This document shows, one piece after another, positions 1 through 55,620 of a DNA stretch of 55,620 bases (the stretch's first letter is position 1; each line of letters opens with the position of its first letter). The position numbers were made by a program, and so were the translations under genes. Below the pieces are notes generated by a model. The model had not been told where the DNA came from and did no database searches. It was given only the letters and a program-made list of their open reading frames with translations. This stretch comes from Henriciella sp. (lineage in GTDB: Bacteria; Pseudomonadota; Alphaproteobacteria; Caulobacterales; Hyphomonadaceae): NCBI GenBank assembly GCA_027019605.1, contig JALUWJ010000140.1:1-55620 (forward strand), in the 5' to 3' direction.

Positions 1-1
1 C

Positions 2-91
2 GATTATATCGAGCTGTTCTACAATCCGAAGCGCAGGCATGCTAAGAACGGGATGCTGTCACCCGCCGAGTACGAAATGACAGCACAATGA
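2..91 (+). mobile_element. IS3-family transposase (OrfB) C-terminal end, cut by window edge
   Basis: The open frame entering from the left edge encodes 29 residues including YIELFYNPKRRH and LSPAEYE, then a stop. This is the usual C-terminal end of IS3-family OrfB, the DDE transposase that cuts and joins the element ends. The catalytic domain lies outside the window, so completeness cannot be judged. After the stop, a segment ending in a CA dinucleotide near position 126 (containing GCGTCTAC and AGGGGCA) has the look of the right terminal inverted repeat of such an element. That boundary is inference, because the left end is not visible. Confidence 0.75.
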
Positions 92-170
92 AGCCGCAGG
101 GCGTCTACATTCTTAGGGGCACATCAAACGTCATGACTTTTCCTTTCCATTTAGGTTTGGTTAGCGCGGC

Positions 171-959
171 TTACTGAGCGCCGATCAACGCCAAGGCGGC
201 ACCTTGTGGGTCCATTGCCATAAGGGTGAAGTCACCGCCTGGTATTTCAATCGGCTCACTCAGCGTTTGGCCACCATTCGCGTTGATATAGTCGGCTGCA
301 TCTGAGATCTTCGGGACACGGAAATAGAACGACCAAAGCGAAACTGGAATCTCGTCGGGTTTTTGCATCAGAGCGCCGAACATGAAGTCTCGATCCGTGC
401 CATTCTTCAGCATGTCATATTGACCGATCGGCCCCATATCCATGCTCTCTGCAACCGACCAATCAAACAGATCGGCATAAAAGCGCCCAGCCGACTGCGG
501 ATCGTCTGTCGCAAGTTCATTCCAGGCGCAATGACCGACTTTTGGCTCATATTTCGAAAAACTCTCACTCACCTCGCCGGAGCTTGTTGGATGCATGATG
601 TAGAATGGCGCCCCTTGGGGGTCTTTTACGTAAGCAAACCGTCCGACCCCTGGAATGTCCTGGGGCGGCAACAGAACCTCACCACCATGTGTCGTGACGG
701 CGGCGGCACGCGCATCAACGTCTTCGACGCCAATATAGCCCGTCCATAGCGGCCTGGCGCCGCCTTCAATCATCTCATCAGATAAAGGCATCAGACCGCC
801 AATCATTGTCTCCCCGATCAGAAACTGACGATAATCGGTGCCCTCCTGACCGGAGTCCTGAAACTGCCAGCCTATTAAGCCGCCATAGAAGTCTTGCGCC
901 GCATCGGCGTCACTCGTCATCAATTCATACCAAATGAAATCGCCTTGTTTATTGGTCAT
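171..959 (-). CDS. VOC-family protein, two glyoxalase-like domains
   Basis: 262-residue protein with two tandem vicinal-oxygen-chelate (glyoxalase/bleomycin-resistance) modules, roughly residues 5-125 and 138-260. Each begins with the beta-strand pattern typical of the fold (FIWYELMTSDADAAQDFYG; CAWNELATDDPQSAGRFYA). The family includes glyoxalases, extradiol dioxygenases and antibiotic-sequestering proteins, and no specific substrate can be read from the sequence. It is followed upstream on the same strand by a second VOC gene 24 bp away, so the two probably form an operon facing away from the MarR regulator. A GGAGGTG-like Shine-Dalgarno sequence precedes the ATG. Confidence 0.85.
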   Translation of the reverse strand: MTNKQGDFIWYELMTSDADAAQDFYGGLIGWQFQDSGQEGTDYRQFLIGETMIGGLMPLSDEMIEGGARPLWTGYIGVEDVDARAAAVTTHGGEVLLPPQDIPGVGRFAYVKDPQGAPFYIMHPTSSGEVSESFSKYEPKVGHCAWNELATDDPQSAGRFYADLFDWSVAESMDMGPIGQYDMLKNGTDRDFMFGALMQKPDEIPVSLWSFYFRVPKISDAADYINANGGQTLSEPIEIPGGDFTLMAMDPQGAALALIGAQ

Positions 960-983
960 TTTCCACCTCCCATTTTGATTGAA

Positions 984-1445
984 TTATGCTGCGTTAAACG
1001 CAGTTTCGAGCGCTGCGATATCGATCTTCTTCATTGCATACATGGCTTGCCGAGTGCGCTCAGCCGCGACATGATCCTCAGCCGTCTGCATCTCAATCAG
1101 GGCTTTCGGAACAATCTGCCATGACACACCCCAGCGATCCGTCAGCCATCCACACATGCTCTCTTCACCCCCGTCGGAGGTAAGCGCGTCCCATAACTGA
1201 TCGGTTTCGGCCTGGTCTTGAGTTATGACGCTGATCGAAGCCGCTGGAGACAGTTTGTAATGCGGTCCGCCATTGAGGATCTGATAAGGCGTCCCAGCCA
1301 GCGTAAAATTGACGATGATCGGCTCGGGCTCTCCAGGCCAGTCCTTTGCTTCGACATGACTGTTCGGCAATAAGGAACAGTAGAATTTTGCGGCTTCCAG
1401 TCCGTCTTTTTCGAACCACAGACAAGGTCGAGTCTTATGCGCCAT
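984..1445 (-). CDS. VOC-family PhnB-like protein
   Basis: 153-residue single-domain protein of the PhnB / 3-dmu-9_3-mt branch of the VOC superfamily. Recognisable elements are the opening strand PCLWFEKDGLEAAKFYCSL, the central ITQDQAETDQLWDAL helix, and the strand DRWGVSWQIVPKAL, followed by a C-terminal helix with MYAMKKIDIAALE. Members are small cytosolic proteins of mostly unknown substrate. It is probably the first gene of the leftward VOC operon, and its promoter region is shared with the divergent MarR gene, suggesting MarR-type control. Confidence 0.85.
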   Translation of the reverse strand: MAHKTRPCLWFEKDGLEAAKFYCSLLPNSHVEAKDWPGEPEPIIVNFTLAGTPYQILNGGPHYKLSPAASISVITQDQAETDQLWDALTSDGGEESMCGWLTDRWGVSWQIVPKALIEMQTAEDHVAAERTRQAMYAMKKIDIAALETAFNAA

Positions 1446-1512
1446 TCACTCCTCCCATCCCGTGCACGGTTGTCACACCGAGCCATTTGCGCAGTCTTTG
1501 CGAGTGTTGTGA

Positions 1513-1534
1513 TTGACATATAGGTTGATGTCAA
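1513..1534. promoter_or_regulatory. Palindromic operator overlapping the marR promoter
   Basis: Perfect 7-bp inverted repeat TTGACAT (1513-1519) / ATGTCAA (1528-1534) with an 8-bp spacer, in the divergent gap between the VOC operon and the MarR gene. The left arm contains TTGACA, and TATTAA follows 18 bp downstream (1537-1542), making a good rightward -35/-10 pair that places transcription start about at the MarR ATG. Size and symmetry fit a MarR-dimer operator; binding is inferred. Confidence 0.6.
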
Positions 1535-1549
1535 CGTATTAAATTTGTC

Positions 1550-2005
1550 ATGGATCAAACCCTTCCTCTCTCCATCACGCACGAGGTGCGCGATCGTTGC
1601 CTTTGTCTGCATGTTCAACGCGCGGCGCGGGCCCTCGGACGTATTTTCGACGAAGCGCTAAAACCCGCCGGATTGAGTCACGGCCAATACTCGCTTCTCG
1701 TGTCACTCAATCGCCCTCCGCCGACCATTGGAGAGACCGCATACTTGCTCGCAATGGATCGCACGACGCTAACCGCGAATCTGAAGCCGCTAGAGCGTCG
1801 CGGACTGTTGGTCCAGCGAGCAGACGAGAAAGACAAACGTACACGTCGACTTCACCTCACAGACCAAGGACGCGCCACGCTGAAAAAAGCTGTCCCCATT
1901 TGGCGTTCTACGCACGACCGAATCGACCAACTTGTGCGAGACGATATCGATATACTCAAAGGTGATTTGATTGGGCTCGCGTTTGGGGAAGTTGGTACTG
2001 AATAG
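1550..2005 (+). CDS. MarR-family transcriptional regulator
   Basis: 151-residue winged-helix regulator. The N-terminal helix (about residues 10-40) is followed by the recognition region TIGETAYLLAMDRTTLTANLKPLERRGLL (about 58-86) and the wing RADEKDKRTRRLHLTDQG, with a C-terminal dimerisation helix, matching MarR architecture and length. Members usually repress a neighbouring operon and are released by small ligands or oxidation. It is divergent from the two VOC genes and has a palindrome over its own promoter, so control of both directions is likely. There is no clear Shine-Dalgarno sequence, and the predicted transcript starts at or next to the ATG. Confidence 0.88.
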   Translation: MDQTLPLSITHEVRDRCLCLHVQRAARALGRIFDEALKPAGLSHGQYSLLVSLNRPPPTIGETAYLLAMDRTTLTANLKPLERRGLLVQRADEKDKRTRRLHLTDQGRATLKKAVPIWRSTHDRIDQLVRDDIDILKGDLIGLAFGEVGTE

Positions 2006-2067
2006 CGAGCAAAAAGAGACGTAAGAAAACTTGCAGAAACCCGGTTTATGCGACCAAAACTGGATCG

Positions 2068-3018
2068 TTATCGGCAAGAAGACATGGCATCTGTCCGAAG
2101 GCGTTGCACTTCATCACCCCATTCAATCCGTGTCTTGGAAACGAAATTCTCTGCGAAATACTCCGCCTTGCATTCACAATCGCGTCCGCCCGCACGTTGA
2201 CACTCTGATAGGTAATACTCGTTCGCTTGTTCCCGGCTGCGACAGTCGCCGTCTTCAAACATACGCGCCAGAATTTTCGGAGCGGTTAGTTCAGGGCTGC
2301 TATAGTCTGCGAGTTTGGCAACTGTCGCGGCCCGATCGCCCTCATAATTTTGTTGGCGTCCGCGCGCGGTCGCCGAGGCGTCTTGTTGTTGTGCGGTCAA
2401 TGATGCGCGTACCTCATCTCGCTTCTCTGTTGCCATCTCAATGACGCAGGTCTTGTCGAGTAAAGCCTTACTGGTGCGCCCATTCAAATGCGCCAATGCC
2501 ATCTCCGCGTCGAATCCAGCAAGGTCTCCTTCGCTCGAGTTGAGCGGCGCGGGTTCGACGTCCTGTGAAGACACTTGAGGCTCGCTCACAGCGAAACTTA
2601 CCGAAAACAGATCAAACCTCGTACCCTGTGGGGTCGCGACCCAAGCCGATACCGGGGCGCCAGATACAATGGCGGCCTGCAACGCATCAGCGTCAGCGCC
2701 AGGGCTTGCATATACGGCTCTTGAGTCAGCACCGCCGCCTTGTCCTGTCGCCCTCCATCCGCGCTGGTTGACCCAACTATCGATGATGGTTCCACCCGCA
2801 TCTATCTTCACAATCAAATTGCGAGGGTTGGGCATACCGAGCGCTTGATTGGCTTCATTTCGAACCGAACCTGGCATCGCCAAACGACTGTTTCGATTGT
2901 CGCTACAACTATAGTCGATTGCTCCATCCAAAGATGTGGCTTCGTAAACAGTGCATTCTGCATATGCTGTCGCGATGCAAGCAACGGATAAGATCAATGT
3001 TGAGAGAGTTTTGAGCAC
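2068..3018 (-). CDS. Exported protein of unknown function, cysteine-containing
   Basis: About 316 residues from a GTG start chosen because AAAGGGGA sits 6 nt upstream and the product then begins directly with a signal peptide (VLKTLSTLILSVACIATAYA, cut before ECTVYE). A longer ATG start 17 codons upstream lacks this. The mature part has no domain I recognise. It carries cysteine pairs near the N-terminus and a C-terminal segment with CQRAGGRDCECKAEYF, consistent with disulfides in the periplasm. A central Gln/Asp-rich, helix-prone stretch (about residues 205-250) is visible. It is followed upstream by another exported orphan on the same strand. Confidence 0.7.
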   Translation of the reverse strand: MLKTLSTLILSVACIATAYAECTVYEATSLDGAIDYSCSDNRNSRLAMPGSVRNEANQALGMPNPRNLIVKIDAGGTIIDSWVNQRGWRATGQGGGADSRAVYASPGADADALQAAIVSGAPVSAWVATPQGTRFDLFSVSFAVSEPQVSSQDVEPAPLNSSEGDLAGFDAEMALAHLNGRTSKALLDKTCVIEMATEKRDEVRASLTAQQQDASATARGRQQNYEGDRAATVAKLADYSSPELTAPKILARMFEDGDCRSREQANEYYLSECQRAGGRDCECKAEYFAENFVSKTRIEWGDEVQRLRTDAMSSCR

Positions 3019-3129
3019 GCAATGTCCCCTTTCGCGTTTCTGAGTTCCTTTAGGGTTACACGTACACAACGGCTTTCAGAACTCAAGAAGATGCGAAAGA
3101 CCTTGCTAGTTCTCCTCACGCTTAGAGGG

Positions 3130-4254
3130 CTATTCGCCGAAGTAGTGTTTGCACGCATCGAGTTCGCGGCGCTGCCAAACATCGTGAAGGTCCCAGGCCC
3201 ACCAGGGCGTATCGTTTCCGTAGCAATAATTGCGGAACTGCAAAATTGCGAGGCCAGCGATAAACGCTTTGGCAAGGTCCTCAGCTTCCTGCCGGGCGGC
3301 AAGCACGTCCTGCGTACGCTTCGCACTTTGTGCCTTATGCCAATTAAAGTCGGCATATGAAAGGCGTTTCCATTTCTTAGTCAGCGTTTTGATTCTGCCG
3401 TTTTCGAATTCGGAAACGCCATAACCTAGAGAGAGCGACAGCGTGTTGGCGTCGCTAGTATCGAAGTCCATGGCTTTTAACCGCGTTCGTTTGGGCTCCG
3501 GTAGATTGTCCCAGAAATAGAAGAAACCTGTCGCGAAACCTGCATCATAAGGCCTGATGCGCAGCGATTGAGCACCTGCGTTAAGTTGGTATGAACTGTG
3601 TTCTCTAGCATTCGCACCCACCAGATATTCCGGGTAAGCGAATTCAGCGATATTAAAAATCTCCCCCTTTGAGCTGTGTTGCAGTCCCACCAGCCAGATG
3701 TCCGCCTGGACGGAAACCGTCTTACCTCCGCAAAAATTTTCGACCAGCTGATCACGAATGATCGGTTTCAGTGTTTGATCAAACCACTCACGCGATATTT
3801 CAAACGTAGGCGACTCGTTGATGACGACAACAACGTGCATGGAGGGCACGGCCACGGGTGCGATATTATACCGCGTACTATCTTGTCGCCACTCGCGATG
3901 CCATTCGGGGGCGGAGCAAATGGGTCCTTCCGGAATGACCTTCAAGATGAGCCGCCCACTGGCGTTCTGTTCGCGCGTGCGCACGTTCCCCCGATTGAAG
4001 ACGGCAATTGAGTCTTCGGCATATAGGAGAACACCCCTGTTCTGCGGCGAAACGGACACCCTTTCTCCGAGATTTGGTAAGTCCTTCGCCTGGATGGGAC
4101 GCCAATACTCAGGATCGAAAGCGGCGGTTTCATCGATCAGGGTTTCGTTCAAGTAACTGCCTTGTGCGACGGCAAAACTTGGAACAAACCAAAGAGCGAA
4201 ACAGCCAATCAGCCACAAAATAAATGGGCGCTCGCCCCAATAATTACGGTTCAT
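3130..4254 (-). CDS. Exported protein of unknown function
   Basis: 374 residues with an N-terminal hydrophobic segment (FILWLIGCFALWFVPSFAVAQ) that reads as a signal peptide cut after AVA. The mature protein is aromatic-rich and ends in a cysteine-containing tail (NYCYGNDTPWWAWDLHDVW). I recognise no family. It lies 111 bp upstream of the other exported orphan on the same strand and could be co-transcribed with it. Opposite-strand frames here are shorter and lack coherent proteins. Confidence 0.65.
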   Translation of the reverse strand: MNRNYWGERPFILWLIGCFALWFVPSFAVAQGSYLNETLIDETAAFDPEYWRPIQAKDLPNLGERVSVSPQNRGVLLYAEDSIAVFNRGNVRTREQNASGRLILKVIPEGPICSAPEWHREWRQDSTRYNIAPVAVPSMHVVVVINESPTFEISREWFDQTLKPIIRDQLVENFCGGKTVSVQADIWLVGLQHSSKGEIFNIAEFAYPEYLVGANAREHSSYQLNAGAQSLRIRPYDAGFATGFFYFWDNLPEPKRTRLKAMDFDTSDANTLSLSLGYGVSEFENGRIKTLTKKWKRLSYADFNWHKAQSAKRTQDVLAARQEAEDLAKAFIAGLAILQFRNYCYGNDTPWWAWDLHDVWQRRELDACKHYFGE

Positions 4255-4416
4255 TCCGCTGCCTCTTAGCTATTCGATCATTGTTGTGATCGTCGTCAAC
4301 CGATGCATCTTCGCACATGCCTTGGAACGGTCCAAGCGGTTCCGAAACGCGAGCATTAGCGGACATTAGCTCAGAGACGGGAAACACCCTAACACGGTCG
4401 CGTACGGGGCGGACAT
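4255..4416. other. Intergenic gap without a recognised gene
   Basis: Between the exported orphan and the mechanosensitive-channel gene. It contains GTCCGCTAAT (minus strand, 4355-4364), which resembles the repeat seen at 16.64 and 18.59 kb. No convincing ORF was seen. Confidence 0.5.
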
Positions 4417-6783
4417 TCAGCATGGAACGTCTGTTAGAGATGGCGTTTCGTTCTGGTCTGGAGCAGGCTTGAAATGAACATCCCTTTGCGGGAATGGTAT
4501 TTCTATGTCCGCGTCCCTGAACGCCTCGAAGGCGGACACCCGTAATTCGTTCTGAACCAGAATTCGGTCATCCGGTGTGCGGATGAATACGCGCATCTCG
4601 AAATCGAGTGAGCTATCGCCAAATCCGGCGAAGAAAACCATCGGTTCAGGAAACCGCGACACGCGATTATTGGCACGCATGACCTTGTCGAGAAGCGCCA
4701 TGACCCGCCGTGGATCCTCCTTGTAGGCGACCCCGATTGGAAGAATGATTCGGCTGAATTTGTCCTTGTGTGTCCAGTTCGTGACCGACGACGCGATGAG
4801 TTCGGAGTTGGGCACGATAATCGACGAGCGGTCGAAGGTTTCGATCTCCGTCGACCGGACGCTTATGCGCTTCACAATACCTTCGCCAGACGAAACGATG
4901 ATCCAGTCGCCGACCTTGATGGGACGCTCGAACAGAAGGATCAATCCGGAGACGAAATTGTTGACGATGCTTTGTAAGCCGAAGCCGATACCGACTGAAA
5001 GCGCGCCCGCGATGATGGCGAGATTGGACAGTTTGAGGCCAAGCATGGCGATCGCAGAAACAGCGGCAATCGTGAGGCCGACATAACCGATCAGCGTTTT
5101 GAAGGAATTACGAACCCCGTCATCCAGTGTCGCGCGTGCGAAAACCCGTCGGTCGGCGCCGCGCTGAATAAAACGTGTGCCAAGCAGTATTAACGCGAAA
5201 GTCAGAAGTGCTGAGAGGATCTGCGCGATCGAAATGGTTACCGCGCCGATCTGAAATCCGAAAAACGCATCCCAGATCCAGTCGCGAACTTCAGAGACTT
5301 CGAATCCAAGCACGACTAGAAGCACAGGTGTCGCCAGCGCAATCAAAGCGACATCGACGATCAAACCGATCCAAAAGTAAATCAGATGTTCTTCATGCTC
5401 TTCGATCAGTTCGTCAGCTTTTGCACGTTTGACCGCACGATGTCGCAGACCATTCACGCCTTCCTGGGCGAGCGCCCGCGCAAACCAGGCAACACCCAGC
5501 ACCGCTATAACGAAGAAGATCCGGGTGATCGCGTAGCGCGCCAGCGCCACATAACCTAAAAGCGTCGAAAGAATGATCAGGATAGCGATGAACTGTCCAG
5601 CTTGCCCCAGGAGGCGCCAGGTGCCACGGCTGTCCTTTGCGAATTCCTGGTGATCCTCCTGCAGGATCCAGCGTTTTTTTCTGCACAGTAGGAACAGCAA
5701 ACCAGCCCCTATGATCGCCAACATGCTGCTTTGGATCCGCGTAAGTTCCGTACTCGCCCCGAGCGCCGTCGCCCCTGCATTGAGGGCGATGTCCACGACA
5801 AACAGTGTCGTCGCCGCCCAAAGGATAAGACGAATAGCAACCGCCGCGCGCGAACGAACCGGAACCAGTCGCCAGTCTCTAGCGCGCGGCGCAAAGATCG
5901 CAGTGGCGACACCATCGACGACAAAGATCGCGATCAGTCCGAACCACAAGGCTGTCATCACCGGCTGCAACGGCCCATCCACGAAGCCCTGAGCGCGCGC
6001 GGTTTCGAGCATTATGTATCCGCCAAGAATACCAGGGACGATGCGCGCCGCTGTGCGTGCGCCAGCAATCGCGGTTCGCGTCGATTGGGTGACACCGAGC
6101 CGTTCAAGATGATCGATCACTTTGCGATCGGTCCAGCGTCGGACTGGCCAGAATAGTCCAATAGCGATTGCGATCGCGGCAAACATCATCCAGAGCCGAA
6201 GGTCGGCGTTGGGTGCGTTTTCCACGTCAGCCGATTCATCCTTTGGCGCCTCGTTTAGCGCACGAAGCTTGGAGCGCCCCTCGTCGAAGCTTTGGAGTGC
6301 GTGGCGCCATTGCGAAGGCGCCAACGGTGATGGTCCTCTCGCGAATGTATCAGCGTAAAAGGCGACTCGCCTAAGATTGGCGATGTCTTCCAGCAAGCGC
6401 GAGGCCTGCGCGATGTTGACATCGCTCTGGCGAACAGCGTCACCGACAATACTAAGTTCTGACACAAGCTGAGCCCGCGTTCGCGCCAGATCCTCTGATT
6501 CCCGCACGCCTGGCTCCGGCATGGGGCCGAGGCGGTCAAGATCCGCCTGCAAGTCGTCCAGCTGCTCGCGCAAGGGCCGCGCAGCAGCAATCGCTTCGGA
6601 TCGAAGGCTGCGCAAGGTTTCACGAGTGGCCAGATGGTCAAGTTCCGGATTGGAGGCGATCTCGGCGGCAATCATTTGCAGCGCTTCGCGCCGCGTGCCG
6701 ACATCGTCAACCAACTGACTGTTTTGCGCAAAGGCGGGAGCAAGGCATACGAGCAGGCATGTGATGGAAAGAATCAGTCTCAT
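4417..6783 (-). CDS. MscS-family mechanosensitive channel, large form with periplasmic N-domain
   Basis: 788 residues from an ATG whose ATGA overlaps the stop of the upstream CorA-like gene; a TTG two codons earlier is less likely. A signal peptide (about 1-20) leads into a periplasmic coiled, DUF3772-like region (about 25-185), then many membrane helices (about 195-600). The MscS pore signature follows near residue 600 (LSVGIGFGLQSIVNNFVSG, then LFERPIKVGDWI) and a cytoplasmic beta/alpha domain ends the protein. MscS-type channels open under membrane tension to release solutes on hypo-osmotic shock; the large form resembles MscK/YbiO types. It is the last gene of a leftward stress/homeostasis operon. 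Confidence 0.9.
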   Translation of the reverse strand: MRLILSITCLLVCLAPAFAQNSQLVDDVGTRREALQMIAAEIASNPELDHLATRETLRSLRSEAIAAARPLREQLDDLQADLDRLGPMPEPGVRESEDLARTRAQLVSELSIVGDAVRQSDVNIAQASRLLEDIANLRRVAFYADTFARGPSPLAPSQWRHALQSFDEGRSKLRALNEAPKDESADVENAPNADLRLWMMFAAIAIAIGLFWPVRRWTDRKVIDHLERLGVTQSTRTAIAGARTAARIVPGILGGYIMLETARAQGFVDGPLQPVMTALWFGLIAIFVVDGVATAIFAPRARDWRLVPVRSRAAVAIRLILWAATTLFVVDIALNAGATALGASTELTRIQSSMLAIIGAGLLFLLCRKKRWILQEDHQEFAKDSRGTWRLLGQAGQFIAILIILSTLLGYVALARYAITRIFFVIAVLGVAWFARALAQEGVNGLRHRAVKRAKADELIEEHEEHLIYFWIGLIVDVALIALATPVLLVVLGFEVSEVRDWIWDAFFGFQIGAVTISIAQILSALLTFALILLGTRFIQRGADRRVFARATLDDGVRNSFKTLIGYVGLTIAAVSAIAMLGLKLSNLAIIAGALSVGIGFGLQSIVNNFVSGLILLFERPIKVGDWIIVSSGEGIVKRISVRSTEIETFDRSSIIVPNSELIASSVTNWTHKDKFSRIILPIGVAYKEDPRRVMALLDKVMRANNRVSRFPEPMVFFAGFGDSSLDFEMRVFIRTPDDRILVQNELRVSAFEAFRDADIEIPFPQRDVHFKPAPDQNETPSLTDVPC

Positions 6784-7760
6784 AGCCAACCCAGCCTTTT
6801 GAACAGCCAGGTGATGCCACTGCCGAGGAAGAGCATGAGCACGCAGAGGATGGTGAAGGCAAGCGGACTATCAGCGCCGGGAATGCCTCCCACATTGACG
6901 CCGAGGAGACCGGTCAGAAAACTCAACGGTAAAAAGATCGCCGCGACGATTGAAAGAACCATCATATTACGGTTCATTTGCTCAGCGCGGCTATCAGCCA
7001 GTTGATCATGGAGGATCCCGCAGCGTTCGCGAATGGCGTCCATTTCCTCGACCAGTCGCGTAACTTGGTCGAGGGTTTCCCGCATCGCGATAATCTCTTG
7101 TTCCTGTAGCAAGCTGCGACCTTCGAGCGTCAAATGGCCAAGCGCGTCTCGCTGTGGGGCGACGTAGCGTCGAAGTGCGATCGTCGTGCGCCGCAATTTA
7201 GCAAGCTCCGTTCGCAGACCTTGCGGCGCGTCTAGGCTCGCATCTTCAAGCGCGTCGACTTGATCGGCGAGGCCGTCGATGACCGGCGCCATGCGTTCAG
7301 TCATGCCGGCAGCGAGGGCGACGAGAAACGCGCCGACCGTGCTGGGGCCACGCCGTGTTTCGATGGCCTCACGAAGCGCTTGAACCGCGGCGAGCCGTCG
7401 TCGCCTGACTGAAATAATCAAATGACCGCAGACCCAGAGCCGGATCGAAACCATGTCTTCCGGATCGGAGGCGGGATTGAGGTTCACGCCGCGCAGGATC
7501 AGCAACAATCCGTCATCATGAGCGACGCATCTGGGCCGCGTTTCGTCTAACGTAAGCGATTCCGCCACGACCGGATCGGTATGGGTTTCTATCCAGCGCC
7601 GCGATCCATCATGGTCAAGATCCAGATGTACCCATCGATACCCGGATTTCGCCTTGGGCATGGTCGGCAGATTGTCAGGGGCGAGCTTCGTGGCGATACC
7701 CGTGGAAGCTGCGATATCGTAAGCATAGAGCGCGCCGATATCATTCTGAATCTCGGTCAT
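6780..7760 (-). CDS. CorA/ZntB-family divalent cation transporter
   Basis: 326 residues. A soluble N-terminal domain (about 1-265) is followed by two C-terminal membrane helices, the first containing the family signature [12 protein letters not shown] (about 285-296). The GVN-type motif and the GIPG loop are characteristic of the ZntB branch, which moves Zn2+; other CorA members move Mg2+, Co2+ or Ni2+. The pentameric inner-membrane channel is inferred from the family. Its start overlaps the terC stop and its stop overlaps the mscS start by ATGA, so the three genes are translationally coupled. Confidence 0.88.
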
Positions 7761-8545
7761 GTAACTGCCCCGTCATCTGGGGGGCTTCGCCGTGAGCGTT
7801 TCCGGGCGAGCAGGTTCAGGCCCTCGACAAAGACACTGAACGCCATTGCCGCATAGATATAGCCTTTGGGCACATGCCGGCCGAACCCATCCGCGATCAA
7901 CACCATGCCAATCATCAAAAGGAAGGCGAGCGCCAGCATGACAATTGTTGGATTGTCATTGACGAAACGCGACAAGGGTCCCGCCGACACATACATCAGC
8001 ACAACAGCGATGATGACGGCGGTCACCATGATTGGAAGATGCGTGGTCATGCCAATCGCTGTCAGTATGCTGTCAATCGAAAAGACCACATCCAGCAAAA
8101 TGATCTGAATAATAACGCTCGCAAATGCAGAGGTCTTTCTGCCAGGTGTGAAGACAGAAGGCGCCGGATGGGGATCAACCTTGTGATGGATCTCGGTCGT
8201 GGCCTTCCAGACCAGAAAGGCACCGCCCGAAATCAGGATCAGATCGCGCCAGGAGAAAGCAGTATCGAAGGTTGGCGCGCCATGTTCTCCTGGTGCACCT
8301 GTTATCCCAAGATCAAATACAGTCGCCGTGAGCCCCGCGATCCAGGCGATGGCGCCCAGAAGAACAAGACGCAGACCAAGGGCGAGACCAATACCGATCC
8401 GCCTTGCAAGCGGGCGCTGATCTTCCGGGAGCTTATTTGTCGCAATGGCAATAAAGACCAGATTGTCGATGCCAAGAACGACCTCCATGGCGGTCAGCGC
8501 AAGGAGCGCCGCCCAGATTTCTGGCTGTAGAAAAAGGTCCATCAT
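7757..8545 (-). CDS. TerC-family integral membrane protein
   Basis: 262-residue multi-pass membrane protein with TerC hallmarks: [15 protein letters not shown] near residues 20-34 and [16 protein letters not shown] near 152-167, the paired acidic helices thought to bind metal ions. The family is linked to tellurite resistance and to manganese/calcium export or metal loading of exoenzymes. Two ATGs in tandem follow a GGAGAG Shine-Dalgarno sequence; the exact start is uncertain by one codon. It is 33 bp downstream of coaA and overlaps the CorA-like gene by ATGA. Confidence 0.9.
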
Positions 8546-8578
8546 GATAAGCTCTCCGGAACCGCAGATACTGCGCGG

Positions 8579-9484
8579 CTAAAGCCAATGTTTGCTGACG
8601 CGCACTTCGTCGATGCGGTGATTGGCGTCCTGGTGAAGAATGATGTCTGCTCGTGTTTTCGTAGGGGCGATATTTTTCTGAAGGTTCGGGAGGTTCACAG
8701 CCCGCCAGCGCTCTCTGGCGGCCTGGCTTATCTCGGCTTCGCTTAAGAGTTTGAACTGCCCATAATAGGGATGTTCTGCGTCCGATCGTCTGACAAGATC
8801 GGCAAAGCGCCGCTCATACCAGGCCTCAAGGACGGAAAGCTCCGCATCAAGATAGATGGAGACATCAAAATAGTCTGAAATGAACGCCGTATCTGTTGGT
8901 GCAACGCGGCGGGTTTGCAGCACGTTCAGTCCTTCAACGATCAGTGTGCCGGGCCGGTTAAAGGTCCTGAACTTGTCCGAAACAATATCATATGTCTCAT
9001 GCGTATAAACTGAACACCTAACTTTTTGCTCGCCCGCACTCACCGCTTCGACAAAAGCCAGAAGCTGGCGCCGGTCATAGGATTCCGGAAACCCTTTCCG
9101 GGGCAGCACGCCGCGCGCTTTCAGAGCCGCCATGGGCAGCAGGAAATTGTCGGTCGAGACCGTGGTGACGCGCTCACCTGAGCCATCCTCGCCGAGGAGG
9201 TTCATGAGCTCGGCGCTGAGGGTCGACTTGCCGGATGCGACGCTTCCAGCAAGTCCGATGAGATAGGGCGCGCGCCAGTCGGTGAGGCCCAGCGCCTTTG
9301 CGGTCTTGGCGCGGCTGGTGCGCATGTCAGCGATCCGCTCTTTCAGCAGCCCCGCAACCCAGCTGAGAACTGGATCTGATACGGAACTGCATTTCGGCGC
9401 CAATGCTTTCAAAGCATCGCGGTCGAGCACAACTCGGTGTCGGCGTGTCAACTCCTGCGACGGGGCCTTCTCCAGTCCCGCCAT
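8579..9484 (-). CDS. coaA: Type I pantothenate kinase
   Basis: 301 residues closely following the CoaA pattern, which phosphorylates pantothenate in the first step of coenzyme A synthesis. Visible landmarks are the P-loop GSVASGKST (80-88), the substrate region STDNFLLP and KGFPESYDRR, VYTHETYDIV, LIVEGLNVLQ, and the C-terminal NLPNLQKNIAPTKTRADII. Length is close to the roughly 316 residues usual for the family. Its ATG directly abuts the groEL stop with no spacer, an unusual partner for coaA. It may be an accessory copy, which cannot be tested from this window. Confidence 0.9.
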   Translation of the reverse strand: MAGLEKAPSQELTRRHRVVLDRDALKALAPKCSSVSDPVLSWVAGLLKERIADMRTSRAKTAKALGLTDWRAPYLIGLAGSVASGKSTLSAELMNLLGEDGSGERVTTVSTDNFLLPMAALKARGVLPRKGFPESYDRRQLLAFVEAVSAGEQKVRCSVYTHETYDIVSDKFRTFNRPGTLIVEGLNVLQTRRVAPTDTAFISDYFDVSIYLDAELSVLEAWYERRFADLVRRSDAEHPYYGQFKLLSEAEISQAARERWRAVNLPNLQKNIAPTKTRADIILHQDANHRIDEVRVSKHWL

Positions 9485-11149
<1,665 letters not shown>

Positions 11150-11512
11150 TTATCGGGAGCGACGTCGGCGCCATGTCCGGCGTTCAAGAGGCGACATGCG
11201 CTTCAATCCGGTTTGGGGATTTGAATTGGCAGAGAGCCGATAGTCTTGTCCGTCATCAGTTTTCAAATGGTCTGATGGACGAGCAGTAGAACGAGGCGGC
11301 GCTGAAATTTGAGCTCGCCCACCGCTTTGTATCTGAAACCGCGGCCACCGGGGGAGTTTTATTCTGCGGTTTCTTTTCAGTCTTGCGGCAAGGGCGCCGT
11401 AATATTTCTCAGCGGCGAATTCGTCCATCGAACGAATAAATGCACGCGCGACGGTATGTGCTGCGTTGGTTTGAATCTGCTCTTTGATTTGCGGAACGTT
11501 CGTCTCAGTCAT
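11150..11512 (-). CDS. Small basic protein of unknown function, first gene of the groEL operon
   Basis: 120 residues with an AGGAGA Shine-Dalgarno sequence 8 nt before the ATG, 36 bp upstream of groEL on the same strand. The N-terminal half is helix-prone and acidic/amphipathic (KEQIQTNAAHTVARAFIRSMDEFAAEKYYG). The C-terminal half is strongly basic and Pro/Arg/Ser-rich, probably disordered, ending RRTWRRRRSR. It occupies the place where groES would normally stand but has no GroES features. Function unknown; coding status rests mainly on the ribosome-binding site and position. Confidence 0.55.
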   Translation of the reverse strand: MTETNVPQIKEQIQTNAAHTVARAFIRSMDEFAAEKYYGALAARLKRNRRIKLPRWPRFQIQSGGRAQISAPPRSTARPSDHLKTDDGQDYRLSANSNPQTGLKRMSPLERRTWRRRRSR

Positions 11513-11594
11513 CGCGACTGTCTCCTAGATAAAGATGGAACGGTTTGAAAATGAACCTTCAGTTTTAATTTGACCAACGAATGTTCTTTTGGGT

Positions 11595-11617
11595 ATCTAT
11601 TCGATAATCCAATAGAT
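11595..11617. promoter_or_regulatory. Inverted repeat, candidate LysR-type operator
   Basis: ATCTATT (11595-11601) and AATAGAT (11611-11617) form perfect 7-bp arms around a 9-bp centre, ending 9 bp before the LysR-type regulator ATG. It contains a T-N11-A arrangement (ATTCGATAATCCAAT) typical of LysR-type binding sites. It lies in the divergent region between the groEL operon and the regulator, so it could serve autoregulation and divergent control. Binding is inferred. Confidence 0.5.
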
Positions 11618-11626
11618 GGGGTCGTG

Positions 11627-12478
11627 ATGGATGTCGATCAGGCACGCACCTTCCTCGCGGTCGCAGAAACCGGAAGTTTCGTCGCGGCTGCCGAGCGGGT
11701 GTTTGTGACCCAGTCCACCGTGAGCATGCGGATCAAGGCGCTGGAAGACCGGCTCGGTCGGCGATTGTTCGAACGCGGCAAACAGGGGGCGTCCCTAACG
11801 CCGGCAGGGCTTCAGTTTCAGCCTCATGCCGCTGCGATAATGCGGATCTGGGAACATGCCCGGCTTGATGTCGGATTGCCGGACGGTTTTGATGAAGCGC
11901 TTTCCATCGGCGGTCAGATCAGTCTGTGGGAAGGTTTTCTGCTGACCTGGTTGCCGTGGATGCAATCGGCTGAGCCGGATGTCGCGATCAAGACAACACT
12001 CGGCTATTCGAGCGACATGTTACAGGCTGTATCAGATGGCCAGCTCGACCTTGCCGTGATCTACCGACCCGAAGTGCGGCCGGGGCTTGAAATTGAGCAA
12101 TTGTTCGAAGAACGATTGATCAGGGTATCCAGCGAACCGGCGCCAAACCCCGAATTGAATGCACGTTACGTCTTCATCAATTGGGGGCCGGAATTTCAGG
12201 CCGATCACGCGCTCAACTTTCCTGATTTCAAAATCCCCCCGCTTTATCTCGATATCGGCGGACTTGCGATTACTTACTTGCTGGAAAACGCCGCTTCCGG
12301 CTATCTGCCGCTCCGGATTGCTGCGCCATACATTGAGGACGGCCGTCTGCAGCGTGTGTCCGGCGCACCGGCATTTTCCTATCCGGTCTATGCTGTCTAC
12401 TCGACGGAGGAAAACAGCGACAGCCTGGAAACCGCGCTTTCCGGTCTCCGGGAGTTTGCCGCGTTGGTGAGTGACTAA
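11627..12478 (+). CDS. LysR-family transcriptional regulator
   Basis: 283 residues from the ATG that begins MDVDQARTFLAVAETGSF, the standard N-terminal helix of LysR proteins; a TTG 19 codons upstream is unlikely. The HTH spans about residues 15-60 (AAERVFVTQSTVSMRIKALEDRLGRRLFER), followed by a substrate-binding domain of two lobes. The ligand is unknown. It is divergent from the groEL-coaA-terC-zntB-mscS operon, with a palindrome in between, so it may control that operon and itself. Confidence 0.88.
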   Translation: MDVDQARTFLAVAETGSFVAAAERVFVTQSTVSMRIKALEDRLGRRLFERGKQGASLTPAGLQFQPHAAAIMRIWEHARLDVGLPDGFDEALSIGGQISLWEGFLLTWLPWMQSAEPDVAIKTTLGYSSDMLQAVSDGQLDLAVIYRPEVRPGLEIEQLFEERLIRVSSEPAPNPELNARYVFINWGPEFQADHALNFPDFKIPPLYLDIGGLAITYLLENAASGYLPLRIAAPYIEDGRLQRVSGAPAFSYPVYAVYSTEENSDSLETALSGLREFAALVSD

Positions 12479-12617
12479 GCTTCAACCATTTGAATATCCG
12501 ATGGCTCATCCGAACAATAATCGTTTCTGACAAGCTCTTTATCCTTGTAAGGCTTGGTCTTTCCGAACTCCTGGAGCGGCGAAGTTCCTTTCGCCCCAGG
12601 CTGATTGTGGAGCAGAG

Positions 12618-13205
12618 ATGGCGTCGGACGGACCCTTAGGCGTTGCCTTTCACTGGCAGAGATTAAGTGCTTCGGCTTCACTTGTCTGCACACCCCGCAA
12701 TGCCCGGATCCTTGCTGCCTTTCAGACATACTGTCGCTTGGACGATGGTCCGTACATCGGAGAGTTCGCAACTGATCAGTTCGAACGCGGGTTACCATAT
12801 CTGTTTGAGATGAAGGTGACTGGGGACGAGGAAGGCGGCGAACTCATCATTCGCAAAGCTGATCCGGCTCTGTTGAAATTTCTAGGTGCGGAACGCGGAC
12901 GCGCTATTGCAACGCTGGCTCTTGGTGGTGTTCAAGAGTTTTTCGCCCAATGTATGCGGAAAGCGGTCGAGCAAATCGCGCCAGCGCTTGTGCGAGTATC
13001 TGTCAAACAGATGAATGCGAGCGCCCGGCAGTTTGAATTGCTGGCGATGCCGCTCTTGTCGCCTGATGATGGGACGGTCTCCGAGATCATCGGATCAATG
13101 GACGAGGTTGGCGCAGACGGTAGCACCATTCGCGCCATTGATTGGGACGGGGTCGATGGCGCGCTAATGGCGAAAATTGGCATCGCTAGCCCGATCTCAT
13201 TCTGA
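12618..13205 (+). CDS. PAS-like (PAS_5-type) domain protein
   Basis: 195 residues. The pattern LPYLFEMKV...ELIIRKADPALLKFLGAERGRAIATLALGGVQEFFAQCMRKAVEQ...QFELLAMPLLSPDDGTVSEIIGSMDEV resembles the PAS_5 family of small alphaproteobacterial one-domain proteins. PAS folds bind small ligands or mediate dimerisation; no output domain is attached. There are no membrane segments. It lies between a LysR gene and hsp20 in the rightward half of the stress island. The family call is moderate; ligand and partner are unknown. Confidence 0.6.
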   Translation: MASDGPLGVAFHWQRLSASASLVCTPRNARILAAFQTYCRLDDGPYIGEFATDQFERGLPYLFEMKVTGDEEGGELIIRKADPALLKFLGAERGRAIATLALGGVQEFFAQCMRKAVEQIAPALVRVSVKQMNASARQFELLAMPLLSPDDGTVSEIIGSMDEVGADGSTIRAIDWDGVDGALMAKIGIASPISF

Positions 13206-13223
13206 ATGACGACAAGCGAATAA

Positions 13224-13246
13224 AGGCCTTCCTTGAGAGAAGGCCT
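13224..13246 (+). terminator. Hairpin after the PAS-like gene
   Basis: Perfect inverted repeat AGGCCTTC / GAAGGCCT with a 7-nt loop, 18 bp past the stop. There is no U-run, only CTCTACCCT, so it may be a weak terminator or an mRNA-end stabiliser. Confidence 0.55.
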
Positions 13247-13601
13247 CTACCCTATGCGCGCGCTTTTTGGGGGCATCGCGCGATTCTCGATCGGCACCTT
13301 GCCGGATCTCGAACGTTCGGCGTACGGCACCGTCTCAATCGCTTGTCGAGGCGGATTGGCCGCCGAACGCCCTGCAAATATGTCCCCAAGGCATCCTCTA
13401 CGCCAATGAATTGATCGAATGGATGCGATCCGAATTTGAAATGGGTCATGTTCGCGATCTATTGGAAACTCGAATAGTAGAGCTGAACTCTTTTCGTTAT
13501 TCTGATGGACGCTTTCTCCCTAAGTTGAATACGCCGCCCGACCTATGGCTTGCGCCTGTTAGGCTCCCTGGCGGTTCCATTTTTAATTTCAGGAGAAGGT
13601 G
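13247..13601. other. Leader region before hsp20, no convincing gene
   Basis: About 355 bp. A 111-codon frame (13267-13602, plus) ends exactly at the hsp20 start in a TGATG overlap, but its composition is not convincingly protein-like, so it is not called. An AGGAGAAGG ribosome-binding site at 13591-13599 belongs to hsp20. No clear heat-shock sigma promoter could be fixed by eye. Confidence 0.4.
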
Positions 13602-14120
13602 ATGGACATTCGTGAACTTACCCCGTGGCGGCGCAATCGCGCGCCCGCAACCACTGACCCGAAAGTGCCTCAACCGCAATCGCTTCATGACTATATGGAC
13701 CGATGGTTAGACGATATGGGCTTTGGCTTCGATTTGCCTGTCATGGGTACAAGGCTGCTTGCCAGCTCTGACTTTTCACCACGACTCGATGTGGTCGAGA
13801 CTGAAAAACAATACCGCTTCTCTGTAGAGCTTCCGGGTCTCTCGGATCAGGATATCGATCTTTCGGTCGATGACGGTGTGCTCACCATCAAGGGTGAGAA
13901 GAAAACCGAGGTCAAAGAAAATGAGAGCGATAAGCCTATGCGCGTGGAGCGCCATTATGGTGCTTTCGCACGAGCTTTCACGCTCCCGAAAGATGCTGAC
14001 GAAGAGGCGGTGGACGCAACCTTCGACAAAGGCGTTCTCACCATCACCCTCGGCAAGACCGAAGCCGCTGATCAACGCCGGAAAATTGAGATCAAATCTC
14101 CGGCCAAGTCTGCTGCCTAA
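13602..14120 (+). CDS. Small heat-shock protein, Hsp20/alpha-crystallin family
   Basis: 172 residues from the ATG 6 nt after AGGAG; a GTG one codon earlier is possible. The flexible N-terminal arm (1-60) precedes the alpha-crystallin domain (about 62-155), with FSPRLDVVETEKQYRFSVELPG, the strand DGVLTIKGEKK, and AFTLP...VDATFDKGVLTITLGK. A C-terminal KIEIKS extension follows. The protein holds unfolding clients in large oligomers without ATP. It lies 46 bp ahead of a CBS-domain gene on the same strand, and across the island from groEL. Confidence 0.95.
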   Translation: MDIRELTPWRRNRAPATTDPKVPQPQSLHDYMDRWLDDMGFGFDLPVMGTRLLASSDFSPRLDVVETEKQYRFSVELPGLSDQDIDLSVDDGVLTIKGEKKTEVKENESDKPMRVERHYGAFARAFTLPKDADEEAVDATFDKGVLTITLGKTEAADQRRKIEIKSPAKSAA

Positions 14121-14166
14121 TTGGCTCCGGCGAGCCTGACCTTAATGATATGAAAGTCCAGTTTCG

Positions 14167-14595
14167 ATGACTATTCGAGCGATCCTTAAAACCAAGGGCG
14201 CCGCCGTGCCGACAGTCGCATCCGGCGTCAATATTCGTGATGTCCTGCAACGCCTCGAAGAAGAAGATGTCGGCGCTCTCGTCGTCACTGACGATGGAGA
14301 GCGCATTAAAGGCATTGTATCAGAGCGCGATATCGTCCGCGGCCTGCGACTCACTGGGGACGACGTACTTGATGCCGACGTCGAAGACCTGATGACGACC
14401 GACGTCGTCACTTGCAAAGCAGATGACAAGATCGCCGCTGTCATGGCGATGATGCTCGCCAATCGGATCCGGCATGTCCCGGTTGTCGATGGCAAGACAC
14501 TCGCTGGTTTCATCAGTGTACGCGACATCATAAAACAGCGCCTCGACGAGGTCCAGGCAGATGCGGACGCTATGCAGAAATACATTTCCGGCTGA
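14167..14595 (+). CDS. CBS-pair domain protein
   Basis: 142 residues made of one CBS pair: first motif about 8-65 (IRDVLQRLEEEDVGALVVTDDGERIKGIVSERDIVR), second about 75-132 (MTTDVVTCKADDKIAAVMAMMLANRIRHVPVVDGKTLAGFISVRDIIK). Such stand-alone Bateman modules bind adenosine nucleotides and act as energy sensors, often in stress operons. There is no attached enzyme. It follows hsp20 closely. Confidence 0.92.
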   Translation: MTIRAILKTKGAAVPTVASGVNIRDVLQRLEEEDVGALVVTDDGERIKGIVSERDIVRGLRLTGDDVLDADVEDLMTTDVVTCKADDKIAAVMAMMLANRIRHVPVVDGKTLAGFISVRDIIKQRLDEVQADADAMQKYISG

Positions 14596-14664
14596 CGCAA
14601 ATGCCTCGCTGTACCCGGACTATAGTTTGAAACGCGCGGCTATCTCTCTTGTGGAGACAAGCAT

Positions 14665-14928
14665 ATGAAGCATGATCTTAGCATGATAAGGCTTTGGCTC
14701 GCTGTCGGGCTAGGCGCGTTACTCGCGATCTTCGCGATCCAGAATAGCGCGCAGGTCAGACTCTCATTCCTGTTCTGGGATTGGGAGTCTCGGCGTATCG
14801 TCGTCATCGCGCTTAGTTTCTTCATCGGCCTGACCATTGGTTGGCTGCTAAAAGGTCGCCATTCGGGACGAGCGACGTCTGACGCTAGGGCGAAGGAAAA
14901 AAAGGCCGGGAATGATGGCCATCCATAA
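14665..14928 (+). CDS. LapA-domain (DUF1049) small membrane protein
   Basis: 87 residues with two membrane helices (about 8-26 and 44-62) and the family pattern FAIQNSAQVRLSFLFWDWESRRIVVIALSFFIGLTIGWLL, followed by a charged cytoplasmic tail. LapA-domain proteins are linked in other bacteria to lipopolysaccharide assembly scaffolding. A TGGAGA ribosome-binding site precedes the ATG. It lies 15 bp before the TauE/SafE gene, so the two are probably co-transcribed. Confidence 0.85.
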   Translation: MKHDLSMIRLWLAVGLGALLAIFAIQNSAQVRLSFLFWDWESRRIVVIALSFFIGLTIGWLLKGRHSGRATSDARAKEKKAGNDGHP

Positions 14929-14943
14929 GACGCTAGCGATCCC

Positions 14944-15696
14944 ATGAGCCCGGTTGAGACGACATTCCTTATTTTTGTCGCCATCGGGTTCTGCGCCCAA
15001 TTGATAGATGGCGCACTCGGCATGGCGTACGGTATTACGTCGACCACCGCGCTTATGGCTACAGGAATGCCGCCAGCAGTCGCTTCTGCGAATGTGCACG
15101 CAGCGGAGATTGTCACAACTGCGATTTCTGGGGGATCGCATGCGCTTGTTGGCAATGTAGACTGGCGGTTGCTGCGTCGACTTGCCCCGGTCGGAGCTCT
15201 CGCTGCAGTTGCAGGCGCGATCCTCGCATCGCATCTCGACCTTGGTTTCGCGCGCCTACTCATCGCCGTTTATCTGCTTGTCATGGGCGTTATTGTGATC
15301 GAGCGAGGATTGCGCCGCGAACGCCCTGTCAGTGCTGTGAAGAAGATCAGCTGGCTCGCCCTTGTTGGAGGGTTTTGCGATGCTTTAGGCGGTGGTGGAT
15401 GGGGGCCCGTCGTCGCTTCGAATCTCGTCGCCCGCGGCAGCGACGTGGCCAGGACAATCGGCACAGTCAACGCCGCTGAGTTCTTCATGACGAGCGCTGC
15501 GACGATCGCGTTCGCATCGTCACTCGGTATGGAGTTTGGCGCAGCGTTTCTGGGCCTACTTATCGGCGGCGCGATCGCGGCGCCGTTGGCCGCTATCGCA
15601 ATCAAACGGATTCATAAACCTACGCTGACAATCGGAGTGGGTGTCATCATATGTCTGTTATCTGCCTTCAACATTATCAACTGGGCGACCGCTTAG
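14944..15696 (+). CDS. TauE/SafE-family permease
   Basis: 250-residue polytopic membrane protein with the duplicated family pattern: IDGALGMAYGITSTTALMATGMPPAVASANVHAAEI near the N-terminus and GGFCDALGGGGWGPVVASNLVARG...TIGTVNAAEFF in the second half. About eight hydrophobic segments are seen. The family exports or imports sulfite, sulfonates and related anions. No sulfur-metabolism gene adjoins it here, so the substrate is open. Confidence 0.88.
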   Translation: MSPVETTFLIFVAIGFCAQLIDGALGMAYGITSTTALMATGMPPAVASANVHAAEIVTTAISGGSHALVGNVDWRLLRRLAPVGALAAVAGAILASHLDLGFARLLIAVYLLVMGVIVIERGLRRERPVSAVKKISWLALVGGFCDALGGGGWGPVVASNLVARGSDVARTIGTVNAAEFFMTSAATIAFASSLGMEFGAAFLGLLIGGAIAAPLAAIAIKRIHKPTLTIGVGVIICLLSAFNIINWATA

Positions 15697-15851
15697 TCTG
15701 TCAGCAACCAGAAATGCTGGTCCGATTTGAAACGCCGATGGCTGAGGCGAAAGAAATTCGTTTTTCAAGAGTTCCGACAAGGCGTAGATTTTACTTGCGC
15801 CAAAACTGCGCTCGCTCCGGTTTCCGGAACGAAATTTAAAGGATGATCGCT

Positions 15852-16001
15852 ATGAGCGGGATCAAGAAAAAAGGGCCGGCCCATAAAGCCCCTAAGAAAG
15901 AAACAACTCCAACGAAAACAAATGACCGCAAGGCTGTCGGCCGAAACAACCGCCGCCAAGATCGTGCGCGCGCGGATGATGGTTATGAGTATTTCGACTA
16001 G
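15852..16001 (+). CDS. 49-residue lysine/arginine-rich protein
   Basis: Short frame starting MSGIKKKGPAHKAPKKE and ending DDGYEYFD, preceded by AAAGGATG about 8 nt before the ATG and followed 32 bp later by a strong terminator. The product is strongly basic through residue 40 and then acidic and aromatic, suggesting a nucleic-acid-binding or stress-type small protein. I do not recognise a family. Support comes from the ribosome-binding site, codon-like composition and terminator. Confidence 0.5.
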   Translation: MSGIKKKGPAHKAPKKETTPTKTNDRKAVGRNNRRQDRARADDGYEYFD

Positions 16002-16032
16002 TTAGCCGGTTGGCGACTTAGCACGTTATCCT

Positions 16033-16064
16033 CAGCGGCCCATGACAATATGGGCCGCTGTTTT
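16033..16064 (+). terminator. Rho-independent terminator
   Basis: Arms CAGCGGCCCAT (16033-16043) and ATGGGCCGCTG (16050-16060) pair perfectly over 11 bp with a 6-nt loop, followed by TTTT. It closes the rightward hsp20-to-small-ORF stretch. Confidence 0.85.
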
Positions 16065-16082
16065 GCCAAAGTCGCCGACGTC

Positions 16083-16403
16083 ATGAGCACCACTCAGTCC
16101 CTTACGCGCCTAGATTCGCTCCTCGAGGAATTCAATATGAGCCTGACCCAATACAAACACCTTTCGGCCTGGATCGCCAAATTCTCCAAGTCGCCTCACC
16201 GAATATCCACAGAGATTGCGCCCACTCCCGAGACGAAGTTCGCCATCGAAGCCTTAAACGACCTTGCGGAGATTTTGACCAAGGGCGACGAGCGGGCATT
16301 GAAAGAGCTTTTAAAGCTTCGCCAACGAGACGATTGGCTCCAAAAAAACAGCTCAAAAGACGAAGGCGTGGATGCGTTCTTCGATATTCCCCAGACTGAC
16401 TAA
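16083..16403 (+). CDS. Small helical protein of unknown function
   Basis: 106 residues from the ATG beginning MSTTQSLTRLDSLLEEF. An alternative ATG at 16137 has a better GAGGA site 7 nt upstream, giving 88 residues. The sequence is almost all helix-prone (amphipathic runs LTRLDSLLEEFNMSLTQYKHLSAWIAKF and ALKELLKLRQRDDWLQK) and ends acidic. There are no membrane segments and no family recognised. It starts just after a strong terminator, so it needs its own promoter. Confidence 0.5.
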   Translation: MSTTQSLTRLDSLLEEFNMSLTQYKHLSAWIAKFSKSPHRISTEIAPTPETKFAIEALNDLAEILTKGDERALKELLKLRQRDDWLQKNSSKDEGVDAFFDIPQTD

Positions 16404-16715
16404 CACGGCTCGCCTGGTTCCAATCAAGAGAATTTTGCTATGATTCAAGCAACCTGCGACGGCAGCCGGCATGGGCGTTTTCGAGGGCTTCGATCGGATA
16501 ATGGCGCGTCCCGGTACGGTTTGAACCAAGCCATCGTCAAAGACCGAAAGAGATAAGCGCGTATTTCGATGCGTGTTCTAAAAGTGTAAGGACCGCGTTG
16601 TCGAGAGTTTACAACTGGCTTTGGTCTGCGGATTATTTATGTCCGGTATTAGGAACGATCAGCACTCCGGGGCTCGCAGAATCCAAAATGGTCTCTGACG
16701 CAGAACGCTGATCTC
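16404..16715. other. Gene-poor stretch
   Basis: About 310 bp with no convincing coding frame. A 16-bp sequence GTCCGGTATTAGGAAC (16641-16656) recurs with one change at 18594-18609. Confidence 0.5.
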
Positions 16716-17018
16716 TTATTTTCGGCCGAAGAGGCCTCGCACGATTTGCTGCGCCGCGTTGTTCTTACTGTTCCGAACAATTTCTTCGTAAGTGTTTTTG
16801 CAATCCGCTGGTAGCGCAAATGGGATGCCGTGATGAAGAGCACTGTGCTTCACGAGAGCGATTTGTTTGGCACGCGGAAAGTGTGTGAACTCGTTTAGGA
16901 CCTCATCGATCCGAGCAATCGCTTCCTGCGTGTCGGTGTAGCTCATAAACTTGTCATACCTCGGCACGTCAGTACCTTCGATTTTGTGTTGAAGCGTTTT
17001 TGCGCTTTGACGGTCCAT
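16716..17018 (-). CDS. Small protein of unknown function
   Basis: 100 residues, soluble, charged. GGAGTGA lies 6-8 nt before the ATG. The central part reads TQEAIARIDEVLNEFTHFPRAKQIALVKHSALHHGIPFALPADCKNTYEEIVRNSKNN, helix-rich with a single cysteine. No family recognised. A second small same-strand gene lies upstream, and both face away from the exported protein gene at 17.6 kb. Confidence 0.55.
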   Translation of the reverse strand: MDRQSAKTLQHKIEGTDVPRYDKFMSYTDTQEAIARIDEVLNEFTHFPRAKQIALVKHSALHHGIPFALPADCKNTYEEIVRNSKNNAAQQIVRGLFGRK

Positions 17019-17161
17019 TGGCTCACTCCGTTCTCAATGGTTCAATCTTAAACTGTAGTTCTTTGTTTCAAAAACGTCTGCGCAGTGTCGTATAGGAATG
17101 GAGCCGCGTTCGGAGGCAATCTGGCTGTATTGTACATTAAGGCACGTTGTACGAGCTCGCA

Positions 17162-17446
17162 TCATAATATCCCGAGGAACTTTTTCTTGCGCTTGCTCCG
17201 TGCGATGACATTGCTGCCGATATTGCCGTCGAAGAGTTCACTGTCCAACAAGACGCGTTCTCGATGCATGTACTCCGACCCATGCATGACATTCGGGTTT
17301 CGGTCTGAAGGAACAGAGGGCCATCCTCGCAATTCGAGGTATTTATGAGCCTCGGATAAATTATCGGTCACGAAGTAACCAACAAACCCACCAGATGCAT
17401 CGATGTAACAAAGCGTGTAGCGGTATTCTTCATGGAACTTCTTCAT
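17162..17446 (-). CDS. Small protein of unknown function
   Basis: 94 residues with GAGGTG 5 nt before the ATG. An alternating hydrophobic N-terminal segment (YRYTLCYIDASGGFVGYFVTDNLSEAHKYLELRGW) suggests a compact alpha/beta fold. The C-terminus is basic (ARSKRKKKFLGIL). No family recognised. Coding status is supported by the ribosome-binding site and natural composition. Confidence 0.55.
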   Translation of the reverse strand: MKKFHEEYRYTLCYIDASGGFVGYFVTDNLSEAHKYLELRGWPSVPSDRNPNVMHGSEYMHRERVLLDSELFDGNIGSNVIARSKRKKKFLGIL

Positions 17447-17594
17447 TGATCACCTCAATAGCGCGCTCTTTGGTTTTATACGTAGTAGCTGAGCGCGAAA
17501 GTTAAACAGTGACCATGTCCACCGGGGCGTCTAAGGTCTCGTGAAGTCGGCGGATCCGGCAACTGCAGGGGACACAGAAAGGGACGGCAAAAAT

Positions 17595-18485
17595 ATGAAC
17601 GATTCAAAGCTCTTTCGGGCACTCGCGCTTGCTTTTCTACTATTGTCTGCGCTCACAATTGCACCTGCAATGGCACAATCGAATAAGTGCGGCGCTGGGA
17701 TCGGTAATTGGTCGTATCGCTACGCAGATCCATATCTAAAAAAGACCTTTGCTTCTCCGGAATTGCGGCTTCAAGGCATATCAAATTGGGGGGAGTTGCA
17801 GAGCGTGGGTCAGATCTCCAATCGATTTGATCGATGTGACCATAATTCTCACAAAAGAAAGATCGTGCCGAACACCTCGATGATCATGTCTGGTGTCTTT
17901 GTGTCCGGCGAAATCTGCAGCGACTCGTCCACATTGATCTTTGAGCAAGGAGGCGATGATAGCCTCGCGAATTCAACGTTCCGAACCGCGACACCTGGGT
18001 CATACGAACACAACAAAGCGCGCAACGTATTGGCGAGTTGGTATTATCCATATCAACTCGGAGGTTCGCAGAAGATCTGGAATAGAAATCGAGAGATCAT
18101 CATTCTCTACACATCCTATCTTTCGAACGTGTGCGAGACGCTGCCCGAGCGGGTGAGGGTCGAAGCTCGGACAAATATCTCCCGTGGGCCGAATGGTCCA
18201 CAAAAGCCGACCGCCCCTTTCTCGTACGACGTGCTGTTTACAGGCGAGTTTCACCCGAATTCTGGACGCGTGGAGTTGCATCCGAACGATGAAGAGATGC
18301 AACAAAGAGTGCTCGCTTCGCTTGAACAAATGTGGAGAAATCAAACGCAGCAACTCGTTGAATTTCAGCGACGCCTGGATGCTGGATTTGCTTTCGTTGC
18401 GTTAGGGGTTGCTGGCATTCACATGACGAGTGAGTGCAACCAGTTTCCTATTGGACACCCCGACAGACCACCATTGTGTGATTGA
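17595..18485 (+). CDS. Exported protein of unknown function
   Basis: 296 residues from the ATG beginning MNDSKLFRALALAFLLLSALTIAPAMA, a clear signal peptide cut before QSNK. AAAGGGA lies about 10 nt upstream, and an earlier in-frame start would bury the signal. The mature protein has several cysteines (CGAG, RCDH, EICSD, NVCE, SECN, PLCD) that may form disulfides. A second hydrophobic segment (FAFVALGVAGIHM) lies near the C-terminus. No family recognised. Confidence 0.65.
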   Translation: MNDSKLFRALALAFLLLSALTIAPAMAQSNKCGAGIGNWSYRYADPYLKKTFASPELRLQGISNWGELQSVGQISNRFDRCDHNSHKRKIVPNTSMIMSGVFVSGEICSDSSTLIFEQGGDDSLANSTFRTATPGSYEHNKARNVLASWYYPYQLGGSQKIWNRNREIIILYTSYLSNVCETLPERVRVEARTNISRGPNGPQKPTAPFSYDVLFTGEFHPNSGRVELHPNDEEMQQRVLASLEQMWRNQTQQLVEFQRRLDAGFAFVALGVAGIHMTSECNQFPIGHPDRPPLCD

Positions 18486-18687
18486 ACAGCCCGAACAACC
18501 GAGCGCACTGTCCGGGAATATCTCTTCTCGTGCGATGCACAGTGATCGTATCTTCGGATGTCGTTAACTGGGATAAATCAGCGGTTTCGTCACGTCCGCT
18601 ATTAGGAACTTCTCGCCGTGAAGATAACTATAGTAATTCTACCTTAACGGGAATCAGAGTATCGTCTTGCCCGTATAGAGACGTTAC

Positions 18688-19065
18688 ATGTTTGGCTCCA
18701 AATCTAAGTCAAAAATAAACCTGGAACGCGCGGTTCCTCGCGAGCCGCGCCACTCCGGTACGCCACAAAGCTCGATACCAGTTTTGCGTCCGAGGGGCGA
18801 AAACCGCCGAGGTCTGCGAAAGGACTTATGGTGCGTTTGCTCGGTCGAAACCAAGGGCGGCGAGAAGCGAGAAGGTGTGATCATCGACATATCGAAATCA
18901 GGTGCGCGCGTTCGGTTTCGCAGTCGAGGGACGCTGCCTCGTGTCGTCCGCATCAATGCCTCCAGAATTGGATTGAAACGATTTGCCCGTGTGATCTGGC
19001 AGTCTGCGTTTGATGCAGGGCTTGAATTCGTTCCGAATGCAAAAATCGAAAACGCATCCCGGTAA
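18688..19065 (+). CDS. PilZ-domain protein
   Basis: 125 residues. Residues about 35-120 carry a PilZ fold with the two c-di-GMP signature elements: an arginine motif (ENRRGLRKD) and DISKSGARVRF, followed by KRFARVIWQ...AGLEF. PilZ proteins bind cyclic di-GMP and alter motility, pili or polysaccharide export. It is stand-alone with a basic, probably flexible N-terminus. It lies just before a Flp-pilin-like gene; a functional link is possible but not shown. Confidence 0.8.
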   Translation: MFGSKSKSKINLERAVPREPRHSGTPQSSIPVLRPRGENRRGLRKDLWCVCSVETKGGEKREGVIIDISKSGARVRFRSRGTLPRVVRINASRIGLKRFARVIWQSAFDAGLEFVPNAKIENASR

Positions 19066-19250
19066 TTTTCTCTTGCTCCAAGCTAGTTACACGAGGCCTT
19101 TCGGCCGTCTACAAAGTCCCTAATTGCTGCGTTCCGGCAAAACGATTCCGCAATTCGTTGCACCGAAAATATTCAAATAGCGACATCTTTTCAACGAGTT
19201 ATTCACCAAAACGCGCTAGGTTTGATGCGGGGCAGTTTGGGGTGGTCACT

Positions 19251-19478
19251 ATGTACAATCGAAGAGAGTTATTCTTCGGTCGACAGAGCCGTGAAGTCAT
19301 CGAGGATGAACGCGGTACAGGTGCCATTGAGTATGGGTTGATCGCTGGCCTGATTGCGATTGTTCTTACCGGCTCATTGACACGACTGGGCAAGCGCCAA
19401 CGCAAAAACTATAATTGCGTGAAGCGCGCGATGAAAGGCAAAGAGGCCAATCGATTCTGCAAAAAGCGCGGCGCCTAA
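19251..19478 (+). CDS. Flp/Fap-type pilin-like protein, solitary
   Basis: 75 residues from an ATG beginning MYNRRELFFGRQS. The leader is followed by ERGTGAIEYGLIAGLIAIVLTGSLTRLG, the glycine-cleavage/EYG motif and hydrophobic helix of Flp pilins (normally AIEYGLIAALIA). The C-terminal part is unusual: short, very basic and with two cysteines (NYNCVKRAMKGKEANRFCKKRGA). No tad/cpa assembly gene adjoins it, so it is either an orphan minor pilin or a decayed copy. Confidence 0.7.
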   Translation: MYNRRELFFGRQSREVIEDERGTGAIEYGLIAGLIAIVLTGSLTRLGKRQRKNYNCVKRAMKGKEANRFCKKRGA

Positions 19479-19727
19479 TTAGTTTAGCGCGGCAATTGGT
19501 ATTGTCGGGTTCCGATCATATCTGGCTAGCAAATCAAGAAAATGACCCGCGGATGCATATGGTGCGAATAGGTCGCCGCTCGATAGGAGTTCGACGGGTA
19601 GCGCGAGCCTTTTTGCTTCGACTTCCAACTGATTCTTCCAGAGCGATTTGAGCAGTTTTCTAACGTCCGGTTTCAGGAAATAAGTGACGAAGACTCCGTC
19701 AAAAAAAGCGCTTGAACTAATGCGCAT
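19479..19727 (-). CDS. Small protein of unknown function
   Basis: 82 residues with a strong GGAGG site 5 nt before the ATG. The stop codon abuts that of the pilin-like gene end to end. The sequence is mixed hydrophobic and charged (DVRKLLKSLWKNQLEVEAKRLALPVELL). No family recognised. It is divergent from the DUF2840 gene, 29 bp away, and could belong to the mobile element. Confidence 0.5.
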   Translation of the reverse strand: MRISSSAFFDGVFVTYFLKPDVRKLLKSLWKNQLEVEAKRLALPVELLSSGDLFAPYASAGHFLDLLARYDRNPTIPIAALN

Positions 19728-19756
19728 TCTGGCCTCCAAATTGCGTGTGTCGCAGC

Positions 19757-20233
19757 ATGGATACGCGGATAAATGCAGCGTCAGCAACTCGACTTTCGCT
19801 TATGCAAGCGGGGGTTCACCAGAAAGATCGGCTGCTCTTTGGGCGCCCAACACAGTCATTTCGCGTCTCTGAAAATCTCGAAGAATCGCGCTTCATTCCT
19901 CCTCAAGTTTTTAGCTTCGTTCGTTGGCGCGGCGATAAATTCGGGACCCAAACCTGGCGCGTTGTTGTCGCTCAAGCGGGCCGTCCAGGAGAACGATTAA
20001 CCCGCATTCCTGGCGTTACTCCCGGTGCTCATTTACTGCTTCACGCCTTCGGAAAGTCGAGAGCAAAACGTGTGCTTCGCGTGATCGATATGCTCTCCGA
20101 AGCGCACGTTTTACATGAGATTGCTCCAGCCTATTGGCATCATGTTCACCTTCAAATTTCAAAGAACAAACAGCCCGAACCTTACGATCCAAAGGTGTTC
20201 GAAGCGCTTGCGCGGGCGAGGTCTGTCTCATGA
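19757..20233 (+). CDS. DUF2840-domain protein of conjugative elements
   Basis: 158 residues matching the DUF2840 pattern: LLFGRPTQSFRV, FIPPQVFSFVRWRGDKFGTQ, GAHLLLHAFGKSRAKRVLRVIDML, and PAYWHHVHLQI. This family is found almost only in alphaproteobacterial integrative conjugative elements, just upstream of a TraF-type peptidase and the RlxS-type relaxase. Its biochemical role is unknown. Its stop overlaps the next frame by ATGA. The exact start is uncertain; the ATG of MDTRINAAS was chosen. Confidence 0.75.
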   Translation: MDTRINAASATRLSLMQAGVHQKDRLLFGRPTQSFRVSENLEESRFIPPQVFSFVRWRGDKFGTQTWRVVVAQAGRPGERLTRIPGVTPGAHLLLHAFGKSRAKRVLRVIDMLSEAHVLHEIAPAYWHHVHLQISKNKQPEPYDPKVFEALARARSVS

Positions 20234-20520
20234 CCTGGAACTGTCTTTTGCGAGTTGGAGTATTGGAACAGACAAAGAGCGGAGTAACGCAAGATAAAAG
20301 CAACTGTGCCCGACGGTCACAGATTGCCAATGGGGATAGGGCTTTGACGCGAGTCATGTCGTTCAACTGCACGACTCGCTCAAATCTCTGGATTGCCCGT
20401 CATCGTTGCGAATACGCACGAGTCGGATTTCGTGATGCATTGGTGTACAATTGGCGCCATCTCGTCCAAACCCTCAACACTGACGGGCGATTGCTCAGCG
20501 CTACGTGGTGCATGCCATGA
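20230..20520 (+). CDS. Unrecognised small protein coupled to DUF2840 and relaxase genes
   Basis: 96 residues, MTWNCLLRVGVLEQTKSG... to ...LLSATWCMP. Its ATGA overlaps the stop of the DUF2840 gene and its stop overlaps the relaxase start by ATGA, so both ends are coupled to conjugation genes. In related elements a TraF-type S26 signal peptidase occupies this slot, but the Ser/Lys dyad region and membrane anchor of that family are not seen. It is basic with several cysteines and tryptophans. It may be a decayed or unrelated replacement. Confidence 0.5.
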   Translation: MTWNCLLRVGVLEQTKSGVTQDKSNCARRSQIANGDRALTRVMSFNCTTRSNLWIARHRCEYARVGFRDALVYNWRHLVQTLNTDGRLLSATWCMP

Positions 20521-22409
20521 GCGGAGATGGCGACTTCGACTTCCAGCCAAAGCTCGGACGAATTCGATCTCAGGGCAGTTTTAAACCAAAGGGCATGAAG
20601 GCTTACCTGAAGGGCGCGCGTAAGCGTCCAAGCAAGACCGGTGGTAGTCGCCGATCTACTGCGTTTGCCGGAGCACGCCGCGTGATGATCAAAGCCCGCG
20701 TCCATAGATTGTCTGGAAGCGGAGCGGGATCGCAGCGCGCTCACATCTCATACCTAGAAAGAGACGGTGCGGGTAAGGGCAAAGATCCGGCAGAATTTTA
20801 CAATGATGTGAGCGAGGAATTCGATGGCCAAGAATGGCTAAAGGAGCATGCTGATGAGCGTCACCATTTCAGGTTCATCGTCTCACCTGAAGATGGCGAA
20901 AAACTTCAAGACCTAAAGCCCTTCATTCGAGACCTGGTGTCTCAGATGGAAATCGATCTTGAAACCAAGCTCGATTGGATCGCGGTCGACCATTACAATA
21001 CTGAGCATCCGCACACGCATATTGTGATGAGCGGGAAGCGCGATGACGGCGAAGATCTCGTCATCTCAAAAAATTATCTCTCGTATGGGATGCGAGAACG
21101 CGGTAGCGCGTTTCTTACCCGAGAACTTGGCTTGCAAACCGAACCAGAACTTGCTGCCAAACTCGAACGAGAAACTGCGCTCAGAAAAGTCACACGCATG
21201 GATCGTATTTTAATGCGGGAGATGGATCGCAACGGCGCGGTCAACTTAGACAACCTAAGACGCAATCGTCCGCACTATCAGAAGCGTTTACAGACCCTCA
21301 GAAGCATGGGGCTTGCGCGCCACCAATCTGGCGGGATCTGGAGCGTGGACGATCAGCTTGATGTCACTCTCAACGCACTGGAGAAATCTGACACAATAGC
21401 CGTTCGAATTGAGCGCGCTGTTCGAAGCGCCGGACTGGATCGGATCAGTGCCCACGAACGGGGTCCATTTAAGTATGGTGACGCTGTTCATGGGCGCCTT
21501 TTAAAAATCGGATACAACGACGAGCTCATGGATCGCCGATACGCCATCGTCGACGGATTGGATGGACGCGTGCATCACTTCGATCTTGGAACCAGTTTCC
21601 CTAAAGATCTAAAGCCAGGTGATATGCTTGAGATCAAACCGCGGTCTCCTGGCGCGCTCGGCATGGATCAGACGATTGCCGACATGGCAGCTCAAAACCG
21701 AGGGATCTATAGCCTCGAAAACCACAAGCAATCCGACCCTAAAGTCAGCGCGAAACACTTAGCGATGATCAAGAATCGCGTCGCCGCTTTGGAACGCGTA
21801 GGCCTCGTGCGGCGATTTTATGGAAACGCCTATTCAATCGGGCCAAACTTCATTGACCTCGTAGATGAGCATTTCGGGAAAGCGGCAAACCGTTCTCCCA
21901 ACATCGTCCGCAAGCTGGAGGGTAGGGCATTTGAGAGCCAGGTCCTTGCTTTCGGTGAAACCTGGCTAGATCAGCAGCTCGCTGGCCAAGCGATTGAGCC
22001 GCTTGGAAGCGCCGGCCTAGGCGGAGATGTTCGATCCGCCATGTATGAGCGTATGAAGCGGCATTTCCAGCGAGGGATTGTGAACGACCGGGATGCTAAA
22101 GAGTTGAACGATAATCATCTGAAGGCTCTCCAAAAAGAAGGTATGCTTCACGCCTCATTGGATATCTCCAAAGAAACGGGTCTGACCTATCGCCCAATTC
22201 AGCCTGGGGATCGGATCGAAGGGACATTCGTGCGCGTCCATCAGACCGAGCATGCAAAGTTTGCAGTCATCGATCGAGGCCGAGAGTTTTCGTTGGTGCC
22301 CTGGAAGCGTGGCCTTGAGCGACTTAAGGACCGCAGCATCGAAATTACGATGACGCGCTCAAGAGATATTGCGTGGACGCTTGGGCGAACCCGAGGTCTC
22401 AGTCGCTAG
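20517..22409 (+). CDS. Relaxase, VirD2-like with DUF3363 (RlxS type)
   Basis: 630 residues. The N-terminal HUH nuclease domain has the candidate active tyrosine in AHISYLERDG (about 79), HHFRFIVSPEDGEKL (about 115-130), and the metal triad DHYNTEHPHTHIVMSG (about 155-170). The remainder matches DUF3363, including GDAVHGRLLKIGYNDELMDRRYAIVDGLDGRVHHFDL and a C-terminal GDRIEGTFVRVHQTEHAKFAVID. The relaxase nicks oriT and pilots the strand through a type IV secretion channel. It appears full-length. TraG and Trb genes that normally follow are absent. Confidence 0.9.
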   Translation: MSGDGDFDFQPKLGRIRSQGSFKPKGMKAYLKGARKRPSKTGGSRRSTAFAGARRVMIKARVHRLSGSGAGSQRAHISYLERDGAGKGKDPAEFYNDVSEEFDGQEWLKEHADERHHFRFIVSPEDGEKLQDLKPFIRDLVSQMEIDLETKLDWIAVDHYNTEHPHTHIVMSGKRDDGEDLVISKNYLSYGMRERGSAFLTRELGLQTEPELAAKLERETALRKVTRMDRILMREMDRNGAVNLDNLRRNRPHYQKRLQTLRSMGLARHQSGGIWSVDDQLDVTLNALEKSDTIAVRIERAVRSAGLDRISAHERGPFKYGDAVHGRLLKIGYNDELMDRRYAIVDGLDGRVHHFDLGTSFPKDLKPGDMLEIKPRSPGALGMDQTIADMAAQNRGIYSLENHKQSDPKVSAKHLAMIKNRVAALERVGLVRRFYGNAYSIGPNFIDLVDEHFGKAANRSPNIVRKLEGRAFESQVLAFGETWLDQQLAGQAIEPLGSAGLGGDVRSAMYERMKRHFQRGIVNDRDAKELNDNHLKALQKEGMLHASLDISKETGLTYRPIQPGDRIEGTFVRVHQTEHAKFAVIDRGREFSLVPWKRGLERLKDRSIEITMTRSRDIAWTLGRTRGLSR

Positions 22410-22566
22410 TCGATTTTTGCTCTTTTGCTTGTGTTCGTGCTTGGGGAAAGCACTCTCCTGTTAGGCGAAACTCGATTTCGAAATTCGCTTGCGATACTCG
22501 AATGCAGTGAACGTCGCGCGCTAGGACAGTCTTGGGATAGCAATTTAACATGCCGCTGATTGCCAA

Positions 22567-22647
22567 TGGCGGCAAAATCCGGCAAGTCTCCGCAACTGGC
22601 GGCAAGTGCTTGTAAAAGCTCACTAAAGTTCACGATTGTTCACGATT
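22567..22647. repeat. Phased GGCAA repeats and tandem 10-bp repeat; candidate oriT or RHH operator
   Basis: GGCAA occurs at 22571, 22581 and 22601, with CGCAA at 22591: four pentamers at exact 10-bp spacing, so on one face of the helix. TGGCGGCAA is repeated at 22567 and 22597. A perfect tandem repeat GTTCACGATT follows at 22628-22637 and 22638-22647. The site lies in the 323-bp gap between relaxase and ribbon-helix-helix genes, where a nick region or autoregulatory site is expected. The function is inferred. Confidence 0.55.
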
Positions 22648-22732
22648 TTCAGCCTTGACGAGGCGGCGTCTCAGTCGGCAGTCTTAGCGCTATGAGAGTA
22701 GAGTTTTACATAGATCTAATTGGACTGAGCAG

Positions 22733-23185
22733 ATGAAACCCCGCTTAGTCGCATACGTACCCGCCCATGTGCATGCCAAAGTCGTTGCGCTGTCAAAGAA
22801 GCAAGGCATGACGCAATCTTCGGTGATCGAAGACGCACTGAACGCTTACTTTTCGATATCCATCCAACACGAACGAGACGCGGCCCTGATCAAAAGACAG
22901 GATGAGATGATCCGGAGTTTGGCTCGAATGGAACGTGAGCAAAATGCCGTTATCGAGATGGTCGATATGCAAGTCTGGTTTCAGCATGCGTTTGCGCCGC
23001 CCATGACCGCGGAGCAAAAACAAGCGGCCAAAGCGCGGGCCTCTTCAGCGATCGAAGGATTTAGAGCGCGCGTCGCTGAAAGACTGAACTCAGGAAGAAA
23101 GCTGCTCGGAGAAGCGCTTGCAGATGCTGTGTTCGATGAGGACGATTTTCTGCAGATTGAACAGCAGCCAGTGGCGGCGGAGTAA
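22733..23185 (+). CDS. CopG-like ribbon-helix-helix protein of conjugative elements
   Basis: 150 residues. The N-terminal MKPRLVAYVPAHVHAKVVALSKKQGMTQSSVIEDALNAYF (1-40) is a ribbon-helix-helix DNA-binding domain. A helical region about 50-75 (KRQDEMIRSLARMEREQNAVIEMVDMQVW) and a C-terminal helix follow. In intact elements this gene stands between traG and trbB and is thought to regulate transfer. Here both neighbours are missing. The phased repeats upstream suit an RHH protein, which binds short direct repeats cooperatively. Confidence 0.8.
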   Translation: MKPRLVAYVPAHVHAKVVALSKKQGMTQSSVIEDALNAYFSISIQHERDAALIKRQDEMIRSLARMEREQNAVIEMVDMQVWFQHAFAPPMTAEQKQAAKARASSAIEGFRARVAERLNSGRKLLGEALADAVFDEDDFLQIEQQPVAAE

Positions 23186-23194
23186 AAGATACAG

Positions 23195-23443
23195 ATGATG
23201 GACGATCCGCAGTTTGCGAAATTTGAAGACCGTGAACGAGAGCGCGGTCGAGCTACCAGATTCCTGTCGTTGCGAGACGTTCTAGACCGAACCTCTATAA
23301 GTCGATCACTTCTGTACGAGCTGATCAAAGACCCGAACCGCCCATTCCCTTCCCCTGTTCATATTAGAAGGCGAAGCTTATGGGTGGAGGGTGAAGTTGA
23401 ACAATACATGGCTGATTTGATCCGAGACGAACGGCATTCGTAA
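23195..23443 (+). CDS. AlpA-like helix-turn-helix regulator/excisionase-type protein
   Basis: 82 residues with the pattern RFLSLRDVLDRTSISRSLLYELIKDP...FPSPVHIRRRSLWVEGEVEQYMADLIRDER, typical of AlpA-type small MerR-like DNA-binding proteins that regulate integrases or serve as excisionases. It lies 9 bp after the ribbon-helix-helix gene on the same strand. No integrase is seen in the window, which supports a truncated element. Confidence 0.85.
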   Translation: MMDDPQFAKFEDRERERGRATRFLSLRDVLDRTSISRSLLYELIKDPNRPFPSPVHIRRRSLWVEGEVEQYMADLIRDERHS

Positions 23444-24180
23444 GAAGGCCGCGTAAACAAAAGCGGTCGGACTTTCGATACGCGTATTTTCCGTCGTGAG
23501 GCGCCTTACCCTGAACTCAGAACGCGCTACTGAAGCGCTCGAATGACACTTGATTATAGGGTTGAAGGTGTGCTCATTTGGGTAATATCTCTCTGCAGAA
23601 TCGGTACAAGCAAAAATTCAGCAAAAACAAAGTTGTGGAAAACTCAGGACTCATACCGTTTCTCGATAAAAGTCCGTTGGTAATTTTGTTGGTATCGTCA
23701 GATTCGAGAAATAAAATTGTTAAAAAACAAATGATTAATATTTGTTCGAGTCCGGCGGGAGTACCATTGGACTGTCCGCAGACGTCCATTCCAATCCAAT
23801 ATATAAAATAAAAACAATATGCTTTGCTGCATTCCGCGATCATAGCTTGTCAAGCAAGCCTGCGAATAAGCGCAGCTTTCGCAACACTTACGTGACACGA
23901 CCTCGCGGGCACTATTAGCTGATCGCACGCGCTCACAGTGCTCTCTTAGCAACCGAGTTCGTAGGATTTTCCATATCGCGAGATATCGCTTGATGACTAA
24001 GCACGATCTTCAAACCCCGCTCGACCTCAATTCGCCGCTTCAGTCGCACGTTCGAGGAATTCTGAGAAGTGCATCCTCCGGAGGGCGGGGCTGACCTCGC
24101 GAAGACTGGTTTGTTTTAGACGAGGAAAGAGGCTGAAGTCTCGTGCAGAATGGGGTTAATTTGCAACACACATGAGAGAA
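23444..24180. other. AT-rich junction region without a convincing gene
   Basis: About 740 bp between the mobilization remnant and the catabolic regulon. The part from 23.58 to 23.83 kb is visibly AT-rich compared with its surroundings. Two overlapping opposite-strand frames of 77 and 89 codons exist there but neither looks like a protein. The remainder shows only a short hairpin (ATATC/GATAT near 23970). Confidence 0.5.
23744..23766 (+). other. tRNA 3'-end-like sequence, possible attachment-site remnant
   Basis: The 23-bp sequence contains GTTCGAGTCC followed by a segment ending GGGAGTACCA, resembling a T-loop/T-stem and CCA end. No tRNA body precedes it, and the acceptor spacing is one nucleotide short of standard. 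It could be the att site left by an element that targets a tRNA gene elsewhere. Speculative. Confidence 0.3.
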
Positions 24181-24196
24181 ATGACTTCGCATGCAA
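24181..24196. promoter_or_regulatory. Operator O1 for the LacI-family regulator (weaker copy)
   Basis: ATGACTTCGCATGCAA matches the regulon consensus TTGACTTCGAATGCAA at 14 of 16 positions. It lies 84 bp before the TonB-receptor ATG and 35 bp from O2, centre to centre. Confidence 0.6.
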
Positions 24197-24215
24197 AATT
24201 GCAGGGGTGGCGTGC

Positions 24216-24231
24216 TTGCATTCGAAGTCAA
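24216..24231. promoter_or_regulatory. Operator O2 for the LacI-family regulator
   Basis: TTGCATTCGAAGTCAA, an exact reverse complement of the site at 38457. It is followed 4 bp later by a half-site TGCATTCG (24236-24243), then the receptor gene at 24280. Confidence 0.75.
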
Positions 24232-24279
24232 AAAATGCATTCGTGTCACTGTACGGTCACATTCATTGGGAGGAAAACC

Positions 24280-26727
24280 ATGTCGAACCGCTCTGCTGTC
24301 AACCGAATTCTGCTAAGTACCACCGCCGCAATCGCCCTATCGGCAACGGCTGCAACCGCAATCGCCCAAGACGATTCTGAAATCGCAGAGAGCCAGAAAA
24401 AGCTCGGTGTGATCACGGTGACGGCGGAAAAGCGTTCGGAAAGCACTCAAGATGTTGGTCAGTCAATCCAGGCTTTTGACGAAGCGGGCCTGGAGCGAGC
24501 TGGGGTGGATGATGTCTCTCGTCTTGACCAGATCGTCTCGGGTGTAAATTTCGCTTTCGTTGGGAACGACGCCAAATTCAACGTGCGCGGAGCTAACTCA
24601 ACAAACACATTTGGGGATGTATCTTCGATCGTTGGGACTTTCGTTGATGGCGTTTATCAGCCACGCGCATCGATGCAGTCACGTGGGTTTTTTGACGTTC
24701 AGCGACTGGAATTTTTGAAAGGCCCGCAAGGGACTCTATATGGTCGCAATACTTTCGCAGGCGCGCTGAATCTCTACACAAATGCGCCAGATCTATCAGG
24801 CTTCGGAGCAGGCATTGATGCGAGCTATGAGCGCTTCAATACTCGCCGTGTCGAAGGATACGCCAATATTCCTTTGACAGATACATTCGGCGTGCGCGTT
24901 GCCGCATTCACCGAGACTGGGGACGGCTATATCGAAAACAGCGCGGGGCACAATTTGGGCGCCCCAGACGATGTTGGCGTACGGATCAGCGCTTTGTGGG
25001 AGCCGAGCTCGGATCTCGATGTTCTGGCTCGATACTCAAATGTCACCGAGCGCGGCGTCGAAGCAGGCCTGTTTGGATACACTTTTGTCTGTCGCAATGT
25101 CACGGCGCAAGGGCTGACGGATCCGCTTGGGACATCCCAGGATTGCGCGAATCCGTTGCAAGGATCGAGCGGCGCGCCAAGCGCGGACCAGCTCGGGCCC
25201 TATGAGGTCGCGCAAGATTTTGCGCCCGAAGGCGATCTCGAGCAGCAGCAATTCTCGTTGGAAGTGAACTATGATTTCGGCCCGGTTACTGTGAAGTCGA
25301 TCTCTGCTTATACGGACTTCAAAAATCTACTTGGGTTTGACGGTGACTTTAGTCCGACGGGTCATACGCGGTTTTGGTTCAACGAAGAAAATGAAAGCTT
25401 CTCGCAAGAATTCTTGTTTGCCTCGGATTATGACAGCCCATTGCAGTGGACCGCAGGCGCTTACTATTCCGAAGATGAGAGTTTCTTCAGTTTTGCCCTG
25501 ATCGACCAGACGGCGGAGATCGCTAATCGTCCAAATGTTATTGGGCCTGGTGGTGCGACTTTCCCGCTGCTTATTGGTACGCCAATCGCTTCGAATGACA
25601 TTATCATTCCAGGTGGCGAATTCGCAGATGTCGGCGTTCGCGAGGTCGAATATTTCGGTATCTTCGGTCAAGCCGAATGGTCGATCTCGGATCAACTTCG
25701 GATTACCGGTGGCTTGCGCTTTAACGATGAAAGCCGGACATTGGTCGGCGCGGGAAGTAATTTTACTGGTGACACGAATGGTGATGGTACAGTCGACCCA
25801 GTCGTCGCGTTCACCCAGCAAGTGCTAAACAATCCGACGCCTGCGGTTGTTCCAACCAATCCCAACACCGTCTTTAATCTATTCCCCAACTCGAGTGATG
25901 CGGTCACCGGCGATGTCAGCTTTGACAATGTCAGCTGGCGCCTCGGTGCGGAGTATGATCTGAATGATGAGATCTTGCTCTATGCCAACGCTGCAACAGG
26001 GTTCTTGTCCGGAGCAATCTCAAACGGTGGAGCCGCGACAGACGAGCAAGAATCGCAAGTCATTGAAGTTGGTTTCAAATCCAACTTGCTTGAGAACACA
26101 CTGCTTCTGAATGGCGCTGTGCATGTGACTGAGTACACAAATTTGCTGCGTCAGGTGCAGGAAATCATCGGTGGGGTCGCTGTGACATCGTCGGACAATG
26201 GTGGTCAGATCGATGCCTGGGGTATCGAACTCGAAGCGACTTACTTCCCAGTTGAAAACCTTCGACTCAGCGGGACCCTTGCTTATCTCGACTCTGAGTT
26301 CGGCGATGGCTTCTTCCAGGGCAACCCATACCAATTGTTTGGGGGGCAAGTTGTGCCTTCCATCGATGTGTCGGGTGAAACCACACCTTGGTCTCCTGAG
26401 CTAACGTTCAATGTCTCTGGTGACTATACGATTGATCTCGGTGAAAACGGCACGCTAACGCCGGGTATTTCATTCTACTATAGCGACGAGTACTTTACCT
26501 CTAACCTATACTCACCAGACCCAAACCAGTTGCAGGATAGTTTCACGAAAACCGACTTGCGTCTGCGTTGGGACTCGTCTTCGGGTGACTATTCAGTCGA
26601 AGCCTTCGTTCAAAATCTTGAGGATGAGGCGGTTCTGGCTCGCGGCAACAACAACTCAAGTGATGTTGTCCAAACTGGATATCTGTACCCACAAAACTAC
26701 GGTGTCAGGCTCAAGGCTCGGTTCTAA
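24280..26727 (+). CDS. TonB-dependent outer-membrane receptor
   Basis: 815 residues from the ATG 6 nt after GGGAGG; an upstream in-frame start would include operator DNA. A signal peptide ends ATAIAQ, followed by a TonB box (GVITVTAEKR) and the plug domain (about 45-165, with RLDQIVSGVNF, FNVRGANSTNTF, RLEFLKGPQGTLYGRNTFAGALNL). A 22-stranded barrel is expected in the rest, ending in the aromatic strand YGVRLKARF. Such receptors import siderophores, vitamin B12 or, in this order of bacteria, large or scarce carbon substrates. Operators and neighbours point to a carbon source rather than iron. Confidence 0.93.
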   Translation: MSNRSAVNRILLSTTAAIALSATAATAIAQDDSEIAESQKKLGVITVTAEKRSESTQDVGQSIQAFDEAGLERAGVDDVSRLDQIVSGVNFAFVGNDAKFNVRGANSTNTFGDVSSIVGTFVDGVYQPRASMQSRGFFDVQRLEFLKGPQGTLYGRNTFAGALNLYTNAPDLSGFGAGIDASYERFNTRRVEGYANIPLTDTFGVRVAAFTETGDGYIENSAGHNLGAPDDVGVRISALWEPSSDLDVLARYSNVTERGVEAGLFGYTFVCRNVTAQGLTDPLGTSQDCANPLQGSSGAPSADQLGPYEVAQDFAPEGDLEQQQFSLEVNYDFGPVTVKSISAYTDFKNLLGFDGDFSPTGHTRFWFNEENESFSQEFLFASDYDSPLQWTAGAYYSEDESFFSFALIDQTAEIANRPNVIGPGGATFPLLIGTPIASNDIIIPGGEFADVGVREVEYFGIFGQAEWSISDQLRITGGLRFNDESRTLVGAGSNFTGDTNGDGTVDPVVAFTQQVLNNPTPAVVPTNPNTVFNLFPNSSDAVTGDVSFDNVSWRLGAEYDLNDEILLYANAATGFLSGAISNGGAATDEQESQVIEVGFKSNLLENTLLLNGAVHVTEYTNLLRQVQEIIGGVAVTSSDNGGQIDAWGIELEATYFPVENLRLSGTLAYLDSEFGDGFFQGNPYQLFGGQVVPSIDVSGETTPWSPELTFNVSGDYTIDLGENGTLTPGISFYYSDEYFTSNLYSPDPNQLQDSFTKTDLRLRWDSSSGDYSVEAFVQNLEDEAVLARGNNNSSDVVQTGYLYPQNYGVRLKARF

Positions 26728-26769
26728 CGAAATCCTCCTCGGAAGAACCGAAAACTGAAGCCAAATATT

Positions 26770-26810
26770 GGGGGAGAAGTCTTGACGGACTTTCTCCCTC
26801 AATTCTTTTT
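26770..26810 (+). terminator. Terminator/attenuator between receptor and symporter genes
   Basis: Stem GGGGGAGAAGTC (26770-26781) pairs with GACTTTCTCCCTC (26788-26800), with one bulged T and a TTGACG loop, followed by AATTCTTTTT. It would separate or attenuate the symporter transcript relative to the receptor. Confidence 0.75.
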
Positions 26811-26843
26811 GAGTTTGAATTTTCAACATAAGCGGCGGGTGCG

Positions 26844-28475
26844 ATGGAATCCTTTGGGTTATTAAACTGGGCAATTGTGGCGGTATATCTCGTCGGTAAT
26901 TTATTGCTCGGATATTGGATGAGCCGGAAGGTTAAGACGGCCGCGGATTATCAGATCGGGGATCGGTCCGCGCCCTGGTGGGCAATCGGAATTTCCGTCG
27001 TCGCGACTTATGTCAGCGCCTTGTCATTTCTTGGTGGGCCGGCCTGGGCCTATGGCGATGGGATGGCGGCATTAGCCATCCACATCAATTACCCTCTGGT
27101 GATTTTTGTCGTCGTCGTGCTGTTCTTGCCTTTCTTCTACAATAGCGGCGTCGCTTCCATTTATGAATATCTCGAGCAGCGGTTTGGCTTGGCATCGCGA
27201 ACCGTGATGTCCGCCATTTTCTTACTAACCCAAACGATCACGACCGCATCGATCCTAACGGCCACGGCCGTGGTGATTACGTTCGCGACCGGCATAGATG
27301 TCGGGGTCGCCATCATTGGCATGACCTTGGTGGTTTTAATCTACACTTTACTCGGTGGCATGAACGCTGTGATCTGGACTGATGTTCTGCAGGGCGTGAT
27401 TCTATTTCTTGGGGCGGGGATCGTTTTGTGGGGTTTGCTGGGCGCAGTCAGCCCACTGTCGGACGCCCTTTCAACCCTGGCAAATGATGGCAAGCTTAAT
27501 CCGATCAATACGGATTTGGATTTCTCGGTTGCGCCAACGGTGTGGGCTGGTGTCCTCGCCATGACACTCTTTCATATCACTGTGTACGGCACCAATCAGA
27601 TGATGGTGCAGCGGGCGCTTGCAGCAAAGACGCTGGGTGATGCCAAGAAATCCTATTTGATGATGGGGTTTGCGGCATTCTTCATCTACTTCTTGTTCTT
27701 TTTCATCGGTGCTCTGCTGTACGTGCATTTCAAGGGCGAGCCGTTCGAGCAGCCGAATGAGATTATTCTCGTCTTTGCGCAATCACTCGCCATCCCCGGC
27801 TTGATGGGTATTCTGGCAGCCGCTGTCTTGTCCGCCTCTATGTCGAGCCTGTCTTCGGCGCTCAATTCGTTGGCGACCATTTCGGTTACGGATTTTTATC
27901 AGCGCTTTTTCAAGGCTGAAGCGAGCCCGGAACACTTTCTCGGCGCGTCGCGCCTGTTCACGCTAGTTTGGGCGGCTATGGCTGTTCCGATAGCCTTTGC
28001 TTTTATCAATAGCGGCGGATCGATCCTTGAAACCCTCAGCCGGGTCGCTTCCTATTTTGTTGGAGCTAAGCTGGCTATGTTCGGGCTCGGCTTCTTGTCC
28101 AAACATACCAGCGAACGCGGCTTGCTGGTCGGTGTGGTTGCCGGTTTCATTGGATTGCTGATCATAGTCGGCGGCGTCCCAGCTATTGGCCTTGAGCCGG
28201 CGAACGTTGCCTGGCCGTGGTATGTCGTGATTGGCGGCGTGATCAATATTTCCGTCTCTTGGACCGCCAGCGTTTTGCTCGATGGGTTCCAGTCAGATTG
28301 GCATGAGCAAACGGTTGTCGGGCAGTTGCGACGGTTTAAAGCAGAGGGGCTCGCTGAAAAAGAATCAGGCTGGTATGTGGTGCCGGGGCGCGTGGATAAT
28401 GTTGCTTGGTATTTGCTAGGATTCTTTATCCTGATCATTGCTTTCTTGGCTTGGTTTGGAACCTTGGCCGGCTGA
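26844..28475 (+). CDS. SSS-family sodium:solute symporter
   Basis: 543 residues with about 13 membrane helices. Family signatures are YWMSRKVKTAADYQIGDRS at the N-terminus, the early helix WWAIGISVVATYVSALSFLGGPAWAYGDG, YTLLGGMNAVIWTDVLQGVIL, and GILAAAVLSASMSSLSSALNSLATISVTDFY, which carries the Na+-site serines. SSS members import sugars, carboxylates, vitamins or polyols with Na+. It lies between the receptor and the dehydrogenase and probably performs the inner-membrane step of the same pathway. No operator precedes it, so it depends on read-through or a private promoter. Confidence 0.93.
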   Translation: MESFGLLNWAIVAVYLVGNLLLGYWMSRKVKTAADYQIGDRSAPWWAIGISVVATYVSALSFLGGPAWAYGDGMAALAIHINYPLVIFVVVVLFLPFFYNSGVASIYEYLEQRFGLASRTVMSAIFLLTQTITTASILTATAVVITFATGIDVGVAIIGMTLVVLIYTLLGGMNAVIWTDVLQGVILFLGAGIVLWGLLGAVSPLSDALSTLANDGKLNPINTDLDFSVAPTVWAGVLAMTLFHITVYGTNQMMVQRALAAKTLGDAKKSYLMMGFAAFFIYFLFFFIGALLYVHFKGEPFEQPNEIILVFAQSLAIPGLMGILAAAVLSASMSSLSSALNSLATISVTDFYQRFFKAEASPEHFLGASRLFTLVWAAMAVPIAFAFINSGGSILETLSRVASYFVGAKLAMFGLGFLSKHTSERGLLVGVVAGFIGLLIIVGGVPAIGLEPANVAWPWYVVIGGVINISVSWTASVLLDGFQSDWHEQTVVGQLRRFKAEGLAEKESGWYVVPGRVDNVAWYLLGFFILIIAFLAWFGTLAG

Positions 28476-28498
28476 GTTAGTGTCTCGCCAAATTCAAT

Positions 28499-28514
28499 TT
28501 GCATTCGAATGCAA
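28499..28514. promoter_or_regulatory. Operator O3 for the LacI-family regulator
   Basis: TTGCATTCGAATGCAA, a perfect palindrome (extended to TTTGCATTCGAATGCAAA). It lies 36 bp before the dehydrogenase-regulator operon and is identical to the site at 37348. Confidence 0.85.
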
Positions 28515-28550
28515 AAATGCTAGAACCTGCGCCAGACGAAGGAGATAGCA

Positions 28551-29849
28551 ATGGCCCGTTGGCTTAAGGAAGGGATTGATCCCGATATCAAACAAAAGGC
28601 GGATGCTCAGGTTCGCAAGACCGTGGAAGACATCCTTGAGGACATTGATTCGCGCGGGGACGCGGCGGTTCGAGATTTGTCGGAAAAGTTCGATAAATGG
28701 AGCCCGCCGAGTTATCGCCTCACCCGCGAAGAGATCGATGCGTGTTATAAAGAGCTTGATGAACAGGCCATCAGCGACATTCGCTTTGCACAAGAGCAAG
28801 TGCGAAACTTTGCCCAGATACAGAGGGATGCGCTTCAAGATGTTGAAGTTGAAACGCTCCCGGGCGTGACGCTTGGGCACAAAAATGTGCCAGTGAATTC
28901 TGTTGGCTGTTATATTCCAGGTGGCAAGTATCCACTGATCGCCTCAGCGCATATGAGCGTTGTAACAGCCAAGGTGGCCGGCGTCCCGCGTATCATTGCA
29001 ACAGCTCCGCCCTTTGAAGGTCGGCCTCATCCTGCGATCGTCGTTGCCATGGACATGGCGGGTGCGGACGAGATCTACACCTTGGGCGGCGTACAGGGCA
29101 TTGGTGCGATGGCCGTTGGCACAGAGACTATTGCGCCAGTCGATATGATTGTCGGTCCAGGCAACGCCTATGTCGCGGAGGCCAAGCGCCAATTGTTTGG
29201 ACGTGTTGGAATCGACCTTTTTGCTGGACCGACAGAAACTCTGATCATTGCGGATGAAAGCGTCGATGAGGACTTCTGCGCAGCTGACTTGTTAGGACAA
29301 GCCGAGCATGGGCCAACGTCTCCAGCTGTGCTGCTGACGAACTCCGAGGGCCTCGCAAAACGGACCATGGAGGCCGTTGAACGCCAGCTTGAATGGTTGC
29401 CAACCGCTGATGTCGCTGGCGAAGCCTGGCGGGAGTACGGCCAGGTCATCGTCTGTGATAGCTATGAAGAAATGGTCGAAGTCGCGGACGAAATAGCGTC
29501 TGAACATGTTCAGGTCATGACCAAAGATCCCAATTATTTCCTGGATAATATGACAAATTATGGTGCGCTCTTCCTGGGGCAGGAAACCAATGTTTCTTAT
29601 GGAGACAAGGTTATCGGAACGAACCACACGCTGCCAACCATGAAAGCCGCGCGCTATACAGGTGGGCTTTGGGTTGGTAAGTTCATCAAGACCTGCACAT
29701 TCCAGCGTGTCACGAGAGAAGCCTCGGTAATGGTTGGCGAATATTGTTCTCGATTGTGCGCTCTCGAAGGCTTTGCTGGTCACAAGGAACAAGCAGACAT
29801 CCGTGTGAGACGTTATGGCCAACAACCCGTCCAAAAAGAACCCGCCTGA
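28551..29849 (+). CDS. Histidinol-dehydrogenase-family enzyme, HpsN-like
   Basis: 432 residues of the HisD fold. Zinc and catalytic elements are LLGQAEHGP (about 248-256, Gln and His ligands), the EHVQVM pair (about 317-322), and the C-terminal His in [15 protein letters not shown]. Sequence style ([49 protein letters not shown]) fits the catabolic branch that includes sulfopropanediol 3-dehydrogenase HpsN rather than biosynthetic HisD, and no his gene adjoins. It probably oxidises an alcohol to a carboxylate in two NAD-dependent steps. No sulfonate genes are present, so the substrate is open. Confidence 0.85.
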
Positions 29850-30885
29850 GGAAAATGGCAAAGTCATTCCTCTGATAAAAGGCCGTCGCGCAACGTCTTA
29901 TGATGTGGCGCGATTGGCCGGTGTATCGCAGTCGGCGGTCTCACGCTGTTTCAAGCCAGGCTCGAGCATTTCCGGAAAAATGCGCGAGCGGGTGATGAAG
30001 GCGGCAAAAGAGCTGGAGTATCAACCAAATGCGATTGCGCGTGGACTGATCACGCAACGGTCCAATCTTGTTGCGGTGTTGGTCTCAGGACGGTTGAACC
30101 TCTATTATCCCGAAGCTTTGTTCAAAATTACCGAAGAGCTCTCGGCGGCTGGACTTCGAGCGCTCCTGTTTACGGTTGAAAGCGAAGAGGATGCAGAGAC
30201 AGTAATCGAGCAGGCTTGGCAGTTTCAGGTCGACGGCGTGATTTCGGCGTCCCACATGTCTCAGGCACAATACGAACTTTTGGAAAAACGGAAAATACCG
30301 GTGGTCTTCTTCAACCGCTATTTTGCCGATCACCCAAATACGGTGGTCTATTGCGACCCTTCAGAGCAAATCGATTCGCTGGCAAAGCAACTCGCCGAAC
30401 TTGGTCACACGCGGGCGGCCCTAATTTCAGGGCCAAGCGAGAACATGGTCAGTCGCGAACGTACACGAATGACCAAGGCGTCACTGGCCCGCTTTAATAT
30501 AGATCTGGTTGCAGAGGTGCAGGGCGATTTCTCCTATGAGAGTGGTGCGGCAGGACTTCAGTCGATTAAGCAACAAAATGGCAATACACCGAGCGTGATT
30601 GTCTGCATCAACGATATGATGGGTATGGGCTGTATGGATGAAGCGCGGTCCGTGCTTGGACTTAGCGTTCCCAGTGACCTTTCCATTGTTAGCTTCGACG
30701 GGATCGGCATGAGCCAATTCTCGAGCTATGAGCTGACCACGGTGCGCCAGCCAATCGGCCGGATGTCGGAGGCCGCCGTTCGAATGATCACCGAGCGTGT
30801 GGAGCGTCCGGATCAGTCTCACGAAAAACGCGTTTTCGAGGGCGCAGTTATTCCTGGCGGGTCTATTGCTCGTGCGCCCTCATAG
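29815..30885 (+). CDS. LacI-family transcriptional regulator of the catabolic regulon
   Basis: 356 residues. A basic leader precedes the LacI HTH (about 26-72: [53 protein letters not shown]), including the hinge helix. A periplasmic-binding-protein-like effector domain (about 80-350) follows, with [10 protein letters not shown] and [12 protein letters not shown]. It overlaps the dehydrogenase gene by 35 bp, so the two are coupled. Near-identical 16-bp palindromes at its own operon and at the other regulon promoters make it the obvious repressor. The inducer is presumably the pathway substrate or an intermediate. Confidence 0.92.
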
Positions 30886-30889
30886 ACGT

Positions 30890-30905
30890 ATGACTTCGAA
30901 TGCAT
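30890..30905. promoter_or_regulatory. Operator O4 for the LacI-family regulator
   Basis: ATGACTTCGAATGCAT, between the regulator stop and the MetE-like gene (17 bp before its ATG). It matches the consensus except at the outermost positions. Confidence 0.7.
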
Positions 30906-30922
30906 ATTCGGAGTGAAACGTC

Positions 30923-32077
30923 ATGAAAACCAGCCAGGACCGCATTCTCACGACCCATGTCGGCAGTTTACCGCGATCAAAACAAGTCACGGATTTGGTG
31001 TTTGGACATGAGGCCGGCGAAAGCCTTGATCAATCTGAGTTTGAAGCAGTGATCTCGAATGCGGTGTCAGAGACTGTGAAGCGTCAGCGGGAGTCCTCTG
31101 TCGACATTGTTAGCGACGGTGAGATGAGCAAAATCTCCTATGCCACCTATATCAAGGATCGCATCACAGGCTTTGACGGCGATAGTCCGAGGCGTGCGCC
31201 CGCAGATCTGGAAGCGTTTCCTGGGTTTCTCGAGCGGCAGGCAAAAGGCGGTGGAACGCCGACTTATCGCCGCCCCAAATGCGTAGGCGAGATTAAAGTG
31301 AAGAGCATGGCGCCTCTGGAAGCGGACCTGCGCCATTTCGCTGAAGCGCTCGATGGCGCAGGGCATAGCGACAGCTTCATGAATGCGGCCAGTCCCGGCG
31401 TGATTGCGCTGTTCCAGCCGAATGAGTTTTATGGCACGCAAGATGAATATTTGGAGGCCTTGGCCGAAGCCATGCGGCCGGAATATGAGGCGATTGTTGG
31501 GGCCGGGCATATCCTTCAACTCGATACGCCCGACCTTGGACTCGGCCGTCACATGATGTTCAAGGACAAACCGCTGGAAGACTATCATCGCTTGGCCAGT
31601 CAGCATGTTGAGGTGCTCAATCATGCGTTGCGAAATGTGCCGGGTGATCGGGTTCGTATGCATATTTGTTGGGGCAATTATGAAGGCCCACACCATTGCG
31701 ATGCACCTATGGATGAGGTGTTGCCGGTGGCGCTGAAGGCTAAACCAAAAGGCTTGTTGTTTGAAAACGCCAATCCTCGCCACGGTCATGAGTGGACGGT
31801 ATTTGCGGACGCCGAGAAACGCGGTGAGTTGAAGGATAAAATCCTCATCCCGGGCGTTATCGACTCGACAACCAACTTTATCGAGCATCCTGAGTTGGTC
31901 GCGCAACGGATCGAACGCTTTACCGATATCGTAGGCAAGGAAAGAGTGATCGCTGGGACCGATTGCGGTTTCTCGACTTTTGCAGGTTTTGGAGCTGTCG
32001 ACGAGGATATCGTTTATGCCAAGCTTGGAGCGTTGGCAGAGGGTGCTGAGCTAGCCTCGAAAAGGCTATGGGCATGA
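30923..32077 (+). CDS. MetE C-terminal-domain-like protein (cobalamin-independent methionine synthase II family)
   Basis: 384 residues. Begins ILTTHVGSLPRSKQVTDLV, typical of MetE-like barrels. Zinc-ligand positions are kept: RMHICWGNYEGPHH (His and Cys about 246-248), LFENANPRHGHE (Glu about 280), and AGTDCGFSTF (Cys about 346). MetE moves a methyl from folate to homocysteine; relatives of this single-domain type include epoxyalkane:coenzyme M transferase. Co-regulation with catabolic genes suggests thiol- or methyl-transfer chemistry in degradation, not methionine synthesis. The ATGA overlap with the aldolase gene shows coupling. Confidence 0.85.
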   Translation: MKTSQDRILTTHVGSLPRSKQVTDLVFGHEAGESLDQSEFEAVISNAVSETVKRQRESSVDIVSDGEMSKISYATYIKDRITGFDGDSPRRAPADLEAFPGFLERQAKGGGTPTYRRPKCVGEIKVKSMAPLEADLRHFAEALDGAGHSDSFMNAASPGVIALFQPNEFYGTQDEYLEALAEAMRPEYEAIVGAGHILQLDTPDLGLGRHMMFKDKPLEDYHRLASQHVEVLNHALRNVPGDRVRMHICWGNYEGPHHCDAPMDEVLPVALKAKPKGLLFENANPRHGHEWTVFADAEKRGELKDKILIPGVIDSTTNFIEHPELVAQRIERFTDIVGKERVIAGTDCGFSTFAGFGAVDEDIVYAKLGALAEGAELASKRLWA

Positions 32078-32826
32078 GCCTCAAACAACGCCTTCGCGAT
32101 CAGGAGCCATTGATCGGTACGTTTTTGAAGACACCGTCCGCGATGGTTTGCGAAGTTTTAGGGCGGAGCGATTTGGATCTGGTTTGCCTGGATGCCGAAC
32201 ATTCCCCGTTCGATCGGCGCGACATCAATGATTGCGTGTTAGCGCTGCAGCATGTCGGGAAACCAAGTCTGGTGCGAGTGCCGGCCAACCGCCCAGAGTA
32301 TATCCTCAATGCGCTTGATTGCGGTGCAACCGGCGTTCTCGTGCCACATGTGATCACCGGTGCGGATGCGGAAGCTCTGGCAGGGAATGCGCATTTCGGA
32401 GCAGGACGCGGCTATGCTGGCTCAACCCGAGCGGCGGGCTATGGCGCACGCACGATGGCTGAGCACATAGCGCGCAGCAGCGAGGCAACAGTTGTCATCG
32501 CGCAAATCGAAGATGCCGAAGCGTTGGAGCATTTGGATGATATCTTAGCGGTAAAGGCGATTGATGCATTCTTCATAGGCCGTGCGGATTTGTCTGTATC
32601 TCTGGGAGCAGACGGACCGAACGATCCGCGGGTCGTTGCGGCGGTTGAGCAGATTTGCGCAAAGGGAAAAGCGGTGGGCGCAACGATCGGGATGTTCACC
32701 GCTAATTTGGACGAATTGCCAAAGTGGCGCGCCGCGGGAGCGAGTTTGTTTCTGCTTGGCTCAGACCATGGTTTTATGCTGAGCGGCGCCGCGGAGCTGA
32801 CAAGCAAGGTGCGCGTGCACTTTTAG
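32074..32826 (+). CDS. HpcH/HpaI-family aldolase
   Basis: 250 residues from the ATG overlapping the MetE-like stop (ATGA); an ATG two codons upstream is possible. Class II aldolase landmarks are CLDAEHSPFDRRD (catalytic His about 43), RVPANRPEYI (Arg), VVIAQIEDAEAL (metal Glu), and FFIGRADLSVSLG (metal Asp). The family cleaves 4-hydroxy-2-oxo acids or 2-keto-3-deoxy sugar acids to pyruvate and an aldehyde, a fitting last step of the pathway. Its stop overlaps the stop of the convergent amidohydrolase by 4 bp. Confidence 0.9.
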   Translation: MSLKQRLRDQEPLIGTFLKTPSAMVCEVLGRSDLDLVCLDAEHSPFDRRDINDCVLALQHVGKPSLVRVPANRPEYILNALDCGATGVLVPHVITGADAEALAGNAHFGAGRGYAGSTRAAGYGARTMAEHIARSSEATVVIAQIEDAEALEHLDDILAVKAIDAFFIGRADLSVSLGADGPNDPRVVAAVEQICAKGKAVGATIGMFTANLDELPKWRAAGASLFLLGSDHGFMLSGAAELTSKVRVHF

Positions 32827-33719
32827 ATTCGATAGAACCGTTCAGCGACGGCGCGGAACATGGCGTCGCGCTCCACCGCTGTATAAACGTCACAAATCTT
32901 CAAATACGCACCCATCGTTTCTTCATAGCTCGCATAGAGCTTATCGACGGGAAAGTTCGACCCAAAGGCGATGCGGTCGGGCTCAAAGACTTCGATTGCG
33001 CGATGCACTAAGGGTGCGATGCTCTCGATCGACCAGTGAGGGTCGAACATGCCGAAGCCCGATAGTTTGCAGATCACATTCGGGAGCTCTGCGAGCGCTT
33101 TTAACCCGGTCTTCCATTCAGCCAGACTGCCTTGATCATAGGCGCTGAGTGAGCCTCCATGACAAAGCGCGACATTCAACTTTGGCACTTGAGCGAAAAG
33201 ATCCGCAGCCGACTGCATTAAAGGCGGTGTCAGTTGAAGATCGAAAGACATGTCTTTGTCAGCGAGAATTTGAAGACCGCGTTTGAAATTTGGATCCTTG
33301 AGTAGCGCGGACGTACCGGTCTTACGGTCTTCTTCGGCGCTGCGTCCGATGATTTGCCGAACCCCTTTAACGCCAGAATGCGCAAGATGCTGGTCCAGAT
33401 CTATTTCAACGGAGTCACGCGTGAGGTCGCAAAATGGCACGATTGCTGTGGGTAGACCGAACCTGTCTGCTTGGGCTTGCAACCAAGTTGTTTCTTTGAG
33501 GCTGTCATCGACCTCTACGCCGATCTGAATATGGACGGACTTTTTGACTGGGATGGTGCCGAAATCGGTGCGCAGATCATCAACGTGATAGTTCTTTTGA
33601 ATGGGAGCAGGATCGCCAAAGAAGCGGATGACCCCACGCTCGGCGAGCCAAGTGTGGCGGCATGCGTCTAGGTCCCAAAGATGGTGATGCGCATCCACGA
33701 TATAGGGCAGATCATCCAC
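32823..33719 (-). CDS. Amidohydrolase-2-family metal hydrolase
   Basis: 298 residues from a GTG that overlaps the end of the upstream SnoaL gene by 8 bp and starts just before the first strand. In-frame ATGs upstream would add a non-family leader. Metal motif DAHHHLWD (about 9-16), then VALCHGG, and FGSNFPVDK with the C-terminal Asp-equivalent region. Relatives hydrolyse sugar lactones (fucono-, rhamnono-, galactarolactone) or decarboxylate aromatic or dicarboxylic acids such as 4-sulfomuconolactone. Here a lactone or enol substrate is the simplest guess. It is the last gene of the O5-controlled leftward operon. Confidence 0.85.
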   Translation of the reverse strand: MDDLPYIVDAHHHLWDLDACRHTWLAERGVIRFFGDPAPIQKNYHVDDLRTDFGTIPVKKSVHIQIGVEVDDSLKETTWLQAQADRFGLPTAIVPFCDLTRDSVEIDLDQHLAHSGVKGVRQIIGRSAEEDRKTGTSALLKDPNFKRGLQILADKDMSFDLQLTPPLMQSAADLFAQVPKLNVALCHGGSLSAYDQGSLAEWKTGLKALAELPNVICKLSGFGMFDPHWSIESIAPLVHRAIEVFEPDRIAFGSNFPVDKLYASYEETMGAYLKICDVYTAVERDAMFRAVAERFYRI

Positions 33720-34779
33720 TTTGATACCTCGTGGTGGCAATTTGTCGACGCAATGCGATATCATCCCACACTGTGACTTGCTCGCGAACGCGACCATTCA
33801 TTATGCGAAAGTGTGACACACCTAATATGTAAACGGGGGCGCCCGTTGGGGCACCGTAGCGTCCTGCACCCGAATGCGTGCCAACGGCGCTCCAACGTAA
33901 AGAAACATCTCTGGATTCTCCCAAATAGGGGATCTCGGCGACGTGTTCGATAGACAGTTTGAGGTCAGGTAGTGTGCTCAGCAAGCCATTGCGCCAAACC
34001 ATAATTTGGTCTGGGCCATATAGTGAGACATCACCGGGAAACTGGGCTGCGACTCGGAAGTCATAAACCGCTTGAAGCTTATCTAATCCAGTAGATGAGA
34101 AACACCGACGTAGAGCAGTGGCGGCGAGCGAGATGGCAGTGCTGGCATCGGTTTTGGTTTGGTCACCCTGAGCTGTCGTCGCGCGATTATCAGCGTGAAA
34201 GTCGATCAAGCTGAAACTGTTGATTTTATCCTTCTGGGCCTGGTCCTTGGCGACCCGATCCGCATCGAAACCGAGCTGTTGAACGGCAGCAAGATTGTCG
34301 CGAACAAGCCATTCTTCGATGACGCGATTGCCTTTGCACAAGCATTCCGCAATCGTTTGAATGCGAATTTGCTTGCCTGTTACAGGGCCAAATTCACTGG
34401 CGCCCTCATTTGTCATTTTTGAAGTTATTAGGTGCGAGGAATAAAATGCGTCATCGTCTTCCTTAGACCAGATCACATTATCCGCATCGAGACGGCGATC
34501 TGGAAAAGCCTTAAGCGTCGCCCACGTATTGTCGACCACGGTTTGTGCGCCACTGATATCGCCCGCCATCGTGTGTATGGCGCAGTCTTCAGCATACCAG
34601 TCGAGGCATTTCTCAACCTCGCGATCGTGCCAAATCCGCTCGGTGATGCGAATGATGTAGTGCGGGAAGTCAACAAACTCATCCGCGAAGCCGGGCAGGT
34701 CCATACGCGGCTCGGGCCCTGGATTCATCATTTCGTGAATATTCGTCGTTGCGACATGAGTGATGGGTTTGTGTGTCAT
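33712..34779 (-). CDS. Double SnoaL-like (ester cyclase) protein A
   Basis: 355 residues from the ATG 6 nt after AGGAAG. Two tandem SnoaL/NTF2-like domains: about 35-170 (RITERIWHDREVEKCLDWYAEDCAIHTMAGDISG) and about 220-350 (DKLQAVYDFRVAAQFPGDVSLYGPDQIMVWRNGLLSTLPDLKLSIEHV). SnoaL-type cones bind cyclic or enolic intermediates and catalyse aldol closures, isomerisations or hydrations. It is less similar to the other two family members here, lacking their WYGPCGIG motif. It is coupled to the amidohydrolase downstream and follows the SDR gene by 7 bp. Confidence 0.8.
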   Translation of the reverse strand: MTHKPITHVATTNIHEMMNPGPEPRMDLPGFADEFVDFPHYIIRITERIWHDREVEKCLDWYAEDCAIHTMAGDISGAQTVVDNTWATLKAFPDRRLDADNVIWSKEDDDAFYSSHLITSKMTNEGASEFGPVTGKQIRIQTIAECLCKGNRVIEEWLVRDNLAAVQQLGFDADRVAKDQAQKDKINSFSLIDFHADNRATTAQGDQTKTDASTAISLAATALRRCFSSTGLDKLQAVYDFRVAAQFPGDVSLYGPDQIMVWRNGLLSTLPDLKLSIEHVAEIPYLGESRDVSLRWSAVGTHSGAGRYGAPTGAPVYILGVSHFRIMNGRVREQVTVWDDIALRRQIATTRYQSG

Positions 34780-34786
34780 TTGCTTC

Positions 34787-35512
34787 CTATTGCGCCGTCC
34801 AACCGCCATCGACAACGAGTGAGTGGCCTGTAATCATCCTGCCTGCCGGACCACATAGATAGAGCACGGCCTCAGCGATATCTTCCGTGCTTGCAACTGT
34901 GCCAAGAGGGATCATGCGTTTGACGAAAGCCGAAAACTCGGGATCGTCCAACATCGGTTTGGTCATTGGTGTTTCGACAAAAGTTGGAGCGACTGAGTTG
35001 ACGCGGATTCCGCGCGGCGCAAGCTCCACCGCCATAGCTTTTGTGAGACCTTCGATGGCGTGTTTGGTCATGCAATAGGCTGTGCGATTTGGGGACCCAA
35101 CATGTCCCATTTGTGAGCTGATATGAACGATCCGCCCGTCTTGAGGCATCACATCAAGAACAGCGCGCGAGACGCGAAAAGTGGTGCGAACGTTCAAGTC
35201 GAGCATGACGTCCAGATCTTCATCGCTGACGTCGTTCATTGGCTTGGGTCGATTGGTGCCGACATTGTTCACCAGAATATCAATCCGGCTTTGTCCCGCG
35301 ATGAAGTCGAGTAATTCATCCGACGCTGCATTGCCCCGCCACGGGATACAGCGATCACCGCAAGCCGCTATGAGCTCTTCCATGGCGTCAGAGGCACGTG
35401 CGACGGGAATGATCTCTGCGCCTGCAGCGTGCAGCGCTCCACAGATCGCACGCCCGATGCCGCGACTGGCGCCGGTGATTAATGCGCATTTTCCTCTTAG
35501 GTCCATCGTCAT
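34787..35512 (-). CDS. Short-chain dehydrogenase/reductase
   Basis: 241 residues of classical SDR type: cofactor motif TGASRGIG (about 14-21), NNVGTNRP (about 86-93), catalytic ISS...YCMTK (Ser about 132, Tyr/Lys about 145-149), and a C-terminal MITGHSLVVDGGW. It oxidises or reduces a hydroxyl/keto group with NAD(P). Its ATG overlaps the cupin stop by ATGA. As a member of the O5 operon it presumably acts on a pathway intermediate. Confidence 0.92.
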   Translation of the reverse strand: MTMDLRGKCALITGASRGIGRAICGALHAAGAEIIPVARASDAMEELIAACGDRCIPWRGNAASDELLDFIAGQSRIDILVNNVGTNRPKPMNDVSDEDLDVMLDLNVRTTFRVSRAVLDVMPQDGRIVHISSQMGHVGSPNRTAYCMTKHAIEGLTKAMAVELAPRGIRVNSVAPTFVETPMTKPMLDDPEFSAFVKRMIPLGTVASTEDIAEAVLYLCGPAGRMITGHSLVVDGGWTAQ

Positions 35513-36552
35513 GCCCAGCGTAGATCCGGTGCTTGGTTACCTCCGCGAACAGCGACGAGTCGGACTGGCGTGTCACCTTCATTGTGAAACGATCGCTCCG
35601 AGCCTTGCGGGAATGTCACCGTATCGCCTGGCGTAAGCGTCGTACTTTGACCGTCAATCTCAATCGCCAAGGCGCCTACGTGCACGAAATGTACGTCGGC
35701 CGCGCTCAGGTTGTGAGTCGGGACACGAGCGCCGGGCGCAATCTCGATTTCGCTCAACGTAAAGCCATGTGGCCAGTTAATTGGGGCTGGACCGATGAGG
35801 CAGGTTTCCGAGACACCTTCAATCTCATCCATCGCACCTTTGTGCTGGCCTTCTGATGCACGGATGACGCAGCTTGCAAGTTGTTCATCCGAATAGACGT
35901 CGAGCGCGGCGACCTGTTCTCGCGTTGTCACTGGCATGGGCGATTTTCCGGTCGGAACCGTCTCCCCTTTATTGGAGTCAATCAACATGCCATCTTCCAA
36001 CAGGATCAGTCCGAAGTCGCGTGCCATGTCGAACACTTTTGGCGCCCAAAGAACGCGGCCCGGATCGTCCCCTCCGAGTACGGCCCAGAGATAGCCAATA
36101 TCATCGCCAATGTTCGTAAATCCGCGAAAAACTTTGGTCGGGATCGAAATTAAGTCGCCAGGAGCGAGCTCAATCTGCGCATCCTCTCCATGCTCACCAA
36201 GATCGAAGCGCCATCGCCCCGAATGCACGTAAAAAACCTCCACGGTGTCATGGCTGTGCTGTGAATTGGTGCATCGGGGGGGCTGGCGCGCCCCGCCAAT
36301 ATTGAACCCGTGTGGCTCTGCGATATGGACATGCTGATTGGGGTTCTCTGAGACGCCCGGACCGATAATGGTGAAGTTTTCTTTCTTATCAGACCCGGGG
36401 GTTCGGGTATCGATAAAAGCATCAAAACAGGGCTTGAGATCGGCGTAGCGCACGACTCGATCTTCGATCCGCAATCGACTTGTCATAGCGGTTTCAGACA
36501 TGTGATTATCCTTATCAGCGGCAGTCGAAATGCCGGATGCGTTCCTGGTCAT
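35509..36552 (-). CDS. Double-cupin protein, gentisate-dioxygenase-like fold
   Basis: 347 residues with two beta-barrel cupin modules. The first has a metal motif HSHDTVEVFYVHSGRWRF (about 98-115, His-x-His...Glu) and a later PTKVFRGFTNIGDDIG. The second (about 265-345) has PGARVPTHNLSAADVHFVHVGALAIEI and PGDTVTFPQGSERSFHNEG, without a full metal set. The layout recalls bicupin dioxygenases or isomerases, but specificity cannot be read. An internal ATG at 36501 has a better AAGGAT site and would remove 17 residues; the first ATG is in a TAATG overlap with the hydrolase stop. Confidence 0.8.
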   Translation of the reverse strand: MTRNASGISTAADKDNHMSETAMTSRLRIEDRVVRYADLKPCFDAFIDTRTPGSDKKENFTIIGPGVSENPNQHVHIAEPHGFNIGGARQPPRCTNSQHSHDTVEVFYVHSGRWRFDLGEHGEDAQIELAPGDLISIPTKVFRGFTNIGDDIGYLWAVLGGDDPGRVLWAPKVFDMARDFGLILLEDGMLIDSNKGETVPTGKSPMPVTTREQVAALDVYSDEQLASCVIRASEGQHKGAMDEIEGVSETCLIGPAPINWPHGFTLSEIEIAPGARVPTHNLSAADVHFVHVGALAIEIDGQSTTLTPGDTVTFPQGSERSFHNEGDTPVRLVAVRGGNQAPDLRWA

Positions 36553-37313
36553 TATTCGTTTTCCAAAAGTGTGAGCTGGTGGTTTCCAGTCTGAGTCATG
36601 CGCGCGGGTGGGGCATTTAGCAGCGCCAGCAACGCGTCATTGACCTGATCTGGCTGCTCAAGCGTCGATATATGGCCGCAGGTATCGATGATCTTTAGTC
36701 TGGCATGGGGTATACGAGATTGAATCTCAACGTGGCGCTCGACGGGGCAAACCCGATCATCACTACCCGCGATTAATAGGGTGGGACAAGCAATCTGACC
36801 AATCCAATCGCGGTAATCAGATCGAACAGTCAGAGCCATGGTCTGTCGACAGAATACATTTTTGCCGAGTGCCATTCCCATTTGTTCGAGAATTTGTAAG
36901 CGATCTTCCGTGCGATTTTCTGGCGCTAGATATTGAGGTTTTAGCTCGTCTCGGATGACCAAATCCAGATCGCCGGCAGCGACTCGACCAAGCTGTTTTT
37001 TTCGCGCAGGGCCAGCTGCATCTGCACGCGCGGTTGTATTCATCAGGGCAAGATGAGTGACACGATGCGGTGCTTGGCGGCAAATCTCTAAGGCAACGAT
37101 GCCGCCCATAGATAACCCAGCAAGCGCAAAGCGTTTGGGGGCTGCAGCGAGAACTTGCGTAGCGAGGCGCTCGATAGAGCAGGCCTGAGTAAGGTCGCCC
37201 ACGCTGCAATCAATGCCCTGACCGCTGAGAGCATCGACTTGCGGCGTGAACAGGCGGTGGTCACACATAAAGCCTGGCAAGAAGACAATTGATTGATTTC
37301 TCATTGGCGCCAT
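36552..37313 (-). CDS. Alpha/beta-fold hydrolase
   Basis: 253 residues. The nucleophile elbow GLSMGG (about 67-72), acid GSDDRVCP (about 184-191), and histidine CGHISTLEQP (about 211-220) form a complete catalytic triad. Relatives include enol-lactone and ester hydrolases. It is the first gene of the leftward operon, 35 bp from operator O5, followed by cupin, SDR, SnoaL and amidohydrolase genes with overlapping ends. The start could also be three codons later. Confidence 0.88.
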   Translation of the reverse strand: MAPMRNQSIVFLPGFMCDHRLFTPQVDALSGQGIDCSVGDLTQACSIERLATQVLAAAPKRFALAGLSMGGIVALEICRQAPHRVTHLALMNTTARADAAGPARKKQLGRVAAGDLDLVIRDELKPQYLAPENRTEDRLQILEQMGMALGKNVFCRQTMALTVRSDYRDWIGQIACPTLLIAGSDDRVCPVERHVEIQSRIPHARLKIIDTCGHISTLEQPDQVNDALLALLNAPPARMTQTGNHQLTLLENE

Positions 37314-37347
37314 CCCGATAATCAGAATAGAGACAGATAATCATATA

Positions 37348-37363
37348 TTGCATTCGAATGCAA
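37348..37363. promoter_or_regulatory. Operator O5 for the LacI-family regulator
   Basis: TTGCATTCGAATGCAA, perfect palindrome identical to O3, upstream of the five-gene leftward operon. Confidence 0.85.
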
Positions 37364-37402
37364 AACTGAATTCGTGCAATTCAGCTCGAACGCCAAAAAT
37401 CT

Positions 37403-38425
37403 TTACGGTGACGGTAGCCCACGAATTTCAGCGAGGCGTTCGAGGACGTCCAAACCTTGTTGTTTGAGATAGTATGGCAAATCGATCAAAACCCAATTCT
37501 CTGCGAGTTTGTCTCCGGCGCGGCGGTAGACGTCGACCACGCGCATCTCGCTTGATCGAGCTGCCTCCGGAAGACCGAGAAAACCACCCAAGTTCCGGTT
37601 GCTTAGGTTCGCCCAGCCGAAGAATCCACCATACTCGCCTTCCGCGAACCGAGCAACGTGACCATTATAGGTTTTATCACTCAAGTTGATCCGAAATGGA
37701 TGTTGATGCTGAGCTTGATACCGCTCAATCGTATAGCTTGCCCCAATGCCACATGGGCCATACCAGGTCATATCCTCATGCCATGTGCGAGCGAGCAGTT
37801 CCGGAGGACATTTTTCACCTGTGATATGATTGATCGAGTTTAAATCTGCGATCATCTGATTGATCAGCTCCATGGTTTTTCGTGTTTCACCTTCATCTTG
37901 CACCTCGAAGAGGCGCCCGTCATGAGTCGCTGGTCCGGGATAGACAAAAAATGAACCGGTCATCGGCGGCAACGGATAGACCCCAGCCTCATGCATCAGA
38001 CCCAGTAAGTCGAAGAATAACGCACTTTCGACGATCTGATCTCCATCTACCCGCGTGAATTCAGCATAACGTAAGTGCGCTAGGCGTCCGGTCTTGGGAA
38101 TGTTCAACCAATCTTTGTCGAACAGCCCGACAAAATGGCCCATGCTGCAGGTCCACACGGATTGCCCTTCATCGACATCATTGGTTCCGGCGAAGAACAC
38201 GTCCTCCCGCCTTTGAATATGTGTGAGAGACTGCCGCAATGGGTGCCAGAAATCGCCGATGACGGTTTCGAACCCAGACTTCTCATAGAACGGATGCATG
38301 CTGCGCCAGGTATAGTCTGACGAAATCGCGTTTAGGCTAACCTGGTTCAGGTCCTTGTCACTGGCGGAATCAAATGTGGCCATATGCGTTCGGACCACTT
38401 GTTTCGCTGTCTGCAATCTGTTCAT
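37403..38425 (-). CDS. Double SnoaL-like (ester cyclase) protein B
   Basis: 340 residues from the ATG 7 nt after GAGG; longer starts reach into the operator region. Two SnoaL/NTF2 halves, about 10-160 and 190-335. The second carries DMTWYGPCGIGASYTIERYQ and QHPFRINL, shared with the divergent protein C. The C-terminus ends LPYYLKQQGLDVLERL. It is divergent from protein C across operator O6, so the pair is jointly controlled. Enzymatic role unknown; the family favours cyclase, isomerase or hydratase chemistry. Confidence 0.8.
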   Translation of the reverse strand: MNRLQTAKQVVRTHMATFDSASDKDLNQVSLNAISSDYTWRSMHPFYEKSGFETVIGDFWHPLRQSLTHIQRREDVFFAGTNDVDEGQSVWTCSMGHFVGLFDKDWLNIPKTGRLAHLRYAEFTRVDGDQIVESALFFDLLGLMHEAGVYPLPPMTGSFFVYPGPATHDGRLFEVQDEGETRKTMELINQMIADLNSINHITGEKCPPELLARTWHEDMTWYGPCGIGASYTIERYQAQHQHPFRINLSDKTYNGHVARFAEGEYGGFFGWANLSNRNLGGFLGLPEAARSSEMRVVDVYRRAGDKLAENWVLIDLPYYLKQQGLDVLERLAEIRGLPSP

Positions 38426-38456
38426 TACAATCCTCTTTCTCCAAGGTTTAGCCAAA

Positions 38457-38472
38457 TTGACTTCGAATGCAA
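38457..38472. promoter_or_regulatory. Operator O6 for the LacI-family regulator
   Basis: TTGACTTCGAATGCAA, between the divergent double-SnoaL genes, 31 bp from the leftward ATG and 97 bp from the rightward one; the exact inverse of O2. Confidence 0.8.
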
Positions 38473-38569
38473 TCCTGCTAAGCGGTGGTTTTGAGTGCGA
38501 TCATGCTCCGTGCTCGAGCTTGTCCGAAATAGATGTATCCCATCATCCCAACCCGATGAGAGTAATGTG

Positions 38570-39607
38570 ATGAATAAGCAAGATCTGAAAGCTGTGTTCG
38601 CACCGTTTCGAATGGCTACAGCGACGTTTGCATCTGACACCGTTCGGACCGCCTTCCAGGATATTTTTGCACCGGATGTAGAATTCAAAATGTGCCATCC
38701 ATTTGGGACGATGACTGGAGCGGAGGCATTCTACGAGACCTGCTATCAACCATTGTTCACGGCACTGCCGGACCTAGAACGACGGGAAATGATCCTGCTC
38801 GCGGGTCAATCACCTGAAGGGGAAGACTGGGTCGCGACGATGGGGAATTATATGGGCACCTTTCTGGCGCCCTTTTTGGACATTCCGCCGACGGGCCATC
38901 TGGTTCATATGCGCTATCACGAGTTCTTCCGTTTCGAAGAAGGTAAAGTGGTCGAGGTTCAAGCAATTTGGGATCTGCCGGAAGTTATGATGCAGGCTGG
39001 GGCCTGGCCGATGGCGCCGCAGCTTGGCGGGTTTTTGTGTACCCCCGCGCCAATGAGTGGAGATGGCTTATCCGCTTCTGGGGACGGTCATCAAGCCTAT
39101 CATCATGTCACGCAAATGCTTGATGATCTATGCAAGCATCCGGCCGATCCAGATCCACGCGTGATGAACTTGGATAGCTATTGGCATCCGCGATTCAATT
39201 GGTACGGACCTTGTGGTATCGGCACGGCCCGGGGGATATCTGGGTTTCGCAACTGGCATCAAATCCCATTTTTGCGGGCAATGCCCGACCGCAAGCTCGA
39301 TGAAATGGGTGACCTGAAATCGCATTGGATTTCAGAGGGCGATTATACGAGTGAAACTGGTTGGCCAAACATGCGCCTGACCCTCACGGATGATGGCTGG
39401 ATGGGGATCGCGCCGGCGGGCCGTGAAGTCTTGTTACGAAGCCTCGATTTTTGGCGGCTGGAAAACGGTTTGATCCGCGAGAACTGGGTACTGGTCGACT
39501 TGCTGGATTTGTATGCGCAAGTCGGCGTTGATGTCCTTGCGCGTCTGCGTGAATTCAACAAGGCACGCAATATCTCTACTATCCGTCTGCCCCCTGGTTT
39601 GAGTTAA
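38570..39607 (+). CDS. Double SnoaL-like (ester cyclase) protein C
   Basis: 345 residues from the ATG of MNKQDLKAVF; a longer frame begins near the operator and lacks a homologous leader. Two SnoaL/NTF2 halves, with the first containing FAPDVEFKMCHPFGTMTGAEAFYE and the second FNWYGPCGIGTARGISGFRNWHQIPF, the same motif as in protein B. It ends VDLLDLYAQVGVDVLARL, again like B. B and C are clearly paralogues, probably acting on related cyclic intermediates or as subunits. Last gene of the recognised regulon. Confidence 0.8.
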   Translation: MNKQDLKAVFAPFRMATATFASDTVRTAFQDIFAPDVEFKMCHPFGTMTGAEAFYETCYQPLFTALPDLERREMILLAGQSPEGEDWVATMGNYMGTFLAPFLDIPPTGHLVHMRYHEFFRFEEGKVVEVQAIWDLPEVMMQAGAWPMAPQLGGFLCTPAPMSGDGLSASGDGHQAYHHVTQMLDDLCKHPADPDPRVMNLDSYWHPRFNWYGPCGIGTARGISGFRNWHQIPFLRAMPDRKLDEMGDLKSHWISEGDYTSETGWPNMRLTLTDDGWMGIAPAGREVLLRSLDFWRLENGLIRENWVLVDLLDLYAQVGVDVLARLREFNKARNISTIRLPPGLS

Positions 39608-39761
39608 AGAGCGGCCATAAGAGCGTCAGCGGGTCCCCGATAAAATCCAATTGAGAAGATTTGCTAGCTCACAGCGCGTTTCGAGATTCTGCTACGCGAG
39701 CAAAAGGAGGCATTAGTTTGGAGGCTTTCCTAATTTGCTTCCATCCGCTTAAACCTAGATC

Positions 39762-40709
39762 ATGAGAACACTGGTTTTGGGCGTCGGGGGAATGATCGGT
39801 GATGCGGTTGCCGCCTCGCTTGCCCAGAGCGGCCACGAAGTTTTTTGCGTATCCCGCTCGGCGGAGTCTGATGAGCTCAACGGGATAGTCTACAAAAGAG
39901 CTGATCGAAACGATCCAGATCAAATTGCACTGCTCGTAAACACTTTGGGAATTGATGTTGTTGTTGACGTGATTGCTTACGATGTAACCTCGACACAAAA
40001 CCTACTGACCTCGCTAGCAGCTAAAATAGACCAGTACGTGCTTCTGAGCTCATGTGATGTGTATCGAAACTACGGACTGATACATCAAACAGAAATGGGA
40101 AAGCCCGATCCCTCTCCTTTGCGCGAAGACAGCCCGATCAGGTCGCATTTGTATCCTTATCGGTTAGCTCCAGCACGCCGGAAAGATGACCCTCAAAGAT
40201 GGTTGGACGATTACGATAAAATTCCGATTGAAGCGGCTGCCCGCACGTTTGACGGTAAATGGACAATCCTGCGCTTACCAATGGTCTACGGCCCAGGTGA
40301 TCCCCAGAAACGGTTTGAACGGGCAATACGACCCTTGTTGGCTGGCGCAGAGACGATAGTGGTTCCGGCTTCCTGGCTAAATTGGACGACGACATATGGA
40401 TACGTCGGTAATGTAGCGTCGGCGATTGCAGCATCTGTTGGAAACTCTGATTTCGAAAATCGTACATTCAACGTGGTGGATAGAGAGCCAAAACCTCACA
40501 GAGAGTGGCTTTCTGACTTTGCGAAACTGATTGGCTGGAGTGGTCAGGTCACAGAAACCGACGATCCAAATCATCCGATCTCCGTTGCTACCTCTCCCCT
40601 TGACTTAAAAATACCGCTGCTTGTGTCAGGACAAAGGATGTTGGATTTTACAACGTATCGACCAACGCTATCGCATCAGGAAGCGTTACGAAACACCATC
40701 GCGGCTTAG
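39762..40709 (+). CDS. NAD-dependent epimerase/dehydratase-like protein (extended SDR)
   Basis: 315 residues. The Rossmann start MRTLVLGVGGMIGDAVAASL matches GxxGxxG, a VLLSSCDVY strand follows, and ILRLPMVYGPGDPQKRF with NWTTTYGYVGNVASAI is typical of extended SDRs. The canonical YxxxK is not clear, so it may be an atypical NmrA- or isoflavone-reductase-like reader of NAD(P). It has no LacI operator and is separated by 154 bp from the SnoaL gene, so membership in the regulon is doubtful. Confidence 0.75.
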   Translation: MRTLVLGVGGMIGDAVAASLAQSGHEVFCVSRSAESDELNGIVYKRADRNDPDQIALLVNTLGIDVVVDVIAYDVTSTQNLLTSLAAKIDQYVLLSSCDVYRNYGLIHQTEMGKPDPSPLREDSPIRSHLYPYRLAPARRKDDPQRWLDDYDKIPIEAAARTFDGKWTILRLPMVYGPGDPQKRFERAIRPLLAGAETIVVPASWLNWTTTYGYVGNVASAIAASVGNSDFENRTFNVVDREPKPHREWLSDFAKLIGWSGQVTETDDPNHPISVATSPLDLKIPLLVSGQRMLDFTTYRPTLSHQEALRNTIAA

Positions 40710-40801
40710 CGAGCAAAAGCATGGGTAATCGGGCGGGCTGTTAGCCAATCGAGCTCCTGATAAGTTTGTAGCATTGGACTGCGGACATGAAGGAGAATAC
40801 G

Positions 40802-40870
40802 ATGAACGTGTTTATTGGATTGGATGTCTCATTGTCTTGCAGAGCCGAACCGCGTAGAGGCGGGGTTTGA
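40802..40870 (+). pseudogene. IS110-family transposase N-terminal remnant
   Basis: AAGGAGAATACG followed by ATG encodes MNVFIGLDVSLSC, the start of IS110-type DEDD transposases including the first catalytic Asp (GLDVS). After ten to twelve codons the frame turns into unrelated sequence and stops at residue 22. The rest of the transposase is gone, so this is a scar of a past insertion or deletion next to the accessory region. Confidence 0.6.
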
Positions 40871-40894
40871 ATGGTAATTTTTACAATAGGCTGA

Positions 40895-41338
40895 ATGATG
40901 CAGTGGCAGGTTTATCTTTCCGGTGAGATCCACACCGATTGGCGTGAGCAGATTATCGAGAGCGCGAAAGCGCATGATCTTGATATCGTGTTCTCCTCGG
41001 CCAACACCCATCATGAAAGCAGCGATGCTGCCGGGGATGTCTTGGGCAAACCCGAGGATGGTTTTTGGCGCGACCACCAGTCTGCCAAGGTCAACTCGAT
41101 CCGAATCAAAACGCTGATCCAGAAATGCGACATCGCGATTATTCGGTTTGGCGATAAATATAAGCAGTGGAATGCCGCGTTCGATGCAGGCCAGTGCGCG
41201 GCGCTGAACAAGCCTTACATCACGCTGCATGACGAGAGCATTGTTCATGCGTTGAAAGAGGTTGATGGTGCAGCTGCGGGCTGGGCGAAAACCCCCGAAC
41301 AAGTCGTCGAAATCCTGAAGTATACGCTTGGAAAATAG
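40895..41338 (+). CDS. YtoQ-family protein
   Basis: 147 residues, WQVYLSGEIHTDWREQIIESAKAHDLDIVFSSANTHHESSDAAGDVLG... to ...TPEQVVEILKYTLGK. This matches the YtoQ family of short nucleoside-2-deoxyribosyltransferase-like proteins. The pattern FRFGDKYKQWNAAFDAGQ corresponds to the region holding the family's active-site acidic residues. Substrate unknown. It starts just after an IS110 scar and precedes hemH. Confidence 0.8.
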   Translation: MMQWQVYLSGEIHTDWREQIIESAKAHDLDIVFSSANTHHESSDAAGDVLGKPEDGFWRDHQSAKVNSIRIKTLIQKCDIAIIRFGDKYKQWNAAFDAGQCAALNKPYITLHDESIVHALKEVDGAAAGWAKTPEQVVEILKYTLGK

Positions 41339-41406
41339 CCAGTAGCGCATGCGCCGCACTTGCTTATCTGCCAACCGGCTTAAATAAGCGGGCAAAGGAT
41401 GTTCTA

Positions 41407-42465
41407 ATGCCCGATACGATGATGACACCGCAATCTGTCCCCGGGGCCATCGGCCCGCTGCCTGCTGATCACCCGAAGGTGGTGCAAGGCAAGATTGGCG
41501 TTTTGTTGATCAATCTCGGAACGCCGGATGGCACAGACTATTGGTCGATGCGGCGATACCTGTCTGAATTCTTGTCAGACACCCGCGTGATCGAAGTTCC
41601 GAAACCGATCTGGCAGCTGATTCTGCAAGGGCCGATCCTGACGTTCAGACCGAGCAAGTCTGGCCGTGCGTATAAGAAAATTTGGACCGAGAATGGCTCG
41701 CCTCTCTTGTTCTATACCAAGCGCCAGGCTGAGAGGCTGAACCAGCGCATAGGTAGCGACAATCTGATCGTCGATTTTGCGATGAATTACGGCAATCCAA
41801 GCATCGCTTCCAAAGTCGTGGGCCTGAAAGAGCAGGGATGCGACCGGATCTGCGTCGTGCCGCTCTACCCGCAATACTCTGCCACGACGACGGCGAGCGT
41901 GTGCGACCGGACATTTAAAGTTCTGGCGGATATGCGCTGGCAACCGGCGCTTCGCACCGCCGCGAGTTTCCACGACCAGCCCGTCTATATTGAGGCGCTC
42001 GCCAAGACGATTTCAGCGCATCTTGCGACCCTCGATTTTGTGCCAGACAAAGTGCTGATGTCTTATCACGGCATTCCAAAAGCCTATTTCGACAAAGGCG
42101 ACCCGTATCATTGCCATTGCCACAAAACGACACGCCTGGTGGCCGAGCGCCTCGGTTGGGAAGACGGCTTTGCGATGACCACATTCCAAAGCCGGTTCGG
42201 ACCGACCAAATGGCTGGAGCCTTACACCGACAAAACGCTTGAGGCCTTACCGGGCGAGGGCGCAAAGAAAGTGGTGGTCGTCTCACCAGCCTTCATCTCT
42301 GACTGTTTGGAGACCCTGGAAGAGCTTGCCATGGAAGGCCGCGATGAATTCATGGAAGCGGGCGGCGAAGCTTATTCTGTCGTACCGTGCTTGAACGATA
42401 CAGACAGTGCGATCGATTTGATCGAGGATATCGTCCGGCGTGAGACGGCTGGCTGGATTGTCTAG
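41407..42465 (+). CDS. hemH: Ferrochelatase
   Basis: 352 residues. Inserts Fe2+ into protoporphyrin IX, the last step of heme synthesis, at the inner membrane face. Visible motifs are GVLLINLGTPD (about 31-41), VVPLYPQYSATTTASVCD (about 156-173), MSYHGIPKAYFDKGDPYHCHC with the catalytic His (about 218-238), TFQSRFGPTKWLEPYTD, and VVVVSPAFISDCLETLEEL. The length is standard. The next gene begins with a GTG 2 nt after its stop, so a two-gene operon is likely. Confidence 0.95.
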   Translation: MPDTMMTPQSVPGAIGPLPADHPKVVQGKIGVLLINLGTPDGTDYWSMRRYLSEFLSDTRVIEVPKPIWQLILQGPILTFRPSKSGRAYKKIWTENGSPLLFYTKRQAERLNQRIGSDNLIVDFAMNYGNPSIASKVVGLKEQGCDRICVVPLYPQYSATTTASVCDRTFKVLADMRWQPALRTAASFHDQPVYIEALAKTISAHLATLDFVPDKVLMSYHGIPKAYFDKGDPYHCHCHKTTRLVAERLGWEDGFAMTTFQSRFGPTKWLEPYTDKTLEALPGEGAKKVVVVSPAFISDCLETLEELAMEGRDEFMEAGGEAYSVVPCLNDTDSAIDLIEDIVRRETAGWIV

Positions 42466-42467
42466 AC

Positions 42468-42824
42468 GTGGATGACTGGGTCAAAAACGGGAAAGTTCGC
42501 GGCCGGATTACAGAAAGTGGCGCCCTTGAGGTTCGTTGTTTCGGTCTGACCACTCAAACCAAATATTATAAGCAACTGTTTCGCGAGTTTTTTCGCAAAG
42601 ATTTTCAGCGATTGCGGCCTGGCTACGGCGATTTCGATGTCCACATCGTGATGGAATATACCGGCGATGCGCCGTGGATGGATCTCGACAATCTGGCGAA
42701 AGCCTTGCTCGACAGTCTCACCGGAAACGCGTTTGAAGATGATCACCAAGTGGCACGGCTGCTGGTCGAACGGCGGGTCGGCGAGCGTGAAGGCATCTAT
42801 ATGCGCGTCATGGAGATGGACTAA
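42468..42824 (+). CDS. RusA-like endodeoxyribonuclease family protein
   Basis: 118 residues from a GTG 2 nt after hemH. The motif WMDLDNLAKALLDSLTGNAFEDDHQV (about 67-92) holds the acidic residues (DxDN, DD) by which RusA resolves Holliday junctions. RusA genes are usually of prophage origin; here it is coupled to hemH. No other phage gene is near. It converges with the HxlR gene, stops overlapping by 4 bp. Confidence 0.7.
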   Translation: MDDWVKNGKVRGRITESGALEVRCFGLTTQTKYYKQLFREFFRKDFQRLRPGYGDFDVHIVMEYTGDAPWMDLDNLAKALLDSLTGNAFEDDHQVARLLVERRVGEREGIYMRVMEMD

Positions 42825-43135
42825 GCGCTATTGTTGCCCCAAGCACGCATGGCATCGATAATCGGGCGCATATTGCGGCCTTTTTCGGTGAGCAGATATT
42901 CAGATCGCGGCGGATGCGTGTCATAGATTTTGCGCTCAACGACGCCATGATCTTCCAGCATTTTTAGCCGATTGGAGAGCGTGTTCGGCGCAATCCCGCT
43001 CAACGCGGTTTCAAAGTCCGAGAACCGCCGCGCGCCGTGATCGACCAATTCGCGAATGATCTCGCTGGTCCACCTTGATCCGATGATAAAGGCGGTTCGC
43101 GAAACCGGGCACAGAGGAAGGTTCTTTTTGGCCAT
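42821..43135 (-). CDS. HxlR-family transcriptional regulator
   Basis: 104 residues from MAKKNLPLCPVSRTAFIIGSRWT, the usual cysteine-bearing start of HxlR winged-helix proteins. The core SDFETALSGIAPNTLSNRLKMLEDHGVVERKIYDTHPPRSEYLLTEKGRNMRPII follows. The N-terminal Cys may sense electrophiles or oxidants, as in YodB/HypR. It is divergent from the MAPEG gene with paired ACTAT/ATAGT sites between. Confidence 0.9.
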   Translation of the reverse strand: MAKKNLPLCPVSRTAFIIGSRWTSEIIRELVDHGARRFSDFETALSGIAPNTLSNRLKMLEDHGVVERKIYDTHPPRSEYLLTEKGRNMRPIIDAMRAWGNNSA

Positions 43136-43169
43136 CGCCGACCTGTAGCCAATTTGCAATTTCAAATCC

Positions 43170-43197
43170 AGTTACTATAAAAAAGATAGTTACTATA
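43170..43197. promoter_or_regulatory. HxlR-type operator region
   Basis: AGTTACTATA occurs twice (43170-43179 and 43188-43197), 18 bp apart. ACTAT (43174-43178) and ATAGT (43186-43190) form an inverted repeat between them. The layout fits HxlR-family sites and lies just before AGGAGG and the MAPEG ATG. Confidence 0.6.
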
Positions 43198-43214
43198 TAC
43201 AGGAGGACAAAATT

Positions 43215-43616
43215 ATGGGTTTTGAATTACAAGCCGTGGTCTGGACGACGGTGATATTGGTCGCCCTTATCGGATTTCAGGGCGCGCTCGTCCCGGTCAA
43301 TCAAGGGTTCGCCTGGGGGCTTGGGAGCCGAGACGCGGCCCGTGAAAAAACGGCATTGCAAGCGCGAACGGCCCGCACGGTCGCCAACCATATCGAGGGC
43401 ATGCTGGTCTTTGTTCCATTGGCGCTTGTTGCCGCGATGACAGACATTTCGTCCACGCTGACGATTTGGGGGGCTGGCCTGTATTTGCTTGGCCGGGTGC
43501 TTTTTGCGCCACTGTATCTGCTCGGCGTACCTTATTTGCGGTCGCTCGTTTGGGGCGTCAGCCTGATCGGAATTCTGATGATCGGATACGAAACGGTTCG
43601 CGCTGCGATTGGCTAA
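43215..43616 (+). CDS. MAPEG-family membrane protein
   Basis: 133 residues with four membrane helices. Signature ARTARTVANHIEGMLVFVPLALVAAM (about 50-75) matches the eicosanoid/glutathione-metabolism MAPEG family (NHxE motif: NHIE). Bacterial members are mostly uncharacterised and some have glutathione transferase or peroxidase activity. Regulation by the divergent HxlR is likely, which would suit an electrophile-response role. Confidence 0.85.
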   Translation: MGFELQAVVWTTVILVALIGFQGALVPVNQGFAWGLGSRDAAREKTALQARTARTVANHIEGMLVFVPLALVAAMTDISSTLTIWGAGLYLLGRVLFAPLYLLGVPYLRSLVWGVSLIGILMIGYETVRAAIG

Positions 43617-43625
43617 ATCAGCCAA

Positions 43626-45074
43626 TTAAGAACGGGTCCGACAGCTTTCTTGATCGCCATACTCACAGGCGCTCAGTCGAGCCTCGCGCGCCGCTTCAGG
43701 ATCTGCTCGCCCGCCAATGCCAAGCTCAAGATCTTCGGCATACCAGGCGCAGCCAACACCGTGACCGATATCGCATGCGCGCTTGATAAAGCTTCTGACG
43801 CGTCCGGCGCGTTGCGGGCTCGATTTCATGTTGATCAGAACGAAGTCTGCCGCGGACACACACAGGTCTGGGCTGCGGGCGCCAACGGTTGGGCAGGCGA
43901 GTGCAACGGCCTCGAGCGCACGCAAATTATCTGCCTCGCCGCCAACGCCGCGAACATAAAGGTCGGCAACTTCGCGGCACGATTCCAGTCTTCCGAGTTC
44001 GCATGAGCGTTCCAGTGTTGCACGCGCAAATGCGAGATCTGGCTGCTCGGTCCGGCCCTCAATGTGGTCCTGAGCAAGCGTTGCGCAGGCGCCAGCGTCG
44101 CCGAGTTCGCAGGATCGCGCCGTGAACTCCACGCCGCGCTCATACGCGCCGTCAGTGTTCGCGGCGCGCAAATAAAGGGCCATGTTCTCGCACCCTTTAA
44201 TGTAGCCCGCGCCGCAAATCTCTTCCGAGAAAGACAAATAGCTCGACGTCGCGATTTCCTCGTTTCCATATTGCGTACGCGCTTCGTAAATGTCCAAAAG
44301 CGTGTCGCATGCAAGCGAGGATTGAGTCTGGGCAATGTCATAGAGACAAGAATCGCGAAGCGGCGGGATGGCGCGCTCAATCTCTCCAGCAGCGATGAAG
44401 GCTGTCGCCAGTTGGACGAGCTCGGCAGGGTCTCGGTTCAGAGGCGGAACGGAAACAGGTGGCTCTGCGGCTTCTTCACTCGAAACCAGATCTGTCTCCG
44501 AGAGGCTGACCTGAACTTCAATGTCTTCGCCAGCGTCGGTCGGTTCAACTTCTACGATGGCCTGGGAATCGATTTCGGATGCGAGCGATAGGTCAGACTC
44601 TGTCTCAAGCTCTTCGGGCGTTGGCGCCTCGCGGCAGCCGAGTTCTATTTCGGCCCATTCAAGCATTGAGTCGCTTGGCGCATCGGTCAGCGTTTCCCAG
44701 AACGTGCTTGGATCCAGATCGCTTGACTGCGCTACCTCGGAGAGCTGCTGGTCGATCGCATCGCTGCCATCCGCACCGCAGAGTTGATCGCGGAAACAGG
44801 TGGTCAGTTTAGACAGCGCATCATCGTCATCCTGGATTGCGTGGACGCCGATATAGCTCCATTCCATAACAATCATGGCGGCATAGCGGTTCTCGAGATC
44901 GAGATACTGATCTGCTGGCAGAGCGCCGTTCAGGGCGACCAATGCATCCCGCGAGCTCTCTACATAGCGCTCAACCGAGTCGGGTGTTGGGCAATCTGCA
45001 GCGGCGGCCATCGCAGAGACTGCGATTACCAGCGAGATCGCCGCTCCCTTGAGTAGAGATTTCCTTAGGCGCAA
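43626..45074 (-). CDS. Exported Sel1/TPR-like repeat protein
   Basis: 482 residues with a signal peptide (LLKGAAISLVIAVSAMAAAA). An N-terminal region (about 25-150) precedes an acidic linker. From about residue 205, Sel1-like helical repeats follow with cysteine pairs (CGAGYIKGCENMALYL, SCELGDAGACATLAQ, SCELGRLESCREVADLY, CDIGHGVGCAWYAED). Such cysteine-bearing Sel1 repeats are periplasmic scaffolds for protein contacts. No partner can be named. Confidence 0.8.
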   Translation of the reverse strand: MRLRKSLLKGAAISLVIAVSAMAAAADCPTPDSVERYVESSRDALVALNGALPADQYLDLENRYAAMIVMEWSYIGVHAIQDDDDALSKLTTCFRDQLCGADGSDAIDQQLSEVAQSSDLDPSTFWETLTDAPSDSMLEWAEIELGCREAPTPEELETESDLSLASEIDSQAIVEVEPTDAGEDIEVQVSLSETDLVSSEEAAEPPVSVPPLNRDPAELVQLATAFIAAGEIERAIPPLRDSCLYDIAQTQSSLACDTLLDIYEARTQYGNEEIATSSYLSFSEEICGAGYIKGCENMALYLRAANTDGAYERGVEFTARSCELGDAGACATLAQDHIEGRTEQPDLAFARATLERSCELGRLESCREVADLYVRGVGGEADNLRALEAVALACPTVGARSPDLCVSAADFVLINMKSSPQRAGRVRSFIKRACDIGHGVGCAWYAEDLELGIGGRADPEAAREARLSACEYGDQESCRTRS

Positions 45075-45218
45075 AATCTAACGTCCCTGAACATTTCGCG
45101 TACGAAACGTACCATATGCGTAAAAATTCAACAAGATCAGTCGTATTTCTGTGGAAGCGAATGAATTTGCACAAAACCGGTGCGGCCGAGAGCGGCCCAA
45201 AGCCGCGACGGGCGAGCC

Positions 45219-45683
45219 TCAGCTCAGTCGTTTAAATGGCATCGGGATCGCTGTCGCTGTCGCTTTTGCCACCAATTTCCCTTTATTATCAAAGCATTCG
45301 GCTTCCATGAAGGCCGCCGAGCGCCCCCATTTGAGGATCCGTGCCTCGACATGAGCGTCCCCAGGCATCAAGCGTCTCAAGTAAGACGTTTTCATTTCCA
45401 AGGTGGGCGCTGTCATGGTGACGTTTGAGGCTATTATGCAACACGTGCTCATCGCTTCATCCATCATGGCCGCAATGAAGCCGCCTTGGACCGCGCCAGT
45501 TGGGTTTGCGAACATGCCCGGCACATCGAAATCCATGCGGATGCGTTGAGCATCTTGCTCGACTTCGGTGAGGCGCATCCCCAGCGTGTCTGAGCATGGC
45601 GGGCGTTTCTTGCTGTTTTGAAAACGCGCAAGCATTTCGGCGTCGGAAACGCGCGGTTTCTCATCCTGTTCGCTATTCGACAT
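45219..45683 (-). CDS. PaaI-type hotdog thioesterase
   Basis: 154 residues. Hotdog fold with FANPTGAVQGGFIAAMMDEAMST (about 58-80), where the N/D region and the helix-borne acid correspond to the catalytic set of PaaI-like acyl-CoA thioesterases, then TLEMKTSYLRRLMPGDAHVEARI. It hydrolyses acyl-CoA, acyl specificity unknown. It ends a short leftward pair with sspB, 2 bp apart. Confidence 0.85.
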   Translation of the reverse strand: MSNSEQDEKPRVSDAEMLARFQNSKKRPPCSDTLGMRLTEVEQDAQRIRMDFDVPGMFANPTGAVQGGFIAAMMDEAMSTCCIIASNVTMTAPTLEMKTSYLRRLMPGDAHVEARILKWGRSAAFMEAECFDNKGKLVAKATATAIPMPFKRLS

Positions 45684-45685
45684 GC

Positions 45686-46171
45686 TTATTTACGACGGAA
45701 GGCGTCGAGGCTGACCACTGTGTCGCCTGATTCCGCGTCTGTCTCTTCGGCAGTTTCGGTAACTGTTTCGGTCTGCTCCGGGGCAGGATCGACGACATTG
45801 GCATTCTCGCCAGCGGCGGCTTTCTCGAAACTCACCCCAAAATTCACCGCCGGATCGACAAACCGTGTCATCGCCACATAGGGAATTGAAAGGTGTTGCG
45901 GAACCCGATTGAACTTCAGAACGATCTCGAAGTGACCATCATGGACTTCCAGGTCCCAATACTGATGCTGGATGACAATTGTCATCTCATCTGGGAACTG
46001 CTCGATCAGATGGTCCGGAATTTTGACGCCCGGTGCTTTGGTCCGGAAAGTGACATAGAAATGGTGATCACCTGGAGGCGCTGAACCTTTTGCCGCTTGG
46101 CGCATGGCTTCGCGAACGACGCCGCGCATGGCTGCCTGTGTCAGTGCTTCATAGCCGATATAGTCGGTCAT
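45686..46171 (-). CDS. sspB: SspB-type ClpXP adaptor, alphaproteobacterial form
   Basis: 161 residues from MTDYIGYEALTQAAMRGVVREAM, 7 nt after GGGGAG; longer frames upstream add nothing family-like. The SspB substrate-binding fold spans about 20-125 (HHFYVTFRTKAPGVKIPDHLIEQFPDEMTIVIQHQYWDLEV; FNRVPQHLSIPYVAMTRFVDP). An acidic linker and a short C-terminal tail (DTVVSLDAFRRK) follow, of the kind that docks on ClpX. SspB tethers ssrA-tagged proteins to ClpXP, and the tmRNA gene is immediately upstream on the same strand. Confidence 0.9.
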   Translation of the reverse strand: MTDYIGYEALTQAAMRGVVREAMRQAAKGSAPPGDHHFYVTFRTKAPGVKIPDHLIEQFPDEMTIVIQHQYWDLEVHDGHFEIVLKFNRVPQHLSIPYVAMTRFVDPAVNFGVSFEKAAAGENANVVDPAPEQTETVTETAEETDAESGDTVVSLDAFRRK

Positions 46172-46334
46172 CATCCGCTCCCCGTTTAGAGGAGACGAAT
46201 ATCCCCTCTGAGCACCGCTCGCAACGCTGTTCATGCGTGAGGCGAGCCTATTTCTGCATCTTCCCCAGTCGGGAAGTTTGTTATTTTGGTTAAGCGCTTT
46301 CTGCAATGGCAACTGCACAAGGCGTTATTCTACA

Positions 46335-46648
46335 GCTTAAAAGTGGAGGCTTCTGTTGCCAGGCGCCTCCGGGCCCCGCCTAAGGCGCTGATGCCTTAGG
46401 AGTTAAAGCGGTTTTCCACGCACTGCGTTACGCAGCGAGCAGTTCACCTTCAGCAAAGTTGTCATTTGCAACTATTGTTGAGTGAGCTTCTAACGCAGCT
46501 CATGCGGGTGAAGGCATCGTCTTTAGACGTCCGTCGATCCTATTTCGCCCCCAAATGACCCGCTGAAGGGAGGGTCTTTGGTGGAGGCGCCGGGTACCGC
46601 CCCCGGGTCCGAACCGCTTATTACACGCGCGTTTATCACCATAGTTCA
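46335..46648 (-). ncRNA. ssrA: Transfer-messenger RNA, permuted two-piece form
   Basis: On the minus strand the acceptor piece comes first, ending GCGCCTCCACCA at 46579. A short spacer follows, then the coding piece beginning GGGGGCGAAATAGG at 46552; the GGGGGCG end pairs with CGCCTCC. The tag reads ANDNFAEGELLAA then stop, from 46469 to 46428. A GGAGGC/GCCTCC hairpin with TTTT ends the gene. It rescues stalled ribosomes and tags nascent chains for ClpXP. Outer ends are estimates. Confidence 0.92.
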
Positions 46649-46694
46649 AAAGAACGACGTCAATATAGGCCGGGTTTGAATAAGATAAAAGGGA

Positions 46695-47036
46695 CTAGTC
46701 CAGCGGTTCCACAATTACTTCAATCACGCCTTCGGTTCGCTCAAGCGCGGCCAATTCCGCCTCAAGCGCGCTCGAATGGATTTCGCGGGTGGTTCGAAAG
46801 ACAGCGCCGGTTGCATCTGCGGTGAGAATTGTCAGGCGCAACATGCGTTCGGTGCCGTCGAGCACGCCATCGGCCGCGCGCACAGTGAGCTTGCCGACTT
46901 GGTAGACGCCCTTGCCGGTCAGATAAACGGTCTTGCCCGCGAATTTCGCGCCGCTGACTAGCAGCCCCGCTGTCGAGGTCACGATACAGGCTGAGAGCGA
47001 CAAGGCGCTCATCGCCGCAATTATTGGTTTTAGCAT
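46695..47036 (-). CDS. Small lipoprotein of unknown function
   Basis: 113 residues with a lipobox (ALSLSAC, cleavage before Cys17). The middle is Gly/Val/Ala-rich and weakly hydrophobic (AGLLVSGAKFAGKTVYLTGKGVYQVGKLTV). The end is charged and helical (EIHSSALEAELAALERTEGVIEVIVEPLD). Probably anchored to a membrane and facing the periplasm. Similar alphaproteobacterial lipoproteins of this size exist without assigned role. Confidence 0.7.
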   Translation of the reverse strand: MLKPIIAAMSALSLSACIVTSTAGLLVSGAKFAGKTVYLTGKGVYQVGKLTVRAADGVLDGTERMLRLTILTADATGAVFRTTREIHSSALEAELAALERTEGVIEVIVEPLD

Positions 47037-47201
47037 CTGATCTGGCTTCCGCGGGCTCGATGAGGAGAGTCTTTGCTAGATTGCGCCACCTTAACAGAAG
47101 ATGATGCTGTCCTTGCCGCATGTTTTAAAAGGCTTGTTCCTTGGGCAAAAACCTGCTCTTTGCCGTTTATCGATAATTCTGATGTCTGGGAGACCATCAT
47201 T

Positions 47202-49091
47202 ATGCGCACGTCTTTGACCGCACTCGCGACCATTTTTGCCCTCGCGGCTTGTGATCCTGTTCGGGTTCCAAACAATTCTGCTGCTGATCCGGCAGCGACA
47301 GAGGCGCCGGCTGCGCCAACCGCTGAAGAGATTGCGGCTGAAACCGAGCGTCTCAACGCTTGGTTTGAAGAAAAGTATGAGGCTGAAACGCTTGAAAGCC
47401 CAATTCAGCTGACCTTTCTGGGTCGGGACGAGCGCCAAGGCGAGATCGACGACTTTTCAGAAGCCGCGCAAGACGCGCAATTGCAGCGCATTTTGGCCAA
47501 TGCGGCTGAGCTTGAAGCGAGCTTCGATTATGACAAGCTGACCCCTGATGCGAAGATTTCATATGATATCTGGATGTATCAGGCCGAGGCAGCTGAAGCT
47601 GCAGATGCGTTCCGCTATAATGGCTACATCTTTGATCAGATGCAGGCCATCCACACATTCTTCCCGCAGCTTCTGATCGCGTTCCATAAAGTGGTCGATG
47701 GCGAAGATATGGACAATTACCTGCTCCGCGTGTCCGGAAGCGCAAATGCGATTGATCAATTGATCACACTTTCGAAGGCCAATGCTGAGACTGGGGTTCG
47801 CCCGCCATACTTTGCATTTGAGTCGGTCATCGAAGAGTCTGGCAAGATCATTTCGGGCGCGCCGTTTGATGAGAGCGGCGAGGACAGCGACATCTGGGCC
47901 GATGCGAAAGCGAAGATCGCCAACTTGCTCGAGCAGGGCGAGATCGATCAGGCGAAAGCGGATCAGCTCACAGCAGATATTCGCACCGCTTTGATTGAGG
48001 AGTGGAAGCCCGCCTATGAGCGGCTGATCGCGTGGCAAGAAGAAGACAAGGTCAATGCAACGCCAGAGGCGCAAGGTGTGACTCTGCTCCCTAATGGCGT
48101 CGATTACTACAATGAGCGCCTGGCCAATCAGACGACGACCTCGCTGACATCGGACGAGATTCACGATATCGGTCTTGCTGAAGTGGCCCGTCTGCGTGCT
48201 GAGATGGAAGAAATCCAAGCTGATTTCGGGTTCGAGGGGAGCTTGCAAGAGTTCTTCGCATTCCTGCGCGACACCAAAGATGATGAGCGCCTCTATTACC
48301 CGAACACGGACGAAGGGCGCCAAGGCTATATCGATGATGCGACGGCCGCGATTGATGGCATCAAGGCGGTTTTGCCTGACTATTTCGGCATCCTGCCAAA
48401 AGCAGACATGGTGGTGAAACGGGTTGAGCCATTCCGTGAGCAAGACGGCGCGGCGCAGCACTATTTCCCATCCACGCCAGACGGGTCGCGTCCCGGCGTC
48501 TATTATGCCCACCTGTCTGATATGACCGCGATGCCAAAGCGTGAGCTGGAGGTCATTGCCTATCACGAGGGTCTACCGGGTCACCATATGCAGATCGCGA
48601 TCCAGCAAGAGTTGGAAGCGGTGCCAACGTTCCGCACGCAAGCTGGCTTTACCGCCTATAGCGAAGGCTGGGGCCTTTATTCAGAGTGGTTGGCGATCGA
48701 AATGCCAAACACTTACCAAGATCCGCTTTCGCGCTTTGGTCGCGCCGGGTCTGAAATCTGGCGGGCGATTCGCTTGGTGTTGGATACCGGATTGCACGCG
48801 AAAGGCTGGAGCGAAGAAGAGGCGGTTGCCTATTTCATGGAAAACTCAGCGATCACTGAAGCCCAGGCACGCTCAGAAGTGCGCCGCTATATGGTGCTTC
48901 CAGGTCAAGCCACCAGCTACAAGGTTGGTATGCTGAAAATCCAGGAGCTGCGCCGTGATGCAGAAGCGGAGCTTGGCGATGCGTTCGACATCCGCGCCTT
49001 CCATGACACAATCCTCGGCGGCGGCGCGATGCCGCTCGCCATCCTAGAGCGCCGCGTCGACGAATGGGTCGCCAGCGTGAAGGCGGAATAA
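47202..49091 (+). CDS. DUF885-family metallopeptidase-like lipoprotein
   Basis: 629 residues from MRTSLTALATIFALAAC, a lipoprotein signal (ALAAC); the upstream in-frame extension is not signal-like. After an Ala/Pro/Glu-rich linker the DUF885 domain fills the rest. The zinc-peptidase-like motif YHEGLPGHHMQ (near residue 460) and FTAYSEGWGLYSEWLAIEM, with the downstream Glu, are typical. The family is often annotated as dipeptidyl or X-Pro-type secreted peptidases. It is tethered outside the cytoplasm. Confidence 0.88.
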   Translation: MRTSLTALATIFALAACDPVRVPNNSAADPAATEAPAAPTAEEIAAETERLNAWFEEKYEAETLESPIQLTFLGRDERQGEIDDFSEAAQDAQLQRILANAAELEASFDYDKLTPDAKISYDIWMYQAEAAEAADAFRYNGYIFDQMQAIHTFFPQLLIAFHKVVDGEDMDNYLLRVSGSANAIDQLITLSKANAETGVRPPYFAFESVIEESGKIISGAPFDESGEDSDIWADAKAKIANLLEQGEIDQAKADQLTADIRTALIEEWKPAYERLIAWQEEDKVNATPEAQGVTLLPNGVDYYNERLANQTTTSLTSDEIHDIGLAEVARLRAEMEEIQADFGFEGSLQEFFAFLRDTKDDERLYYPNTDEGRQGYIDDATAAIDGIKAVLPDYFGILPKADMVVKRVEPFREQDGAAQHYFPSTPDGSRPGVYYAHLSDMTAMPKRELEVIAYHEGLPGHHMQIAIQQELEAVPTFRTQAGFTAYSEGWGLYSEWLAIEMPNTYQDPLSRFGRAGSEIWRAIRLVLDTGLHAKGWSEEEAVAYFMENSAITEAQARSEVRRYMVLPGQATSYKVGMLKIQELRRDAEAELGDAFDIRAFHDTILGGGAMPLAILERRVDEWVASVKAE

Positions 49092-49122
49092 GCCTTACTA
49101 AGCCAAATTGGTTGTGGGGAGC

Positions 49123-50028
49123 TTAGCTCCCCACATTCTCCAAACTGCCCAAGGCTTCTTGGACATGTTCGACGAACAGGCGGGCTTTGCCGCGCAGTTT
49201 GCCTCCGGTCCAGACCACGGAAAGCGGTAGATCTGCGCCGCGCCATTCCGGCATGATCCGAACCAAGGCGCCTGATTTGACATGCGGGCAGACGAGCCAG
49301 TCAGGTCCGATAAAGATCCCCAGACCGTCGACAGCGCCTTGTAGGAGCGTATCGCCTGACGATCCGCGGAAGCGGCCATCCATCATGATGCGATGTTCTT
49401 CCCCGGTCTCAATGTGTTTCAGCGTCCATTGTTGCCCCTGCAGGGATTGACGAAAGACCAAACCATTATGGTCCTTCAAACTCTCCGGACAGGTCGGCGC
49501 CCCGAATTGCTCGATATATTTCGGCGATGCCCAGATGCCGCGATAGGCCACCAGCAAGCGTTTCGCCATCAATGCACTGTCTGTGAGTTCGCCAAGACGG
49601 AACGCGACATCAACCCCCTCTGTCACCAAATCAGTGTAGGTGTCGTCAGTCATCAGATCCATTCGGATATGCGGATACTTTTCTAGGAACGGCCCGATGG
49701 TTGGGGTGATGACGATCTGAGATAGCGAGTGCGGTGCGCTGACGCGAAGCATCCCAACCGGTTCTTGATCCAGCCCGCGCGCCTCGGCTTCGGCCTCATC
49801 AAATTCTGAAAGTATGTCTTGCGCGCGCCCATAGAATTTTTGCCCTGCCTCGGTGAGTGACAGCGCCCGCGTCGTGCGGTGGAACAGTTCTGCACCGATT
49901 TGATGCTCGAGATCTTGAATGCGCCGCGAAACGGTCGGTTGCCCGATTGAGAGATCGGCCGCAGCTCGCGAAAAGCTGCCGGCGTCAGCCACCCGCAAAA
50001 ACAGTCTCATTGCGTCTATTCGATCCAT
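49123..50028 (-). CDS. LysR-family transcriptional regulator
   Basis: 301 residues. HTH MRLFLRVADAGSFSRAAADLSIGQPTVSRRIQDLEHQIGAELFHRTTRALSLTEAG (about 6-62), then the LysR effector domain (about 90-295). It is divergent from the AhpD-like gene, 137 bp between ATGs, so it probably controls that gene. The effector may be a phenolic or an oxidant; not readable from sequence. Confidence 0.9.
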   Translation of the reverse strand: MDRIDAMRLFLRVADAGSFSRAAADLSIGQPTVSRRIQDLEHQIGAELFHRTTRALSLTEAGQKFYGRAQDILSEFDEAEAEARGLDQEPVGMLRVSAPHSLSQIVITPTIGPFLEKYPHIRMDLMTDDTYTDLVTEGVDVAFRLGELTDSALMAKRLLVAYRGIWASPKYIEQFGAPTCPESLKDHNGLVFRQSLQGQQWTLKHIETGEEHRIMMDGRFRGSSGDTLLQGAVDGLGIFIGPDWLVCPHVKSGALVRIMPEWRGADLPLSVVWTGGKLRGKARLFVEHVQEALGSLENVGS

Positions 50029-50165
50029 GTCCGCCAGCTCCTATGCAGAAATTGCATGGGGTATATGGAGCGTCTCCCGGTTCTTCGAAAGAGGGGTTTG
50101 TACCATTTACGCTCCATCGACGGTCGCACGGACCTGCCGAAACACGAATTCAACAGGAGCCAAAA

Positions 50166-50741
50166 ATGGCAAACTTTACTCTCCACACCCCAAGCACAGC
50201 GCCTGAAGGCGCCCGGGACTTTATCGCTGGCGTCGAAAAGAAAATGGGTTTCGTCCCGTCTCTTTACGCGGTTTTTGCTGAGAACCCGGCGGTCTTGAAT
50301 GCTTACACACAGCTGTCTGACCAATTGGCGAAGACAGGCCTGAGCCCACTGGAGCAGCAAATCGTCACGATTACCGCAAGCGTCGAAAACGAGTGTCACT
50401 TCTGTGTCGCTGCGCACACGACCATTTCAGAAGGCCAGGGCCTCGACCTCACTGTGATTGATGCCGTCCGTGAAGACCGCGCCATTGAGGATCCGAAGCT
50501 CGAAGCGCTGCGTGTGTTTACGAAGAAAGTGGTGATTGATCGCGGTTTCGTTTCAGACACAGACGTGGATGCGTTTTTGGCAGCCGGCTATGACCACTCT
50601 GCCGTCTTGGCGGTGATCCTCGGTGTCTCGCTCAAAGTGATTTCGAACTATACAAATCACGTGGCCGAAACGCCTGTGAATGAGGCTTTCCAGAAGCATG
50701 CCTGGACGCCGAAAGCCAAGCGCGAAACCGTCGCGGCTTAA
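50166..50741 (+). CDS. Carboxymuconolactone decarboxylase / AhpD-like protein
   Basis: 191 residues from the ATG 5 nt after AGGAG. The AhpD motif ECHFCVAAHT (about 76-85, CxxC plus His) is present. The fold is all-helical and forms oligomers. Members with CxxC act as peroxidase-linked thiol reductases; others are decarboxylases. Regulation by the divergent LysR and the later DoxX/YHS genes suggests a redox or organic-peroxide role. Terminator 24 bp past the stop. Confidence 0.85.
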   Translation: MANFTLHTPSTAPEGARDFIAGVEKKMGFVPSLYAVFAENPAVLNAYTQLSDQLAKTGLSPLEQQIVTITASVENECHFCVAAHTTISEGQGLDLTVIDAVREDRAIEDPKLEALRVFTKKVVIDRGFVSDTDVDAFLAAGYDHSAVLAVILGVSLKVISNYTNHVAETPVNEAFQKHAWTPKAKRETVAA

Positions 50742-50764
50742 TCGTCCATAGATCCGAAAACATT

Positions 50765-50797
50765 GGGGCTGCGGAGGTATCCGCGGCCCCTTTTTTT
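50765..50797 (+). terminator. Rho-independent terminator after the AhpD-like gene
   Basis: GGGGCTGCGG (50765-50774) pairs with CCGCGGCCCC (50781-50790), with one G-T wobble and a 6-nt loop, followed by seven T. Confidence 0.9.
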
Positions 50798-50915
50798 CAA
50801 GCGGCTCTCTACAGGCTCACAAATCGTTCACACCGACGTGACCACCCCTCACACACACGTGGTTCGCAAGTGAAGATCTGGCGTCGTAAATGAAGAGCAT
50901 AGCAAGGAGGGCGCA

Positions 50916-51449
50916 ATGACGACCATGACTGACACAATCACTCCCCAGCCTCAAAGCGATGGGCTTGTCTCAAAGTTCAAATCCATTGCACCTCACGCCG
51001 TCGCAGGCGTGGCATCTTTGGTTTTTCTGGACAGCTTGAGGTTCAAGTTTACCAACGCGCCAGAAACCCAGACAATCTTCGGCAAACTCAATGAGTGGGC
51101 TGCAAGTTTTGGCGCCGACGGTCTGTTCGCTCAAACTGGACTGTTTAGCCAATATGTCATCGGAACCGCAGAGCTTGTTGCTGCAACGCTGCTTCTGGTT
51201 GGGATTCTGCCAGCCTTCCGTCGCTTGCAAGCGATTGGTGCCTTGATCGCCTTTGCGGTGATGAGTGGTGCCGTCAACTTCCATTTGTGGACGCCGCTCG
51301 GCATCGATCCGAACAATGATGGCGGAGGCCTTTTCTTCATGGCCGTCGTCGTTTGGTTCACCTCGGCTGGACTGGCCTTCCTGCGCCGCAAAGAACTCGC
51401 CGCCATTTTCGATGGCTTGAAAAACACTCTGTTCCCCGCGCGTTCATAA
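50916..51449 (+). CDS. DoxX-like membrane protein
   Basis: 177 residues with four membrane helices (about 30-48, 80-100, 105-125, 140-160). The loop DSLRFKFTNAPETQTIFGKLNEWAASFG and FSQYVIGTAELVAATLLLVGILP match the DoxX/DUF417-type family. These small membrane proteins often accompany redox genes; function is unclear. AAGGAGGGC precedes the ATG. 43 bp before the YHS gene, possibly one transcript. Confidence 0.75.
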   Translation: MTTMTDTITPQPQSDGLVSKFKSIAPHAVAGVASLVFLDSLRFKFTNAPETQTIFGKLNEWAASFGADGLFAQTGLFSQYVIGTAELVAATLLLVGILPAFRRLQAIGALIAFAVMSGAVNFHLWTPLGIDPNNDGGGLFFMAVVVWFTSAGLAFLRRKELAAIFDGLKNTLFPARS

Positions 51450-51492
51450 GAACCCGCTAAAGCTCCCAACTCTGTTTCAGAAAGATAGATCC

Positions 51493-51957
51493 ATGAAACT
51501 TCGCACACTTCTCGCCGCCGCCATGATTGCTGCAGGACCGGTCGCTGTCTCTGCCCCGGCTGCCTTCGCGGACAAAGACCCAATCTACACCGCAAAGCGT
51601 TCTAACCTTGCTCTGCAGGGCTATGACACGGTGGCTTACTTCACAGTCGGTGAACCGACAAAAGGATCAGCGGACTACACGACCACTTATGAGGGCGCTG
51701 AGTTCCGCTTCGCGAGCGAGGAAAACCTCAACCTGTTTCTCGCTGAGCCTGCCAAGTACGCCCCGCAATATGGCGGCTACTGTGCTTGGGCCGTCGCGCA
51801 AGGCAAGACCGCAAAAGGCGATGCCCGCCGTTGGGCGGTCGTCGATGGCAAACTGTACCTGAATTACAATAAAGGCATCCAAAAGAAGTGGAATAAGGAT
51901 CGTGCCGGCTTCATCGAGAGCGGCGATCAAAATTGGCCGACTGTGCTGCAAGACTAG
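51493..51957 (+). CDS. Exported YHS-domain protein
   Basis: 154 residues with a signal peptide (LLAAAMIAAGPVAVSAPAAFA). The mature part is a YHS domain: LALQGYDTVAYFTVGEPTKGSADYTTTYEGAEFRFASEENLNLFLAEPAKYAPQYGGYCAWAVAQG (Cys about 97). YHS domains bind metals, typically copper. The motif GYCAW and NYNKGIQKKWNKD are typical of stand-alone secreted members found with DoxX-like genes. Confidence 0.85.
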   Translation: MKLRTLLAAAMIAAGPVAVSAPAAFADKDPIYTAKRSNLALQGYDTVAYFTVGEPTKGSADYTTTYEGAEFRFASEENLNLFLAEPAKYAPQYGGYCAWAVAQGKTAKGDARRWAVVDGKLYLNYNKGIQKKWNKDRAGFIESGDQNWPTVLQD

Positions 51958-52008
51958 GGTTTTCTCCTCCCCTCTATAGACCGCCCGTTAGCGGTACATC
52001 GCCAAGTT

Positions 52009-52046
52009 CCCCCGCATGGTCCCCTCCCATGCGGGGGTTTTTGTTT
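52009..52046 (+). terminator. Rho-independent terminator after the YHS gene
   Basis: CCCCCGCATGG (52009-52019) and CCATGCGGGGG (52027-52037) pair perfectly over 11 bp with a 7-nt loop, followed by TTTTTGTTT. Confidence 0.92.
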
Positions 52047-52186
52047 GAGGGCTGCCGTGTGGAGACGGCATTGATTAGAGTTAATGTGAAATTCGAATTC
52101 ATGACCAAGACTTCACCCCATTGAAACTCGAATTCTGCTTCAACGCGCTCCGAAGCGGGAAGTTCCCGTTCCTTTAGGAGGACGAA

Positions 52187-52720
52187 ATGAGAAAATTTGC
52201 AGCAGCAACTTTGCTTGTCGGCGCGGCGATCACGCCAAATATGTTTGCAGAGTCAGAACTCTATGTAACCGGCGGACTATCTTCATTCGACGCCGATGGC
52301 GTGGATCTGCAAGCGTTTAATCTGCGCGGCGGGATCGATTTTCACGAGCTGCTGAGCGCAGAGTTTGAGGCGGCTTTTGGCCTTGGTGCAGAGGAAATTG
52401 ATGGCGGCAGCGGCGCTGAAGCAGAATTGGAAAATCAGTTTGGCGGTTTCTTGGTCGCGCGCTATCCGCTGGTTCCAAATCTCGATCTGCTCGGCCGAAT
52501 TGGTTACACGACAGGCGAATTGCAGACCGCCAATAATGGCGTCTCATCGGATGCTGACCTGGATGGTTTCGCGTTCGGCCTTGGCGGTGAGTACATGTTC
52601 ACCGAACAGCTCGGCATTCGCGGGGATTACACACGCATTGAAGTCGACGAAGATGCGCTTGATGGCGGCGTGAACATGTTCTCGATCGCGGGCGTGTATA
52701 AATTTGGATCTGTGCGTTAG
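52187..52720 (+). CDS. Small outer-membrane beta-barrel protein
   Basis: 177 residues. Signal peptide cut near FAES, then alternating strands (LYVTGGLSSFDADGVDLQAFNLRGGIDF; FGGFLVARYPLVPNLDLLGRIGYTTGEL; FGLGGEYMFTEQLGIRGDYTRIEV; MFSIAGVYKFGSVR). This is the pattern of 8-stranded OmpA/OmpW-like porin barrels. AGGAGGAC precedes the ATG. Its stop overlaps that of the convergent nudC by 4 bp. Confidence 0.8.
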   Translation: MRKFAAATLLVGAAITPNMFAESELYVTGGLSSFDADGVDLQAFNLRGGIDFHELLSAEFEAAFGLGAEEIDGGSGAEAELENQFGGFLVARYPLVPNLDLLGRIGYTTGELQTANNGVSSDADLDGFAFGLGGEYMFTEQLGIRGDYTRIEVDEDALDGGVNMFSIAGVYKFGSVR

Positions 52721-53637
52721 GCTTCGCGCTCCGCCCAGGTTTTCAGGATATGATGCGCAACCGCCATTGGCGGCGGCGCGTATATGTCCGGGTGCGTTCC
52801 GGCTAGCACTTGCCGGGCCTCGTCGCGCGTAATCCAACGCGCGGCTTCGAGCTCGTCTTGTTCAACCGAAACCTCCGTCGTTTGCGCTTCGAGGATAATG
52901 CCGACCATCAATGAGGATGGAAATGGCCAAGGCTGACAGAACAGGTATTCGGCGCTTGCCGGATCAGCCTTGATCCCAGCCTCTTCTTCGAGCTCACGTG
53001 CGGCGGCTTGTTCCAAAGTTTCGCCCGGCTCCACGAACCCGGCGAGGGCAGACCAGAAGCCCGCAGGCCAGCTGGCTTGGCGGCCGAGCAGGCATTTATC
53101 ATCTTTCACCGCGAGCATGATCGCGACCGGGTCGGTGCGCGGGAAATGTTCTGCCCCGCAAGACGGACAGACACGTTTCCAGCCGGCTTCTGTGACCTCG
53201 CTTTTCGCTCCGCATTTCGCGCAGAAGGGGTGATTGCGATGCCATTCCAAAAGGCTCCGCGCGGTTGACGCGAGATTGGCTTCCATCGGGCTCAAACCAC
53301 TTGCGGCGGCGCGCATATCGGTGAAATCACCAGAGCCTTGCAGCAATGATCCTTCGAGTTTGAAGGCTGGATCCATGTCGACCGCAAATATCGGAGCGCC
53401 AGCTTTATCTAGTCCAAGGAAGATTCGCTCCCCTTGCGGCGTGATTCGCTCCACTTCAGGGCCGAGCCAAACGAGGTTCTGCCCATTCGCGGCCATCAGG
53501 GGTTGGCCCTTGCGCATCAGGAAAACCAGAACATTTTCCGCGCGGATGGCATTGTCGAGCCAGGCTTCGTCTGTTCGGAAGTGAGCGGCCCGATTATTGG
53601 GGTGGCTGGCGAGGGGGATATCGTTTGAAGTCGTCAT
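52717..53637 (-). CDS. nudC: NADH pyrophosphatase (Nudix)
   Basis: 306 residues. An N-terminal domain (about 1-130) is followed by a zinc ribbon CAKC...CPSC (about 139-158). The Nudix box GFVEPGETLEQAAARELEEEAG (about 196-217) matches Gx5Ex7REUxEExG. The NudC-specific CQPWPFPSSLM (about 229-239) follows. It cleaves NADH to NMNH and AMP and removes NAD caps from RNA. Standard length. Confidence 0.93.
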   Translation of the reverse strand: MTTSNDIPLASHPNNRAAHFRTDEAWLDNAIRAENVLVFLMRKGQPLMAANGQNLVWLGPEVERITPQGERIFLGLDKAGAPIFAVDMDPAFKLEGSLLQGSGDFTDMRAAASGLSPMEANLASTARSLLEWHRNHPFCAKCGAKSEVTEAGWKRVCPSCGAEHFPRTDPVAIMLAVKDDKCLLGRQASWPAGFWSALAGFVEPGETLEQAAARELEEEAGIKADPASAEYLFCQPWPFPSSLMVGIILEAQTTEVSVEQDELEAARWITRDEARQVLAGTHPDIYAPPPMAVAHHILKTWAEREA

Positions 53638-53700
53638 AAGACTGGCTTTAGCAGCTTCACCCCCCTTGTCACGGGATGACCTTAGGGCGATATAGCCCTC

Positions 53701-53795
53701 GGAGGCTGGCGGTGGACGAACTCCTCGCCAACCGGGTCAGGTCGGGAACGAAGCAGCCCTAACGAGTTTTCCGTTCGGGTCACTGTCCAGTCTCC
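53701..53795 (+). ncRNA. ffs: Signal recognition particle RNA, small bacterial form (4.5S)
   Basis: The conserved domain IV core runs GTCAGGTC, a GGAA tetraloop, then GAAGCAGCC (about 53737-53758). The ends pair as GGAGGCTGG (53701-53709) with CCAGTCTCC (53787-53795). It forms the SRP with Ffh for co-translational membrane targeting. Just upstream of dnaX, a common alphaproteobacterial order. Ends are estimates. Confidence 0.9.
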
Positions 53796-53877
53796 ACTCT
53801 CAAGACTCTGAAGATCGAAAATCAAATGCGGATATTTGGTTGCCGCTGCCCCCGAGTCCCTGCCATAAGTTCTAAGC

Positions 53878-55620
53878 ATGAGCGAGACGCCTGAAACCCC
53901 AGAAGAAGACGAGCGCGATGACGCGACCTTCTCCATGTTTGGAGAGGCCGAGATGGGCGCGCCGCAAGATGAAGGCTATCAAGTCCTCGCCCGGAAATAC
54001 CGCCCGAGGCTGTTCTCCGATCTGATTGGTCAGGAAGCCATGGTGCGGACGCTCACCAATGCGTTCGAGACCGGACGCGTGGCACATGCATTCATGCTGA
54101 CAGGCGTACGCGGGGTCGGGAAAACGACCACCGCGCGACTCTTGGCGCGAGCGCTGAACTATACGCGCGACGGGAGCAATGAGCCGAGCATGACGCTCGA
54201 CCCGCCAGGTGATTTTTGTGCTGCGATTATGGCGGGCAACCATCCCGACGTGTTGGAACTCGACGCGGCCTCCCGAACCGGGGTCGCCGATATGCGAGAG
54301 CTGTTGGACGGGGTTCGATACGCGCCGGTCGCTTCGCGCCACAAAGTCTACATCATCGACGAAGTTCATATGCTTTCGACCGCGTCGTTCAATGCGCTGT
54401 TGAAGACATTGGAAGAACCACCGCCGCATGTGAAATTCATTTTCGCAACAACCGAAATTCGCAAAGTCCCGATCACGGTCCTGTCGCGATGTCAGCGCTT
54501 TGACCTGAAGCGTTTGGAGAGCGGTGAATTGTCAAAACACCTCGCAAAGATCGCTGAGCGCGAACAGGCGAACGTGTCTGAAGAGGGCCTCGCTTTGATC
54601 GCTCGGGCGGCAGAAGGCTCTGTACGCGACGGTCTTTCTATTCTCGACCAAGCCATCGTTCAGGCCTTGGACGGCGATCAGGTCACTGGTGCGCGTGTGC
54701 GCGACATGCTCGGCCTGGGCGATCGCTTGCGTCTGCTTGATGCTTTCGAGTTTGCGATCCAGGGCGAAGCGCAGAAAGCCGTTGAGGAAGTTGCGGATCA
54801 AGTTCGCGCCGGGGCTGATCCGCTTGTCATTCTGAAAGACATGCTCGAGATCGCGGCCGACATCGCCACGGTTCAAGCCGCCGGCAATAATTACCAATTG
54901 CCGGGTCCCGCAGATTGGACGAAGCGGACCCATGAGCTCGCGAGCGCGCTGACACCAGCTCAAGCCCAGCGAAACTGGCAAATACTACTGTCCGGCTACC
55001 GCGATACCCAAACAGCCCCTGAGGCCGATACAGCCTTGCGGATGGTCGTATTGCGTTTGGTGACGGCTGCACGGTTGCCGAGCCCAGAAGAAGCCGCACG
55101 GATGCTCAGCGGGGGAGGGGCCTCGGGCGCGCCGGGAAAGCCTGACGCCGCACCAGGATCGCCTTCGGGCGGGGCGCAATCCGTCGTGCAATTGGTCCAG
55201 CCATCCGACGCAAAGATGGCGAGCTTCCGGGATGTTTTAGACCATCTCGATACGCGCAAAGAAGCCCGGCTCTGGGGCGAAGCGCGCAAATATATTCGTG
55301 CTGAGAATTTCAAACCTGGACGCTTGGTCTGCGCAGTTGATCCGGGCGCACCGCGTGACTTGTTGCGGCGGCTGACAGATTTTCTGGAATATGAGACCGA
55401 CATGGATTGGGATGTCCTGCTCTCAGATTCCGGCGCCGAAACGCAGAAAGAGAAAGAAACCCGCGAGCGCAAGGAAGTGCTCGAGGCTGCCGCTCAGCAT
55501 CCCGATATTGCAGCGGCCTTGGCGGCCATCCCAGGCGCAGAAGTTGTCGATGTCGAGAACAGTGCGCCTCTTGATCCAGCGACCCTCACAGACAATGTCG
55601 TGCCACTGAAGCGAACTTCC
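53878..55620 (+). CDS. dnaX: DNA polymerase III subunit gamma/tau, 3'-truncated by window end
   Basis: 581 codons visible, no stop in the window. The clamp-loader AAA+ core has VLARKYRPRLFSDLIGQ, Walker A GVRGVGKTT (about 78-86), Walker B VYIIDEVHML (about 157-166), sensor/arginine-finger region ATTEIRKVPITVLSRCQRF, and PEAAR-like domain II-III. An acidic N-terminal extension of about 35 residues precedes the core. The four zinc-binding cysteines common in other bacteria are missing, as in alphaproteobacteria. It loads the beta clamp for replication. A later frameshift product cannot be judged. Confidence 0.95.
   Translation, partial: MSETPETPEEDERDDATFSMFGEAEMGAPQDEGYQVLARKYRPRLFSDLIGQEAMVRTLTNAFETGRVAHAFMLTGVRGVGKTTTARLLARALNYTRDGSNEPSMTLDPPGDFCAAIMAGNHPDVLELDAASRTGVADMRELLDGVRYAPVASRHKVYIIDEVHMLSTASFNALLKTLEEPPPHVKFIFATTEIRKVPITVLSRCQRFDLKRLESGELSKHLAKIAEREQANVSEEGLALIARAAEGSVRDGLSILDQAIVQALDGDQVTGARVRDMLGLGDRLRLLDAFEFAIQGEAQKAVEEVADQVRAGADPLVILKDMLEIAADIATVQAAGNNYQLPGPADWTKRTHELASALTPAQAQRNWQILLSGYRDTQTAPEADTALRMVVLRLVTAARLPSPEEAARMLSGGGASGAPGKPDAAPGSPSGGAQSVVQLVQPSDAKMASFRDVLDHLDTRKEARLWGEARKYIRAENFKPGRLVCAVDPGAPRDLLRRLTDFLEYETDMDWDVLLSDSGAETQKEKETRERKEVLEAAAQHPDIAAALAAIPGAEVVDVENSAPLDPATLTDNVVPLKRTS

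Follow-up and report, generated by a model that had tools for sequence, protein, structure and literature searches.

Gene content of the locus

The window examined here, a stretch of 55,620 nucleotides from Henriciella sp., contains three genes for double SnoaL proteins, which we call A, B and C, among the neighbours collected in Table 1. Reading frames were called mechanically, and the true start of the TonB gene probably lies near 24280, because an operator falls inside the mechanical frame. The mechanical start of the amidohydrolase overlaps the end of A. An epimerase-like gene at 39762 was found in none of the related loci listed and was excluded from the parts list.

Table 1. Features of the locus, with positions in the window
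Feature	Position	Strand	Remarks
LacI-type operator	24216..24231		2 mismatches; upstream of TonB-receptor gene
TonB-dependent receptor	24172..26727	+	sequence reading; relatives adjoin related clusters
Sodium:solute symporter (SSS)	26844..28475	+	TIGR00813 above cut-off
LacI-type operator	28499..28514		perfect palindrome; upstream of HisD-like gene; identical sequence in relatives
HisD-like putative alcohol-to-acid dehydrogenase	28551..29849	+	motif GKYPL, not that of HpsN or HisD
LacI-family regulator	29815..30885	+	PF00356/PF13377
MetE-like Zn protein	30923..32077	+	catalytic half only; PF01717; HxC and CGF Cys aligned
HpcH/HpaI-type pyruvate aldolase	32068..32826	+	GarL/HpaI models E 5e-37 / 4e-34, below cut-off
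Amidohydrolase_2, lactonase-like	32823..33797	-	PF04909 E 1.3e-29
Protein A, double SnoaL	33712..34779	-	355 aa; likelier start ATG 34779
Short-chain dehydrogenase (SDR)	34787..35512	-	PF13561
Two-domain cupin	35509..36552	-	PF07883, two stretches
Alpha/beta hydrolase (ABH)	36552..37313	-	closest to enol-lactonase PcaD models, far below cut-offs
LacI-type operator	37348..37363		perfect palindrome; upstream of ABH-cupin-SDR-A-amidohydrolase run
Protein B, double SnoaL	37403..38425	-	340 aa; likelier ATG start
LacI-type operator	38457..38472		2 mismatches; between divergent B and C
Protein C, double SnoaL	38570..39607	+	345 aa; likelier ATG start

All three proteins passed the Pfam cut-offs, both for PF07366 (A 96.2 bits, E 1.7e-27; B 40.4 bits, E 3e-10; C 96.0 bits, E 2e-27; cut-off 28.4) and for PF12680, SnoaL_2 (55, 31.5 and 63.1 bits, respectively; cut-off 27). 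A and C each have two separate stretches above cut-off. B has a single confident SnoaL stretch, its first half; its second half enters only the whole-protein SnoaL_2 score, and it can be aligned with the corresponding half of C at 32% identity (Z 30). The AlphaFold2 models of A (pLDDT 94, pTM 0.91) and C (pLDDT 91, pTM 0.92) both display two alpha+beta domains of the NTF2 type, and the fold of B is taken from its alignment with C. An earlier sequence-only reading, which had called three double-SnoaL chains here and had proposed structure prediction for each, was correct in its coordinates and agrees with both the profiles and the models.

Among the neighbours, the amidohydrolase matched a fuconolactonase model at E 2.9e-27, far under its cut-off, and the first cupin domain conserves HxHxxxE across 58 sequences. 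The HisD-like protein has its best PDB match in 8v35 (E 3e-121), and the catalytic Gln, His, Glu-His, Asp and C-terminal His of HpsN and HisD line up. One published account gives the HpsN motif as G-R-Y-A/S-H, with the substrate-binding (sulfonate) residue His126, and the HisD motif as G-S-A-P-L (PMC11382572). The window protein, aligned to 8v35 and 8wwe, instead carries GKYPL (54 sequences give GKfPm as majority consensus), so that Leu occupies the His126 position of HpsN and Lys-Tyr replaces the Ser-Ala of HisD, though the protein scores above the TIGR00069 hisD cut-off. Catabolism of DHPS, a candidate prompted by the PDB match, was rejected on the Leu at the sulfonate-binding position.

The MetE-like protein (384 aa) aligns its HICWGN and TDCGF stretches with solved relatives, and these are conserved in 52 sequences; we take the HxC and the second Cys to be Zn ligands. 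The GS and DGE stretches of MetE also align, but only the catalytic half is present, and none of the NCBIfam models for methionine synthase scores above its cut-off.

B and C are divergent relatives, and A is more distant

B and C align end to end: of 330 aligned positions 108 (33%) are identical, and comparison with 200 shuffles gives Z 85. The two have in common WYGPCGIG, QHQHPF/WHQIPF and alignable C-termini. By the same kind of shuffle test A does not align with B over the full length (Z -0.1), and with C it aligns only where its own first half is paired with C's second half (Z 11). In a quick tree with some long branches, from which loci L050 and L067 were left out as duplicates of L029 and L031, B falls in a clade of 37 rows and C in one of 73, each with SH-aLRT 100. 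Given this separation into two fully supported clades, B and C are old paralogues. The suggestion that the two are divergent paralogues, with A further away, is therefore upheld, A being related to them at the domain level only. Across the two clades, 45 positions are shared and 17 are fixed (at least 90% in each clade) to different residues, 12 of the latter in the second half. The second domain of B and C would carry most of the specificity.

All six domains conserve an Asp at the SnoaL position, found in 365 of 368 row-positions (74 rows for A, 37 for B, 73 for C): Asp161 (74/74) and Asp339 (72/74) in A, Asp139 (37/37) and Asp315 (36/37) in B, and Asp135 and Asp310 (73/73 each) in C. In both halves of B and C and in the first half of A, it aligns with an Asp of 3kkg, IdmH or 8ysb; Asp339 of A was assigned solely by its place in the same motif. 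We take the matched residue to be the acid/base Asp of SnoaL, Asp121. Each chain may be a covalent pseudo-dimer, and each putative enzyme would act on related intermediates through Asp/His acid-base catalysis, whether by hydrolysis, tautomerisation or dehydration. SnoaL/NTF2-like folds also serve binding only, and NTF2-like domains often do nothing else. If so here, some of the chains would be ligand-binding or channelling proteins that shield a reactive intermediate, and three to five chains per cluster, as counted below, are many for catalysis alone. The near-complete retention of the Asp, accompanied by invariant or near-invariant His residues, speaks against this, and we consider it very unlikely.

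One operator links the three genes

A LacI-type palindrome, TTGCATTCGAATGCAA, precedes the TonB gene, the HisD-like gene and the A-containing run, and also lies between B and C. With its central CG and its position upstream of the regulated genes, it has the form of a LacI-regulon operator, and the LacI protein of the cluster would, from their co-occurrence, bind these predicted sites. At up to two mismatches, the 3.37-Mb own genome (84% complete) contains these four sites and no other, every one within the window, and none for a reversed control pattern. The proposal that A, B and C belong to one regulon is supported by this result.

A scan at up to one mismatch of 30 genomes, part of the 44 other cluster genomes, returned 20 sites, 19 of them on cluster contigs; the 20th, on another contig, precedes an alpha/beta hydrolase resembling that of the cluster. 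The strict operator was missing from 21 of the 30, which counts against the pathway reading developed below. With a relaxed pattern, 25 of 33 sites in 27 genomes with a B/C-profile match, 13 of which were also among the 30, lay at the cluster (control 0). One of the eight sites off the cluster, in G459, adjoins what reads like a ROK-type protein.

The gene set recurs in related loci

B/C-profile matches (E ≤ 1e-30) occur in 28 of 385 alphaproteobacterial genomes, own genome counted, and calling double NTF2-like chains uncommon was therefore fair. AG-series records among the carriers are presumably marine single cells. Related loci were drawn from the best 80 of 328 by similarity to C and are not a random sample; near-identical loci (L117, L121, L126, L057) were removed before counting, and L109 and L112, with almost the same C protein, were both kept. 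Of the resulting 32 loci, 31 have A, 30 LacI, 28 the cupin, 27 the MetE-like protein, 26 B, 26 the HisD-like protein, 25 the SDR and 19 the pyruvate aldolase, and at least three double-SnoaL genes are present in 28. A, B and C are retained together in other genomes, as if each had a distinct job. Many relatives have an extra single-domain SnoaL gene, often immediately upstream of the HisD-like gene, whose product resembles the second half of C, giving three to five SnoaL proteins per cluster.

Two loci had no LacI match and six no HisD-like match, which also count against the pathway reading; the aldolase was absent from 13 stretches, perhaps partly owing to the ±10-kb cut. The Granulosicoccus locus (L082) has C and, of the other counted genes, a single match to an ABC-transporter part, and in the stretch from Halobellus neither a HisD nor a cupin is annotated. 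The gene list of the cluster is therefore not rigid. Some parts have exchangeable equivalents, namely HpcH or RraA for the aldolase and SSS/TonB or ABC for uptake (ABC-transporter subunit labels in the neighbour listing are possibly swapped).

A putative catabolic pathway

With one operator and a recurrent gene set, A, B and C look like enzymes of an unstudied catabolic pathway for a natural metabolite, perhaps an algal sunscreen compound. They would be three distinct enzymes acting in a single catabolic pathway under LacI control, one shared by many marine bacteria; we think this fairly probable. Such a pathway would degrade a sugar-like, probably O-methylated, hydroxymethyl-bearing ring, taken up by the TonB/SSS pair or a sugar-type ABC transporter. 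For the HisD-like step the substrate would have CH2OH beside OH or NH2, for the MetE-like step it would probably have a methyl group, and the route would finish at the pyruvate aldolase. The paralogues would perform related acid/base steps rather than biosynthetic cyclisation, B and C acting on the same scaffold but differing in position or stage. The idea of successive cyclisation or hydration steps survives in part: the 17 fixed differences fit successive or parallel steps, but cyclisation is unsupported, as the annotated neighbours (genes for uptake, oxidation and a pyruvate aldolase, and one of the LacI family) indicate catabolism.

The substrate might instead be a common sugar or sugar acid, with the SDR and lactonases oxidising and opening it, the double SnoaL proteins standing in for the sugar-acid dehydratases normally used, and the HpcH/RraA aldolase splitting a 2-keto-3-deoxy acid. 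The LacI-family gene, sugar-type ABC or SSS uptake, SDR, fuconolactonase-like amidohydrolase and GarL/HpaI-like aldolase are all consistent with it, as are a sulfatase family (F34) that recurs in L031/L067, L059 and L074 and an enolase-family dehydratase between the ABH and MetE-like genes of L074. However, the MetE-like Zn-thiol protein, HisD-like dehydrogenase, cupin and three to five SnoaL proteins would be superfluous there, since we know of no sugar-acid pathway that needs them, and the recurrent families scanned, a set that leaves aside F16, F18-F24, F28 and F36, included no sugar kinase or glycosidase. We regard this explanation as unlikely.

Within the catabolic pathway that we favour, one candidate substrate, put forward tentatively and with low confidence, is the group of mycosporine-like amino acids, which serve as natural UV sunscreens, or else 4-deoxygadusol, their core. 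On this view the double SnoaL paralogues would strip amino acids from the two positions on the ring and would also tautomerise the core. The MetE-like protein would move the methyl of the enol ether to a thiol, the HisD-like enzyme would oxidise C5-CH2OH to the carboxylate, and the cupin would split the resulting cyclic reductone. The product, 4-carboxy-4-hydroxy-2-oxoadipate, would yield pyruvate and oxaloacetate through an RraA/HpcH-type aldolase. The fit of this enzyme set to oxidation of the core supports the idea, as does the recruitment to the regulon, in two relatives, of an L-serine ammonia-lyase gene, which lies some 20 bases past the operator and is adjoined by a 'glycine transporter' family gene. 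The carriers, among them a coral isolate, a saltern archaeon and species whose names refer to a red alga and to a dinoflagellate, point the same way. Vibrio europaeus, too, has an L-serine ammonia-lyase close to a related double-NTF2 gene. Over 45 cluster genomes, 2 of 26 serine ammonia-lyase matches fall within 10 kb of the cluster (G131, G135), against a rough chance expectation of about 0.3; the enzyme was accordingly rejected as a core gene and is an add-on. The 'glycine transporter' (PF03458) is at the cluster in 1 of 17 matching genomes (G135), and no GcvT-type genes were near the cluster among the matches listed. The same 'glycine transporter' family, named by a scan of its L029 member, is seen in loci L051 and L095.

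Literature searches by protein and gene names and on mycosporine degradation, with preprints and most subscription journals outside their scope, listed neither a paper describing the cluster nor bacterial genes for mycosporine degradation. The locus would be a catabolic one, carried by those 28 alphaproteobacterial genomes, whose substrate has no description in the literature searched. It joins three to five SnoaL-type proteins to a HisD-like dehydrogenase that falls in neither of the known motif classes and to a MetE-like protein used outside methionine synthesis. Because the operator is clear and some hosts are in culture, the locus is open to experiment. If the mycosporine idea is true, the locus would give bacterial genes for the degradation of marine sunscreens.

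Comparison with known SnoaL-type systems

Both the SnoaL-type cyclases and the two-domain epoxide hydrolases Lsd19/MonB work in biosynthesis, and their presence among the nearest solved folds would suit a role for the double SnoaL proteins as cyclases or hydratases of a biosynthetic pathway; a related proposal is a B-C hetero-oligomer. Neither seems at all likely to us. The annotated genes include no synthase, ligase or transferase set, but do include uptake systems and a LacI-family gene. As to the hetero-oligomer, 6 of 32 stretches showed no B next to C, a count tempered by L112, where a B/C protein is cut by the stretch end, and L098, which has two other B/C-family proteins; C may therefore not need B.

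Lsd19 and MonBI/MonBII, like A and C, have two NTF2 domains in a single chain, and the Foldseek matches listed that span both halves of A and C are 3rga, 4rzm, 9kw6 and 9kw8. These proteins of polyether biosynthesis differ from A and C in sequence (10-14% identity) and over the whole chain (TM about 0.3, rmsd 16-18 Å), so that in the models the two domains may be packed differently. The structural matches listed for the second half of A are limonene-epoxide hydrolases (Z about 13). Another parallel is the SnoaL/SnoaL2/AclR/IdmH family (PF07366, PF12680), which has the same fold (2gey, 8r2b, 3kkg, 6hnn; Z 13-17), with Z 13.6-16.9 for the A and C models against AclR, SnoaL2, 3kkg and 3ehc, and which likewise conserves an Asp near the last strand. 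A, B and C differ from that family in having two domains per chain, at 10-25% identity, and in a setting that appears catabolic rather than polyketide.

Proteins A, B and C

The sequence-only reading had proposed that the cluster's three double-SnoaL proteins, A, B and C, belong to one regulon, that B and C are divergent paralogues, and that the three catalyse successive cyclisation or hydration steps or form a hetero-oligomer. The observation itself is confirmed. The three proteins lie at the positions given, with an ATG the likelier start of each. By Pfam, SnoaL (PF07366) and SnoaL_2 (PF12680) score above cut-offs in all three. AlphaFold2 models of A (pLDDT 94, pTM 0.91; 44-row alignment) and C (pLDDT 91, pTM 0.92; 59-row alignment) each show two domains. 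When we compared these models with known structures, each half of C, as well as the first half of A, matched SnoaL-type crystal structures (Z 13-17); the rows listed for the second half of A are limonene-epoxide hydrolases, which share this fold class (Z about 13).

Features in the window and related loci
Feature	Location	Strand	Remark
Cpn60/GroEL-type chaperonin	window 9485-11113	-	amid unrelated genes
Relaxase-type protein	window 20505-22409	+	PF03432 + DUF3363
Protein A	window 33712-34779	-	likelier ATG start
Protein B	window 37403-38425	-	likelier ATG start
Protein C	window 38570-39607	+	likelier ATG start
Epimerase-like gene	window 39762-40709	+	3' of C
tmRNA gene	window 46337-46671	-	tag ANDNFAEGELLAA
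Operator site	window		5' of TonB-receptor gene
Operator site	window		5' of HisD-like gene, hence upstream of LacI, MetE-like and HpcH
Operator site	window		5' of run ABH-cupin-SDR-A-amidohydrolase
Operator site	window		between B and C
L-serine ammonia-lyase	L029:11144-12595	-	operator immediately upstream
L-serine ammonia-lyase	L051:6814-8223	+	operator immediately upstream
SBP56-type gene	L130:22530-23927	-	adjoins related cluster
SBP56-type gene	L133:16795-18192	+	adjoins related cluster

Pairwise alignment found 108 identities between B and C over 330 aligned positions (Z 85), and no alignment of A with either over the full length of A. We then placed B and C in a tree of 127 B/C-family proteins, each of at least 300 aa, with identical rows and three duplicate loci excluded; the tree was built by a quick method and has some long branches. 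B falls in a clade of 37 rows and C in one of 73, each with SH-aLRT 100, and 17 rows lie outside both. As median identity is 52% within the B clade, 68% within the C clade and 31% between them, the split is old, with both copies retained. In the joint alignment, 45 positions carry the same residue at ≥90% in both clades, and 17 are fixed at ≥90% to different residues, 12 of them in the second half.

The conserved Asp of 3kkg, IdmH or 8ysb aligns with an Asp in both halves of B and C and in the first half of A; Asp339 of A is matched to it by motif only. In the first and second halves, respectively, this Asp is present in 73/73 and 73/73 proteins of the C clade, 37/37 and 36/37 of the B clade, and 74/74 and 72/74 of the A family. 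Alongside it stand His residues that are invariant or nearly so, in A (H116, 74/74; H279 and H302, each 72/74), B (H97, H240 and H256, each 37/37) and C (H117 and H230, each 73/73; H206, 72/73).

A single-domain SnoaL gene, absent from the window, occurs in many related loci (L033, L034, L085, L086, L104, L109, L133, L134, L210-L214, L216, L218-L221 and L226), often immediately 5' of the HisD-like gene. The second half of C is the best match of 19 of 20 such short proteins (128-229 aa), the exception being truncated by the end of its stretch. This resemblance and the concentration of B/C differences in the same half suggest that the second domain does the work or sets the specificity.

A shared operator

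Scanning the window's intergenic stretches revealed a repeated palindrome with a central CG, TTGCATTCGAATGCAA. The window has four such sites when up to 3 mismatches are allowed, and two of these are perfect (expected 0.62; one of 100 shuffles reaches four). The available genome (3.37 Mb, 84% complete), of which the window is one contig, contains the same four and no more at ≤2 mismatches, at which the reversed control has zero. A search at ≤1 mismatch covered 30 of the other 44 cluster genomes: 9 have 20 sites between them, 19 of them on cluster contigs and the last (G174:C61) directly 5' of a gene like the cluster's alpha/beta hydrolase, and 21 have none. A relaxed pattern, TTGCATNCGNATGCAA, was sought at ≤1 mismatch in 27 other genomes positive for the B/C profile, 13 of which were already among the 30 and lacked a TTGCATTCGAATGCAA match; it gave 33 sites, 25 of them no more than about 11 kb from the cluster (places judged by reading), and its control gave 0 in the same genomes. 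We infer that the cluster's LacI protein binds the palindrome.

Gene company and distribution

A scan with C identified 328 relatives in genome contigs, and among the best 80 the closest family-named matches are Hyphomonadaceae and Henriciella contigs (72-76%). From these 80 we took the loci in which C is flanked by 8 kb or more on either side; there were 36, and leaving out four near-identical ones gave 32. Of these, 31 contain A, 30 a LacI gene, 28 a cupin, 27 a MetE-like gene, 26 B, 26 a HisD-like gene, 25 an SDR, 21 an alpha/beta hydrolase and 19 an aldolase of RraA or HpcH type; 28 loci carry at least three double-SnoaL genes. Hyphomonad-like loci have TonB and SSS uptake genes and mostly an HpcH aldolase, whereas roseobacters have a sugar-type ABC transporter and mostly RraA. 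Further genes in some of the loci encode a GMC oxidoreductase, an alcohol or aldehyde dehydrogenase, a HAD-type hydrolase or a sulfatase. With uptake, oxidation, pyruvate-aldolase and LacI-family genes as neighbours, cyclisation is not supported; steps in one pathway are supported in outline. SBP56-type genes, of the methanethiol oxidase family, adjoin related clusters in Marinovum and Phaeobacter, and in Marinovum DMSP genes adjoin the SBP56-type gene. The window's epimerase-like gene is not in the related loci compared and has no operator before it.

Of 385 genomes sampled across the class, 28 match the B/C profile. Within the order, 25 of 200 genomes match C at E≤0.001 (18 strongly, its own included) and at least 15 of the same genus do not; thus, the gene set has a patchy distribution. 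C also has relatives on 24 plasmid records, including Ruegeria, Octadecabacter, Marinovum, Phaeobacter, Vibrio and the archaeon Halobellus. In eight plasmid-record stretches inspected, those of Ruegeria, Octadecabacter and Marinovum carry most of the set, as does Ensifer by profile, and the remaining four carry parts. In Halobellus, four double and one single SnoaL genes adjoin a MetE-like gene, and genes for an aldolase and an ABC transporter are close by. Together with these plasmid copies, a relaxase-type gene about 2 kb 5' of the window's TonB gene and a phage-type integrase adjoining the related cluster in L045 suggest that the cluster moves.

Neighbouring enzymes and a possible substrate

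Among solved structures, the HisD-like protein most resembles sulfopropanediol dehydrogenase 8v35, and it has the catalytic residues of HisD and HpsN. At the motif that discriminates the two (PMC11382572) it has GKYPL, with Leu at the position of His126, which binds the sulfonate in HpsN. Because the catalytic residues are kept and His126 is replaced, the enzyme should, by family chemistry, oxidise a CH2OH that neighbours either a hydroxyl or an amino group, giving the acid, but DHPS is probably not its substrate. The MetE-like protein retains the zinc-site HxC and Cys of MetE as well as its GS and DGE stretches, and is therefore likely to be a thiol-activating methyl (or alkyl) transferase. 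The first cupin domain retains HxHxxxE, and the cluster aldolases belong to pyruvate-forming families.

In two loci of Henriciella and a relative, L029 and L051, about 20 bases separate the operator from the downstream ATG of an L-serine ammonia-lyase gene, which is divergent from an alpha/beta hydrolase gene and adjoins a gene of the Pfam 'Glycine transporter' family. A serine ammonia-lyase also adjoins the cluster in genome G131, and in Vibrio europaeus one lies close to genes for a double-NTF2 protein and a LacI protein; the scanned stretches of these two loci hold no recognisable palindrome. Elsewhere the cluster is adjoined by a D-serine-dehydratase-type protein (G506), sarcosine oxidase genes (Vibrio pelagius) or a DAO-type oxidase (a Granulosicoccaceae locus). 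Most loci have none of these genes, and the matches listed include no GcvT-type gene near the cluster.

A compound whose breakdown sets serine or glycine free from a hydroxymethylated, O-methylated, sugar-derived ring would fit. Mycosporine-like amino acids are such candidates, and we propose them as substrate while considering the assignment rather unlikely to be right. On paper, CH2OH oxidation and oxidative ring cleavage of demethylated 4-deoxygadusol would yield precisely 4-carboxy-4-hydroxy-2-oxoadipate, which aldolases of the RraA family are known to accept.

Comparison with known systems

Among the Foldseek matches listed, the chains that align across both halves are Lsd19 and MonBI/MonBII, which are polyether epoxide hydrolases; their whole-chain superposition on the A and C models is poor (TM about 0.3). 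The system is assembled from already known folds.
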